Part shown: positions 1-46,982 of the stretch, in pieces
Numbering within the stretch: position 1 is the first letter of the stretch
How the letters are laid out: every line of letters begins with the position of its first letter
Origin: a virus
DNA length: 46,982 nt
Reading direction: 5' to 3' (one strand)
Virus record (IMG/VR): IMGVR_UViG_3300022846_000001
Span: 1-46,982 of that record
Notes under the pieces: generated by a model
Told to the model about the DNA's origin: nothing
What the model saw: only the letters and a program-made list of their open reading frames with translations
The model's database searches: none
Program-made: the position numbers and the translations under genes

Positions 1-1
1 A

Positions 2-193
2 AAGAGTTGTGTGCAATTACAGTCAAAATGGGTTGAAGAAAGCATAGAAAATTCAGATCCGAAAAAAGAGCCAACATATGAGCTCGGGTGGTTATTGTTA
101 AACTTACAGAATCACAAAGAAGCATTAATTATTTTTCAATTATTTTTTCCTACAAATTGGGGAGTTATTCCATATTGGAGGATTGAGCTGTAA
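2..193 (+). CDS. Partial CDS, C-terminal end of an unrecognised protein
   Basis: The frame is open from the left edge of the window to a TAA at 191-193, so the true start is probably outside. About 63 residues are visible, rich in Trp, Leu and Glu, with a segment LGWLLLNLQNHKEALIIFQ that could be an amphipathic helix of TPR type. The TPR reading is weak. I do not recognise the family. A GTG at position 11 could also serve as a start, but no good ribosome site precedes it. Confidence 0.4.
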   Translation, partial: KSCVQLQSKWVEESIENSDPKKEPTYELGWLLLNLQNHKEALIIFQLFFPTNWGVIPYWRIEL

Positions 194-200
194 AGTATGC

Positions 201-236
201 ATATATGCACAGGTAATGTAGAATATATGCACAGGT
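201..236. repeat. Direct repeat pair, possible operator
   Basis: The 14-mer ATATATGCACAGGT occurs at 201-214 and again at 223-236. The copies start 22 bp apart, about two helical turns, which would put two bound proteins on the same face of the DNA. It lies just after the stop of the left-edge gene. A regulator-binding role is inference. Confidence 0.4.
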
Positions 237-411
237 GTGTTATATGTTAAGGTATTACAGTACGTTACATGGCAGGTTATATCGTGATAATATAGCATAA
301 CTTCACAATTAGGTGGTGTCTACCAGTATAGTAGATTAGTTGATTACATACCATTGCATTATGGAGTAAACATGGTGGATTCCTTCCATTATGGAGGCAC
401 AAGATGTAGCG

Positions 412-460
412 GTCGAGAGGGCTATCACCCCCTATATATGGTGGTGGCCCCCGACTTTTA
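412..460 (+). terminator. Stable hairpin followed by TTTT, possible terminator
   Basis: GGGC at 419-422 pairs with GCCC at 447-450. The helix continues through U-G, A-U and U-G pairs to CACC (426-429) with GGTG (440-443), giving 11 bp around a 10-nt loop. An outer GTCG/CGAC stem (412-415 with 452-455) extends it past a small internal loop. TTTTA follows directly. This fits an intrinsic terminator for left-edge transcription or a structured leader RNA. Confidence 0.4.
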
Positions 461-646
461 TCTTGAACAAACGTTATACTTTTGCTCATGTAGTAACTAA
501 CCATAATATTCTGTCTTATTTTGCACAAACTAAAACCATCCGTCTTATCAGCAAAACCCACTTCCTTAGTCAAAGTTCTAAAAACTGCGGATAAAAAAAT
601 ACCCAAATAAAAAGTCTCTTGTTCTAAAAATAAAGTGTAATATAAT

Positions 647-665
647 TGTTGTTTTGTGGTATAAT
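647..665 (+). promoter_or_regulatory. Promoter with extended -10, left forward operon
   Basis: TGTTGTTTTGTGGTATAAT ends in a perfect -10 box (660-665) preceded by TGTGG, an extended -10 arrangement. No consensus -35 stands 16-19 bp upstream. The same 19-mer occurs at 5129-5147 ahead of the second forward operon. The first ATG downstream with a ribosome site is at 696. Confidence 0.75.
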
Positions 666-695
666 AGAATAAACGATAAATCAAAAGGAATAAAC

Positions 696-1055
696 ATGAA
701 AATATGCGGATTATGTGGCAAAAAGATAACTTGGTGGCAATCTGAGTGTCCAATATCAATAAATCCAACGCACTTTAATTGTTATCAGAAATATCTGGAC
801 ACACAAGCCTTAGAAGACCCGTACCATGCTCTGGAATTAATGTTTCAAATAAGGGGTTTTGAGCTTAGGGTTGGATATAAGACCGGATACGAGATAGAAT
901 TATCAGTAGAAGATGTAAAACTTCAGGCAAAACAGTGCTTTAGAAAATATATAGAGCAACATGACAGAGAGTATTTTGAACACATGAAGGCTGGTGGGAA
1001 GCACTCGTCATTTTTACCGTCTACAAGCTTGGCAATGTTAAGAACAATGTTATAA
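696..1055 (+). CDS. Small zinc-ribbon-like phage protein
   Basis: First gene of the left forward operon, 119 residues. The N-terminus MKICGLCGKK has a CxxC pair, and further Cys residues follow at SECPIS and HFNCYQ, so one zinc site is plausible. The rest is charged and mostly helical. The ATG at 696 is chosen because AAAAGGA stands just before it; an earlier in-frame start would lie on top of the -10 box at 660-665. I do not recognise a named family. A role in early takeover is only inferred from position. Confidence 0.75.
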   Translation: MKICGLCGKKITWWQSECPISINPTHFNCYQKYLDTQALEDPYHALELMFQIRGFELRVGYKTGYEIELSVEDVKLQAKQCFRKYIEQHDREYFEHMKAGGKHSSFLPSTSLAMLRTML

Positions 1056-1087
1056 TAAAGAAAAACAATCATAGAAGGGGAATAGCA

Positions 1088-1294
1088 ATGGATATGTGGG
1101 AAATGCGAGAAAAGGAAGAAGCAAGAGAGCAGATTGAAATGGACAAATGGAAAACCTTGGAATATTCACCAGAGCCATGTCCAAATTGTGGTCGTCAAAG
1201 AGTTGAACTAACGGCTAACGGTAAACATTGGTGTGAAAAGTGTTGTTGGGTTGTTGAAGATAATAAATTTTTTATACCAGAATGGAGGATGTAA
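1088..1294 (+). CDS. Zinc-ribbon protein
   Basis: A 68-residue acidic protein. An N-terminal charged helix rich in Glu, Arg and Lys is followed by a four-Cys zinc ribbon, CPNCG near residue 36 and CEKC near residue 50, ending in a Trp-rich tail. GGGGAA lies just upstream of the ATG. The ribbon may bind DNA, RNA or protein. No named family is recognised. Confidence 0.75.
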   Translation: MDMWEMREKEEAREQIEMDKWKTLEYSPEPCPNCGRQRVELTANGKHWCEKCCWVVEDNKFFIPEWRM

Positions 1295-1409
1295 TGAGAA
1301 TATTAAAATATGTAACCCTATTTTGTGCCTGTATGTTGGCGTAGGTTTTTACGTGTAGAGGTTGCACGTCAGAGTATAAGGATAATTAAACTATTAAAGG
1401 AGGCTTAAT

Positions 1410-1589
1410 ATGGCAATGTCAGACTGTGTAAAATGTTGGGACACCCCGTGTACGTGTGGTTTTAACTACCGTAACTTAAGCAAGACTGCTAGGATACAAC
1501 TAGCTAGTGTAGTTTTAGGGATACCAGAGGAACTGTTAGATGAAGTTGACATCCCTGAAGATCATCCAAGTCAGGGGGAACTGAGATGA
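1410..1589 (+). CDS. Small Cys-rich protein
   Basis: A 59-residue protein starting MAMSDCVKCWDTPCTCG, with a CxxC pair and a CxC pair that could form a metal site, then an Ile/Leu-rich helix and an acidic end. AAAGGAGG 7 bases before the ATG is a near-perfect ribosome site, which supports this short gene. Its TGA overlaps the ATG of the next gene (ATGA), implying translational coupling. Function unknown. Confidence 0.75.
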   Translation: MAMSDCVKCWDTPCTCGFNYRNLSKTARIQLASVVLGIPEELLDEVDIPEDHPSQGELR

Positions 1590-1993
1590 AAGTAGTAATA
1601 AACAGGTGTTTTGGTGGTTTTGGTTTATCAAGAAAAGCAGAAGTTGAATATTTAAAGTTAAAGGGAAAGGAAGCGTTTTTTTACACACATCTAAACTATC
1701 ACGATCCTTATATCAGAGCCGAAGAAGACGTTGAAAGCTTTGTGCGTTATACGTTTACAAGAGACTTGGGTGAAGAGTTTAAAGATTGGCCAGAAAAAGG
1801 TGTTCATTTTAACGATATAGACATAGAAAGAACAGATAAAGACTTGATAGCTGTTGTTGATATGCTTGGTGAAGAAGTAAACGGATATAGTTCTGAGCTT
1901 AAAGTAGTAGAAATTCCAGACGGTATAGACTGGTATATCTCAGAGTACGATGGAATGGAAACAATAGAAGAGAATCATAGGTCGTGGTTATAA
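1586..1993 (+). CDS. Conserved phage protein of unknown function
   Basis: A 135-residue acidic protein beginning MKVVINRCFGGFGLS and ending with a YDGMETIEENHRSW signature. From memory, proteins with this opening and a closing EYDG...EKHRTW pattern recur in many unrelated tailed phages and have no assigned function. The middle holds an IERTDKDLIAVVDMLG segment that is also typical of the group. It is translationally coupled to the preceding 59-residue gene by an ATGA overlap. Confidence 0.85.
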   Translation: MKVVINRCFGGFGLSRKAEVEYLKLKGKEAFFYTHLNYHDPYIRAEEDVESFVRYTFTRDLGEEFKDWPEKGVHFNDIDIERTDKDLIAVVDMLGEEVNGYSSELKVVEIPDGIDWYISEYDGMETIEENHRSWL

Positions 1994-2011
1994 CAATCTT
2001 AAGGAGGTGAT

Positions 2012-2185
2012 ATGAGTAAACAAACATGTAAGGACTGTAGGTTTTTTGAAGAAGAATGTGGCAGTACTAGGGGTGTATGTTGTATTGACCCACCTGTACT
2101 AAGAGAATCTGACGGCAAGATGTTGGCAGTATTTGTATATGAAGACAGAACGGCATGTATGAACATTATGGAGATTGAAGATTAG
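2012..2185 (+). CDS. Small Cys-rich protein, last gene of left operon
   Basis: A 57-residue protein beginning MSKQTCKDCRFFEEECG, followed by GVCCIDPP and a late Cys. The CxxCRFF...C...GxC spacing resembles the short metal-binding cores of many phage and bacterial small proteins. AAGGAGGTG precedes the ATG. The gene ends 8 bases before the terminator stem at 2194. Function unknown. Confidence 0.75.
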   Translation: MSKQTCKDCRFFEEECGSTRGVCCIDPPVLRESDGKMLAVFVYEDRTACMNIMEIED

Positions 2186-2193
2186 GTTTTAAA

Positions 2194-2229
2194 AAAAGGG
2201 GTAGACTGTTTTAATGGTCTACCCCTTTT
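2194..2229. terminator. Bidirectional intrinsic terminator between convergent operons
   Basis: A 13-bp perfect stem, AAAAGGGGTAGAC at 2194-2206 with its complement at 2217-2229, closes a 10-nt loop. T-rich sequence follows on the forward strand and a run of seven A (T on the reverse strand) precedes it. It sits between the last forward gene and the last gene of the reverse operon, so it can stop transcription from both sides. Confidence 0.9.
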
Positions 2230-2249
2230 CTTTCCTATAATAGTAAATA

Positions 2250-2516
2250 TTAAATTGAGTCAATACAAAGTTTAATTATCGCTCTTGCCGCCTCATGGTT
2301 ATAATTTTCAGTACCACCCTCAATAACATCAGCCTTAGCAAGAGGCCAGTATAAATCACTCTCCCAACAACTGTTCCCGAATGGTCTTTTACCACTGAAT
2401 CCTTCGCCCTCCATAAACAGTGTTTGTAAAAGTAGTATCAGATAACCTCTAATAGTTAGGTCTTCTGGAAAATCTTCACTATCAATTTTAAGGTCAAGAA
2501 TATCTTCTATTTTCAT
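2250..2516 (-). CDS. Conserved phage protein of unknown function
   Basis: An 88-residue protein, last in the reverse operon. Its core TIRGYLILLLQTLFMEGEG is followed by FSGKRPFGNSCWESDLY. From memory, an FSGKRPFGNSGW pattern recurs in small phage proteins of unknown role. The start overlaps the preceding stop (ATG at 2514-2516 with stop at 2513-2515), and AAGGAGGTGA lies before it. It ends 20 bases from the bidirectional terminator. Confidence 0.8.
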   Translation of the reverse strand: MKIEDILDLKIDSEDFPEDLTIRGYLILLLQTLFMEGEGFSGKRPFGNSCWESDLYWPLAKADVIEGGTENYNHEAARAIIKLCIDSI

Positions 2517-2716
2517 GTTATCACCTCCTTTACACTTGTCATTTCCATGTCCTCATAAGTTATATTATGGTCAACCTTCTTTAATCCGGGTTGTTCACGG
2601 ATAACAACATCCTTTTCATCCCACCATCTAACTGGCCTGATATTATCTACTGAAAAATAATCATATTCTTCGAACATACCACCCTGAACAATGGCATCCT
2701 TTTCATCTCCATTCAT
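2513..2716 (-). CDS. Hypothetical protein in reverse operon
   Basis: A 67-residue acidic protein with a Trp pair (PVRWWDEKDVV) and no Cys. Its ATG overlaps the stop of the DUF3850-like gene upstream (ATGA), which argues for real coupled translation. I do not recognise the family, and there is no membrane segment or signal. Confidence 0.65.
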   Translation of the reverse strand: MNGDEKDAIVQGGMFEEYDYFSVDNIRPVRWWDEKDVVIREQPGLKKVDHNITYEDMEMTSVKEVIT

Positions 2717-3009
2717 CCAAAAATCCTTTCTGGGTCGATTTCTTTTTTAAGTTTTGGAAAAACTACAGTTTTTGTACAATCCTTTATTCCCAAAACTACA
2801 AATCCTTCCTTCATTCCAAGGCCACTGTGGACATAAATTATTTCTTTTCTAATTGTTGAATTTGTTGCAACTCCATTTTCCATTGTTTTCATTAGAACAA
2901 TGGTGTCACCTTTTTGATAACCTCTATCATTCCAACGAACTTCAAAGGTCTTTTCACCGGACAGAACCTGTTCAAAATAAATTGGGTCAATTTTAATTTT
3001 ATGTTCCAT
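2713..3009 (-). CDS. DUF3850 / ASCH-like (PUA-fold) protein
   Basis: A 98-residue protein. The N-terminus HKIKIDPIYFEQVLSGEKTFEVR, then NDRGYQKGDTIVL and a late EGFVVLGI strand, match the pattern I know for DUF3850, a phage family with the ASCH/PUA-like beta-barrel that is expected to bind RNA or modified nucleotides. TAGGAGGTGAA precedes the ATG. It is coupled to the next gene by an ATGA overlap. The substrate is unknown. Confidence 0.85.
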   Translation of the reverse strand: MEHKIKIDPIYFEQVLSGEKTFEVRWNDRGYQKGDTIVLMKTMENGVATNSTIRKEIIYVHSGLGMKEGFVVLGIKDCTKTVVFPKLKKEIDPERIFG

Positions 3010-3017
3010 TTCACCTC

Positions 3018-3497
3018 CTAGAAAATTATATCATAAACTGAATCTTTACTTGCTGGATTTCCATTAAACCAGATAATTCCTGCATCAATTGTTACAATGC
3101 CAGAAAATCTGTGACTAGGTTGGGACAGACTTATAACTGCACAGCCTGGAAGGAGTCTATGGAACCACAATGAATTATGTTCCGCTTTATTGTCGCAGTC
3201 TGAGCCCTCGGAATTTTTATCAAATTTATCTTTTAAAAACTCTTCGTGGTTTTTAAGTGCAGGGAAGAGTTTATATACTTTCAACACTGTGGCTTTATCA
3301 TACAGCATATACTGCCTATCATTCGTGTCAGGCAATTCATTAATGATTGTGCCTGACGTTGCAAGATCCTCATTAAAAGCCTTTTGAATATCCCCATTAT
3401 AAACAATTTTATATTTCACCCCAGTCATGTCAAATTCTGGGATTGTTTCTTTAGCTTCTGGTTTGTTGAGTAAATCTTTTAACCATTTAAATAGCAT
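3018..3497 (-). CDS. Hypothetical protein, possible papain-like or MOA-related fold
   Basis: A 159-residue protein starting MLFKWLKDLLNK after an AAAGGAGATAAT ribosome site; a longer frame upstream has no such site. A helical N-terminus leads to an alpha/beta core with SDCDNKAEHNSLWFHRLLPG, then PSHRFSGIVTID and WFNGNPASKDSVYDIIF. The order Cys-Asp, later His, then an Asn/Asp-bearing strand recalls phage proteins annotated as MOA-related lectins, which share a papain-like protease core. That resemblance is weak and from memory. A phase-variable or attenuated expression is possible from the hairpins upstream. Confidence 0.6.
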   Translation of the reverse strand: MLFKWLKDLLNKPEAKETIPEFDMTGVKYKIVYNGDIQKAFNEDLATSGTIINELPDTNDRQYMLYDKATVLKVYKLFPALKNHEEFLKDKFDKNSEGSDCDNKAEHNSLWFHRLLPGCAVISLSQPSHRFSGIVTIDAGIIWFNGNPASKDSVYDIIF

Positions 3498-3523
3498 ATT
3501 ATCTCCTTTGCTTAATATTTGAT

Positions 3524-3561
3524 GCACTAACTATCAAAAACAGGGTTAGTGCGTTACTAAC
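3524..3561 (-). promoter_or_regulatory. Competing hairpins upstream of the 159-residue gene
   Basis: Three alternating arms are present: GCACTAAC at 3524-3531, GTTAGTGC at 3545-3552 and ACTAAC at 3556-3561. The central arm can pair with either neighbour, giving mutually exclusive stems of 8 bp (13-nt loop) or 6 bp (5-nt loop). The position, between the reverse-operon gene ending at 3595 and the ribosome site at about 3500, fits a translational or processing switch, or a dimeric protein site. Function is inferred. Confidence 0.4.
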
Positions 3562-3594
3562 AATACATCTGTTTAATACATTTGTATGGTAACA

Positions 3595-3759
3595 CTATAC
3601 AGGTTCGTCTGGGTCGAGTATCCGTGATTCGTTTATCTTATAAACATTATCTATTGCTTGTTCACATTGAACAGCAAAAAAACACTCATTATACCACACC
3701 ATTATACTCCATTTTGCCCTATAGTATTCTTTAACCCAATAATAACCTTCTTCTCTCAT
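3595..3759 (-). CDS. Small conserved phage protein, second tandem copy
   Basis: A 54-residue protein, MREEGYYWVKEYYRAKWS near the start and KINESRILDPDEPV at the end. Its neighbour upstream (3756-3935) has the same start and end patterns, so the two are tandem paralogues. The middle is divergent (Cys-containing here, acidic there). Short phage proteins of the form REEGYYWVK...W...I.ENRI are common, and their role is unknown. ATG overlaps the neighbour's stop. Confidence 0.75.
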   Translation of the reverse strand: MREEGYYWVKEYYRAKWSIMVWYNECFFAVQCEQAIDNVYKINESRILDPDEPV

Positions 3760-3935
3760 AATGACTCATCCTCTGGATTAAGTATCCGTGTTTCATTTAT
3801 CTTGTATACGTCTTTTTCCTCATATAGATCATCATAGCAATTATGGTCAAACTGTTTAAAATAGCTATCCCATTCAAGAACAACCCAATGACTGCCCTTA
3901 TATACTTTGACCCAATAATAACCGTCTTCTCTCAT
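3756..3935 (-). CDS. Small conserved phage protein, first tandem copy
   Basis: A 59-residue protein beginning MREDGYYWVKVYKGSHWV and ending KINETRILNPEDESL. It matches the next gene downstream at both ends (REDGYYWVK versus REEGYYWVK; YKINETRILNP versus YKINESRILDP). Both its ends overlap neighbours by ATGA, forming a three-gene coupled chain (3932-4087, this gene, 3595-3759). Function unknown. Confidence 0.75.
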   Translation of the reverse strand: MREDGYYWVKVYKGSHWVVLEWDSYFKQFDHNCYDDLYEEKDVYKINETRILNPEDESL

Positions 3936-4087
3936 AATGACTCATCCTCCTTTTTTAGTTCTTTCATTTCTTCCCAACAGCAATCTTCCCCACCGTCAAA
4001 GGGACAAAATTTTGGCTTACAATATTCTTGTTCTAAGGTACGAGGACCCCACTCCTCACATAAACAAAATTTACATATATATTTCAT
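3932..4087 (-). CDS. Small Cys-rich protein
   Basis: A 51-residue protein starting MKYICKFCLCEEWGPR, then EYCKPKFCPFDGGEDCCWEE and a Lys/Glu tail. Seven Cys, in CxxC and CxxxxC spacings, suggest one or two metal sites. It starts the coupled trio of tiny reverse genes, and its stop overlaps the ATG of the next gene. The ribosome site for that next gene, AAGGAGG, is contained in its last codons. Function unknown. Confidence 0.7.
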   Translation of the reverse strand: MKYICKFCLCEEWGPRTLEQEYCKPKFCPFDGGEDCCWEEMKELKKEDESL

Positions 4088-4096
4088 TTAGCACCC

Positions 4097-4324
4097 CTAT
4101 TCTATCATGTCTAGGCTTATGCCCCTTTGTTGCATGGTTTCAAACAGTTGATTTCTAATGTGCTGAACAGCCTCTTCTACCGTTTTATCATCACCACAAC
4201 GCTTTATTATGTCTCCCAACTCTTCATCAAGGTAAAACACAGTTAATGCCCAATCCATGGCTGTAGATGCTAATCTAAATTGACATTCATCTTCTGGTAA
4301 ATCAAATTCTATTGTTGCTTTCAT
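4097..4324 (-). CDS. Conserved phage protein of unknown function
   Basis: A 75-residue protein, MKATIEFDLPEDECQFRLAS, then a helix with AMDWALTVFYLDEEL, ending GISLDMIE. From memory, this pattern (FDLPED...F..A..A.....L...D..LR..IK...) is common in small phage proteins of unknown role. ATAGGAGGTAAT before the ATG fixes this start over the longer frame. Confidence 0.75.
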   Translation of the reverse strand: MKATIEFDLPEDECQFRLASTAMDWALTVFYLDEELGDIIKRCGDDKTVEEAVQHIRNQLFETMQQRGISLDMIE

Positions 4325-4332
4325 ATTACCTC

Positions 4333-4725
4333 CTATTCGTGTATGTTTCCGATTACTTCCCAATATTCTTGAATCTCACTGGACAATAACCATTCATAAC
4401 AGTCTGGGATTTCAACAACCCTTTCTTCGTATGGAAACTTAACGTGATCTCCTTCAATTTCTTTTCTTGTCCGACCCCCTGAGCGATACCATTCCCACCT
4501 ATCAGCAAACCTAATAATATCACCACTAAAAATCTCTTTTCCGTTTTTATCTTTTATGCCTGTGAACTGTAGCCATTCCAAGTCTACATCTCTCATATTA
4601 CAAGGATGGTCATTATCAAAGAAAAAGTCACCATAGCTACCAGAATAGTTCAAGTCAAACACATTACCGTTCATATACCATTCTTTGTTTTTCTTATCCC
4701 ACGCCCTAAATTTTATATCTTTCAT
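4333..4725 (-). CDS. YopX-family protein
   Basis: A 130-residue protein starting MKDIKFRAWDKKNKEW, with LEWLQFTGIKDKNGKEIFSGDIIRF in the middle and a closing EVIGNIHE. These are the defining blocks of the YopX family, common in phages and prophages, with no known biochemical role. AAAGGAGGTAAT directly upstream decides the start. A Tyr/Asp-rich insert sits between the two blocks. Confidence 0.9.
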   Translation of the reverse strand: MKDIKFRAWDKKNKEWYMNGNVFDLNYSGSYGDFFFDNDHPCNMRDVDLEWLQFTGIKDKNGKEIFSGDIIRFADRWEWYRSGGRTRKEIEGDHVKFPYEERVVEIPDCYEWLLSSEIQEYWEVIGNIHE

Positions 4726-4736
4726 ATTACCTCCTT

Positions 4737-5018
4737 TCAATCTGTGTTATAATGACCGGAGAAATATCCGTCACTTTTCATCTCACAACAACCACCAAAA
4801 CAAAGGTTACCGCTGTCTGCAAGGATTAGTATGTCCATTTCTGTCAGTGCTTTTGCTTCTTCTGATTCTGCCCTTCCCGTGAAATTATTGTGAGCATAGC
4901 AATGTTCAACTACAAGATTCAACCCTTGTTCTATGTGTCTGATTTCGTTATACCTTTTTGTTATTTTTTCTTGTTTTTCTTCTACATTGTCTGTGTAAGC
5001 GTATCCTGAGTAGTGCAT
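4737..5018 (-). CDS. Conserved phage protein, first gene of reverse operon
   Basis: A 93-residue protein. A helical N-terminal half (EEKQEKITKRYNEIRHIEQG) leads to MDILILADSGNLCFGGCCE and a terminal GYFSGHYNTD. From memory, phage proteins with ILADxGNxCFGG...FSGxYYTD are widespread and uncharacterised. The start is the ATG 5 bases after AAGGAGG; a GTG two codons earlier overlaps that site and is rejected. The promoter at 5056-5086 lies about 38 bases upstream. Confidence 0.8.
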   Translation of the reverse strand: MHYSGYAYTDNVEEKQEKITKRYNEIRHIEQGLNLVVEHCYAHNNFTGRAESEEAKALTEMDILILADSGNLCFGGCCEMKSDGYFSGHYNTD

Positions 5019-5055
5019 TTTCACCTCCTTCTGTAATTTATGTTTCTTTTATTCT

Positions 5056-5086
5056 ATTATACCACACTTTCAGCAAAACTTGTCAA
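5056..5086 (-). promoter_or_regulatory. Promoter for the reverse operon
   Basis: Read on the reverse strand: TTGACA (5081-5086), 19 bp, then TGTGGTATAAT with TATAAT at 5056-5061. Both boxes are consensus; the long spacer is offset by the TG extension. The first reverse gene starts at 5018. The forward promoter at 5129-5147 faces away from it, so the intergenic region is divergent. Confidence 0.85.
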
Positions 5087-5128
5087 AAAACTTTATTAAC
5101 GGGTAATAAAAATAAAATGGCATGTTTA

Positions 5129-5147
5129 TGTTGTTTTGTGGTATAAT
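5129..5147 (+). promoter_or_regulatory. Promoter of the second forward operon
   Basis: TGTTGTTTTGTGGTATAAT is identical over 19 bp to 647-665. It has a perfect -10 (5142-5147) with TGTGG upstream and no clear -35. Transcription would begin near 5154, ahead of the gene at 5187. Confidence 0.8.
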
Positions 5148-5186
5148 GAAACAAACATCGTAATGTTAATCATACACGGGGTTATT

Positions 5187-5474
5187 ATGAAATTCGCTAG
5201 AAAAGAGTATACAAAGATTGTTGACAATGAGTTTGGGAAGTTTAATCGTGTAGAACACAAGAGAAGCATGAGACAAGATTTACACGCACTATCACTTTTA
5301 GACGTATTGTTTAAGACAAAAGAAGATATGTTGTGTTGTATAGAGCTTGATAGGGTTTGTCTTGGAATAACAGATAAAGAAGTAAACAGATTAACGGTCA
5401 AGGAAGCAACAGAACTGATAAGGTGTGGTGTTATGGTTGATTGGTCAAACGACTCACTTTTTATGATTAGATAG
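5187..5474 (+). CDS. Hypothetical phage protein
   Basis: A 95-residue protein beginning MKFARKEYTKIVDNEFGKF and ending ELIRCGVMVDWSNDSLFMIR. The C-terminal block looks like that of recurrent small phage proteins, but I cannot name it. Four Cys lie in the middle and end, without CxxC pairs except a CC. An earlier in-frame start would overlap the -10 box at 5142-5147; the ATG at 5187 has a weak GGGG ribosome site. Confidence 0.7.
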   Translation: MKFARKEYTKIVDNEFGKFNRVEHKRSMRQDLHALSLLDVLFKTKEDMLCCIELDRVCLGITDKEVNRLTVKEATELIRCGVMVDWSNDSLFMIR

Positions 5475-5482
5475 GGGGTATT

Positions 5483-5734
5483 ATGAAACTACCTAGATTT
5501 GTACACAAGTTGTATGCCATCTTGTTTGGTTACTTTTGGGACAGTTGTCCTGTTTGTGGCAAATATTTTGGGGGTCACGAAAAACGTGGAGTATTAAAAG
5601 TTCCAATACTAGACGGTGTATTATATGTCACATGCTATAGCCACTATACGTGTTATGGGTGTAAGGACAAAGCTAAAGAACTTAGTAAACAAGCGATACT
5701 AGACATACAAGGAAAGGGGGAACATGAAGCCTAA
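5483..5734 (+). CDS. Zinc-binding phage protein
   Basis: An 83-residue basic protein. CPVCGKYFGGHE near residue 22 and a later CYSHYTCYGCKDKAKEL give a likely four-ligand zinc site. The CPVCGKxFGGHE signature occurs in many phage small proteins of unknown role, from memory. GGGGGTATT precedes the ATG, and the 3' end overlaps the next start by 11 bases. Confidence 0.8.
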   Translation: MKLPRFVHKLYAILFGYFWDSCPVCGKYFGGHEKRGVLKVPILDGVLYVTCYSHYTCYGCKDKAKELSKQAILDIQGKGEHEA

Positions 5735-5963
5735 AGAAAACAAACCTGAAATTGTTTTTAGAATTATATCTAAACAGACTGGAGAAGCCGTTGGTTCATA
5801 TAGCCGTAGTTATCATAATGAGTACGATTTTGGCTCTGTGTCTAGTGCTAGAGATGCGAATTGCCATGACTTGTTTAAGGATGAGAAAAGATATAAGATT
5901 GCTAAATATAAAGTAACGTACGAACTATTAGAAGATGAATGTGAAGAAGACATTATAGACTAG
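5724..5963 (+). CDS. Conserved phage protein of unknown function
   Basis: A 79-residue protein. VFRIISKQTGEAVGSYSRSYHNEYDF, then SVSSARDANCHDLFKDEKRYKIAKYKVTYELL, follow a pattern known to me from many phages (N-terminal strand, YSR.YH.EYDF, SARxxN.HG.FKD). It has no known function. AAAGGGGGAAC stands before the ATG. Its start lies within the previous gene, suggesting coupling. Confidence 0.8.
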   Translation: MKPKENKPEIVFRIISKQTGEAVGSYSRSYHNEYDFGSVSSARDANCHDLFKDEKRYKIAKYKVTYELLEDECEEDIID

Positions 5964-6017
5964 GTTATAATTAAAATAAAAGAAACATTATCATAAATTG
6001 TTTTAAAGGAGAACATT

Positions 6018-6212
6018 ATGTCTGTAGAAATAAATTTAGCAATAACATGTGATGAATGCGGTACACAAAGTATACTAAAAACATATTGTGAAGACTGCTA
6101 TAATAGTCTCCAGGGTGAACTTGAAGAACTAGAAGCAGAGATTGACGATTTAAGACAAGGTAACCTAGAATTGACTCAGGAGAACGAAGAACTAAAAGAC
6201 AATGCAAAATAA
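6018..6212 (+). CDS. Zinc-ribbon plus coiled-coil protein
   Basis: A 64-residue protein. The N-terminal half has CDECG and CEDCY pairs, a compact four-Cys zinc site. The C-terminal half (residues 33-61, LQGELEELEAEIDDLRQGN) is a leucine-heptad coiled coil. Dimerisation with paired zinc ribbons is a reasonable inference. AAAGGAGAACATT precedes the ATG. The stop begins a short dyad element (6210-6231). Confidence 0.8.
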   Translation: MSVEINLAITCDECGTQSILKTYCEDCYNSLQGELEELEAEIDDLRQGNLELTQENEELKDNAK

Positions 6213-6231
6213 CATCGTAATTCCGAAGTTG
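6210..6231 (+). repeat. Stop-adjacent dyad element, copy 1
   Basis: TAACATCG-N6-CGAAGTTG begins with the TAA stop of the preceding gene. The same 16 defined bases with a different 6-nt centre occur at 23332-23353, again starting at a TAA stop. AAC-A-TCG and CGA-A-GTT form an imperfect inverted repeat, so a small hairpin can form just after translation ends. Role unknown. Confidence 0.4.
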
Positions 6232-6241
6232 AGGAGAAAAC

Positions 6242-6535
6242 ATGGATAAAAAACTAAACCCAAAACAGACGGTCATGGAAGAAGAGCTTGTAAAAATAAT
6301 TAACAGAATTAAACCATGCCCCTTCTGTGGTAGAATGCCCAAGATAGAGACATGTGAGGGTTACAACTGGGACGGTAAACAAAAACATGTCAACATCGGT
6401 GGTTGTTATGGCCTGTGGATAGTGTCTTGCCCTTGTGAGGACTGGGATTGTGCGGTTCACCCTGCCACTGCGTGGTATCCTGCCATGACAAGTGCTGTAG
6501 AAGAGTGGAACAGGAGAAACAATGATATCACTTAA
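6242..6535 (+). CDS. Lar-like zinc-binding protein
   Basis: A 97-residue protein with IKPCPFCGRMPKIE, a middle VSCPCEDWDC segment and the closing AVEEWNRRNND. These are the blocks of the Lar family (restriction alleviation type proteins), in which LKPCPFCG and AxxxWNRR are conserved. Lar of the Rac prophage modulates type I restriction, but most family members, including this one, have no tested role. The 3' end overlaps the next gene by 14 bases. Confidence 0.8.
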   Translation: MDKKLNPKQTVMEEELVKIINRIKPCPFCGRMPKIETCEGYNWDGKQKHVNIGGCYGLWIVSCPCEDWDCAVHPATAWYPAMTSAVEEWNRRNNDIT

Positions 6536-6731
6536 AGAATTTAATGACAAAGGTAGAAAACGATACAGTGTTAATGTTTGCAAAGACCTTCCTAAGCTGA
6601 ACGGAATAGAATGCCCAAGTTGCAATTCTGAGTTATTTGATGTAAGCTCAGATAGGTTGTTATTATCAATGCCACCTCAGGTTGTTGTCTTATGCAAAAA
6701 ATGTAACTTTAAAGGCTTTCGTATAGCATAG
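6522..6731 (+). CDS. Zinc-ribbon phage protein
   Basis: A 69-residue protein with DLPKLNGIECPSCNSELFD and, 30 residues later, VVVLCKKCNFKGFRIA: a four-Cys treble ribbon of the CxxC-x(n)-CxxC type. From memory, the LPKLNGxxCPxCGxELxD opening recurs in phages. Single-zinc proteins of this size include late-transcription activators such as Ogr, but the spacing here differs, so that role is speculation. The start is inside the preceding Lar-like gene. Confidence 0.8.
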   Translation: MISLKEFNDKGRKRYSVNVCKDLPKLNGIECPSCNSELFDVSSDRLLLSMPPQVVVLCKKCNFKGFRIA

Positions 6732-6741
6732 AGGAGGGTGT

Positions 6742-6918
6742 ATGGCTAAGAGAAAGAGTAACCTGTGGAGCACAGCAGAACGTATTGAAGCTGGAAGGGT
6801 AATGAAAGAGATGCGTGACGACCACATAAGCTGGAAGATTGTATGCGGTGTTTACCATATAGTACAAACAACGGCTGTTAATTTAATTGGCGAATACCTA
6901 GAAAGTGAGAAGAAATGA
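6742..6918 (+). CDS. Small helix-turn-helix-like protein
   Basis: A 58-residue basic protein. Residues 15-52 (AERIEAGRVMKEMRDD, then ISWKIVCGVYHIVQTTAVNLIG) have the spacing of a helix-turn-helix with turn near CGVYHIVQ. If so it is the only candidate DNA-binding regulator of this class in the window. GAGGAGGGTGT precedes the ATG. The stop overlaps the next ATG (ATGA). I cannot assign it to a named repressor family. Confidence 0.65.
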   Translation: MAKRKSNLWSTAERIEAGRVMKEMRDDHISWKIVCGVYHIVQTTAVNLIGEYLESEKK

Positions 6919-7133
6919 TTGCAATAGTTAATATAGACGAAACTGACAAGATTTACGGTGAACAGCTTTATTCGGTTAGGATTAACAGAGAAGAGTTGTT
7001 TCAGTTTAAACACATACGGGAACAACCTATAAGCAAGTGTCTTGAACAGGCAATGCTTGGTGCTCTTGTTTATGAACAGAAAAAAGAAGACGAGATATTT
7101 GACCAACTAAACGTACACAGACAGGATTGGTGA
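6915..7133 (+). CDS. Hypothetical protein
   Basis: A 72-residue protein, MIAIVNIDETDKIYGEQLYSVRIN, beta then helical (FKHIREQPISKCLEQAMLGALVYEQ). It is coupled by ATGA overlap to the small HTH-like gene and followed by 4 bases before the metallopeptidase-like gene. The family is not recognised. Confidence 0.7.
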   Translation: MIAIVNIDETDKIYGEQLYSVRINREELFQFKHIREQPISKCLEQAMLGALVYEQKKEDEIFDQLNVHRQDW

Positions 7134-7137
7134 TAAT

Positions 7138-7515
7138 ATGAATAATAAGATAAAACGTGTCACCATTGACGACAATGTTTTCAGAGCGAAGGTTGTGGTT
7201 TATTGTAACTGTTCTCAAGACCAATTCACAGAACTCATTAAGAAAAAACATGAGGCCCCAGACTTCCCAGATGTTGATGGTGCGGAGGGCAATTTTTTAA
7301 GTTGGGAGACAGCTGGTGGAACAATGTATTGTTTGTGGATAGAATCTTTTGATAAGTCGGTTAAAAAAATTGGTGTGTTGAACCACGAAATGATACATTG
7401 TGCATACTCAATACTCAAAGACGGGGGGATTGAAGTAAACGATGAGACTGAAGAGGTATTAGCTTACTACCATAGTTTTTTATTAACTGAAGCATATAAT
7501 AAGCTAACCAAATGA
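7138..7515 (+). CDS. Putative zincin-type metallopeptidase
   Basis: A 125-residue protein. LNHEMIHCAYSIL near residue 82 carries the HExxH zinc and catalytic motif, and EEVLAYYHSFLLTEAYNKL about 30 residues later supplies a possible third Glu ligand, as in gluzincins. Phage proteins of this size and layout are often annotated as putative metallopeptidases and their substrates are unknown. A CNCS segment precedes the core. No signal peptide is seen, so it would act in the cytoplasm. Confidence 0.75.
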   Translation: MNNKIKRVTIDDNVFRAKVVVYCNCSQDQFTELIKKKHEAPDFPDVDGAEGNFLSWETAGGTMYCLWIESFDKSVKKIGVLNHEMIHCAYSILKDGGIEVNDETEEVLAYYHSFLLTEAYNKLTK

Positions 7516-7528
7516 AAGGGGTTCATTG

Positions 7529-7915
7529 ATGGCAACACAATCTTTACAACGCACTAAAAAGCGTTTGAAAGAAATGGGGATATCAGGTGGAAGGGTAGAA
7601 GCACCGTGGAACCAGTTTACAAAGAAGAGAATTGACCTTTTTGGAATTATAGATTTAGTAGCTTTGTACGTTGGTGAAGGAATCTGTGGTATACAGTGTT
7701 GTGGAACTGATTTTGCCGAGCATGACAGAAAGATACTGGCATCACCATACTCAAGGGAATGGATTGAATCGTTTGGTATTTTAGAGGTGTGGGCTTGGCG
7801 TAAGGTGCTTAAGAAGAAAGGTGGTCGGGCAAAGATATGGGATGTAAAAATAAAAAGATATACACTTAAGGAGATTGAAGAATATGGGAGACAATGCATA
7901 CAAGAAGAGGCATAA
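7529..7915 (+). CDS. Putative nuclease-fold (PD-(D/E)xK-like) phage protein
   Basis: A 128-residue protein. RVEAPWNQFTKKRIDLFGIIDLVALYVGEGICGIQCCG matches the order of a small PD-(D/E)xK-type core, helix with a Trp, then D-x-F-G-x-x-D, then a hydrophobic strand with GIQ. From memory, phage proteins with KDLFGFIDLxAL...GxQ and a C-terminal EVWGWRK are common. No one has shown their activity to my knowledge. The ATG at 7529 has AAAGGGG upstream. The 3' end overlaps the next gene by 32 bases. Confidence 0.65.
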   Translation: MATQSLQRTKKRLKEMGISGGRVEAPWNQFTKKRIDLFGIIDLVALYVGEGICGIQCCGTDFAEHDRKILASPYSREWIESFGILEVWAWRKVLKKKGGRAKIWDVKIKRYTLKEIEEYGRQCIQEEA

Positions 7916-8186
7916 GGAACTTGGTCTGTGTACGTTTTGTTCAAAACCATCCATACCGTTCAGCACATTGTGTCTAACCCACACTTTGTCACAGAAAAAT
8001 AGCGTAGATAGTTGGAGGGCAAGAAACAAAGAAAGTGTAAGGAGAAAAGACAGGGAGTCGAAACAACATTACAGAGACACAAATAGATGCCCATCCTGTG
8101 GAGCACCGTTAGTTGAAACTGGTTTTATAACATGCATGAATTGTAGGCAAATAAAAACCATACCTAAAACTACTAACAAATATTAG
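7884..8186 (+). CDS. Double zinc-binding protein
   Basis: A 100-residue basic protein with two metal modules: LCTFCSKPSIPFSTLCLTH (CxxC...CxxH) near residue 16 and RCPSCGAPLVETG...CMNCR (CxxC...CxxC) near residue 74, joined by a highly charged helix rich in Arg, Lys and Asp. This suggests nucleic-acid binding. AAGGAG lies 11 bases before the ATG at 7884. The family is not named. Confidence 0.75.
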   Translation: MGDNAYKKRHKELGLCTFCSKPSIPFSTLCLTHTLSQKNSVDSWRARNKESVRRKDRESKQHYRDTNRCPSCGAPLVETGFITCMNCRQIKTIPKTTNKY

Positions 8187-8194
8187 GAGGAAAT

Positions 8195-9046
8195 ATGAAG
8201 TTAATAAAGAAAACTGTACCACTCGACCACAATCTGTTTTTATTTGGCGATGACCATCAAGGTTCTATCTTAAGACACAAGGAAGGATGGGAACAGCTTG
8301 TGGACATGATTAATTCTGAGTATGAAGGTGTTAGTGCAAACTTTGGAGTAGATCACGGTGATATTATTGAGGCTATAACCATTGATGACCCAAGATATGA
8401 TGGAGAGACAACAGAAGGCAATATCTTGGCACAGATTGAAGATGCGATAGAGAACAGGCGTAAAATAAGTGATAAGCTTGTTTGCATCCTTGAGGGCAAT
8501 CATCCTTTGAAACTTTGGAGGTTTGGTAATATAACAGAAAAGATATGTAAAGAACTTGGTGTTGAGTATGGGACATGGACTGCAAAGATAACATATGAAT
8601 CAGCTAAGAAGAAGTTTATTTACAAACATTTTTGTGCTCATGGTCATAGATCAATTAACTCAACAGCTGATGATGAAAAACGTAGACGTTCAAATATGGA
8701 ACTTATTCTAAAAAGATTGTTGAAAAATAAGTGTGCAGATTCTTTGATAAATTCGATCGGCCATACTCATAAGCTTCTTATTTGTGAACCAACCGAGAAA
8801 CTGTACCTTGTTGATGATGGAAAGAACATAAAGGCAAAATATACTAAAGCTCAAGCAAGAGATGAAACTGGTTACATTAACCCAGACCATAGGTGGTATG
8901 TAAGCACAGGTTCTTTTTATAAGCTTTATGAGAACGGTGTTTCAGGATATGCAGAGAGATTTGGCTATGACCCAGTTGAGCTTGGTTTTGCAATTGCTAT
9001 TGTTCGTGGTGGTATAATTCAAGACGTAAGAAAAATAATAATATAA
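8195..9046 (+). CDS. Calcineurin-like metallophosphoesterase
   Basis: A 283-residue protein with all the metal-binding blocks of the fold in order: GDDHQGS (D19, H21), DHGDIIE (D56), LEGNHP (N102, H103), AHGHRS (H149, H151) and IGHTHK (H190, H192). The family hydrolyses phosphoesters in nucleotides, nucleic acids or proteins using two metals. The layout, with a long helical insert after the GNH block, is one seen in phage proteins. The substrate cannot be read from sequence. AGGAGGAAAT precedes the ATG. Confidence 0.9.
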   Translation: MKLIKKTVPLDHNLFLFGDDHQGSILRHKEGWEQLVDMINSEYEGVSANFGVDHGDIIEAITIDDPRYDGETTEGNILAQIEDAIENRRKISDKLVCILEGNHPLKLWRFGNITEKICKELGVEYGTWTAKITYESAKKKFIYKHFCAHGHRSINSTADDEKRRRSNMELILKRLLKNKCADSLINSIGHTHKLLICEPTEKLYLVDDGKNIKAKYTKAQARDETGYINPDHRWYVSTGSFYKLYENGVSGYAERFGYDPVELGFAIAIVRGGIIQDVRKIII

Positions 9047-9055
9047 GGAGGCAAC

Positions 9056-9670
9056 ATGAATTTAGTAATGCAAGGCTGTAAGCACTGTGGTTGGGAAATG
9101 AAGGGTGGAGACATCCTAATTATAAAACAAGACAATATCTTGGTTTGCCCAAAATGTGGTAAACATATAGAACTTGGAGTAAAAGAAGAAGCCAAAGACA
9201 AGGCAAGTGAAGCTATAGCTTATTTAAAACACACCTTTAGAAATTCTTTTACTATAGATTATAAGGTTAAAGAACGTGCTGAAATATTAGAGCAAGAACT
9301 AAAAGAAAAAGATAAAGATATTAAAACGTTGGAGTTGGATGTTGAGTTTAAGGCTCGAATAATAGATGTTTTTATTAAAACGTTAAAAGCCAAGGTTTTT
9401 GAAATTGAAGACCTAGAAACGGAACTTGATGAAAATACGATAGAACGTAACGAATGGGTGGAAGAAAGAGATGCAGACCTTGAAATCCTTGAGAATGACC
9501 TAGATGACTACTGCGGAGATTTATTTGATGCCAAGATTGAGATTAAAAAACTTAAAGTAGAAATTGAAGCATTGAACGAAGCTTACAATAAAATTAAGAA
9601 ATGTGAAGTAAAGGACTGTTATGAACAGTATCAAGAATATTGCGAGAAAAGATTTGATGAAAAAAAATAA
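9056..9670 (+). CDS. Zinc-ribbon protein with long coiled coil
   Basis: A 204-residue protein. Residues 6-38 form a zinc ribbon (CKHCGWEMKGGD... then CPKCGKH). Residues 60-195 are almost uninterrupted charged heptads (EILEQELKEKDKDIK, EIEDLETELDEN, LKVEIEALNEAYNKIK), a long coiled coil. It probably forms a rod-like oligomer with metal-binding heads. AAGGAGGCAAC precedes the ATG. Function is unknown. Confidence 0.8.
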   Translation: MNLVMQGCKHCGWEMKGGDILIIKQDNILVCPKCGKHIELGVKEEAKDKASEAIAYLKHTFRNSFTIDYKVKERAEILEQELKEKDKDIKTLELDVEFKARIIDVFIKTLKAKVFEIEDLETELDENTIERNEWVEERDADLEILENDLDDYCGDLFDAKIEIKKLKVEIEALNEAYNKIKKCEVKDCYEQYQEYCEKRFDEKK

Positions 9671-9881
9671 ATATGAATATAATAACGAAATAGATAAAGA
9701 ATTATTTGAACTATTAAAAAACAGTGACACGTTGGTTGGTGCGTCTATGAGAGCAAGGGTTTTGTTTATTGAATTATTAAAAGAAATTGGGGTTGAAAAG
9801 CTAATGATATATTGTGCATCAATATTAAATAAATTAATAACCAAAATAACAAATATACACAAAAGCTTGACAAAACATTAA
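9621..9881 (+). CDS. Hypothetical helical protein
   Basis: Up to 86 residues, largely helical and Lys/Glu/Leu-rich (IDKELFELLKNSDT, ARVLFIELLKEIGVEKL). The start is uncertain: the ATG at 9621 has AAAGGA upstream but overlaps the coiled-coil gene by 50 bases; another ATG at 9657 would give 74 residues. The downstream sequence holds TTGACA boxes. The family is not recognised. Confidence 0.55.
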   Translation: MNSIKNIARKDLMKKNKYEYNNEIDKELFELLKNSDTLVGASMRARVLFIELLKEIGVEKLMIYCASILNKLITKITNIHKSLTKH

Positions 9882-9932
9882 AAATAGTGTAAGTGATAGT
9901 TAATAATAATTCTTATTGACAGGGACTAAGTG

Positions 9933-10076
9933 ATGTGTACTGCAAGAGATGTTAGAAACTATGACTTAAAGACACTGAATGGACTCACCGCATTTTATAA
10001 GGACTTTACTCTCGTTTGTAAACGTCTTTATAGCAAAATAGTAAAGGTTGCGGTTAAGAGTACATTGAACCTTTAA
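9933..10076 (+). CDS. Possible small basic protein
   Basis: A 47-residue frame, MCTARDVRNYDLKTLNGLT then FYKDFTLVCKRLYSKIVKVAV, basic and amphipathic, filling the gap before the next gene. The upstream AGGG is weak as a ribosome site. TTGACA-like boxes at 9867-9872 and 9916-9921 and a repeated TAAGTGAT (9890-9897 and 9927-9934) suggest the stretch may instead be regulatory. Called with low confidence. Confidence 0.3.
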   Translation: MCTARDVRNYDLKTLNGLTAFYKDFTLVCKRLYSKIVKVAVKSTLNL

Positions 10077-10084
10077 GGAGAAAG

Positions 10085-10981
10085 ATGTTTGATTTATATA
10101 AGCCACACAGCGTAAGCAGGAGCGTTGATGACGAAACTTCGTGGATTGGCTTGGAAATAGTAAGACCATGTACTGGGAAGAAATGTCCACTACACGCAAC
10201 CTGTGGTTACAAAACAGATATGAAACTGTGCGGTGCTGAAACAGCATACCTCCGTGCAGTAACAGATTCAATTTTAAAATCCCTACCAGAGAAATCAGTT
10301 GACCAACTCCTCCTAAATAAAATATCACTACACCTCCTGCCATTATACCATCAGCTAATTGTCTTAAAAATGGAAGCGTATTCTTTGAAAAATGTTGCGT
10401 ATACCAACAATCAGGGTTCAAAGAAGATCGACCCAACATTCAAGGAAATAAGGGAGATCATAAAAGCAATTGAAGCTACACAGAAAGCAATGGGTCTTGG
10501 GGATGAATACCTTAAAGCTAAGGCTATGAAGGGTAAGCTTAAAGACGTTGGCCCTGAACTTACTGAAGCACCGCTTGAAGGCATGTCTGAATACTATGAA
10601 ACATTGTATAGCAAAGACAAACGTGCTATAGTAAAAGAACTAAATCCAAAACACAAAGCTGACCCAAAATGGAAAGCTGAAGAAAGGATTAAAACAGGTG
10701 AACCAAGAAGGTGGGGTAAGGTTGGTAGACCCCGTAACTTCATAACTCTTAAGTATAAAGGTTACATATGCCGTTGCACCCTTGACAAAGAATTCAATGA
10801 GTATTCTGGCATAATAATTGACAAAGTAGGGAAACCATTAAAAGGTGTGGATGTATTCGGAGACAATGAAATATCTGCGGAAGATTTGTTTCGTGCAGAA
10901 GTAGACAAAAAATTACAACAATCTAACGAAGGAGAAAAAGATGGAACAACTAATTGCAAGTCTAGTCAAAAAGATACTTGA
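10085..10981 (+). CDS. Putative terminase small subunit-like protein
   Basis: A 298-residue protein. Residues 27-53 hold a Cys cluster (CTGKKCPLHATCG...KLCGAETAYL) that could bind zinc or iron. A helical region follows (YHQLIVLKMEAYSLKN) with PTFKEIREIIKAIEATQKAMGL, the oligomerisation-type helix often found in small terminases, then a Lys-rich part and a C-terminal GRPR basic patch. Position two genes before the large terminase supports DNA recognition in packaging. The family match is by character and context only. TAAGGAGAAAG precedes the ATG. Confidence 0.5.
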   Translation: MFDLYKPHSVSRSVDDETSWIGLEIVRPCTGKKCPLHATCGYKTDMKLCGAETAYLRAVTDSILKSLPEKSVDQLLLNKISLHLLPLYHQLIVLKMEAYSLKNVAYTNNQGSKKIDPTFKEIREIIKAIEATQKAMGLGDEYLKAKAMKGKLKDVGPELTEAPLEGMSEYYETLYSKDKRAIVKELNPKHKADPKWKAEERIKTGEPRRWGKVGRPRNFITLKYKGYICRCTLDKEFNEYSGIIIDKVGKPLKGVDVFGDNEISAEDLFRAEVDKKLQQSNEGEKDGTTNCKSSQKDT

Positions 10982-11147
10982 ACTCGGTAATGACAACACT
11001 CCAGCAATAAGGCAGAAGAGAGTTAATGAAGCACTTGAAATGGTAGCAGAAATTATCCCAAAAATAGAAGACCATATTCAGGACGAGATTGACAAGACCA
11101 TGGATGAAGCACAGAGAGAGGTGGCTGTGTTGGAGGAAAAGATATGA
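10941..11147 (+). CDS. Small coiled-coil protein
   Basis: A 68-residue acidic helical protein (EALEMVAEIIPKIEDHIQDEIDKTMDEAQ), nearly all coiled coil and without Cys. It starts inside the end of the small-terminase-like gene with GGAGAAAAAG as ribosome site, and its stop overlaps the ATG of an 18-codon frame. Position suggests a packaging accessory role, unproven. Confidence 0.65.
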   Translation: MEQLIASLVKKILELGNDNTPAIRQKRVNEALEMVAEIIPKIEDHIQDEIDKTMDEAQREVAVLEEKI

Positions 11148-11200
11148 CCCAAGATGAGTGTGATAACTTAAAATCAAAAATAGGAGATTATTTAATATGA
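11144..11200 (+). CDS. Tiny 18-residue frame in a coupled chain
   Basis: MTQDECDNLKSKIGDYLI is flanked on both sides by ATGA overlaps: its ATG overlaps the previous stop, and its TGA overlaps the ATG of the methyltransferase frame. TAGGAG inside it would serve the methyltransferase. It may be a real micropeptide or a ribosome shuttle that couples translation. It could equally be chance. Confidence 0.3.
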   Translation: MTQDECDNLKSKIGDYLI

Positions 11201-11967
11201 TAAAACAAGGAGACTTGGGTTTGCAAGAGACTCTTATACGGGGCGATTGTCTTGTAGAGATGCCACATATCCCTGATTTGTCAGTGGATATGGTTCTTGC
11301 AGACCCTCCATAACTTTACGGAACAACCGCTTGCAAATGGGATTCTATTATACCGCTTGAACCTATGTGGAAACAGTTAAAAAGGATTATCAAGCCTAAC
11401 GGTGCTATTGTCCTATTTGGTAGCGAGCCTTTTTCAAGTGCTTTAAGGATGAGTAATATCAATATGTATAGATATGATTGGATTTGGAAAAAAACGATGG
11501 CTACATTGTTTCAGCACGCCAACAGAATGCCAATGAAAATACACGAAAATATATCTGTATTTTATTCAGCCTTGCCGACATATAACCCACAAAAGACCAA
11601 AAGGGAAAAACCATACACCAAAAAAACTGGTGACAGGTCTAAAAGTGGGTTCCACGGAAACAGTATAAAATACAAACCCAACATTAACATAGAGTATGGT
11701 TTTCCAGTGGGGGTGATTGAGTTTTCAAATGGAAACCACAAAAGACAGCACCCCACCCAAAAACCAGTAGCATTAATGGAATACTTAATCAAAACATACA
11801 CAAACGAAGGCGAGACAGTTCTTGATTTTACAATGGGTTCGGGTACTACAGGAGTAGCATCAAAGAACTTAAACAGAAATTTTATAGGTATAGAAAAAGA
11901 CGAAACGTATTTTAATATAGCAAAAGAAAGAATTAATAATACACAACCAAAGCTATTAATGGGATAA
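11197..11967 (+). pseudogene. DNA N4/N6 methyltransferase interrupted at catalytic DPPY
   Basis: Beta-class DNA methyltransferase layout: motif IV first, then target-recognition region, then the SAM motif. From 11197 the frame reads MIKQGDLGLQETLIRGDCLV and reaches LADPP, then TAA at 11311-11313 (codon 39), then LYGTTACKWD and 200 intact residues including VLDFTMGSGTTGVASKNL (SAM pocket) and RNFIGIEKDETYF. Family members read DPPYGTTACKWD here, so a 6-base insert TAACTT explains the break while keeping the frame. The remaining frame could restart at ATG 11365 but would lack the catalytic Asp-Pro-Pro-Tyr. Phage methyltransferases usually protect DNA from host restriction. Sequencing error or readthrough are alternatives. 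Confidence 0.85.
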
Positions 11968-11970
11968 TAT

Positions 11971-14820
11971 ATGACAAAGAATAACAGAACCCCTGCTGAT
12001 TATAGAAACGGTGGTCAAGGCTGTATAGACTGGATTGAGGATAAGTGCTATCTTCCGGTTACTGCCGTTGGTTCAGATATAAGTGCATGGACTCCTGCGA
12101 ACAAACTCCCTTCAGAATATGACAGACTTTGGGAGGGTCAATGTGAAATATTGCGTGAAGCACTTGCGATGAAAAACGAAAAGTTCATACATCGGTTGAT
12201 AGTTTTATGCTGGCCTCGCGGTGACGGAAAATGTGAAAAAAAAGGAAGTAAAGTCATATACTTCGATGGTTCTGTTAAAAACGTTGAAGACGTTATTGTG
12301 GGTGACAAACTAATGGGTGAAGACAATAAACCCAAAACGGTTATGTCTCTAGCAAGTGGTACAGAAGAACTGTTCGAGGTTATGCCAATGCGTGGTGACC
12401 CAATGTTTGTTACTGGTGACCACATGCTTACATTAAAGAGAAGGAGAAGTCGTCTACACAAGCGTGGTAAACCATCACACGATATCCATGCTGGTAAAAT
12501 TATCGACATGTCTGTAAGGGATGTTCAGAAGCAAAGTAAGTGTTGGAAGGGTTTACACCTCCTCTACAGGGTTCCTCTTAATTGGCGAGAAAGGTCTGTT
12601 CCAATAGAACCTTACTTTTTGGGCATGTTTCTTGGTGATGGTGACAATAATAAACCAACAATAACAACAATGGACAAAGAGGTTGTTGATTACTTATATG
12701 AATTTGCAGACCGTATTGGCATGAAGGTTTCTGTTTATGATAAAGGAATAAGCTTGGCTAACAGATATAGTCTTATTACAGATGCTGGGCAACCAAACCA
12801 TTTACACAGGTTGCTTCTTAAACATAATATACTTTTTAATAAGCACATACCGAAGATATATAAGATAAATTCTAGGGAGGTAAGGTTACAGGTTTTAGCG
12901 GGACTTGTTGACTCGGATGGCCATATTAACAGGAATTCTGTTGAGATAATACAGAAAAACAAAACGCTGTCCGAAGACATAGTGTTTTTAGCAAGGTCTT
13001 TGGGTTTTCATGTGCAAATTAAGAAATGTAAAAAGGAGATAAAGAGCACAGGTTTTGTTGGAGAGTATTATAGAATGGGTATTTCTGGTGACTGTTCTAT
13101 TATACCAACTCGTATACAAAGAAAAAAGGCTCGCAAAAGAAGTGAATGGAAGGACGTTCTCGTTACTGGTATTAGGAGCATAAAGTCCATAGGTGTTGGT
13201 GAATACTACGGCTTTACTCTGGACGGTAACGGACGTTACGTGAGGGGCGATTTCACGGTAACCCACAACTCGTTAGTGGCTGTTTTGATACAACTTTGGA
13301 AGTTTTTTAACTGGCCTAGACAGCAGATTGTGTTGGGTGCAAACTCAAAAGAACAGACCAAATTCGTACATTACGATATTATGCGTGACATTATTCTTAA
13401 CAGCCCACCACTGCTGAATGTGATAGGTCTAAGGAACGTGCAGGAAAAGGATATAAGACTTAAGGACAGCAAGGGCAGGATAGTATCTCAAATAAGAGCG
13501 TTATCAACCGCAACAGGTATCGTATCAAATATCACGGGTTATACGTTCTCTGAGATGTTCAACATGAAGAAACCAAAGTTCTTTGTTGAGTTGTCAGGTT
13601 CTACTAGAAACATACCAAACGCTTTAGGTGTAATTGATTCAACTGTATCAGAAAAGACACATCAGCTGTATAAGCTCTACGAGGCATTTAAAAAGGGTAC
13701 GGACAAGACTATCTACTTCAGCCATAGGCAGAGTCAGTTTGGTGTTGTTGAGGACTTCTGGAACCCACACATGACCTCAGAACAGCTTCTTGCGTATAAA
13801 GAGCAGTTCCCTGCTGAAGACTTTGAGAGATTCTTCATGAACACTTGGTCTGCTGGTCAACGTAAGCAATTTACAGCAGAAATGGTTGAAGCAACGAGAT
13901 ACATTGGTGCTAACGGTAAGATTGGTAATCACGGTGAGGTTATGGGTCTTATGAAAAGAAAAGTAAAGGTACTTTCTAATGATGAAGATGGAATAGAGAA
14001 GGGGTTACCGTTCAGAGATTCGTTCACACAGCTTGATGATATAGAGAGAGCTTTATCACCTGTTGAGAAAATATATAATCTTGGGGATAAGTCTTCAGGC
14101 GGTAGTATGATTAGTAATCTTGATTTGGCAGAACTAGGGAAGGTATACAATACTGGTTGGGCTATTATGGCAGGGTTTGATAGGTCAGACCCAATGAAAA
14201 CAAATACATCAGCTAGAACAATTTTTACTTTGGTTGCAAAAGGTTTACCGGGTTCATTAAAGAATCCTGCTCAAGATGCAGACGATAATTTTATTCCAAA
14301 GTACATTTACTTCATGATTCATTTGGTTTCGCTTCAGCAGAACACACTTGAAGAGATGAAGTCTTTACTTGATGATGCTCACAGGGAGTTTGATGGTGTT
14401 GACAAGGTTACGGCTGAACGGTGGGGAATGTGGGATTTAGCGGTATGGTGTGAAGAACACGATGTTCCTTTTGAGGCTGTGTACCCTAATTACAACAAGC
14501 AGAGGGATGCTTTCAGTGAGTTGTATATCTTATACAGAGATGGCAGGTTTAAGACCCCTGTTTGCCCCGTAGCAGGTACAAAGAAGGATGATATACTGTA
14601 TGAAGAGGCTGTTACGTTTATACATGACCCAGACAAGAAGTGGTATGGTAGTCCTGAGAAGAAGCAGAAGTATGGTGTTCAGGATGACTGTATGTTTAGT
14701 CTTGGTTGGAACATCTATGGTGGCAGGGAACTTGGTATTGATGATTTAAGGACTAGGAGTTCAACTATGATATTCGGTGAAATGTTTGGTGGGCCAAGAA
14801 CGGTTGGAAGATACTATTAA
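11971..14820 (+). CDS. terL: Terminase large subunit precursor with intein
   Basis: A 949-residue precursor; splicing would leave 603. The ATPase half has WPRGDGK (81-87) joined to S434 as Walker A, GANSKEQTKF, and YTFSEMFNM (524-528) where Walker B is expected, with Ser in place of the usual Asp before the catalytic Glu. The nuclease half has GFDRSDP (D737) and DD at 905-906 as RNase H-like metal ligands. The enzyme drives DNA into the prohead and cuts concatemers at the portal. It starts 3 bases after the methyltransferase frame ends. The intein occupies residues 88-433. Confidence 0.9.
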   Translation: MTKNNRTPADYRNGGQGCIDWIEDKCYLPVTAVGSDISAWTPANKLPSEYDRLWEGQCEILREALAMKNEKFIHRLIVLCWPRGDGKCEKKGSKVIYFDGSVKNVEDVIVGDKLMGEDNKPKTVMSLASGTEELFEVMPMRGDPMFVTGDHMLTLKRRRSRLHKRGKPSHDIHAGKIIDMSVRDVQKQSKCWKGLHLLYRVPLNWRERSVPIEPYFLGMFLGDGDNNKPTITTMDKEVVDYLYEFADRIGMKVSVYDKGISLANRYSLITDAGQPNHLHRLLLKHNILFNKHIPKIYKINSREVRLQVLAGLVDSDGHINRNSVEIIQKNKTLSEDIVFLARSLGFHVQIKKCKKEIKSTGFVGEYYRMGISGDCSIIPTRIQRKKARKRSEWKDVLVTGIRSIKSIGVGEYYGFTLDGNGRYVRGDFTVTHNSLVAVLIQLWKFFNWPRQQIVLGANSKEQTKFVHYDIMRDIILNSPPLLNVIGLRNVQEKDIRLKDSKGRIVSQIRALSTATGIVSNITGYTFSEMFNMKKPKFFVELSGSTRNIPNALGVIDSTVSEKTHQLYKLYEAFKKGTDKTIYFSHRQSQFGVVEDFWNPHMTSEQLLAYKEQFPAEDFERFFMNTWSAGQRKQFTAEMVEATRYIGANGKIGNHGEVMGLMKRKVKVLSNDEDGIEKGLPFRDSFTQLDDIERALSPVEKIYNLGDKSSGGSMISNLDLAELGKVYNTGWAIMAGFDRSDPMKTNTSARTIFTLVAKGLPGSLKNPAQDADDNFIPKYIYFMIHLVSLQQNTLEEMKSLLDDAHREFDGVDKVTAERWGMWDLAVWCEEHDVPFEAVYPNYNKQRDAFSELYILYRDGRFKTPVCPVAGTKKDDILYEEAVTFIHDPDKKWYGSPEKKQKYGVQDDCMFSLGWNIYGGRELGIDDLRTRSSTMIFGEMFGGPRTVGRYY
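12232..13269 (+). mobile_element. LAGLIDADG homing intein in terL
   Basis: 346 residues (88-433 of the precursor). It begins with Cys and ends FTVTHN, with Ser as the first residue after it, the standard splice junctions. Inside are a block-B-like VTGDHML (TxxH), two LAGLIDADG helices, YFLGMFLGDGDNN and VLAGLVDSDGHIN, and a block-F-like GEYYGFTLDGNGRYV. It is therefore a full intein with a homing endonuclease domain whose two Asp are intact. It splits the Walker A GK/S bond, so the ATPase is inactive until splicing. Confidence 0.95.
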
Positions 14821-14837
14821 TCTTTTAGGAGGAAATT

Positions 14838-15152
14838 ATGGATAAGATGGAACAGGGTCTTTATTTTGAACCCAAAACAAACAAGGTTGAAATTACTCTG
14901 TGGGGCAAAACACATCCAAAAGGATTTTGGTTGAAGAGGTTTATTCAAGAATATGACATTCCAAAAGGGGTCTGGTGTTTATATGCTTCTGTAGACGATA
15001 TCGGTAGCGGTGAAGTCCCAGAATGTGACGAACATGAGATTTTAGTTGATATGGTATCAGATTTTTTTAAGGGTAAAAGCACACCAGACATTGACATGCT
15101 TTTGCCAAGAATAAAGGAACAGATAGAAATTAAAAGATCAACGAATGAATAG
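14838..15152 (+). CDS. Hypothetical protein
   Basis: A 104-residue acidic protein, LYFEPKTNKVEITLWGKTHP then IPKGVWCLYASVDDIGSGEVP and a C-terminal helix with PDIDMLLPRIKEQIE. AGGAGGAAATT precedes the ATG. It follows the terminase closely. No family is recognised. A compact beta-rich N-terminus and helical tail are all that can be seen. Confidence 0.7.
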   Translation: MDKMEQGLYFEPKTNKVEITLWGKTHPKGFWLKRFIQEYDIPKGVWCLYASVDDIGSGEVPECDEHEILVDMVSDFFKGKSTPDIDMLLPRIKEQIEIKRSTNE

Positions 15153-15186
15153 CAATTAATGACTTTTAAAATATACAGGTAATGTT

Positions 15187-15297
15187 ATGTTAGAAATCGC
15201 ATTAAGTTGTTATGTTAAACCACCATACTATTCTCACATTGTTAATAGATACGAATTATTTACGGCTGGTCGTATTACAGACATAATCCACACATGA
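15187..15297 (+). CDS. Possible very small protein
   Basis: A 36-residue frame (MLEIALSCYVKPPYYSHIVN...) lying between the 104-residue gene and the next promoter. Only a weak AGGT ribosome site is present, 8 bases before the ATG. The gap 15153-15307 otherwise holds nothing I can name. Low confidence. Confidence 0.25.
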   Translation: MLEIALSCYVKPPYYSHIVNRYELFTAGRITDIIHT

Positions 15298-15307
15298 TTA
15301 AAATATT

Positions 15308-15338
15308 TTGTCATGTTTGAATAATGGTGTGCTATAAT
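15308..15338 (+). promoter_or_regulatory. Promoter before the 15.37-15.89 kb gene pair
   Basis: TTGTCA (15308-15313), 19 bp, then TGTGCTATAAT with TATAAT at 15333-15338. The TGTG(G/C)TATAAT box and the 19-bp spacing match the reverse-operon promoter at 5056-5086. AAGGGGAAAA follows as ribosome site for the gene at 15371. Confidence 0.75.
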
Positions 15339-15370
15339 ATATTTATAGATAATAATATTTAAGGGGAAAA

Positions 15371-15565
15371 ATGGAAACTCTCACAGCTTCAGCTATTAAC
15401 TTTTTAGAATACGCATCCTCAAACAAAAGGCAAGAGAACAAGTGGTCTAGTCCAGATGATTCAGCACCAACGTTAGATCACAGGGCATTATCTATTGACG
15501 ACCCGTACTGGAAAGACTTTTATGATAATCCTGTAACGGGTTCACCAGAACAATTAAAATTTTAA
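15371..15565 (+). CDS. Hypothetical small protein
   Basis: A 64-residue acidic protein, METLTASAINFLEYASSNKR, then DDSAPTLDHRALSIDDPYWKDFYDNP. It has many Asp, Pro and Trp/Tyr and looks partly disordered. It is the first gene after its own promoter, with AAGGGGAAAA before the ATG, and is followed 11 bases later by the glycyl-radical-like gene. The family is unknown. Confidence 0.65.
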   Translation: METLTASAINFLEYASSNKRQENKWSSPDDSAPTLDHRALSIDDPYWKDFYDNPVTGSPEQLKF

Positions 15566-15576
15566 CGGGAGAAGAA

Positions 15577-15885
15577 ATGACAAACGAAGAATTGACTGAA
15601 TTTTTAGAAGAAACAACCTACATTGAATGGTTTGATGATGAAGAGAATGAAACGATGTTGTTTAGGAACAATGAACTTGATTGGTATCTAAACGATGAGA
15701 AGAGGGCAACTGCTGTTGATTATGCAAAGGTTCGAGAAATGACACCGCCTCAGCTGTTGGTTGAGATTAACCGTGGATTTAATGTTGAAGGTATAACTAG
15801 GGTTACTGGTTATTGGGGAAAGGTTAAATCGTTTAACAAGGGTAAGATTGGTGAACTGAAGGATAGAAGTAAACATACCGTATAA
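15577..15885 (+). CDS. Small protein with glycyl-radical-like C-terminus
   Basis: A 102-residue protein. The N-terminal 70 residues are acidic and unrecognised. The end, ITRVTGYWGKVKSFNKGK then GELKDR, closely resembles the C-terminal glycyl radical loop of class III (anaerobic) ribonucleotide reductases, where RVxGY...WNKGKxxELxDR contains the radical Gly (here Gly78). The nearby CxxC zinc pair of NrdD is absent. Stand-alone glycyl-radical domains can repair damaged enzymes (GrcA/YfiD type), but the role here is not shown. A terminator follows at 15914. Confidence 0.6.
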   Translation: MTNEELTEFLEETTYIEWFDDEENETMLFRNNELDWYLNDEKRATAVDYAKVREMTPPQLLVEINRGFNVEGITRVTGYWGKVKSFNKGKIGELKDRSKHTV

Positions 15886-15913
15886 TTAAAAATACAACAT
15901 ATAAGTTGTACTG

Positions 15914-15951
15914 GCTACCACTGCAATTAATTTTGTGTGGTAGCTTTTTTT
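15914..15951 (+). terminator. Intrinsic terminator before the head operon
   Basis: GCTACCAC (15914-15921) pairs with GTGGTAGC (15937-15944) over a 15-nt loop, followed by seven T (15945-15951). It ends transcription from the terminase and glycyl-radical-like genes just ahead of the palindrome array. Confidence 0.85.
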
Positions 15952-15966
15952 ATATCTAATAGAAAA

Positions 15967-16023
15967 GTGACACTTTTTATCACCTGTGACATTATTTGTC
16001 ACTAAACTGACATTTTTTGTCAC
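15967..16023. promoter_or_regulatory. Array of three phased 17-bp palindromic operators
   Basis: Three 17-bp sites: 15967-15983 (GTGA-N9-TCAC), 15986-16002 (GTGACA-TTATT-TGTCAC, perfect) and 16007-16023 (TGACA-N5-TGTCA core). Centres are 19 and 21 bp apart, about two helical turns, so dimers would line up on one face. The last site ends 6 bp before a TTGACA box, a typical activator position (centres at about -90, -71 and -50). The regulator is not identified. Confidence 0.75.
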
Positions 16024-16029
16024 TTTTAC

Positions 16030-16058
16030 TTGACAAGAGACCAATCTTGTGGTATTTG
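16030..16058 (+). promoter_or_regulatory. Candidate late promoter for the head genes
   Basis: TTGACA (16030-16035), 17 bp, then TATTTG (16053-16058) preceded by TGTGG. The -35 is consensus and the -10 poor, as expected of an activator-dependent promoter next to the operator array. The portal start at 16081 has no good ribosome site, so its leader would be only about 15 bases. Confidence 0.6.
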
Positions 16059-16080
16059 TAAAATCGTGGCTACAGAAAAG

Positions 16081-17688
16081 ATGACTCAAGAGCAAATTTC
16101 GCAAGCTATCCTTGACCTCCCTGATGAGGTTCTGGAAGGGTTGCAATTTTCAGCACCGTGGCAATATGACCCAGAAGATGGTGATAATGTTGGCACTGAC
16201 CCAGATGGATACACACTATCATCTTCAGATAAAGACGACTCCTCAAGTACAAGACAAGCCCTCCAAGCCGAATGTTGGCGAAAATTCAACCGTACACCAT
16301 ATATAAACACAGCCGTCCGTGGACAAATGGGTAGGCTAACTGGACTTGGTTTTGAGACTACTTCAGGTATATATGATATTCTACAGGTTGTTAAGGAGAT
16401 TGAGCAAGACCAAAGGAACAGGCTGTATAATTATTGGCCTAAATACGTTGCAAGAGCAAACGTGGAAGGTGAGCTTTTCCTGATTCTAACTCTTCATACT
16501 GATGGATTTATAGAGGTTGACTTCCTAGACCCATCAAACGTATCGGGAGGTTCTGACGATTCTGGTATCATCTGGCATCCAACAAAAACATTAATGCCTT
16601 TGTTTTATCTTATTGATAACGGAACAGAGAAGTTTCAAATACCGTCTATTTTTATAGCAAGGTATCCAGAACTTGTTAATACAGCATCAAAAAACATAGA
16701 TTATAATAAATCATTACAAAAACGCTCAAGAAGTGGAAATAAAAAGTTCAAACAGTTTGGCGGTTACAACCAGTTTATAGTATCTTGGGATAGAGGGTTC
16801 GTAACAAAACGTGCAATATCATATCTAAGGACGACCCTTGAATGGCTTAATCATTATGAGAACCTTAAGAAGTACGAAATAGACCACAAGAAATCATCAG
16901 GTTCATATCTTTGGGTTTTCAGTATAACAGATACTAAGGCGTTTAGGCTTTGGACGGCAATGACCGCAGAGCAGAGAGCGTCAACTGGTATAGCAGCAAA
17001 AAAGACACCCGGTTCAACATTGGTTCTACCACCCGGCATGACCTTAGAATGTAGGAATCCACAGCTATCCCCACTCAGGGATGAAGATACAGACATAAAA
17101 GAACTTGTCGCTGCTGGTATAAACGAACCAACAGACATAATGACAGGAACATCAAAAGGAACGTTTGCTTCTGTAAAAGAAACACGTGGCCCCATGTCAG
17201 ATAGAACGTCTGATGAAGTAGCTTATTTTGAACGATATCTCAGGTTTGATTTTTGGTCAAACATATTCTTCCTTAGAAGTAAGGTTTCAAAGTTTCCTGA
17301 ATATTTTGACGTAGACGACTGTGTTGGTTTTGGTAAGAACAAAGAACCAATTATTGAAAAAGTAAAAGAGAGACCAGAGAATCTTCTTGAATTTTCATTC
17401 CCTGTTAGTGAGACTATTGATTTGGAAGGTAAGACTAAGGCTTTATTTGGAGTTAAACACGGGCCTTTAAATAAGGTTCTTGGTGTAGATAATAAAACCA
17501 TATCGAAGATTGTTGGTATAGGTGGGTGGTCAAGAACGAGACAGATTAAGGCACTTGAAGATAAGCTGTATCCAGAACTTGAGTTTGAATCTGATGCTGA
17601 ATCCGTTCAAGAGAAAGCAATAGAAAAACCAAAACCATCTAACACACCCCAACCTAAGCCAGTAAAAAAACCAAAAAAGAAGGAGTAG
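16081..17688 (+). CDS. Portal protein
   Basis: A 535-residue protein. The middle (YNYWPKYVARANVEGELFL, then VDFLDPSNVSGG, and the PGMTLECRNPQLSPLRDED segment) and the C-terminal third (GTSKGTFASVKETRGPMSD, then DEVAYFERYLRFDFWSN) follow the order of phage portals, a long stem helix and a Ser/Gly loop. The portal is the dodecameric ring through which DNA enters and leaves. A Pro/Lys-rich tail ends it. The ATG at 16081 is taken; GTG at 16066 in frame is an alternative, and neither has a clear ribosome site. Confidence 0.85.
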   Translation: MTQEQISQAILDLPDEVLEGLQFSAPWQYDPEDGDNVGTDPDGYTLSSSDKDDSSSTRQALQAECWRKFNRTPYINTAVRGQMGRLTGLGFETTSGIYDILQVVKEIEQDQRNRLYNYWPKYVARANVEGELFLILTLHTDGFIEVDFLDPSNVSGGSDDSGIIWHPTKTLMPLFYLIDNGTEKFQIPSIFIARYPELVNTASKNIDYNKSLQKRSRSGNKKFKQFGGYNQFIVSWDRGFVTKRAISYLRTTLEWLNHYENLKKYEIDHKKSSGSYLWVFSITDTKAFRLWTAMTAEQRASTGIAAKKTPGSTLVLPPGMTLECRNPQLSPLRDEDTDIKELVAAGINEPTDIMTGTSKGTFASVKETRGPMSDRTSDEVAYFERYLRFDFWSNIFFLRSKVSKFPEYFDVDDCVGFGKNKEPIIEKVKERPENLLEFSFPVSETIDLEGKTKALFGVKHGPLNKVLGVDNKTISKIVGIGGWSRTRQIKALEDKLYPELEFESDAESVQEKAIEKPKPSNTPQPKPVKKPKKKE

Positions 17689-17691
17689 CCA

Positions 17692-18102
17692 ATGCCAACT
17701 TATGACTTCAGTGGAGAAGTAACCACAAAGTTTCACGACACAACCGTTTTGGCAGGTAAAAGATTTACCATTGACAGATACCTGTCGGACGATGATTTAA
17801 ACCTTGTATCACACCTACCACAAGTTGACCCTCCACCTATAAAAAGCATGTTCAGCGAAGACATAGTAGAAGGTGTTATCAGTGAGGTTGACGTTGACCA
17901 GAACTATCAACGTATTGTTGTATACAATATATGTGGTGACCTTCTTAAGGTAATTGTTAATGAAGACGTTGACAACTATATACCCATGGCTAACAACACT
18001 TTCTGGAATCTTGATAATTCAAAAAACAACATCGGTGAAATTGGTTTGTCAGGTGAATCTTCTGGAAGAGTTGACGTGTCTGGCGATATGAATATTATGT
18101 AA
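17692..18102 (+). CDS. Hypothetical head-region protein
   Basis: A 136-residue acidic protein. An N-terminal beta region (MPTYDFSGEVTTKFHDTTVLAG) leads to VVYNICGDLLKVIVNEDVDNY and a Gly/Ser end. It sits between portal and protease genes, where head accessory proteins often lie, but no family is recognised. Confidence 0.65.
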   Translation: MPTYDFSGEVTTKFHDTTVLAGKRFTIDRYLSDDDLNLVSHLPQVDPPPIKSMFSEDIVEGVISEVDVDQNYQRIVVYNICGDLLKVIVNEDVDNYIPMANNTFWNLDNSKNNIGEIGLSGESSGRVDVSGDMNIM

Positions 18103-18126
18103 TGAATCTTACAAGGAGAACTAACA

Positions 18127-19347
18127 ATGGAAAAACCAACTAAAGATAGAGTGTCGGAGGATTTAAAAAGAGGGAAAATACCCCGTGGTGCAATGCGGTT
18201 TGTTGATAACAAATGTTCTTCAAGTATGTTCACCAATGAAGGCGAAGAATTATCAAAGCTTAATATGACCATCTACAGCGGTGGTATAATTAAAGACCAT
18301 TGGTACTGGGATAATCTTGCAATTGATCTTGATGGCTTATCTTTTCAGTCAAAGAAAACACCCATACTTGAGAACCATGACACATCTAAGAAGATAGCAT
18401 TTGCAAGTGGCATTATGGTTGACAAGGAATACGGTGTAAAAGTTGACCCAGATAAAACAACCTTTGTTGATACTGAAGTAAGCAGGGAGTTCCAGAAATT
18501 GTCCAAAGAGGGGTTCCCGTATCAGGCAAGCATATCTGTCAACCCAAGTGAGATACAAAGACTCAATAAGGGTGAAACAGCAGAGGTTAATGGCTTCACA
18601 ATGAAAGGCCCAGACGCTACCATCTTTCGTAAGGCAAGCGTAAACGAAGGTTCAGTGTGTGTATTTGGATGGGATTCTCAAACACAATCATCTGCATTCT
18701 CCAAAGAAGAAGTGGATGTTGACATAGATATAATCGGCAACATGTCCGAAGGGGAAGTAACCCAAAAAGAAGATAAGGAAGAATGCAAAAAAGAACTTAA
18801 TAGTAATTCTAAGGAGGAAAGGCAGATGGAAAAACTAACACTGGTAGAGCTTGAAAAAGACTACGCAGAACTTCTGGCTTCGGTAAGAAAAGATGCAACT
18901 GATGCAGCTGAGGCAAAATTCAAGATAGAAAAAGAAGGTCTGGATGCACAAATTGAGGAGGGCAAAGTTAAAACAGCTATCCTTGAGAAAAAAGACGTAA
19001 TAAGAACTGAGAAAGAGCTTAAGTCTGAAGCTGAAAAACTTTTTACAGTAGAATTTAACGCAAGCGATGTACCTGAACATCTTTTTGACAAGGTTATTGC
19101 AATGCTGAATCATAACAAGTTTGTTAGTGATGAAGTGTTGGATGCTAAACTTTGGAAAGAAGCATGTGTTGCAGAAATAACGTCATGGGAAAAAGCTGGC
19201 GTTACAGACACCGTGATGGGTGGTGGTAGTTTCAGTCTTAAAGACGTTGACAGCGAAGCTACAGACCTCGCTAAAGAGGCAGAAGACGATGACGCAATGG
19301 CTGATTCACTTCTTGGTTTAATAGGTAATGAGAAAGGAGGTAAATAA
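18127..19347 (+). CDS. Prohead protease fused to scaffold
   Basis: A 406-residue protein. The N-terminal half has PILENHDTSKKIAFASG (His84) and GFPYQASISVNPSEIQ (Ser135), with later FRKASVNEGSVCVFGWD, the order seen in phage maturation proteases of the S78/U35-like type. After a Lys/Glu linker comes a helical scaffold (residues 234-406, ELEKDYAELLASVRKD and similar). The protease cleaves scaffold and capsid N-termini during prohead maturation. A nested start makes scaffold alone (18826). AAGGAGAA precedes the first ATG. Confidence 0.85.
   Translation: MEKPTKDRVSEDLKRGKIPRGAMRFVDNKCSSSMFTNEGEELSKLNMTIYSGGIIKDHWYWDNLAIDLDGLSFQSKKTPILENHDTSKKIAFASGIMVDKEYGVKVDPDKTTFVDTEVSREFQKLSKEGFPYQASISVNPSEIQRLNKGETAEVNGFTMKGPDATIFRKASVNEGSVCVFGWDSQTQSSAFSKEEVDVDIDIIGNMSEGEVTQKEDKEECKKELNSNSKEERQMEKLTLVELEKDYAELLASVRKDATDAAEAKFKIEKEGLDAQIEEGKVKTAILEKKDVIRTEKELKSEAEKLFTVEFNASDVPEHLFDKVIAMLNHNKFVSDEVLDAKLWKEACVAEITSWEKAGVTDTVMGGGSFSLKDVDSEATDLAKEAEDDDAMADSLLGLIGNEKGGK
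18811..18817 (+). promoter_or_regulatory. Internal ribosome binding site for nested scaffold
   Basis: AAGGAGG lies 8 bases before an in-frame ATG at 18826, inside the protease gene. It codes there for part of the linker, so its perfect match to the ribosome is notable. It marks an internal start rather than a chance motif. Confidence 0.75.
18826..19347 (+). CDS. Nested scaffold protein (in-frame, shared C-terminus)
   Basis: 173 residues, identical to residues 234-406 of the protease protein. It starts at an ATG with a near-perfect ribosome site (18811-18817). Acidic coiled-coil helices (ELEKDYAELLASVRKDATDAA, then EKEGLDAQIEEGK) fit a scaffold that fills the prohead and is later removed. Lambda makes its Nu3 scaffold in the same nested way within the C protease gene. 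The arrangement is inferred from the ribosome site and the family parallel. Confidence 0.75.
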   Translation: MEKLTLVELEKDYAELLASVRKDATDAAEAKFKIEKEGLDAQIEEGKVKTAILEKKDVIRTEKELKSEAEKLFTVEFNASDVPEHLFDKVIAMLNHNKFVSDEVLDAKLWKEACVAEITSWEKAGVTDTVMGGGSFSLKDVDSEATDLAKEAEDDDAMADSLLGLIGNEKGGK

Positions 19348-19349
19348 TT

Positions 19350-20021
19350 ATGAGTGATGCTCCTAATATACAATATGGTTCACAGGTAGATTATGGTACG
19401 CTATATGTTTCAAAATCTGAAGCTGCATTAAAGCTTCAGGGAACAGTTCAGTCTGGGTATGGTGTACTTCAGGCTGGTCAGCTGGTAGCAAGAAACGTAT
19501 CCGCTGATGGTGGTGTAGGTAAGTATGTGCCTTACAACGTAGCTTCGTTTGATGGTACAGAACATTCTCCGGGTCGTGCATATCTTGTTGCAGATTCTGG
19601 AACGGTTGCATATGTTTATGTGACCATGGATGACAGTTACAAGTTTGCAGTTGGTGATGATGTCATTGTTAATTCTTCTGGTGAAAACGCAGAGAATCTT
19701 GGTGCGGTTACTGCCATTGATAGAACAACTGAACGGCAGAGAGCAAAAATTACAGCAACAGCATCAATAGCAAATAGTATGACTACCGCAGAGACTGCAT
19801 ATGTTAGTATTGAAGCAGGCACAGCTAACAACTATTCAGACGCTGTTGGTATCCTAGAGATTTCTGTTGACACTGGTACAGGCTCTACGGCAGCTGGTGC
19901 TCTTGCTCCTGTAATTGTATCCAATGCTATCCTGTATAACGGAATGTTATACAGTAACGATTCTACCGCTAGAACCGCACTCGGTGCGACTTTGGTTGGT
20001 AATAATTTTATACTTAAATAG
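19350..20021 (+). CDS. Putative head decoration protein
   Basis: A 223-residue beta-rich protein, low in Cys and Trp. The stretch GYGVLQAGQLVARN followed by KYVPYNVASFD resembles the head-decoration (gpD/HDPD-like) fold, with a Thr/Ala/Ser-rich central domain added (TATASIANSMTTAETAYV). Decoration proteins cement expanded capsids. Position just before the major capsid gene supports this. AAAGGAGGTAAATAATT precedes the ATG. Confidence 0.7.
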   Translation: MSDAPNIQYGSQVDYGTLYVSKSEAALKLQGTVQSGYGVLQAGQLVARNVSADGGVGKYVPYNVASFDGTEHSPGRAYLVADSGTVAYVYVTMDDSYKFAVGDDVIVNSSGENAENLGAVTAIDRTTERQRAKITATASIANSMTTAETAYVSIEAGTANNYSDAVGILEISVDTGTGSTAAGALAPVIVSNAILYNGMLYSNDSTARTALGATLVGNNFILK

Positions 20022-20038
20022 AAAGTGAGAACTTTATT

Positions 20039-21286
20039 ATGCCAAGAGGCTCAAGTGGAATACCTGAACTAAAGCTCAAGGTATTACAAAAATTCATAGA
20101 GAAGTTTAAATCACCTGTCAATACGGTGATATCTTCAATGTTCCCGTCCAGCAAATCTCCTTCGTCTACAATTGAATGGGAAAGTCAGACTGGTGGCAGA
20201 GGGATGGCTCCGTTTGTATCCCCGATGTCAGAATCTCCTGAGACGTTTCCCCATGGAGTTGCCAAGCATTCAGCTGAAGCAGCTAACTGGAAAGAGAAGA
20301 TGTCTTTCGGTGAGACCCTCCTGAATAACATCAGGAAAGAAGGAACTACAGCAGGTTACGAGGCTGCATCTCAGAGAATTGCAAAAGAGATGAAAGGTCT
20401 TATTAACAGAAACATGAGACGTAAAGAGTGGATGTTCTCTCAGATGTTGTTCGGTGGCTCTTTTTCTTATGAGAACGAAAGTAGCATTATGGTAAGCGTT
20501 GACTATTCCCTTCCTGATGCAAATCAGGTAACGTTGGCTACTGATTACAAGTGGGACGAAGGTTCCAAGAAAAATATCATTAGTGATATCATAACTGGTA
20601 AGAGAGTGATCTCTGACGCTAATGGTTCTGACGCAACTATAGGTATCTGTAACTCTATCGTTCTTGGATACATGGCTTATGACCCTGCTATTCAGGCACT
20701 TCTGACAAAAAGCACTTATGGTAGCGGTAATCTTTATTCTGGTAATGTTAATGCTATTGTAAATGCTAATCCTGCCGTACTTGCTGACATCCTAGGACTT
20801 GGAACACTCATAGTCTACGATGAAAAATATGAGGTAAGGGCTAAACTGACCGCAGTTGTAACGGCAAGTTCAACTACCGTTGTATCGGTAGATAATACTG
20901 CTGACTTTGAGGTTGGTGGAACGCTTAGGTTCTATGACTCTTCTGCTGGTACATATGAAGATGAGACTATTGCTTCCATTCAGACTGAAGATTCAACTGT
21001 TACAGTTTCAACTGCTCCAGCTACATCTTACAGAGCAGGGGAAGATTATGTTATTATGACTAAGAGATTCATCCCTGACGACCAGTTTACACTTATGGCT
21101 GACAGTGTTGAAGGCACTAAGATTGCTGAATTTAAACAAGCACCTTATGGTCTTGGACGCAGTTGGGGAATGCAGACTTCCAGATGGGATAAAGAAGACC
21201 CTGAAGTTACTTACGTCAGAGTTGAAGACAAGGGACTTCCGGTTCTCTATCACAGGGATGCAATTTACAACTTAACCGTGAACTAG
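20039..21286 (+). CDS. Major capsid protein, lambda E family, with inserted domain
   Basis: A 415-residue protein. EWESQTGGRGMAPFVSPM, the helix with AKHSAEAANWKEKMSF, RRKEWMFSQMLFGGSFSY and RFIPDDQFTLMADS are in the order of gpE-like capsid proteins. Between the YDEKYEVRA and YVIMTKRF blocks is an extra Ser/Thr/Val-rich beta domain, about residues 269-337 (TASSTTVVSVDNTADFEVGG, then ESIQ-like strands). It would sit at the capsid surface if the E fold is kept. Ring-forming capsomers of this protein make the shell. Confidence 0.85.
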   Translation: MPRGSSGIPELKLKVLQKFIEKFKSPVNTVISSMFPSSKSPSSTIEWESQTGGRGMAPFVSPMSESPETFPHGVAKHSAEAANWKEKMSFGETLLNNIRKEGTTAGYEAASQRIAKEMKGLINRNMRRKEWMFSQMLFGGSFSYENESSIMVSVDYSLPDANQVTLATDYKWDEGSKKNIISDIITGKRVISDANGSDATIGICNSIVLGYMAYDPAIQALLTKSTYGSGNLYSGNVNAIVNANPAVLADILGLGTLIVYDEKYEVRAKLTAVVTASSTTVVSVDNTADFEVGGTLRFYDSSAGTYEDETIASIQTEDSTVTVSTAPATSYRAGEDYVIMTKRFIPDDQFTLMADSVEGTKIAEFKQAPYGLGRSWGMQTSRWDKEDPEVTYVRVEDKGLPVLYHRDAIYNLTVN

Positions 21287-21298
21287 GAGGGTAAAGAT

Positions 21299-21778
21299 AT
21301 GAAGCAGAACGAAAAAAACATACTTTTACCTTCTCCGACTTTCGCTAAGCAGGCAACTGAATTTGGGTTGCCTGCGGCCAAGGCTTTCGTTAATGGTGAG
21401 ATTACAGCTGATGTTAATGGTTTACTTGACATAACAAGACAAGCTGGTAAAATAACAGATGTAGCTATTGCTGTTAACGCAAGTGGGTTAGATAATGCAA
21501 ACCCGTTAACGATGGAGGTGGATGTTTATTTAGATGGGGTTACGTGTCTAACCACGAAACCAAAGATAACATACACTAGCGGTGAAGCAAGCCAACAGAT
21601 TAGTACCGCAATATCTGGAGAATATACCGACATTGTTTGTGCTGTACTTGATACAGATGCTGTTGACTTTTCAGAGAACACTATTGTTTCTTTCCAAGCG
21701 AACTTGACTCGTACTGGGTCACCTGGAACTGAGATGGAAGGCTTGTGTGTGTTTGTTAAATATGAACCGTTCTTATAA
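21299..21778 (+). CDS. Hypothetical head protein
   Basis: A 159-residue protein, beta-rich with alternating Val/Thr (KITDVAIAVNASGLDN, MEVDVYLDGVTCLTT). It follows the capsid gene and has the size and character of a head-fibre or minor capsid surface protein, but no family is recognised. AGGAGGGTAAAG precedes the ATG. Confidence 0.6.
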   Translation: MKQNEKNILLPSPTFAKQATEFGLPAAKAFVNGEITADVNGLLDITRQAGKITDVAIAVNASGLDNANPLTMEVDVYLDGVTCLTTKPKITYTSGEASQQISTAISGEYTDIVCAVLDTDAVDFSENTIVSFQANLTRTGSPGTEMEGLCVFVKYEPFL

Positions 21779-21793
21779 CAGGAGTACAATCAG

Positions 21794-22228
21794 ATGAAAA
21801 GACCTGAAAAAGTAAGGGTAAAAGTAAGATGTTTAGCGTTTGGTAACACTAAATATCTTAAGGATAGTGTATTGTCGGGGGCAGAGATAACGCCAAATAT
21901 ATTACGAGAGCTCGCATCTGGGTCAGGGACTTTGGAAGTGGTTATTGCTACTCCAGTAGAGAAACCCAATGGGTTAAAAGCTAACGAAGAGGCTTCTCCC
22001 CCCGATAATACCATAACCGTAGAGGTTGACGTTGAAAAAGAAACTAATGACACTGATACTGAGATGGATAGTAAAAAGGAAGTTGAAGAAGGCACTGAAA
22101 ATAATGAGGGAACATCTGGAACAAAAGATATTAAACCAGAAGAGGTTACAAAAAAAGTAGTAAAAAAGGCACCCACCGTTGCTAAGAAAAAAACGGTGAA
22201 AGAGACCAAAGGGAATAAGAAAAAGTAA
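21794..22228 (+). CDS. Protein with highly charged Lys/Glu tail
   Basis: A 144-residue protein. A small folded-looking N-terminus (MKRPEKVRVKVRCLAFGNTK) leads to an acidic stretch rich in Glu, Thr and Asp, then a Lys/Ala/Pro end (KKVVKKAPTVAKKK) like histone H1 tails. It is likely disordered after residue 60. The N-terminal part could anchor it in the head. DNA binding by the tail is only a suggestion. Confidence 0.6.
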   Translation: MKRPEKVRVKVRCLAFGNTKYLKDSVLSGAEITPNILRELASGSGTLEVVIATPVEKPNGLKANEEASPPDNTITVEVDVEKETNDTDTEMDSKKEVEEGTENNEGTSGTKDIKPEEVTKKVVKKAPTVAKKKTVKETKGNKKK

Positions 22229-22259
22229 TTCCCAACGAGAACCATAGAGGAGAAGAATT

Positions 22260-22712
22260 GTGAGTTTAACCAGAACGACTTTGATAGCTTTATTGGAAGT
22301 AGAGGTTAAGGGTTTATCCACGTATCTTGATGCTGACGACTATGGTAATGCCGTAGACGATGCTGCTAGAGAAACTGGTTGGGCCTTACCCCTGTCTGAT
22401 GCGTTCAAAGAATACTGGTATAAGAACAGGTCTAAAAGACACTTATTCTTCTATCTTCTCAGCGAGAGTGCTCATAAATTTAAAGTAGAGCAGATCAACC
22501 TACAACATCGTTTTGACCACTATAGCATTCTAGTCAAAGATATGGACGAGAAGTTTGCTAAAGTTCAAGAGGATTACCCAGAGTTATTCACATCCGCAGA
22601 TTCTGAATGTTTATTTGGGAGTAAGATTGATGCTGGATTTGCTTATGAGCCACTAACCGGAAGAGACATCACATACGATACATACCAAAAAGTTATAATA
22701 TCCCCAGAATAA
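22260..22712 (+). CDS. Putative head-tail connector protein
   Basis: A 150-residue protein with GTG start after AGAGGAGAAGAATT. Mostly helical at first (LIALLEVEVKGLSTYLDADDYGN, then LSDAFKEYWYKNRSKRHLF), as in head-tail connector (adaptor) proteins of siphoviruses. The family is inferred from size, helix pattern and position after the capsid gene. Confidence 0.55.
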   Translation: MSLTRTTLIALLEVEVKGLSTYLDADDYGNAVDDAARETGWALPLSDAFKEYWYKNRSKRHLFFYLLSESAHKFKVEQINLQHRFDHYSILVKDMDEKFAKVQEDYPELFTSADSECLFGSKIDAGFAYEPLTGRDITYDTYQKVIISPE

Positions 22713-22725
22713 ATGGAGATACACG

Positions 22726-23334
22726 TTGAGTTTAGGAGCAGACCTTAAAGAAACTTATAAAGAAATAGGTATCAAGGTTATTGTAGACGGAAGCGGTGAG
22801 GAGTATATTAAGTATGCACCTAACGCACAAGTTACAAAACCTTTTATCCGAGAGTTCTTTATTGAAGGAAGTATCCCATACGACACCACTCAAGTTATTG
22901 GTAGTATAGTCAGGTTTGACATTTTTAACAAAGACTACATGACTATGAACCTTACCCCCGAATCCCTCGAAAACGAGGTATATAAGTACAGTGGCGTATA
23001 TTACATGAGTAATGTGTCTGGCGAGATATTAAGACCGTCAGGAGAAGCTGTTTGGGATGATGAAACATATCAGAAGGTAACCTCATTTGAGACAATACAA
23101 GCCGATGCATACGCCCTTGAAACAGAACCATTATTTGGAACAGATTTAGATTCTCAATCAGAACTTGGCAATTTGAGTATTGAGAGAGAGGAACTATATA
23201 TACCAACACGTTACGGTATAAAGGCACTTGACAGATATCAACCAGCTTCTGGAGAATACTATCTTGTTGGTGCAGTAATGAGTAGAAGATTTGGTGGTAT
23301 GGATGTGTGTAAGCTTAGCGAAGATAACAGGTAA
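22726..23334 (+). CDS. Putative neck protein
   Basis: A 202-residue protein with TTG start, preceded by TGGAGAT. Mainly beta, with VTKPFIREFFIEGSIPYDT and ERKELYIPTR-like strands (EREELYIPTRYGIKALDRY). It lies last in the uninterrupted head block, at the place of a head completion or adaptor protein. The stop begins the second copy of the stop-adjacent dyad (23332-23353). No named family. Confidence 0.55.
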   Translation: MSLGADLKETYKEIGIKVIVDGSGEEYIKYAPNAQVTKPFIREFFIEGSIPYDTTQVIGSIVRFDIFNKDYMTMNLTPESLENEVYKYSGVYYMSNVSGEILRPSGEAVWDDETYQKVTSFETIQADAYALETEPLFGTDLDSQSELGNLSIEREELYIPTRYGIKALDRYQPASGEYYLVGAVMSRRFGGMDVCKLSEDNR

Positions 23335-23353
23335 CATCGGATTTACGAAGTTG
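23332..23353 (+). repeat. Stop-adjacent dyad element, copy 2
   Basis: TAACATCG-N6-CGAAGTTG, matching 6210-6231 outside the 6-nt centre and again starting at the TAA stop. A looser relative, TAATCG-N5-CGAAG, follows the stop at 31956-31958. It separates the head block from the glycosylation cassette. Confidence 0.4.
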
Positions 23354-23391
23354 CCTAAACCAATCAATCATCATTTAGGAGAAAATAAAAG

Positions 23392-25452
23392 ATGAAGAAA
23401 AAAGTTTTATTCGTTTGTGAACACCCACTTGGTACGACTGGAAACGGTGGTATGATGGCAGGGATTTTGTCACAACTAAACAAAGACGAGTACGATGCAA
23501 CACTTTTCTCTTGCGACCTCCCCCCAAACAATAATAAGAAGATGGCACTCGAACCACTTCCATGTAACATAGTATCTGCAAAAGAAGACAGCGATATGTT
23601 CGGCAAACAGAAGCTGTTAGATTTCTTAAGCCAAACAGATTGTGATATAGTCTTGTTTGTTGGGCATGATATATGGCAGTATGCACCAGTTTATGAAGGA
23701 TTAAAACAACTTCAAAAAGGCGGTAAAACATTTAAAACTGGTGCAATATTCCCATGGGATATCCAAGCAGTAAGAGAAGACTGGGTTAAGTGGATTAATA
23801 ACGTTGACTTCCCTTGTGTATATTCACAGCACGGCCTTGACGCACTCAAACCCGTAGCACCCAACATTAGATATTACAGACCTATGCTACATAGTTCTGA
23901 TAGTTTTAAAGAATTACCATCAGATCAAAACCTCTCAGACAAAAAGAAGATGCTACCCGGACTGTTACAAGATGAGATACTGTTCGGATTCGTAGGCGTT
24001 AATCAAATAAGAAAAGACCTACAGAGACTTCTAAAGGGGTTCTCAATAGCAGTTAAAAAGAACCCAAAGATTATTCTATACCTTCATACCGATATGGTAT
24101 CACCATCAAGATACAACCTTACACAGTATGCAATAGACTGTGGAATACCGAAAGAGAACTTAAGGGCAAAACAACAGGGTGTAACTATCACATTAGAACA
24201 GATGGTTGGGCTATTAAACACCCTCGACTGCCTTATAAACTGCTCCCTACAGGAAGGGTTGTCATGGACACCACTTGAAGCAATGCTTTGTGGAGTACCC
24301 GTTATAGCTTCAGACACTACCGCACAGACCGAACTGGTTAAGGGTGCTGGTGTGTTAGTTCCTAATACCATCCCAACCTATCAACCGCTTGTTGGTGCTC
24401 TTGGTCAGACCTTTATTGACGCACTTGCATGTGACCCTGAAGACATAGCAAAAGCTATCCTAGAAGTTGCAGGTAGCGAAGACTTAAGAAAAAAGATGAA
24501 AGCGGATGGTCTTAAAAAAGGGCAAGAATGGCTTGACGGTGTTTCAGACGTAAACGACCTTTTGAAAGATATGGCTACAGAACAACACAAGTTGAAAACA
24601 CAGAAAACAATGAAAAAAGATGAGGTTCTTTTTGTTCAATACGCATCTGCTGGCGATGTTCTTATGACAACACAGTGCTTTAAAGGAATAAAAGAACGTC
24701 ACCGTGGTAAGAAGCTTGTTTATATGACACAGAGTAAGTTTGCTGGAGTTGTTAAAGATAACCCACATCTTGACGATATCATACCATGGGATGCAAGAGC
24801 TGCTAAGGACTATGCAATAATTTATAACCCCCATGGGCAGAAGATACTACCGGGAAATTTTAACAGTGGAGATGCAAAATTATATGCAATGTATCCTTAC
24901 TTTTGCCACATAAAAGAACCTGATAAGATGTTTATTGCAAAAGACAAGCCAGACATAGAGGGTCTGTTTGATGAAGATTATATAGTTATAAATACGTCAG
25001 GTGCTTCCCCTTTTAGGCGATATAAACACATGGGTCTGGCTGTTGCTAATATTGGATATAAGGTAGTTATGGTTGGTTGTAGTTCAGACTTGTCCTGTGA
25101 TTGTGACTTTGACCTAAGAGACAGACTTACCTATACAGAAAGTGCGTACGTAATGGATAAAGCAGTTGGTGCAATAGTTGTGGACAGCTTCTGCTCTCAT
25201 CTTGCTGGTGCAGTAAATACGAAGTCGGTGTGCCTATTTGGCCCTGCACCTGCAAGGGTAGTTGGCCCTAGATATGACGACATAAGTAGGTTGGTGGAAC
25301 TTGAACCAAATAAGCTTGACGTGTGTCCAGTATCTTCAAACTGTTACGGACAACCCGGTTTTAACGTTTGTGATTCTCCCTGTATAAACACTTTGTCCCC
25401 ATTAAAAATTAAGAAAGAACTGCTTAAGTTGATAGGGGGAAACAATGGCTGA
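23392..25452 (+). CDS. Bifunctional GT4-GT9 glycosyltransferase
   Basis: A 686-residue protein with two GT-B enzymes in one chain. Residues 1-395 are GT4-like: GTTGNGGMMAGI near the start, FVGVNQIRKDLQRLLKGFSI, and QEGLSWTPLEAMLCGVPVIA with the paired Glu288 and Glu296. Residues 407-686 are GT9 (heptosyltransferase-like): QYASAGDVLMTTQCF, NTSGASPFRRYK, DSFCSHLAGAV and SVCLFGPAPARVVGP, then a CPVSSNC...CDSPC cluster. It would add two sugars in sequence. It starts a non-structural cassette between neck and tail genes. AGGAG precedes the ATG. Confidence 0.85.
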   Translation: MKKKVLFVCEHPLGTTGNGGMMAGILSQLNKDEYDATLFSCDLPPNNNKKMALEPLPCNIVSAKEDSDMFGKQKLLDFLSQTDCDIVLFVGHDIWQYAPVYEGLKQLQKGGKTFKTGAIFPWDIQAVREDWVKWINNVDFPCVYSQHGLDALKPVAPNIRYYRPMLHSSDSFKELPSDQNLSDKKKMLPGLLQDEILFGFVGVNQIRKDLQRLLKGFSIAVKKNPKIILYLHTDMVSPSRYNLTQYAIDCGIPKENLRAKQQGVTITLEQMVGLLNTLDCLINCSLQEGLSWTPLEAMLCGVPVIASDTTAQTELVKGAGVLVPNTIPTYQPLVGALGQTFIDALACDPEDIAKAILEVAGSEDLRKKMKADGLKKGQEWLDGVSDVNDLLKDMATEQHKLKTQKTMKKDEVLFVQYASAGDVLMTTQCFKGIKERHRGKKLVYMTQSKFAGVVKDNPHLDDIIPWDARAAKDYAIIYNPHGQKILPGNFNSGDAKLYAMYPYFCHIKEPDKMFIAKDKPDIEGLFDEDYIVINTSGASPFRRYKHMGLAVANIGYKVVMVGCSSDLSCDCDFDLRDRLTYTESAYVMDKAVGAIVVDSFCSHLAGAVNTKSVCLFGPAPARVVGPRYDDISRLVELEPNKLDVCPVSSNCYGQPGFNVCDSPCINTLSPLKIKKELLKLIGGNNG

Positions 25453-25633
25453 AAATAAGTTTTATGTTTATGCATGTTTAGACCCAAGAATTGGTAAAAA
25501 ACGGAACAAAGAAGCAAGGTTGAACATGTCAATGACTCAAATAAATAAAAACAAAGAACTAAAGATTAAAAAGTTGTATCAATCTATTATTAATTTAATA
25601 ATAAGAAAGGAACAGGCACTATGTGGATTGTGA
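25445..25633 (+). CDS. Small protein, possible GIY-YIG remnant
   Basis: A 62-residue protein overlapping the transferase stop. Its first 17 residues, MAENKFYVYACLDPRIG, resemble the start of GIY-YIG homing endonucleases (YYVYxxLDPRxxG), but the GIY/YIG catalytic blocks are missing and the rest is a Lys-rich helix. It may be the leftover of a deleted endonuclease, or an unrelated small protein. GGGGGAAACA precedes its ATG. Confidence 0.4.
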   Translation: MAENKFYVYACLDPRIGKKRNKEARLNMSMTQINKNKELKIKKLYQSIINLIIRKEQALCGL

Positions 25634-26361
25634 TGAAGTCAAAAAACGAGGAGAACAGTGTTGAAAGATGTATTTCAGATTTCCATGACGAGTCGTGGGT
25701 TTCAGGTATCAGGGTTGTTGACGGAAAATCTTCTGACTTTACTGTACATTTGTTAAAACAGTTTTCAAAGGTAGAGGTTTTTTCACACGAATATCTGGAT
25801 TTTTATCATGACCAAGAAATTATGCAAGCAAACATAATGTGGTCATACGTACCTAATGGAGAGATTGGGTTCTCTCTTGACTTTGACGAAAGATGCAATG
25901 CGCCATTAAAGAAATTCTTGGCACAGGTCGATGAAGCAAACGAGCTTCCTGAAGGTGCAGACCTTGTACACGTAGCAAGACGAACCGTTGAAGTTATGAG
26001 GCACGAAGACAGCACGTTTGCGATTCTTGATAAAACTGGCTGGCCCATAGAGAGCCACCAGATTGGTCAGTTTCCAGACGCACAACCCCGCATTATGCGT
26101 AAGAACTACAGAATGCACTGGATACAATCGCCTCATCGTACGCTGTGCGGTTTCACAAAAAACCACAACCTCAACACGGACTGTTACATCGAACATTTTG
26201 AAAAAGATGATGTCAGGTCGAGGCGGTGGATTGAGCGTAGATGGCTTAAACCAATAGCATCAAGAAAAGCACTTGGGCTTCCTGCTGACCTGCACGAATG
26301 TCAACCCAAGCCAGAATTCTCAGAAGCTGCTGACATTGGTTACTGGAAGGATATTAAATGA
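25621..26361 (+). CDS. GT-A (GT2-like) glycosyltransferase
   Basis: A 246-residue protein. MWIVMKSKNEENSVERCISDFHD is the N-terminal nucleotide-sugar strand-helix, WVSGIRVVDGKSSD the next strand, and GFSLDFDERC carries the DxD-type metal motif. PRIMRKNYRMHW and PHRTL follow as in small GT2-like enzymes (a GPRIFRK..G-type acceptor region). It should transfer a sugar from a nucleotide donor in the cytoplasm. The 3' end overlaps the methyltransferase start (ATGA). Confidence 0.75.
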   Translation: MWIVMKSKNEENSVERCISDFHDESWVSGIRVVDGKSSDFTVHLLKQFSKVEVFSHEYLDFYHDQEIMQANIMWSYVPNGEIGFSLDFDERCNAPLKKFLAQVDEANELPEGADLVHVARRTVEVMRHEDSTFAILDKTGWPIESHQIGQFPDAQPRIMRKNYRMHWIQSPHRTLCGFTKNHNLNTDCYIEHFEKDDVRSRRWIERRWLKPIASRKALGLPADLHECQPKPEFSEAADIGYWKDIK

Positions 26362-27026
26362 TATATAAAGTATCAGAAGGGCCAATAGCAACAGACGAAC
26401 AAAAGGTTAGAGACTATCTAAAAGAAAAGAACTTTAAGAGAGTTCTTGATATAGGTGGTGTTCATCGTCCATGGGCAAGACCATATGTTACGCACTATGC
26501 AGACCTCATTCACCCCGATACTTGGGCAAAGAGATATCCAGAAATGAAAGAGTATGAGGGTTTTTGGGACAAGGAATTTATGCTTGGTGATGCAGAGACT
26601 TTAAATGCAAAGTGGAAAAATCCTTTTTATAATTTTGACTTTGTAATATGCACTCAAGTTTTGGAACATTTAAGAGACCCTAAAGAGTTTGTTAGAGTGT
26701 TACAGGATATAGCACCTGAAGGTTTTATATCTGTGCCTCACAAGATTTTTGAATTAAGAAAGGGTTTACACTATGGGTATAATTTTAGGGGTGCTATTGC
26801 TCATAGATGGATTAACGATGTTCGTAAAGGTAAGCTTTACATGTACCCGAAGTTGAATTTTATAGAGGCTATGGAGTTTCCTTTTGACACTATTAAACAC
26901 ATACCAGACTTATCTTTTTGGTGGGCCGGTAACAGCATACCTGTTGAAGTAGCTGATGATACGAAATATGATTTACCAGACCCAGCTGAAGCCATGAATA
27001 TTTTTGCAGAAGAAATGGGGAAGTAA
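26358..27026 (+). CDS. SAM-dependent methyltransferase (class I)
   Basis: A 222-residue protein. FKRVLDIGGVHRPWARP is a motif-I-like SAM site, FDFVICTQVLEHLRDPKEF the motif IV region of small-molecule methyltransferases (EHLxDP), and APEGFISVPHKIFELRKG follows. It resembles Methyltransf_11/23 enzymes that act on sugars or other small acceptors. It is coupled by ATGA to the transferase before it and lies 1 base from the next start. Sugar O-methylation is inferred from neighbours. Confidence 0.8.
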   Translation: MIYKVSEGPIATDEQKVRDYLKEKNFKRVLDIGGVHRPWARPYVTHYADLIHPDTWAKRYPEMKEYEGFWDKEFMLGDAETLNAKWKNPFYNFDFVICTQVLEHLRDPKEFVRVLQDIAPEGFISVPHKIFELRKGLHYGYNFRGAIAHRWINDVRKGKLYMYPKLNFIEAMEFPFDTIKHIPDLSFWWAGNSIPVEVADDTKYDLPDPAEAMNIFAEEMGK

Positions 27027-27027
27027 T

Positions 27028-27933
27028 ATGATTACAAACAACACCATAGGAGTTGTTGTGAACTGTGACACCAGACCGGGTTATTTAGATAATGAAACCT
27101 ATTGCGGTAAGATAGGTGGTATGGGTGCTAACGGTGCTAGATCAGCAGACTTTATAATATCAAACGTTTATAACAAGAGAGAGTTCTTTAGAGGATATGA
27201 CATTGAACTAACATTATACATTGACCTTCATACTGCAATAACCAAAGATGTATGGGCAAACATTAAAATAATGGTTGACAGGGGTGATATTGATAATCTT
27301 GTTATCGCAAAACACACAGACATTTATAAAGGTAGAAGGATAAGGCAGTGGCAGGACATTAACTATATTAATGCACTTACGATGTCTAAGAGTAAATATA
27401 TTGCACACTTTGATGCAGACACATCAGCTTACAGAAAGAATGATTCAGATATTATAGATAGGTTTAAGAACATAGTAGATTCTGGAGAATACAAGTATAT
27501 ATCGTATCCGTCTTATCATAGCCCAAACGAAGGTGATGTACCCGGCCAGAACGCTTATCCAACTCCAGACCAAACTGATAAGCCAGACTATTTGTGGGCA
27601 TCAACCAGATTTTTCTTTTGCAAGAGTGAGTCTATAAAACACGATGAGTTTATTAATCTATTAGATGACAGACAGTGGATAGCAGCACACAACGGTAGAC
27701 CTCATAGATATCCAAACGTAACAGAACAGATATTAGGTTTCACAGCTGGAGCGAACAAGGTAATGTTTGCACCTAAAGAGTTAGAAGAGTATATGATTTT
27801 TTGTTGGCACACGTACCATAGTGGTACTATTGACAAGCTAAGGTATCTTACCTATGAAGAAATATATAAATATATAATGGAAACATGCGGTGGCATTTGT
27901 GGCCCGTGTGATGTTAATGAGGTTGGGTTATGA
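27028..27933 (+). CDS. GT2-like glycosyltransferase
   Basis: A 301-residue protein. IGVVVNCDTRPGYLDNETY opens it, SKYIAHFDADTSAYRKND carries the DxD metal motif, and a Cys-rich end (CGGICGPCDV) closes it. The GT-A fold is likely, the sugar is unknown. The ATG at 27028 is preceded by GGGGAAGTAAT; a longer frame from 27004 has no such site. It overlaps the next gene (ATGA). Confidence 0.75.
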   Translation: MITNNTIGVVVNCDTRPGYLDNETYCGKIGGMGANGARSADFIISNVYNKREFFRGYDIELTLYIDLHTAITKDVWANIKIMVDRGDIDNLVIAKHTDIYKGRRIRQWQDINYINALTMSKSKYIAHFDADTSAYRKNDSDIIDRFKNIVDSGEYKYISYPSYHSPNEGDVPGQNAYPTPDQTDKPDYLWASTRFFFCKSESIKHDEFINLLDDRQWIAAHNGRPHRYPNVTEQILGFTAGANKVMFAPKELEEYMIFCWHTYHSGTIDKLRYLTYEEIYKYIMETCGGICGPCDVNEVGL

Positions 27934-28508
27934 TAAAACCTGAAAAAATAAACGATAAGTATTATGTTGAATTGCTTTCTTATGGTGAAGTACATCCAGC
28001 TGGCCCTTCTGCAACTGTGGCAAAAGAGCACTTCGGTGACAAACCTATAACCATCTTAGAGATTGGTGTCTTAAGAGGACACAATGCTCATGCAATGAAC
28101 AAACTACTAAATCCAGAGCTTATGGTTTTAGTAGACCCTTGGGGTTTTTGTGGTGAGACACACGATAGTAATTGGGCAGACACTTGGTTTAGGATACAAG
28201 ATGATGAAAACATTGTAGTGTTAAAAGCAAAATCAGAGTTAGCGTCTAAATTGCTGTCATGTAACTTTGATTTTATTTATATAGACGGTGACCATATTGG
28301 CGGTGAACTTTCACCAACCACCGAAGAAGAAGGTATTAGAAAAGATATTAAGTTATGGTTACCGAGGGTTAATGCTGGTGGTATCTTGGCTGGGCATGAT
28401 TATAATTACGACAATATTGGACTAGAGGTTAACACCGTATTTGGTGATAAAGTAAATCACTCACCGTACATAGAGAATGGAACTCAAGAATGGTGGGTAT
28501 ATGTTTAA
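27930..28508 (+). CDS. SAM methyltransferase (Methyltransf_24-like)
   Basis: A 192-residue protein. ITILEIGVLRGHNAHAMNKL (SAM pocket), VLVDPWGF, FDFIYIDGDHIGGE and GGILAGHDYNYD follow the order of small class I methyltransferases, often found with glycosyltransferases. The Asp-Gly-Asp-His motif and the AGHDY end are strong. It may methylate a sugar hydroxyl or carboxyl. It is coupled to the preceding transferase by overlap. Confidence 0.85.
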   Translation: MIKPEKINDKYYVELLSYGEVHPAGPSATVAKEHFGDKPITILEIGVLRGHNAHAMNKLLNPELMVLVDPWGFCGETHDSNWADTWFRIQDDENIVVLKAKSELASKLLSCNFDFIYIDGDHIGGELSPTTEEEGIRKDIKLWLPRVNAGGILAGHDYNYDNIGLEVNTVFGDKVNHSPYIENGTQEWWVYV

Positions 28509-28526
28509 CAATCTAAAGGAGAAAAT

Positions 28527-28643
28527 ATGATTTATAACGAAGTAGCGTCAAACGATTTATTTACTGAAGACTTGCAGGGTGAAAGAAACAAGGTACAGAC
28601 GTTTTTAAAAGACAATCCAGACCTTTGGAATAGAAAGAATTAA
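28527..28643 (+). CDS. Small hypothetical protein in the cassette
   Basis: A 38-residue frame, MIYNEVASNDLFTEDLQGER then NKVQTFLKDNPDLWNRKN, with AAAGGAGAAAAT as a good ribosome site and the next gene starting 1 base after its stop (TAATATG). Size alone makes it uncertain. The family is not recognised. Confidence 0.5.
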   Translation: MIYNEVASNDLFTEDLQGERNKVQTFLKDNPDLWNRKN

Positions 28644-28644
28644 T

Positions 28645-29856
28645 ATGAAACCAGACATAACGTTAGTATTCCCAAGCAGTCCGTTTCTGTTGAACCAGAT
28701 AATGTTCCCACCGTTGGGGATAATGTATCTGAGTGCTTTTTTGAAACAGCATGGTATGGCGGTACAGTGTTTAGACATGGCTTTAGGACACACTGCTGAT
28801 ATGGCAGAGGCTGACATTATAGGTCTTTCTTTCACCACCCCACAGAGGGACGAGGCTTTTAAGTTGGCTAAGTATTATAAAAAGAAGGGTAGGTATGTAA
28901 TGGCTGGTGGCCCTCATCCTACCCACATGCCAGAAGAGTGCAAGCAGAACGGTATAGATTTGGTAATACCGGGATACGGTGAAGTACCACTATACAATGC
29001 AATGCAAGAGATCAAGGGTGGTAGCGATAGAATAACTGAAGACGTTAAAATAGACGACTACCCAATGCCAGACAGAGACTGTTTGCCTATCAATAAGTAT
29101 TACCAAGAAATAGATGGTTGTATAGCTACACCATTGATTGCCTCTAGGGGATGCTATGGAAGATGTTCGTTCTGTTCAAAGGTGAGTCCCAAGTTTAGCA
29201 TACAGTCTGCTGAAAGAACTTTAGCTGAAATAGAGCACCTAAACTCTAAGTATGGCTACACTGCTTTCTCAATATATGACGACACCATCGCAACAGACAA
29301 AAAAAGGTTAAGCCTGTTGGCAAACGATTTGGTTGACAGAGGTTATAAGTTTAGATGCTTCTGTAGGGCAGACCTTTTAAATGATAAAAATGTTTGTTTA
29401 GACTTGTCAGCAATGGGTGTTGTTGACGTAGGTATTGGCATTGAAAGCGGTTCTGATTATATATTAAAGAAGAATATGAAGGGTAACACAGTTGACATTA
29501 ATACTATTGCCGTAAGAAATCTACAAGAAGTTGGTGTAAGAGCGAAAGCTTTCTTAATTGTTGGACTTCCTGGTGAGAACGAAGACACGGTAAAAGAAAC
29601 TGCAAGATGGATAGAGACTGCTCAACCTGATGATATTGGTGTTTCCATGTTTCAGCCTCTTCCGGGTTCAGATATTTTTAAACATCCAGAAAAATATGAT
29701 ATAGAGTTTAAGTATAATGGTAATCCAATGTGGTATAGAGGTACACCGGGTGAGTATAAACCAATGACAAGGACTAAAGACTTATCAACAGACAGAATAA
29801 TAGAACTTAGAGACCAACTAGAAGGTAACTATAAACGTAAGGAGTTGCTTCAATGA
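28645..29856 (+). CDS. Radical SAM enzyme with B12-binding-like N-terminus
   Basis: A 403-residue protein. The first 130 residues (LGIMYLSAFLKQHGMAV, then ADIIGLSFTTPQRDEAF, GGPHPTHMPEEC, PGYGEVPL) match the B12-binding-like domain of class B radical SAM methylases, but a DxHxxG cobalt ligand is not visible. C170, C174 and C177 (SRGCYGRCSFC) form the CxxxCxxC cluster, and GVVDVGIGIESGSD and AFLIVGLPGENEDT follow. Such enzymes methylate unreactive carbons or rearrange sugars. In this cassette, C-methylation of a sugar is a plausible role. Confidence 0.85.
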   Translation: MKPDITLVFPSSPFLLNQIMFPPLGIMYLSAFLKQHGMAVQCLDMALGHTADMAEADIIGLSFTTPQRDEAFKLAKYYKKKGRYVMAGGPHPTHMPEECKQNGIDLVIPGYGEVPLYNAMQEIKGGSDRITEDVKIDDYPMPDRDCLPINKYYQEIDGCIATPLIASRGCYGRCSFCSKVSPKFSIQSAERTLAEIEHLNSKYGYTAFSIYDDTIATDKKRLSLLANDLVDRGYKFRCFCRADLLNDKNVCLDLSAMGVVDVGIGIESGSDYILKKNMKGNTVDINTIAVRNLQEVGVRAKAFLIVGLPGENEDTVKETARWIETAQPDDIGVSMFQPLPGSDIFKHPEKYDIEFKYNGNPMWYRGTPGEYKPMTRTKDLSTDRIIELRDQLEGNYKRKELLQ

Positions 29857-30044
29857 GGGGTAAAATATATTGGATATGCAATAAATGCGGTACCGAGATT
29901 GAAGACAAGGTTAATTGGTTCAGCGGTAAATATACATGCACTAACTGTGGTACAGAAAAAGACTCTCACTATATAGAACAGCAGTTAATACAACGTGGTA
30001 AGATGAACCACGAAAAAAAGAATAAGGAGGAAAACGAATGCTAG
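29853..30044 (+). CDS. Zinc-ribbon protein
   Basis: A 63-residue protein with IYWICNKCGTEIEDK and KYTCTNCGTEKDS, a four-Cys ribbon, and a Lys/Glu/Asn tail. It overlaps the radical SAM gene (ATGA) and the next gene. It may be a partner or regulator of the cassette. Function unknown. Confidence 0.7.
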   Translation: MRGKIYWICNKCGTEIEDKVNWFSGKYTCTNCGTEKDSHYIEQQLIQRGKMNHEKKNKEENEC

Positions 30045-30439
30045 ACGTTTTTGTTATTAATGTACACCAACCTAACTCTAGTTTTGTAGAGGCAGTAAGT
30101 TCTTTCAATGGTAGGATTAACAGGATGTATGCGGTTGATACCATGGCAGACATAAACAATATAGCAAAAGAATCTGAGTGGTATGGAGTGTTGTATGATA
30201 ATGAGACAATAGAAGACCAACTACTTGAGGCACTACCTGTTTTCTTTGAACAGTCTAAGGCTGATGTTTTGATAGCTTACCGTGGCAACAATGACAATAT
30301 TAAACCAGAGTCAATGGGGCCAAGGTTTTTCAGGAGAGATGTCGTGTTGAGCAATTTGTGCCTTGACGTTGAAGACGAAGAAGGATTGGTATTTGATAAA
30401 ATATTAAATGGATGGATTTTAAATAATGTCAGCACCTAA
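30038..30439 (+). CDS. Hypothetical protein, possible GT-A-like fold
   Basis: A 133-residue protein. VFVINVHQPNSSFVEAV, WYGVLYDNETIEDQL, a long helix with LPVFFEQSKADVLIAYRG and PRFFRRDVVLSNLCL recall the shape of a small nucleotide-sugar transferase (a strand ending in a D-x-E-like site, and a PRxFR acceptor segment). No full DxD motif is visible. It ends the cassette just before the tail genes. It may be a degenerate transferase or an unrelated protein. Confidence 0.45.
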   Translation: MLDVFVINVHQPNSSFVEAVSSFNGRINRMYAVDTMADINNIAKESEWYGVLYDNETIEDQLLEALPVFFEQSKADVLIAYRGNNDNIKPESMGPRFFRRDVVLSNLCLDVEDEEGLVFDKILNGWILNNVST

Positions 30440-30908
30440 GAATATACCACAATACTTTGCAATGCTTGACAAGCTTGCTTCTGGTTCTAAGAAGGTTATT
30501 GAGGAAGATACCCCTTACCGGAACGCAGTAAGGTTTAGGGGTATTGTGTTGATGAATATTGTTAAGCAAAAATATGCAAGTTCATTTAAGAGACTCAGCA
30601 AGGCATATGAAGATAAGAAGGCAAGGCTTGGACAGGCACAAGGTTTTTGGAGGATGTCTAACGACCTTATTAGAAGTTTAAAAGCGTTTAGATACAAGAA
30701 GGGTAAGCTTAAGGGTTGGGTTGGTGGTGTGATTCCGGGGACAGCAAACGCTAACGGTGAAGATATTACGAAGTATGGTCTTGCGGTAGAGAATAGTATC
30801 AAGGGTGGTAGACCAGTGTTTGGAATGACAACGAATGACTATTACGGCAAAGACCTTAAGATAATTGGTAAAGATGCAGTAAAGAAGATTAAGCTTTTTT
30901 GGAGATAA
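30426..30908 (+). CDS. Putative minor tail / tail completion protein (gp10-like)
   Basis: A 160-residue basic protein. The helical first half (FAMLDKLASGSKKVIEED, then VLMNIVKQKYASSFKRLSK) and Gly-rich second half (KGWVGGVIPGTANANG, then GKDAVKKIKLFWR) look like HK97 gp10-type tail completion proteins, which sit near the head-tail joint. The match is by character and position before the tail terminator. Its ATG lies inside the end of the preceding gene. Confidence 0.55.
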   Translation: MSAPKNIPQYFAMLDKLASGSKKVIEEDTPYRNAVRFRGIVLMNIVKQKYASSFKRLSKAYEDKKARLGQAQGFWRMSNDLIRSLKAFRYKKGKLKGWVGGVIPGTANANGEDITKYGLAVENSIKGGRPVFGMTTNDYYGKDLKIIGKDAVKKIKLFWR

Positions 30909-30911
30909 CAA

Positions 30912-31244
30912 ATGAACACAATCAACTATGAAAAAATGTCACCAGTTGAACTTGTAAGAGTAATAAAAGAAAACTTTGCAGATCATAAAGAGTGTAAGCT
31001 ATCGAGGTACAGTATTAAATGGGGAAAGTGGTCTAGGCAGATGAACGTAGCGATAAGGGCAAGACTTGGAGGTAATGAGCCTAAAACGGTTAAAGACAAA
31101 CTAATGGTAGTCCATAATTATTGGAAGCTGGTATCAGAAATACTTGAACTTTATTTGTCTAGCGGATTCTTCAATGGTCTTAAGAGAAATAAGTTTATTG
31201 ATGAAGCACAGGGTTTGGAAAACATTATAAAAGGGGTATCGTAA
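30912..31244 (+). CDS. Hypothetical tail-region protein
   Basis: A 110-residue basic, helical protein (VELVRVIKENFADH, then YSIKWGKWSRQMNVAIRARLGG, and LVSEILELYLSSG). It lies between the completion protein and the tail terminator-like gene. No family is recognised. Confidence 0.6.
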   Translation: MNTINYEKMSPVELVRVIKENFADHKECKLSRYSIKWGKWSRQMNVAIRARLGGNEPKTVKDKLMVVHNYWKLVSEILELYLSSGFFNGLKRNKFIDEAQGLENIIKGVS

Positions 31245-31245
31245 C

Positions 31246-31722
31246 GTGGGATTAGAACCAACAGCAAGAGAATCAAATTTAAGAGACAGTCTTAAGAAGT
31301 ATTTTGTTGACCATCTGTCCAAGACACACGGTATAGCACTTAGGATGTTTGACAAGAACTTGAGTACACCAGCAACACAGACCAAGGCAATAGACCAATG
31401 GGTATCTATATCAATGGGTAGCAAGACAAGAGATATAGTATCATCATTGGTGCTTGACATATATTGTAACACACGCAAGGACGCTGAAGGGTTTAAGTTG
31501 TCTCAGTTGACTGATACTGTTTATCAATACCTTGTAGACCTTACACAGACAGACAGACTGGCAAGGATACCCTTCTACCAAAGCAAGCCAAAGGGTCAGT
31601 CTTGGGTTCTACTTGGTGCTCTATTAGTTACAGACATTATTGAAAGTGATGATATTGAAGGTGAAGATAAAACAAAGTTTAAAATACTAACGGTTAGTTT
31701 GCGATGGCCTGCAAATGTATAA
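31246..31722 (+). CDS. Putative tail terminator protein
   Basis: A 158-residue protein with GTG start. VSISMGSKTRDIVSSLVLDIYCNTRKDAEGFKL, split by short loops here, then QLTDTVYQYLVDLTQTDRL and ARIPFYQSK resemble tail terminator proteins that cap the tail tube and join it to the head. The alpha/beta order and length fit. The start is one base after the preceding stop. Confidence 0.65.
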   Translation: MGLEPTARESNLRDSLKKYFVDHLSKTHGIALRMFDKNLSTPATQTKAIDQWVSISMGSKTRDIVSSLVLDIYCNTRKDAEGFKLSQLTDTVYQYLVDLTQTDRLARIPFYQSKPKGQSWVLLGALLVTDIIESDDIEGEDKTKFKILTVSLRWPANV

Positions 31723-31733
31723 CGGGGGACAAA

Positions 31734-31958
31734 ATGGGTGACAAGATATTTATCAACTGTGAGAAGTGTGGGAAAAGACTTATAGAGAGATTACCAAACG
31801 GGTTATTCAGGTTCCTTTATGGCAAGAGTTCTAAACATTCTCTTGACATGACCCCAGCTGTTGAAATTGTAATAAAGGGTAACGTAGAGATTAAGTGCTT
31901 AAGCAGAAAATGCAAGCATGTTAATAAGCTAAGCTACCTTCCAAATATTGGAACATAA
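31734..31958 (+). CDS. Com-like zinc finger protein
   Basis: A 74-residue protein. INCEKCGKRLIERLPNGLF and, 45 residues on, VEIKCLSRKCKHVNKLSYL give a CxxC...CxxxxC zinc site with a C-terminal basic strand. The layout resembles the Com family of phage zinc proteins, which in Mu activates translation of mom. The role here is not known. GGGGGACAAA before the ATG at 31734 decides this start over 31704. Confidence 0.65.
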   Translation: MGDKIFINCEKCGKRLIERLPNGLFRFLYGKSSKHSLDMTPAVEIVIKGNVEIKCLSRKCKHVNKLSYLPNIGT

Positions 31959-32034
31959 TCGCTTGTCGAAGACTTACAATTGCTGATGCGAAGCTCTGGG
32001 TAATAAACTAAACATGAACAGAAAGGATTAAGTT

Positions 32035-32622
32035 ATGGCAAGAACAGGCCCAACAACCACAGATTCGTCAACCGTAAAACTAGGCTTGGCGCAAATTAGA
32101 GTCGTTGATTCATCTGATAATATTGCCAACAGAAATGTTGTCGGTACGTCCTCAGACTCTATAGGTACTTTGGCAACGACCAAGTACACAGGAGACACAG
32201 AATTCTATAAACTTGAATCTGGTTTTCCTCTTATGACAGATGCGTATTTCCCCCTTAGAGAAAGTGCTATGCTTGAGTGTGGCATCAGGGAAATGACCCC
32301 ATACAACTGGGCATTAATATATGGATTAGACCCCACTGGTGGTACTTATGCTGAGGCACATTCTGGTGAGATTAACTTGGGAGCAAGAACAACTCCTGAA
32401 TTTCTAAGAATGGAAGCAGTATATACATACCCCGATGGTACTCACTATATGTATATCGTATTTCCGAGAGCACAGGTTACATCAACAGTTGAAGAAGATA
32501 GCCAGTTAGAAGAAGCTTCTTCCGTACCTGTTACCTTTACCGCTACCCCAGCAGATAGTTCTATTACTGATGGTAATGCGGCATGGGATGATGGCCCTCT
32601 TGGTAGAATTTATTGGGAATAG
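32035..32622 (+). CDS. Major tail tube protein
   Basis: A 195-residue beta-rich protein, low in Lys and without Cys except CGIREM. TVKLGLAQIRVVDSSDNIA, then FYKLESGFPLMTDAYFPLRE and YIVFPRAQVTST fit a siphovirus tail tube monomer, with FPRAQVTSTV like the tube-ring strand of these proteins. It precedes the G/T chaperones and tape measure, the usual order. AGAAAGGATTAAGTT precedes the ATG. Confidence 0.8.
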   Translation: MARTGPTTTDSSTVKLGLAQIRVVDSSDNIANRNVVGTSSDSIGTLATTKYTGDTEFYKLESGFPLMTDAYFPLRESAMLECGIREMTPYNWALIYGLDPTGGTYAEAHSGEINLGARTTPEFLRMEAVYTYPDGTHYMYIVFPRAQVTSTVEEDSQLEEASSVPVTFTATPADSSITDGNAAWDDGPLGRIYWE

Positions 32623-32655
32623 TCCCTAGCAATCTTATTTAAGAAAGGATTTAAA

Positions 32656-33165
32656 ATGGAACAAGTATCAAACCCAGAAGCAGAGAACAAAACGATGAAC
32701 CCTCAGATTGCGAGTGTCGATATCGGCATTCGTAGTTTGAGACCCATCGAGATATTACCTTTATCAATGGGTGATTTAAACAAAATAATAGCATTGATAG
32801 AAAAAGATTTAAAAGAATACATGGAACGCAACCCCGAAGGTGGTACTGAAATTACGATAGGTACATTTATCGTTAATACCATAAAGAACAACATAAATAA
32901 GGTTCTCGTTCTTGTGTTGGATGTAAATGACAAACATGTAGATAAGATTTTAAATGAAATGACTACCATGCAAGCAAGCGAGATTGTTAAGATAATTTAT
33001 GAAGAGAACTTTTTCAACCCATTTGAAAAAAACTTAAAGAGCCTTCTCGCACAAACGCTGGGAAGGCTGTTTCCACAGCAGACGCAGTTAGAACCGTCAT
33101 TAGAAGCTACGGAGGATACAGAATTGAAGACTTCTACCGAAAGCGATGGTCAGACGGAGGCGTAA
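32656..33165 (+). CDS. Tail assembly chaperone G
   Basis: A 169-residue protein, upstream partner of the frameshifted G-T product. EILPLSMGDLNKIIALIEKD, then IGTFIVNTIKNNINKVLVLV, and NEMTTMQASEIVKIIYEENF are helical, as in gpG-like chaperones. These proteins prevent the tape measure from aggregating and recruit tube subunits. It comes before the tape measure. The A_AAA_AAC slippery site lies at 33027-33033 near its end. AAAGGATTTAAA precedes the ATG. Confidence 0.8.
   Translation: MEQVSNPEAENKTMNPQIASVDIGIRSLRPIEILPLSMGDLNKIIALIEKDLKEYMERNPEGGTEITIGTFIVNTIKNNINKVLVLVLDVNDKHVDKILNEMTTMQASEIVKIIYEENFFNPFEKNLKSLLAQTLGRLFPQQTQLEPSLEATEDTELKTSTESDGQTEA
33027..33033 (+). promoter_or_regulatory. 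-1 ribosomal frameshift slippery site
   Basis: A_AAA_AAC in the G frame (codons GAA AAA AAC). After a -1 slip the next codon is at 33033, and the frame is open to 33443, crossing into T. The T frame has a TGA at 33024-33026, just upstream, so T can be reached only by slippage here or nearby. Possible stimulatory structure downstream was not tested. Confidence 0.8.
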
Positions 33166-33443
33166 CCAAGAATCAGATGTTATTCTTCTACAACAGAGCA
33201 CAAGAAGAAGAATACGAAAATATGAAGTTCCAAGCTGGATTGCAGGGTGTTGATTTAGACAAAGAGATTAATAAGCAACAGACGATCAATACGAGTAAGG
33301 GTGAAGTGACGTTGCCGGGAGAGTTTATGTTTGGTGACCCAGCAGAGAACGAAGACCTGTCAGACAAAGAGAAACATGATTTAACGGAAAAGATGATGGG
33401 TATGCATAAAAGGTGGGCAGGTAATAAGTTGAAAGGTATGTAA
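33033..33443 (+). CDS. Tail assembly chaperone T (frameshift extension of G)
   Basis: 136 residues read after the -1 shift, giving a G-T protein of about 262 residues. The T part has VRTVIRSYGGYRIEDFYRKR then WSDGGVTKNQMLFFYNR and an acidic/Lys end, matching the IE...Y..RW pattern of gpT-like domains. An ATG at 33177 inside it has no clear ribosome site, so independent expression is unlikely. The G-T ratio controls tail assembly in lambda-like phages. Confidence 0.75.
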   Translation, partial: LKEPSRTNAGKAVSTADAVRTVIRSYGGYRIEDFYRKRWSDGGVTKNQMLFFYNRAQEEEYENMKFQAGLQGVDLDKEINKQQTINTSKGEVTLPGEFMFGDPAENEDLSDKEKHDLTEKMMGMHKRWAGNKLKGM

Positions 33444-33444
33444 C

Positions 33445-36400
33445 ATGGCAGAACAAACATTAATTCTTGGAACATTATTTACAGGTAAGCTAGACCCTTC
33501 GTTTAAGAAGTATCTAGTATCCATGAAACGATTGGTTCGTGGTGTTGGTGATGAGTTTACTAGGACTGGAACCAAAGCTACTAGAGCTACAGCAAAGGTA
33601 AAACAGTTTACGTCTGCTGTAAACGCAAGTAACAAAAAGTCAAAGATGGCTAGCTCTGGTGTGGGGGCTGGGTTTGCGTCTGCTGGTAATAAGGCTGGTG
33701 TAGCTACGTCACAAATAATGAAATATAACGGAGTTGTAAGAGACAGTGTTATACAGCTTGTACGTTCTGGTGGTGTTGGGTTAGCCAATAGGTATGAACA
33801 TATCGGCAGACGAGCCTTCCAAGCTACATCACCAGTATTGCGGTTTACCCAAGCATTAAAAAGAATCTTTACAACAATGGGTGGTGGTGGTGGTGCAATT
33901 GGTGGTGGTGGTGGCCCTTTTAGATTGATTGGTGATAGTGCAAAAGGTGCTTCGTCTAAAGTTGGGTCGTTCACAGAAAAGGTTGTCGATGGCAAAGAGC
34001 CAGTAAAAAAATATGGTGGGTTCCTAACAAGAATAGGGAAGGCATTTAAAACATTACTAGCGTATGGTGCTGCTGGTGCTGTTATTATGGGTATCACTCA
34101 GGCTTTACGTGCTGGTTTATCTGAGATAGTTGCATACGACCAAGCACTAAAGAATCTTGAAGCAATCAGTGGTGCAACAACCCTAGAACTTATCATTATG
34201 GGTGACAAAATAAAGGATGTTGCCAGAACAACAAGGTTCTCTACCCGTGAGATTGGGCAGGGCATGGTCACCATAACACAGGCTGGTTTTACCGCTGTAG
34301 AAGCCATACAAACAATGCAAGCTGTAGCAGACCTATCAACCGGTACACTTACAAGCATGACAACAGTATCAGATTTGCTTACCACGGCTCTTAGAGCCTT
34401 TAACTTGGAAGCACTTCAGTCTGGTAGGGTTGCCGATGTTATGGCAAACGCTGTCAATAAATCAAAACTTACAGTTGACAAACTAAGGATTGCTTTCAAC
34501 TTTGCAGGTGCTGCATCTGCTCAGGCTGGTCTATCAATCGAACAGACTGCTGCATCAATGATGGTTCTTGCTAACAATGGTCTTAGGGCTAGTACGATTG
34601 GTACTGGTTTTAGGCAGGTCTTGAAACGTCTTATTGCACCAAACGAGAGATTGCGTGATGCATACCTTCAGGCTGGTGTTGCACTTGATGGCCTAACTAT
34701 AGACCAAACACAATCATATGAAAAAGTTTTAATGAACATAACAAGGGTTTTGTTTGATGCTGAAACAAGAACGGTTGATATGGCTAAGGCATTTAAACTA
34801 TTTGGTCTTAGGGGTTCACAGGCAGCTGCTATTCTAGTTAAAGAATATGCTTCTGGTAGATTTAAACAGGCTATTGATAGAACCTTTGATATCGGTACTG
34901 CTGCTAAGATGGCCGGTATACAGTTTCAAGGGTTAAAAGTATCAATCAAAAATTTAAAGGATAATTGGGGATTATTGTTTGTAGCCCTTGGAGAAGGTGG
35001 TATAAAAACTGCGCTGTCGGTTGTTCTTCAGTTGGCAAAGAAGTTGATAGTTGTTTTTACAGACTTAGCCTCAAGGGGGTTTTCTTCTGCCATCATGCAG
35101 GTAACGCTATTGACTGGAGCTATTTGGGGTTCAGTTAAAGCCGTAAATGCACTGGTTAAAGCATGGCAAATGTTAGCTAAGAGTAGATTTATGATATCGC
35201 TTATGTCTACAGGTGGTATAGCTGCTCTTGGAAGTAGTTGGATTGGTTTGATTGCACTTTTTGTTGCGTCAGCTACAATAGCTATCTATAAGTTCATTAC
35301 GGCATCTGATAGGCTTGGAGATTCTTTTTTGAAACTAGCTGCTGACCATCATGGCGTTGCTATATCTCTTGAGTCTTATGCTGGAGCACTTGAAGAAATA
35401 TCTAAAAGATTGAATGGCCCAGACGCTAAGACTGCTAGACAAGAATACGAGGCAACACTAGAAAGATTTGTTAAAGACCATCCTATTGTTGCTAAGTCTC
35501 TAGACGTATATACCACGTCAATAAAGAACAACATCGAGGCTATGAAAAACGCTTCTACTGATGAGTATTCTAAAGAGTTAAAAGAGCGACTTAGTGCTAC
35601 TAGAGAATTAACCAGTGCAGAAACAGCTAGGAACATTTCAAGCGGTTTATGGGAATTTGCTAAGGGTGATTTTAATGGGTTTTTGAACCAATTTAGTATA
35701 ACTTATAAGTTTTTAGAAAAAATGAACGGAATAGCAGTTGGTAGTATTGAAGAATTAAGAAACGAAACATTCAAGATGATTGATAGTGTTAGCTTAAACG
35801 ATTTTCCTCCACAGATAAGGGGGATAATATTTATGCTTAAAAAATTGTCTGGTGCTGCTGGTGTGGTAGGTAGAGACTTGGAAATAATTGGTGAAGATAT
35901 TGCTAATACTGGAAAAAACACGAAGGCTGGTCAGGATGCTATTAAAAAAACAGCAGATGCATTTTATGGTATAGCTGAAATAATAAGGAATATGCAACTA
36001 AAGAAAAAAGATTTTTCTATTGATGATTATCTAGATATAAACAAAATGAAGCTTTCTAAAGAAGAATATGCTGCACTTGAAGCTCAGATGAAAAAGGTTA
36101 TAGCCAAAGAAAAGGAACTTGCAAAAGAAAGAGCTAGGATTGACGCAGAGAATGCTAGGTATGCTCGGGCAGAAGAACCAGATTTTTTCAAGAATGCATT
36201 AGGACAGACCGATGACCAAGGTATAATAAATAAACTAAGAGCCTCATTTGATACTTATGAGTCTGTATTAGCAACAGAGTTAGAGAGGATAGATGCTCAA
36301 GAGGGTAGATTTTATGGTAACTCTGTTAAGCGTGCAGAAGAAAAAGAAAAAGCTAAGGTAGATGCACTGCAAGACGCTACACTTGAAATGATGAAGATAT

Positions 36401-37248
36401 TAAAGGCATCAGACATAAGTTTGTTGACCGAACAGGCTAGGACTTTAAGGGTTGAACTAGATAAAATAAATTCCCAGAAAAAAAACAACAGAGACCAGAA
36501 TGAAGTAAATTCACTACAAGACAAGCTTGCCCTTGCTAATAAGGAATTAGCTATTTTACTTGCTGGTTTCAATAAGCTTATGGAGGACAACCCCACGTTA
36601 AAGACAGACGATTTAACGTTCTTAAACCCTCTTATAATGGCATTTGATAAACTTGATATCAAGGTAAATAAGGCAGACCAAGCGGTTAATGACACATTTA
36701 AGAATTGGGAAAAGATAGGTGTTGACGTTGGTAACTCTCTTGTAGATAACATAGCAAATGGTTTTGGGGAGATAGCATCTGGTGCAGACAGCATGGCTGA
36801 AAGGTTCCAGAGCATGGCTCAACGTATGATTCAGGACATGATAGCACTGATATCAAAGGTTCTTATGTTGAAAGCATTACTTGGTGCAACAGGTGGATGG
36901 ACTGGCGGTGGTTTGGTTAACAAGTTTGCACAGGCAGGTCTTGGTAAGCTTGGATTTGACAACCCCGTATCTTCTGTTGCAGGAAGTGCCATTGGTGGTA
37001 TGGCACGTAGTTCTACACCTATTGCAAACAATATAATAAACCCTATCGGTAATATGGTAACACCAAAGGTTGCCCGTAGCGTAAGCGGTGGAGGTGGTAC
37101 AACAACAACAACAAATCATTTTAAAATTAATGCTGTAGATGCTGGCTCGTTTAATAAGCTTCTATCAAACAGGGGAGCAAGGGCTATAATGGTAAACACA
37201 ATCACATCTAACAAACAGCACAATGGTGTTATAAGGAGTGGGAACTAA
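33445..37248 (+). CDS. Tape measure protein
   Basis: A 1267-residue protein, first ATG one base after the T stop. Residues 190-500 have the helical PhageMin_Tail-like core (MGDKIKDVARTTRFSTREIG, then AIQTMQAVADLSTG, and AGLSIEQTAASMMVLANNG). Two hydrophobic stretches near residues 545-610 (IMQVTLLTGAIWGSVKAV and GLIALFVASATIAIYKF) follow, then a long coiled coil to about 1070. Its length sets tail length, about 190 nm at 1.5 angstrom per residue. A Gly run (GGGGG twice) is near residue 147. It may also form the channel for DNA entry. Confidence 0.9.
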   Translation: MAEQTLILGTLFTGKLDPSFKKYLVSMKRLVRGVGDEFTRTGTKATRATAKVKQFTSAVNASNKKSKMASSGVGAGFASAGNKAGVATSQIMKYNGVVRDSVIQLVRSGGVGLANRYEHIGRRAFQATSPVLRFTQALKRIFTTMGGGGGAIGGGGGPFRLIGDSAKGASSKVGSFTEKVVDGKEPVKKYGGFLTRIGKAFKTLLAYGAAGAVIMGITQALRAGLSEIVAYDQALKNLEAISGATTLELIIMGDKIKDVARTTRFSTREIGQGMVTITQAGFTAVEAIQTMQAVADLSTGTLTSMTTVSDLLTTALRAFNLEALQSGRVADVMANAVNKSKLTVDKLRIAFNFAGAASAQAGLSIEQTAASMMVLANNGLRASTIGTGFRQVLKRLIAPNERLRDAYLQAGVALDGLTIDQTQSYEKVLMNITRVLFDAETRTVDMAKAFKLFGLRGSQAAAILVKEYASGRFKQAIDRTFDIGTAAKMAGIQFQGLKVSIKNLKDNWGLLFVALGEGGIKTALSVVLQLAKKLIVVFTDLASRGFSSAIMQVTLLTGAIWGSVKAVNALVKAWQMLAKSRFMISLMSTGGIAALGSSWIGLIALFVASATIAIYKFITASDRLGDSFLKLAADHHGVAISLESYAGALEEISKRLNGPDAKTARQEYEATLERFVKDHPIVAKSLDVYTTSIKNNIEAMKNASTDEYSKELKERLSATRELTSAETARNISSGLWEFAKGDFNGFLNQFSITYKFLEKMNGIAVGSIEELRNETFKMIDSVSLNDFPPQIRGIIFMLKKLSGAAGVVGRDLEIIGEDIANTGKNTKAGQDAIKKTADAFYGIAEIIRNMQLKKKDFSIDDYLDINKMKLSKEEYAALEAQMKKVIAKEKELAKERARIDAENARYARAEEPDFFKNALGQTDDQGIINKLRASFDTYESVLATELERIDAQEGRFYGNSVKRAEEKEKAKVDALQDATLEMMKILKASDISLLTEQARTLRVELDKINSQKKNNRDQNEVNSLQDKLALANKELAILLAGFNKLMEDNPTLKTDDLTFLNPLIMAFDKLDIKVNKADQAVNDTFKNWEKIGVDVGNSLVDNIANGFGEIASGADSMAERFQSMAQRMIQDMIALISKVLMLKALLGATGGWTGGGLVNKFAQAGLGKLGFDNPVSSVAGSAIGGMARSSTPIANNIINPIGNMVTPKVARSVSGGGGTTTTTNHFKINAVDAGSFNKLLSNRGARAIMVNTITSNKQHNGVIRSGN

Positions 37249-37901
37249 TGAGTACAGAGATATTTCATTACCAACCAATGATGTTAGACACAAAAGGCGG
37301 TACTGTTTTCAATGTTGTTCATTCTGAATTTGAGAACATGGCAGGGCAACGTGGTTTAATATCCGAGAGGCAGAAACAGTATTTTTCGTTCTCATATAAC
37401 GACAAGCTGTTACTACCGAATGAATCAGAGACGTTAAGAGATGAGATACAGGCGTTTTACAATGCACGGCAAGGTTCTTATGACAACTTCTTTCTTCCTT
37501 CGTGGCGGTTAGAACTAAAGTTACAGGATGCTGTTACAACTGCTGATAATACCTTCACTTTATATAAGAATCCATCATATTTTGGGTTCTCAAAAACAAT
37601 ACTTGAAGCTGGGAATTATGTATATTTTTGTCACAAGTTCCCAAGGGACTTTGAGGTTTCACCGACACATGAAGTTAGAAGAATAACTGATTGGTCTGAA
37701 AGCGGTGGTGAGTGGACTGTTACTGTTGACAGCACGTTTGATAACAACTATGGCGTTGGAACATACGTTCAGAAAGCTTATATCGTTTATTTTACATCAC
37801 CTGATTTGTCGTACATAAAAGACATACCGTATAGCGTTGGGTACACAATAGACTTTGTAGAAGATTTATCAGAGTTATATCTATCAGATTATGGAGGTTA
37901 G
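37248..37901 (+). CDS. Distal tail protein, DUF2460-like
   Basis: A 217-residue protein whose start overlaps the tape measure stop by one base. LRDEIQAFYNARQGSYDNFF, then VDSTFDNNYGVGTYV, fit the DUF2460-like pattern, where IxxFYxARxGxxxxFxxxDW is conserved. It occupies the gpM position. In lambda gpM sits between tape measure and tip. Mostly beta. Confidence 0.75.
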   Translation: MSTEIFHYQPMMLDTKGGTVFNVVHSEFENMAGQRGLISERQKQYFSFSYNDKLLLPNESETLRDEIQAFYNARQGSYDNFFLPSWRLELKLQDAVTTADNTFTLYKNPSYFGFSKTILEAGNYVYFCHKFPRDFEVSPTHEVRRITDWSESGGEWTVTVDSTFDNNYGVGTYVQKAYIVYFTSPDLSYIKDIPYSVGYTIDFVEDLSELYLSDYGG

Positions 37902-37903
37902 TT

Positions 37904-38893
37904 ATGCCAAGAGAAGGCCCATTAGATTTCTTTAAACAAAAAAACAAACTTCAGTATCAGTTGATTAACCTAGCTGTTGTTGAAGCTTCGTATGTATATA
38001 TGTCTGACCTTGCCTCTACTTCTACTAAGACCACAGCGGTTGTGTCAGAGACTGTAAGGGTTATATTAAATGCTGCTGTAACTGCTCACAGCTATGACTA
38101 TGCTGCAAAAGGTGATGGCTATTGTTGGTGTCTTTCGTTTGATGACGGTGCTAACGTTGGTGCTATGAGGCAGGTATCTGCTTATAATTCTACCACTGGA
38201 ACGTTTACTTTTACAGTACCTCTTGACAATGACCCAACCACTGAACCAGACAGGATAAGAATATCAAAGAACCTGTTCCTTGCTGGCAAAGTAGATTCAG
38301 TTAATTTTTATATCCCAGATGAATCATACGGTGACGATGTTAAAATGGTATATGTTCCATTCCCAATGACTATTGTACCAATGGGTACTAACGCCAAGGG
38401 TGAAGTTATGACCTTAGATATAACACTGTCAGCGGTTAATAAGGTTATAGTTAATGCTGTGTTACTTGCTGATGGTATACAGGGAAACAGGGTATATCAC
38501 TTAAGAGTATTTGAGGGTACTCTTGGTCAAGGTAAAGAATACTGTATCAAGGATTCAGCTTACATTGATTCAGTTTCAATTAACAACTCACAGATTCAGT
38601 TCTTGCTTGAGAGTAAGCACAACATAGTAGACGTACAGCTTCCGGGTTGTACTTATAACATTGACTTTTGCAGGTTCAGGTTTAAGGGTGATGAATGTGG
38701 TTGGACATACACAGATGGTTCTAAGGGTGATGGTTACAGTTTTGATTACTATGAGAAAAAGAACGCAGCAGGAACAGTTATAAAAGAATACCCTCTTGTA
38801 AAATCAGACACATGTGACCACACTTTAAACGGTGCAAACGGTTGCCAAGCACATAACAATTCACTTAGATTTGGTGGGTTCCCAACATTATAA
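37904..38893 (+). CDS. Tail tip protein, gpL-like (DUF2163-like)
   Basis: A 329-residue protein. The N-terminal two thirds are beta-rich. The end holds C256, C265, C304 and C314 (CRFRFKGDEC, then DTCDHTLNGANGC) and HNNSLRFGGFPTL, the pattern of gpL-like tip proteins. In lambda gpL the same four Cys bind an iron-sulfur cluster, so a metal cluster is likely here. It is placed between the distal tail and gpK-like genes as in lambda. Confidence 0.8.
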   Translation: MPREGPLDFFKQKNKLQYQLINLAVVEASYVYMSDLASTSTKTTAVVSETVRVILNAAVTAHSYDYAAKGDGYCWCLSFDDGANVGAMRQVSAYNSTTGTFTFTVPLDNDPTTEPDRIRISKNLFLAGKVDSVNFYIPDESYGDDVKMVYVPFPMTIVPMGTNAKGEVMTLDITLSAVNKVIVNAVLLADGIQGNRVYHLRVFEGTLGQGKEYCIKDSAYIDSVSINNSQIQFLLESKHNIVDVQLPGCTYNIDFCRFRFKGDECGWTYTDGSKGDGYSFDYYEKKNAAGTVIKEYPLVKSDTCDHTLNGANGCQAHNNSLRFGGFPTL

Positions 38894-39300
38894 TGAAGAA
38901 GAAATCATATCAAAAATACATAGGGTTACCTTTCAAGCACCATGGTCGTGACGTAGACGGCATTGACTGCTGGGGGTTACCAATGCTTTATTATAAAGAA
39001 GTGTTGGGGGTAGAACTTCAGGACTGGTGGTACGAATCCGACTGGTCTAAAAAAGGTGAGAACTATTTTGTAGATAACTATAAAGACTTTCATTTTGAAA
39101 GAGTTGATTCACCAACGAAGCACGACATAGCTTTGATCTTTACTGACATTAAAACGAAGATACCGAACCATGCCATGATAATTATAGAACCACCAAACAT
39201 AGCACTGACTGCTGCAAGTAGGGGTTCTCATCTAACAGATTTAAACAACAATGTTTGGAAGCGTAGGATAGAAGGATTTTATAGGTTATGCCAAGACTAA
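38893..39300 (+). CDS. NlpC/P60 peptidase, gpK-like
   Basis: A 135-residue protein with VDGIDCWGLPML (Cys26) and PNHAMIIIEPP (His93), the catalytic pair of NlpC/P60 enzymes. In lambda gpK has an additional JAB domain in front; here only the NlpC part is present. Its role in tail tip assembly or peptidoglycan cutting at entry is by family. It overlaps both the gpL-like stop and the next gene. Confidence 0.85.
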   Translation: MKKKSYQKYIGLPFKHHGRDVDGIDCWGLPMLYYKEVLGVELQDWWYESDWSKKGENYFVDNYKDFHFERVDSPTKHDIALIFTDIKTKIPNHAMIIIEPPNIALTAASRGSHLTDLNNNVWKRRIEGFYRLCQD

Positions 39301-42300
39301 CGTTAATTAAAAATCCATTAACACCTGAAGATAAAGTTGTATTTTACAGCCAAGAACTAGACCTTAAGACTTTCTTAGGCAAGTTTCTTTTTGTGAACCC
39401 AACTTGTAAGGGTTTTTTACAGAGCAACGAACTAGCGGTAAAACTTAACGATGTTTTACTTACCAACAAGAAAAGCCTAGCCAATCTTGTACTTAAAAAT
39501 GATGATGAGTTTGTAGTGTTTCCCAATATAACAACCGGTGTAGAGACGGCTGCTGTTGTTGCTACTGCTGCTGAAGTGGCTGCTACAACTGGGCCAGTTC
39601 TGGCAGCACCTGCAATAGCAGCACCATCTGTTGCAGCTACTGGTTTAATATCTTCCAACCTAGCATTGGCTGGCATGTCTCAAACAGCAATAGGTGCTCT
39701 TGAATTAGGTGCGACAATGGCTGGTGTTAGTGGTAGTGTAAGTGTTGGGTCTGTTGTTGCAGAGATGGCTATATCAACAGCACTGTCTATGGGTGTCAAC
39801 GCAATGTTTGCACCGTCACTATCAAGTCCATCTGGCCCTACAGACAGTTCACCTTCTTATGGATGGGACTTAAGTACATCAGCAAAAGAAGGAATAGCAA
39901 TACCTGTTGTGTACGGTGAGCACTTGATTGGTGGCAACGTTATAACGTCAGCAAAAGAATATACTATACAGGAAGAATGGAGGTGGAAGGAAGCTAAGAA
40001 GGATAGGAAACCAACTTTAACTTGGAACGCATTCCCATTTTTAAATACATGCTTACTCGGTGCAACAGAACCTATCCGTGGTGTTGAGGTTGAATGTAAA
40101 CTTGACACACCATACATATTCTTTAGTTATAAACTATGGGACGAGAAAAGATGGTTAAAGTTCTGGGCAGATTTATTTGATAAGATTACAGAAAACGACA
40201 ATACGAATCCTATAACTACAACTTCACATTTGGATTCTATAGTATCTACCATAAATGCAGCAGTTATTTATAGGTTGACACAAATAAACGAACAAGAAAG
40301 TCCTAAGTTTACTGAGATATTAGACAACCCTAAAAAAGTTGCCAATCTTGATCTAGCTACAACAACTGTAAATCACATAATGACTAGCAATGCTTTATCT
40401 AAACCTGCTAGTGTTAATGGTAAGCTTTATATAGTAGATTTTGCAGAAGAGGTATTACGAAGAATAGAAGTCGCTATTGATGATGCACTCGATGCATCAT
40501 GGGAAGATTTTAAGGACACTATAATAGTTACTCCGTTTGACCCTATCTCACAGGGTAGTACATATACAGAGGTGTTCCAAAAATATGCAAAGGATAGAGA
40601 TAATCTAGGTACTTACGTATTTGGTTGTTGGTACATAAACACTAGGGGGTTTGGGTTTTCATTAATACCTAATTATGAAAAGATAGCGGCTGCTTTTTTG
40701 TGGTTTGGAGACCTACTTACTAACGGAACTTGGGCAGAGGGTTTATACGACTGGGCAAAATTAGTTTTCAGACTTCTTGCCTTTGGTAATTTCGATGGTG
40801 GAGATCACGGTCTTGATACTCAAGACCTAATAAACTTTGAAACATTTGCACTAGAGTTCCAGTTTGATGTTAAAGAAGTATTAATACCAAAATACTCAAC
40901 CCCACGAGAGTTCATTTTTAACCTAAAAAGAGATGACGACTACGAAGAAGATATAAAACGAAGTCAAGTGTTACATCAACTAACAGCACTGTCTGAGGGT
41001 GAATGTAAGGGTCTTAAAGAAGTGTTTGTTGAGGACTCGCCAGCAAAGAACGTACAGAATTTAGAGATTTCTTTTTTCAAGGGTGATAACGCACAGAACA
41101 TCTCTGTTGGTAATCAGATGGTGAATACTTTTGACAACTTCAATCACGCTACCAAGTTTCATTCAAGGGATAATGAATTAAACGACAAGGTGGACTATGT
41201 AGAGTTTTTATCAACAAAAAACTTTTCGGTAGACAATGTTATAGTTGAAACACAGTCTACAATTTATCGTGTTTCAAAGAGTGGTCATACGAGACCCCTG
41301 CAACATAACTTTTTTAAGTTTGCTATACAGGTTGGTTTTACATGGTCTGATTTTGATGCTTGGGACGGCTTGGAAGCAATAACTCCAGCAGCACTACAGG
41401 CTGGTGCTTTCTTACATCAGGAATATGAGTTGAAGGGTCAGTTTGATACACAACCCACAATATCAAGGTTTGCAGCACTACCCATTAGAGACTTCCTTAT
41501 GCCAGAGGCAGACCTACCCCTACTTGTAACGAGATTTCCTTTTGCTGCTCTAGGGTTGTGTGCTTGGCTAGGTATAACATTTGGTGGTGAAGAATATGTT
41601 CATCAAAGATACATATCAGACACACCATATAGAGACACAGTTTTAAATGCTATAAAAGAAAAGATAACTACTTACTTTTTAGGTCAGGGAGAACGTATAA
41701 GGGTTAGGGTTATAAGGTTGGTTCCATCGTGGGATAATTCTGGCTTTTCTCGCCAGGGTGCTTTTGATTTCAAGGTAACTGGCTTCCAAGAAGTTGCTTA
41801 CAGGGGGTTTGACTATCCGAACACTGCACTGATGGGGATTAAGTTTAAGGCAAACTCAAAGTATAACGCTTCTATCCCAAAGATAACAACACTGCTTAAA
41901 GGAAAGAAGGTTCTTGTTCCAAAGCTTGAGTTGGTTGAGAAAGGCAAGGAAAGAGTTTACCACGAGTTGGCATGGTTTGATGAAGACGTAAACTTATACA
42001 GAAGTAGGCAACACAACGGTAATAAATGTACTTATGCCCGTGACTCGGAGAACAGGATAGTATTTGTTGAGGAGTGGTCAGACAACCCAGTATGGTGTCT
42101 GTATGATTTAATAATAAATAAAAGATATGGCCTTGGTAATTACACCTCTCAATTTAACCTGCCTATTGATTGGTATCTTGATACTGCTGAATACTGTGAC
42201 ACGTATGTACCTGATGGCACGGACAGGAAGGCTTCTTCCCTGAGTATGTCTCAGCTTATAGACCACGACTCTGACTTCTTTAAGCATGGTGACCCGTATT

Positions 42301-45300
42301 ATGATGACAATGAAGAAGAATTGTATGTACGTGGTACTGGCTTGTTTGGTGGTGCAATAACAGATGCTCTTAATTACCCCAACTCAACAAAATATGACAA
42401 GACGGTAGCTGGCGAAGCTATATTTGGAAGAACTGATGTGGGTGGATGGACAAAAGCTGTTGTAGAAAGGATATTTAGAAGTGTACCAAACGTAGTATCT
42501 ACATATGCAGATATAACTTTTGCAAAAGCATACACCTCGACAACCACAAGGGTTGGTTCTGAGTTCTGGACTAATGGTATCCCTTGTATAGATTCATCAA
42601 ACACAGAGTATTATAACCGTTATCAGCTTGGTGAGAAACGGTTTGTATTAGACTTAGTTATTGACTCAACATCAAGTGCGATAGATTGGTTAAAGACTAT
42701 ATGTGACACCTTTAGGGCGTTCCCGATGTGGGTTGGTGGTGGGTATAGACCTGTTATTGATAGGATAAAAGACCCTGTTGCAATACTTGGTATGGGTAAT
42801 ATTATAAAAGACTCGCTTGAAGTTTCTTATGTACCCCTATCCAAGTCATACAATATTGTTGAAGCACAGTTTATGAACGAACTTAATATGTATAAGCGTG
42901 ACACAAGGCAGGTTGTTGACGCTGCTGTTGATGTTGCATCTGCCACAGCAGTTCATAACACTATAAGAACTAAGCAGGTTAAGCTATCTGGTGTTACAAG
43001 ACCGTCACAGATTGTAAGAGAACTGCTCTATCAGAAGATAAACTCAAACGAAAACAGGAAAACTATAAACTTCGGTATGGGTGTTGAGCATGTAAACATG
43101 ACAGCTGGAGACATCTTTGTGTTTAATCATTCTCTTATGACCTCTACAATATTAAGTGGTAGGATACAGGGTTACGATTCTTCAAGCGGTGACAAAGTAT
43201 TACTCGACCAAGACCTATCTGGACTGTCTTTACCTCTCAACCTTAATGTTACCTTATTAATAGGTGATGCTTATTGTGACGAGTGCCAAAAGACAGTTTG
43301 GAAAGACGAGGATGAAACAATAAAAAATGAAACCGCAACAACATGTCCTTATTGTGGCGGCCCAATTGATGGTACAGAAGAAGTTGTTGAAGTATCTGTT
43401 ACTTCTATTGATGGCAACTGGGTGTATGCTACATTCGGTCAGGTAAAACCAGTAGCGTTTAATGTGTACGAGATAGGCCCATCTACAGAAACAAGTCAGA
43501 AATACAGAGTAATGTCTGTTCAGCCTGATATAAATAATGTTGCTCAGGTTATGGCAATAGAATATAACAAGGCAACCTACGGTAAGAGCAGAACACTTGT
43601 TGACGGTGTAACAGAAACAGCTTATGATGAAGCTACAATAGCAACACAGAATAATCAAGTTTCTATTTTGCCATTAATGAAAGCCGTACAACCCGTTAGA
43701 AGTTTATTAATAATACCATACAACCTATTAAACAATGAGATTTTAATAAAATTCCTAGCACCAAGTTCTATAGTATCTAATATATTATATAAGGGTGGTA
43801 GGGTAGTAATAACAGACCCATACGGTATTTCTGAAGAATTCACAGATGTTGATGGAGACAACGGTCTAAAGGTAGGGCTTGCAGATGCAAACGCTCAATA
43901 TAAGATTCAGGTTTTTGCTACATACGCTGGTAAGACAGAAGCTGTACCCGTTCAGACTAACATACAGTTAAACATATTCAACTTTGGAGGGCAGGCTACA
44001 GAGGTTTACGCACCAGAGGTTCCGAACTTACGGTTAGCTTCTCGGTCAAGACCGTGGGGTAAATACACAAAGTGGGAAGATAATTATAATGGGTTTATTT
44101 CATCACGCCCTGTTTTTAAGTGGGATGCTGTCGGACTTGGTGATGAAGACAATGATCTTTTCACTAAGAATCAACTACAGATTGCAGGTTACAGACTAAC
44201 CATTGAACTAAGCCATAGTCCCCGTGAAGATGTTTTGGAAGAAAGTGGTACACCTGCCGTGTGGGGTAAACAAGAAGTTTTTACTACCAGCAAGTGGGTA
44301 TTAGAGAAAGCAGTTGATTTGGCATCAATATCTAATACACGTGAGGGTGACACCCCAGCTCAAGAATTAGCTAAGATACAGGGTATAAGGGCATCTATTG
44401 AAGCTTTCACTGACGGTAACCAGTACAGCCAAGTTGTAAAATCAGAAGTGTTTTATCCACATCAGGTAGCTTGCCCTCTTAAAGTAACAACAGTACCGTT
44501 CCTTGGGAGTGTATATATTTGGTGGAATGAAGACCCAGACTGGCAGGACATAGACCACTTTGAAGTTTATTTAAAGATATCAAAACCCCCCGGTAATTTT
44601 TTTGGTATAGCTAGTAAAAAAAGTTATGAATGGGAAACAACCGAGCCTGAGATAACAACCAACAGGTTTATAACTATAAAAATACCAGTAGAAGAAGTGT
44701 TTGGATTCAACGCACTTGGTGCTTTGTGGGGATGTACGTTTGAACCAGCTATAGTTGCAGTTACTAAAACTGGTGCTCTTAGGTCTGCTAGAGGAGTAGC
44801 TGGCCCTATAGAAGAGGAACCGCCAGTAACACAGACACCTCAAGGTGGTATTCCAGACTACATGTTGCAAACTCCTGCTTCTCATATTACCGTATATGAT
44901 ACTATCCGCCCATTCCACCTTCCACCAACCGTAGCACAGCAAAGAAGTGATAGTTTTCAGTTCACAGAATCTTACAACGTAAGACAGGCACTGATAGATG
45001 GTCATCTAGGTAGTGGTGTAGAATATACTGGGTTGATATGGGGACTACTAAAAAACGTAGTAAGAATAACATATGAATCACCAAACGAAGAAGATTTTAT
45101 TAAGATTGCTTTTAATGTTGACAAAGCGTGTAAGATATGGGTTGAGTATTTACAGCAAGACGATTATGGCAACTACTTAAGGGGTCGGTGGGATTATTTA
45201 GGTGGTAATGATAATGGTGACCATGATTTAGATTCAGACGGTCAGCTTACATCATATGCAACAAGTGTGTTGGCAATAGACAAATATTGGGAAGTACCTT

Positions 45301-46982
45301 CTGGAAGTTCGGGAGCTTTATTCCCTGTTGCTCTTAAAAATAAGTATCTTCGTTTAATGGTATCACCGTTAGATGAATCAAGTACGGTAACCGTGAACGA
45401 GATTAGGTTTACCCGTGTTGGTACTTTTGACCAAGTAAGCGTTGATTTAATAAAGAACTTAAATTGGGATTCTGGGGACGAGAAGTTTTACTTAGACGCT
45501 AATGCAACTGGAATGGTTGATCCAGCGACTGGCCCTAGTTCTCCTGTACTGTGGGCATCTGATGGTGGAATAGGAACAAGCAGAGAATACCCTGCCGTTA
45601 GATTAACTACAAACGGTCTCTACATAGACGGCCCCGGTGGTATAGTGTTTAGCGGTGAGAACGGTCTTGCTGATTGGACACCAGATAATCAATACTATCT
45701 TAGCAACTGGAATACAGACGGTATAGACTTCTCATCAACAGGACAAGACAACGTAACATGGTCTAGTGGTGATATAATCCTTGGTGACAACATAACCTAT
45801 TCAATAACAGGTGATAGTGCAACCATATCAGCAGGTGAATCACTGTATGTTTACTTTGATAGGAACAGTTCAACTACTACTTTTTCAACAACAAACACGT
45901 TCTCAACTTTAATTGAACCAGGTTATATATTAATAGCAAGAGCAACCTACAATTCAGACGCACTTCAGTCTGCTACAATAACATGCAAGAACATATTACC
46001 ATCAATCATAACGTCTACACAGATAGGGCCGAACTCTATTACAACCAGCAACTTGACTGCTAATTGTGTTGACACAGATCAACTGAACGCAGGTGCGGTA
46101 GAGGCAGACAAAATTAACGTAAGCACCTTGGCTGCAATATCAGCTGACTGTGGTACGCTGTCTGCTGGAATAATACAAAACTCTGGATGGGGTTCTGGAG
46201 AATATAATTTCTACCTAGATGCTGATGGTACTGGACTTGTGTCTGGTGAGATTGGCCCTTCTGACCCTGTGTTCTGGGCATCAGACGGAGGGATTGGTGG
46301 CACAAGAGAATATCCTAACGTAAGACTAACACCTAGTGGTTTATTATCGGGTAGTGGAGATGGATTTAGGGTTGAAAATTCTGGTGAAATAGGCCCGTCA
46401 GGTGAAGGAAGTTGGAGTTTAATAGACGATTACTATATGAAGACTTGGACTACAACAGTTGAGTTTTCATCTACTGGATACAACAACATCACTTGGAGTT
46501 CTGGTACATTAACGTTTGCAGACCTAACGATACATTCTATTAGCGGTGGTAGTGCAACAATTCCAGAGGATGGAACCACGTTTGTTTATTTTGAAAAGTC
46601 TGTTTCAACAACAGAATTGCAAACAACTAATGATTTTAGTGAATTAGTAAGATACGGATTGGTGATAATTTGTAGGGCAATTTATAATAGTAATACCGCT
46701 AGTAATGCATCTATAATAGGACAAGGTATAGTACAACCAAGGTTTACGGAAAACGAGATAGCACCACTTTCTATTGCAACAATACACTATCAACCAAACT
46801 CTATAACATCTGGAGAAATAGCACATAATACCATTGAAACTATTCACTATTCACCCAACTCTATAGATTACGAAGCAGTTGGTGAGAACGCTATAGATAC
46901 AATTCATATTGTTGAAAACGCTATCACTGCTGTTGAGGTGGCAACTAACGCTATTGAAACTGTTCACATTGTTGAGAACGCT
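39288..46982 (+). CDS. Tail tip attachment protein J with fused gpI-like N-terminus, partial
   Basis: Open from ATG 39288 to the window edge, 2565 codons, so the C-terminus is outside. Residues 1-83 look like the gpI beta-grasp (ubiquitin-like) domain (AVKLNDVLLTNKKSLAN, then LKNDDEFVVFPNI). An Ala/Gly-rich hydrophobic stretch (85-180) follows. From about 191 (GWDLSTSAKEGIAIPVVYGE) it is gpJ-like, with NPVWCLYDLIINKRYGLG near 931 as its most conserved part. A zinc ribbon is inserted (C1330, C1333, C1353, C1356). The C-terminal part has tandem repeats. J binds the host receptor. Confidence 0.9.
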   Translation, partial: MPRLTLIKNPLTPEDKVVFYSQELDLKTFLGKFLFVNPTCKGFLQSNELAVKLNDVLLTNKKSLANLVLKNDDEFVVFPNITTGVETAAVVATAAEVAATTGPVLAAPAIAAPSVAATGLISSNLALAGMSQTAIGALELGATMAGVSGSVSVGSVVAEMAISTALSMGVNAMFAPSLSSPSGPTDSSPSYGWDLSTSAKEGIAIPVVYGEHLIGGNVITSAKEYTIQEEWRWKEAKKDRKPTLTWNAFPFLNTCLLGATEPIRGVEVECKLDTPYIFFSYKLWDEKRWLKFWADLFDKITENDNTNPITTTSHLDSIVSTINAAVIYRLTQINEQESPKFTEILDNPKKVANLDLATTTVNHIMTSNALSKPASVNGKLYIVDFAEEVLRRIEVAIDDALDASWEDFKDTIIVTPFDPISQGSTYTEVFQKYAKDRDNLGTYVFGCWYINTRGFGFSLIPNYEKIAAAFLWFGDLLTNGTWAEGLYDWAKLVFRLLAFGNFDGGDHGLDTQDLINFETFALEFQFDVKEVLIPKYSTPREFIFNLKRDDDYEEDIKRSQVLHQLTALSEGECKGLKEVFVEDSPAKNVQNLEISFFKGDNAQNISVGNQMVNTFDNFNHATKFHSRDNELNDKVDYVEFLSTKNFSVDNVIVETQSTIYRVSKSGHTRPLQHNFFKFAIQVGFTWSDFDAWDGLEAITPAALQAGAFLHQEYELKGQFDTQPTISRFAALPIRDFLMPEADLPLLVTRFPFAALGLCAWLGITFGGEEYVHQRYISDTPYRDTVLNAIKEKITTYFLGQGERIRVRVIRLVPSWDNSGFSRQGAFDFKVTGFQEVAYRGFDYPNTALMGIKFKANSKYNASIPKITTLLKGKKVLVPKLELVEKGKERVYHELAWFDEDVNLYRSRQHNGNKCTYARDSENRIVFVEEWSDNPVWCLYDLIINKRYGLGNYTSQFNLPIDWYLDTAEYCDTYVPDGTDRKASSLSMSQLIDHDSDFFKHGDPYYDDNEEELYVRGTGLFGGAITDALNYPNSTKYDKTVAGEAIFGRTDVGGWTKAVVERIFRSVPNVVSTYADITFAKAYTSTTTRVGSEFWTNGIPCIDSSNTEYYNRYQLGEKRFVLDLVIDSTSSAIDWLKTICDTFRAFPMWVGGGYRPVIDRIKDPVAILGMGNIIKDSLEVSYVPLSKSYNIVEAQFMNELNMYKRDTRQVVDAAVDVASATAVHNTIRTKQVKLSGVTRPSQIVRELLYQKINSNENRKTINFGMGVEHVNMTAGDIFVFNHSLMTSTILSGRIQGYDSSSGDKVLLDQDLSGLSLPLNLNVTLLIGDAYCDECQKTVWKDEDETIKNETATTCPYCGGPIDGTEEVVEVSVTSIDGNWVYATFGQVKPVAFNVYEIGPSTETSQKYRVMSVQPDINNVAQVMAIEYNKATYGKSRTLVDGVTETAYDEATIATQNNQVSILPLMKAVQPVRSLLIIPYNLLNNEILIKFLAPSSIVSNILYKGGRVVITDPYGISEEFTDVDGDNGLKVGLADANAQYKIQVFATYAGKTEAVPVQTNIQLNIFNFGGQATEVYAPEVPNLRLASRSRPWGKYTKWEDNYNGFISSRPVFKWDAVGLGDEDNDLFTKNQLQIAGYRLTIELSHSPREDVLEESGTPAVWGKQEVFTTSKWVLEKAVDLASISNTREGDTPAQELAKIQGIRASIEAFTDGNQYSQVVKSEVFYPHQVACPLKVTTVPFLGSVYIWWNEDPDWQDIDHFEVYLKISKPPGNFFGIASKKSYEWETTEPEITTNRFITIKIPVEEVFGFNALGALWGCTFEPAIVAVTKTGALRSARGVAGPIEEEPPVTQTPQGGIPDYMLQTPASHITVYDTIRPFHLPPTVAQQRSDSFQFTESYNVRQALIDGHLGSGVEYTGLIWGLLKNVVRITYESPNEEDFIKIAFNVDKACKIWVEYLQQDDYGNYLRGRWDYLGGNDNGDHDLDSDGQLTSYATSVLAIDKYWEVPSGSSGALFPVALKNKYLRLMVSPLDESSTVTVNEIRFTRVGTFDQVSVDLIKNLNWDSGDEKFYLDANATGMVDPATGPSSPVLWASDGGIGTSREYPAVRLTTNGLYIDGPGGIVFSGENGLADWTPDNQYYLSNWNTDGIDFSSTGQDNVTWSSGDIILGDNITYSITGDSATISAGESLYVYFDRNSSTTTFSTTNTFSTLIEPGYILIARATYNSDALQSATITCKNILPSIITSTQIGPNSITTSNLTANCVDTDQLNAGAVEADKINVSTLAAISADCGTLSAGIIQNSGWGSGEYNFYLDADGTGLVSGEIGPSDPVFWASDGGIGGTREYPNVRLTPSGLLSGSGDGFRVENSGEIGPSGEGSWSLIDDYYMKTWTTTVEFSSTGYNNITWSSGTLTFADLTIHSISGGSATIPEDGTTFVYFEKSVSTTELQTTNDFSELVRYGLVIICRAIYNSNTASNASIIGQGIVQPRFTENEIAPLSIATIHYQPNSITSGEIAHNTIETIHYSPNSIDYEAVGENAIDTIHIVENAITAVEVATNAIETVHIVENA
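45465..46902 (+). repeat. Two tandem repeats within J, plus short terminal repeats
   Basis: Two units of about 240 codons: one from about 45465 and one from about 46185. Both hold a FYLDANATG/FYLDADGTG turn, PVLWASDGGIG or PVFWASDGGIG, SREYPAVRLT or TREYPNVRLT, and a second module with NVTWSSGDI or NITWSSGTL. After the second unit, 10-14 residue units with the pattern (N)AI(D/E)T(I/V)H repeat up to the window end. The DNA copies have diverged, so they look old. They probably form the receptor-binding shaft. Confidence 0.75.

Follow-up and report, generated by a model that had tools for sequence, protein, structure and literature searches.

The chemistry of phage particles is usually treated as that of protein alone. 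In the cluster O mycobacteriophage Corndog, an O-methyltransferase and three glycosyltransferases (GTs; gp35-gp38) are encoded between portal and protease, inside the virion structural operon (PMC4351075). Experimental precedent for virion glycosylation in Corndog, Che8 and Myrna, as well as glycosylation of capsid and tail tube in Corndog's phage group, is cited in a further source (PMC12363180). Pontimonas phage phiPsal1 carries a GT4-methyltransferase-GT2 block between capsid and neck genes, and Microcystis phage Mae-JY09 an RfaG-type GT between capsid and neck/head-tail genes, both of putative function. In chlorovirus PBCV-1, viral GTs and methyltransferases (A064R, A061L) produce a methylated capsid oligosaccharide (PMC9614988).

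The locus described here, from an uncultured tailed phage, shares with Corndog the placement of methyltransferase and GT genes inside the virion structural operon. It differs in its site, in a GT4-GT9 fusion and a B12/radical SAM enzyme, neither of which is reported for Corndog, and in belonging to a family of exchangeable cassettes without a comparable description in the literature surveyed. The blocks of phiPsal1 and Mae-JY09 are located left of the neck gene, are short and lack a GT9 half; their GT4 enzymes share 28-29% identity with the present one. PBCV-1 is likewise similar in its fused GT domains and methyltransferases acting on a capsid protein, but it is a eukaryotic virus with unrelated enzymes and an N-linked glycan. 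Since blocks of GTs and methyltransferases are known from Corndog and phiPsal1, the novelty that an earlier note on this DNA had seen in such a combination within a virion operon falls away, and the block represents a larger variant rather than a new kind. As in O-antigen/LPS loci, a conserved core is accompanied by an exchangeable periphery of aminotransferase, epimerase, pyruvyl-, acyl- and carbamoyltransferase genes; unlike these loci, the cassette has no apparent flippase, polymerase or ligase and is embedded among phage assembly genes. It is best explained, with moderate confidence, as a virion-protein glycan cassette diversified like an O-antigen locus.

Gene order and borders of the cassette

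The window (the whole stretch of DNA analysed, 46,982 nt) harbours the GT4-GT9 fusion, a pair each of GT-A enzymes and class I methyltransferases, and a radical SAM enzyme with a B12-binding domain (Table 1); genes, order and strand, the latter being that of the morphogenesis genes, were as previously described. Of the cassette formerly delimited at 23392-30439, the enzymes stand and the right end does not: the true extent is 23392-29856, because the zinc ribbon gene and the gene for a 133-aa protein are both kept in related phages with an empty slot and thus belong to the backbone. The previous gene list was also incomplete, as it lacked the 62-aa ORF between the fusion and the first GT-A, a GIY-YIG remnant both ends of which align to full-length GIY-YIG/NUMOD3 ORFs (274-278 aa) in L005 and L007. 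Coupling by 4-base ATGA overlaps, proposed together with few-base spacing for the entire unit, applies to three junctions only (26358, 27930 and 29853); a gap of 136 bp, containing a 38-aa ORF, separates the second methyltransferase gene from the radical SAM gene. The cassette genes are functional, since they are under purifying selection (dN/dS 0.07-0.13, where dS is unsaturated).

Table 1 Features of the cassette and of its borders in the window
Feature	Position	Strand	Basis or remark
Neck/head-completion gene	22726..23334	+	Left border of the slot; named from synteny
GT4-GT9 fusion glycosyltransferase, 686 aa	23392..25452	+	Pfam, PDB matches, motifs
GIY-YIG endonuclease remnant, 62 aa, internally deleted	25445..25633	+	Alignment to full-length ORFs
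First GT-A (GT2-like) glycosyltransferase	25621..26361	+	PF00535 below cut-off, PHROG 13126
Class I SAM-dependent methyltransferase (Methyltransf_23)	26358..27026	+	PF13489 over cut-off
Second GT-A glycosyltransferase	27004..27933	+	HxDxD motif, predicted fold
Class I methyltransferase (Methyltransf_24)	27930..28508	+	PF13578 39 bits, over cut-off
B12-binding-domain radical SAM enzyme, last enzyme of the cassette	28645..29856	+	PF02310, PF04055 over cut-off
Zinc ribbon, backbone, right border of the slot	29853..30044	+	ORFs with two CxxC motifs in empty-slot phages
133-aa protein, compact GT-A-like fold, backbone	30038..30439	+	Predicted model, Foldseek, homologues

The neck gene, which yielded no PHROG match, is the syntenic left neighbour of a cassette or an empty slot in 99 phages. 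To the right, the zinc ribbon gene gave Zn-ribbon matches in profile searches, and ORFs with two CxxC motifs occupy its position in most empty-slot phages. The 133-aa protein (model pLDDT 92.7) matched SpsA (1h7q, E 6.8e-4) as well as SunS and WrtF (TMq up to 0.69) in Foldseek searches, and its homologues occur in cassette-bearing and empty-slot phages alike. Promoter and terminator scans gave signals no better than shuffled sequence, and no tRNA was detected in the window. No isolated phage was found as a relative by Megablast or by tblastn with the capsid protein; capsid relatives sit in genome bins of Melioribacter, an alphaproteobacterium, Paludibacteraceae and Bacteriovoracaceae, a conflicting host signal.

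Conservation and turnover of the slot in related phages

Among 103 dereplicated phages with a complete neck gene, the slot contains GT4-GT9 in 70, is empty in 29 and undecided in four, with other content in none; every filled slot (70/70) thus holds the fusion. The survey of cassette position called for earlier placed 60 of 61 homologous GT4-GT9 genes after the neck gene, 56 of the 60 within 82 bp and most within 35 bp. The single exception, L192, has a cassette of the same type beside genes for DnaJ and exonuclease, on a contig from which this capsid gene is missing. This location outside the virion module counts against a virion-glycan reading. The empty-slot phages form one clade on the capsid tree (SH-aLRT 100, one change). 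Minimal cassettes consisting of GT4-GT9 alone (L039, L040, L043 and L107) imply that the fusion must be useful on its own.

GT4-GT9 and the first GT-A hardly vary; the latter, found in 27 of 30 closed cassettes, ranks second in conservation among the cassette genes. The remainder turns over fast. Scored as changes on a tree of 30 phage capsids, the first GT-A accounts for one, as compared to eight each for the radical SAM enzyme and Methyltransf_24, seven for the second GT-A and five for Methyltransf_23. Other cassettes encode DegT aminotransferase, epimerase/dehydratase, carbamoyltransferase, LicD-like, pyruvyltransferase, hexapeptide acyltransferase and SPASM enzymes, modules that indicate sugar chemistry; annotation of several ORFs as sulfotransferases remained below cut-off. 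Endonucleases (GIY-YIG, HNH) were also found in the slot. A simple hydropathy scan detected a strongly hydrophobic 19-residue stretch, one each, in just 3 of 373 cassette ORFs of at least 90 aa; accordingly, flippase- or polymerase-type proteins are not apparent among these ORFs, nor is a gtr-type serotype-conversion system.

Enzymes of core and periphery

The fusion is the founding enzyme of the cassette, combining a retaining-type GT4 half with a heptosyltransferase-type GT9 half. The former matched PF13692 (45.1 bits, cut-off 27) and, likewise over cut-off, PF00534, and its EX7E motif is represented by E288 and E296, both invariant in the alignment; the pattern E[GA]x6E is present in 46 of 56 GT4-GT9 homologues. 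The latter matched PF01075 (28.1 bits, cut-off 22). PDB matches comprise 3oy2, 3tov and 1psw, the last two (1psw being WaaF) on the side of the GT9 profile. D[ST]xx[ST]H was found in 47 and a C-terminal four-cysteine motif in 55 of the 56 homologues. Genes for HldE kinase and adenylyltransferase homologues, scoring below the equivalog cut-offs, lie directly upstream of GT4-GT9 in L020, L170 and L175 and are absent from the window; these ADP-heptose-type genes hint at a heptose-like donor, and the GT9 sugar is probably heptose or similar. Membership in the TibC/BAHT family was considered and rejected on account of cysteine spacing. TibC is an ADP-heptose-using GT-B enzyme acting on protein with a four-cysteine metal motif, Cys339/342/358/370 (PMC4358343), i.e. 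CX2CX15CX11C versus CX5CX6-10CX3C in most GT4-GT9 homologues, and possesses a beta-barrel domain where the fusion has its GT4 half.

The first GT-A matched PHROG 13126 with E 9e-5. The second, with possible starts at TTG 27004 or ATG 27028, has no Pfam family match; its assignment as a GT-A enzyme nevertheless follows from the predicted fold (pLDDT 81.5, pTM 0.85), for which GT-A glycosyltransferases make up almost all of the best 50 PDB matches listed by Foldseek (best E 2.3e-6; including GTA/GTB and glycogenin), and from H127, D129 and D131, invariant in an alignment of 13 sequences. The radical SAM enzyme displays the class B features of B12-dependent members, a B12-binding domain (PF02310, 57.6 bits) and CxxxCxxC (C170, C174 and C177 in the alignment; PF04055, 72.3 bits), and all its NCBIfam scores are below cut-off. 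Its best solved sequence relative is AprD4, with OxsB and CysS ranking lower. The structure entry names AprD4 an apramycin biosynthetic oxidoreductase; in NCBIfam the AprD4 family is labelled as diol-dehydratases. Of the previously proposed carbon-methylating enzyme, the radical SAM/B12 type is thus retained, and methyl transfer to carbon becomes one option among others.

Proposed function, alternatives and candidate acceptors

Virion glycosylation, as originally suggested, is still the best reading; for it, we infer late co-expression, the donor, the order of steps, the virion acceptor and a benefit (shielding, adhesion or altered adsorption). The soluble enzymes of the cassette, expressed late, would assemble a glycan on the phage's own virion proteins: GT4-GT9 would make the core, with one sugar per half, the first GT-A would extend it, and the interchangeable remainder (the second GT-A, both methyltransferases and the B12/radical SAM enzyme) would add and alter outer residues. 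Recombination and gene swapping, as in an O-antigen locus, may then diversify the slot and hence alter the outer chemistry of the particle. If true, the virion glycans of about 70 environmental phages keep pace in evolution with the surface sugars of bacteria, which would affect adsorption, the stability of particles, grazer uptake and immune recognition of phages. Empty slots, one-gene minimal cassettes and a sister clade with its own cassette provide ready comparisons, rendering virion glycan function testable.

The LPS core, too, is built by soluble GT9/GT4 enzymes, so that a lack of membrane proteins is compatible with a host target. Such a target is the foremost competitor, though an unlikely one: the cassette could remodel the LPS core or another host surface glycan late, preventing progeny from re-adsorbing or a second phage from superinfecting. 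The heptosyltransferases of LPS belong to GT9, WaaF is among the PDB matches, three phages carry HldE-type genes upstream, LPS core GTs require no membrane span, L192 bears its cassette outside the virion module, and diversification is equally compatible with this target. However, with 60 of 61 cassettes lying between neck and tail genes, expression would be coupled to particle assembly and not to an early takeover; a membrane anchor, a flippase or a ligase is not apparent in the 373 cassette ORFs, and little new LPS is made late in the lytic cycle. Still more doubtful is a role in making a free small molecule or in modifying host proteins, the slot being a permissive cargo site; slots between late genes often accept cargo and GIY-YIG and HNH endonucleases enter this one too, yet cargo should be of mixed kinds, in contrast to the fusion in all 70 filled slots and the near-constant first GT-A. 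Glycosylation or hypermodification of phage DNA, as performed by viral GTs in other phages (Pyle 2024, cited in PMC12619734), is very improbable, since the window genes scanned, although those of a fragment, include only a DNA N6/N4 methylase and no base-hydroxylating or base-synthesis gene, and aminotransferase, pyruvyl-, LicD and carbamoyltransferase modules represent polysaccharide chemistry.

Within the virion-glycan reading, the beta-rich surface protein (21299-21778) proposed earlier is not an obligatory acceptor; several phages that carry the cassette have no homologue of it, and there are too few independent pairs for a test. No Ser/Thr tract was found in the virion proteins of the window (maximum 11/20), the neck protein ending with ...SEDNR instead of a Ser/Thr tail. 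Such tails occur in none of the 70 cassette-bearing and in 27 of the 29 empty-slot phages, an exclusion rejected as acceptor evidence because the latter are one clade and it counts as a single event. A literature search on Thr-rich phage O-glycosylation returned nothing pertinent.

Tentatively, the locus may be a heptose-based "serotype locus" of a widespread group of tailed phages, with a constant GT4-GT9 core and a fast outer chemistry of C-methyl/deoxy sugars (by B12/radical SAM), O-methyl, pyruvyl and carbamoyl groups, perhaps extending to sulfate and phosphocholine, the sister clade employing a second cassette, located behind the tail genes, on Ser/Thr-rich neck and tail tracts. Most empty-slot phages have such a different block of GTs and methyltransferases behind their tail genes, together with Ser/Thr-rich stretches in neck and tail proteins. 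Judged from these sequences, the exclusion of the Ser/Thr tail appears better linked with the second type of cassette: both a GT4 homologue of that type and Ser/Thr-rich tracts are present in L142, and none in eight other sampled cassette-bearing contig stretches.

Late operon and extent of the insertion

The 46,982-base virus record stems from a tailed phage and carries its late operon, including genes for capsid protease, capsid, tail tube, tape measure and a lambda-like tail tip, within the last of which the window ends. Alignment-based scans for related phages (L-numbers) yielded 198 loci, which were dereplicated on the neck gene to 103 phages. The slot between neck and tail-completion genes holds GT4-GT9 in 70 of these, is empty in 29 (e.g., L021), was undecided in 4 and had other content in none. 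Most empty slots retain a short ORF (zinc ribbon) bearing a pair of CxxC motifs, and a homologue of the 133-aa protein then follows many of them. Since both are kept in empty-slot phages, they belong to the backbone, and the insertion therefore comprises 23392-29856. The 133-aa protein is conserved in cassette-bearing and empty-slot phages alike; its model (41 sequences, pLDDT 92.7) is similar to a GT-A domain of compact size (SpsA, SunS, WrtF; best E 6.8e-4). The protein may act as a minimal enzyme or have been repurposed as a structural protein.

Coordinates of genes and ORFs in the window
Feature	Position	Remark
DNA N6/N4 methylase gene	11365-11967	Adjoins terminase gene
Large terminase gene	11971-14820	Intein at P-loop (GDGK/S); Hint and LAGLIDADG domains at residues ~88-419
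Neck gene	22726-23334	
Sugar-transfer genes		Between neck gene (ends 23334) and tail-completion genes (from 30426)
GT4-GT9 fusion	23392-25452	
GIY-YIG/NUMOD3 endonuclease	25445-25633	62-aa ORF, internally deleted
First GT-A	25621-26361	
MT23 (Methyltransf_23)	26358-27026	
Second GT-A	27004-27933	
MT24 (Methyltransf_24)	27930-28508	
38-aa ORF	28526-28642	Between MT24 and radical SAM gene; ribosome-binding-like AGGAG upstream
Radical SAM gene	28645-29856	
133-aa protein gene	30038-30439	

The terminase intein is absent from L047, L160 and L056; the terminases of L031 and L043 align over their full length and seem to possess it.

Enzymes, constant core and variable periphery

Curated Pfam cut-offs were exceeded by both halves of the 686-aa GT4-GT9 protein, by each of the two methyltransferases, and by the radical SAM enzyme in its B12-binding as well as its radical SAM domain. 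The first GT-A scored under the cut-off; the second had no family match in the Pfam scan and was confirmed by its invariant HxDxD motif and fold. The dN/dS values versus relatives (0.07-0.13 for GT4-GT9, first GT-A and radical SAM gene) are similar to those of capsid and neck genes. This block of sugar-transfer genes is not due to chance.

Closed cassettes range from 2.0 to 10.7 kb, with GT4-GT9 as first gene in 33 of 34. In some cassettes it is the sole gene (L039, L040, L043 and also L107, which comes from a genome bin of Melioribacter). Homologues of HldE adenylyltransferase and kinase precede GT4-GT9 in L020, L061/L170 and L175, those of L020 scoring under equivalog cut-offs (NCBIfam E-values 2e-42 and 7e-62). 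Mapping the gene changes of 30 closed cassettes onto the capsid tree gave 1 for the first GT-A, 5 for MT23, 7 for the second GT-A, and 8 each for MT24 and the radical SAM gene. Variable genes further include aminotransferase, epimerase/dehydratase, carbamoyltransferase, LicD-like, hexapeptide acyltransferase, pyruvyltransferase and SPASM enzymes.

Between window and L004, a tract of ~1.2 kb has 100% DNA identity (window about 24500-25750; flanks 75-80%). It spans the endonuclease remnant together with the GT9 half and has a breakpoint near the GT4/GT9 domain boundary. Over 26.3 to 28.5 kb, window and L004 differ wholly; recombination was therefore recent and local. Co-conversion by the lost endonuclease is a possible origin of the tract. 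Full-length GIY-YIG/NUMOD3 endonucleases occupy the same place in L005 (8769-9605) and L007 (6590-7414).

Phages with an empty slot

Empty-slot phages form one clade of the capsid tree, and in most of them the tail genes are immediately followed by another GT/MT block. In all except two, the neck protein ends in a Ser/Thr-rich tail, and comparable tracts occur on tail-tip or fibre proteins of the members sampled; tracts in neck and tail proteins reach 20 of 20 residues (L199-L203, L206-L208). Cassette-bearing L142 likewise combines Ser/Thr-rich tracts with a homologue of the second-block GT4 (29% identity). The tracts thus go with the second cassette, an association based on one clade and one further phage.

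Proposed mechanism and acceptor

The enzymes, their slot, the core/periphery pattern and selection on the genes are demonstrated, and evident membrane proteins are lacking in the cassettes (3 of 373 ORFs have one hydrophobic stretch). We propose that the cassette is co-expressed with the virion genes. Its GT4-GT9 fusion would place a two-sugar core on the acceptor, its GT9 half probably using host-supplied ADP-heptose or a similar donor, with supply presumably aided by phage genes in three relatives. GT-A enzymes would extend this core, and methyltransferases and the radical SAM enzyme would perform finishing steps, the latter by C-methylation or, as another option, AprD4-kind deoxygenation or dehydration.

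A virion protein, as candidate class only, is the most likely acceptor because placement is fixed and experimental precedent exists in mycobacteriophages, whose GTs are reported to glycosylate capsid and tail tube (as cited in PMC12363180). Less probably, host LPS may be the target, since enzymes of the LPS core are likewise soluble. Counter-evidence to the fixed placement comes from L192 (region 9992-20554), where GT4-GT9 (31% identity), GT-A, methyltransferase and radical SAM genes adjoin genes for DnaJ and a nuclease and the contig lacks the related capsid gene; the cassette can therefore exist outside the slot.

Among known systems, the portal and protease genes of Corndog flank an O-methyltransferase and three GTs (PMC4351075), and PBCV-1 uses enzymes of its own to synthesise methylated glycans on its capsid (PMC9614988). 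Blocks in phiPsal1 and Mae-JY09 are shorter and close to capsid and neck genes. Novel features are the core formed by GT4-GT9, the presence of a B12/radical SAM enzyme, the fixed slot between neck and tail genes, and a turnover across numerous phages that resembles that of O-antigens.
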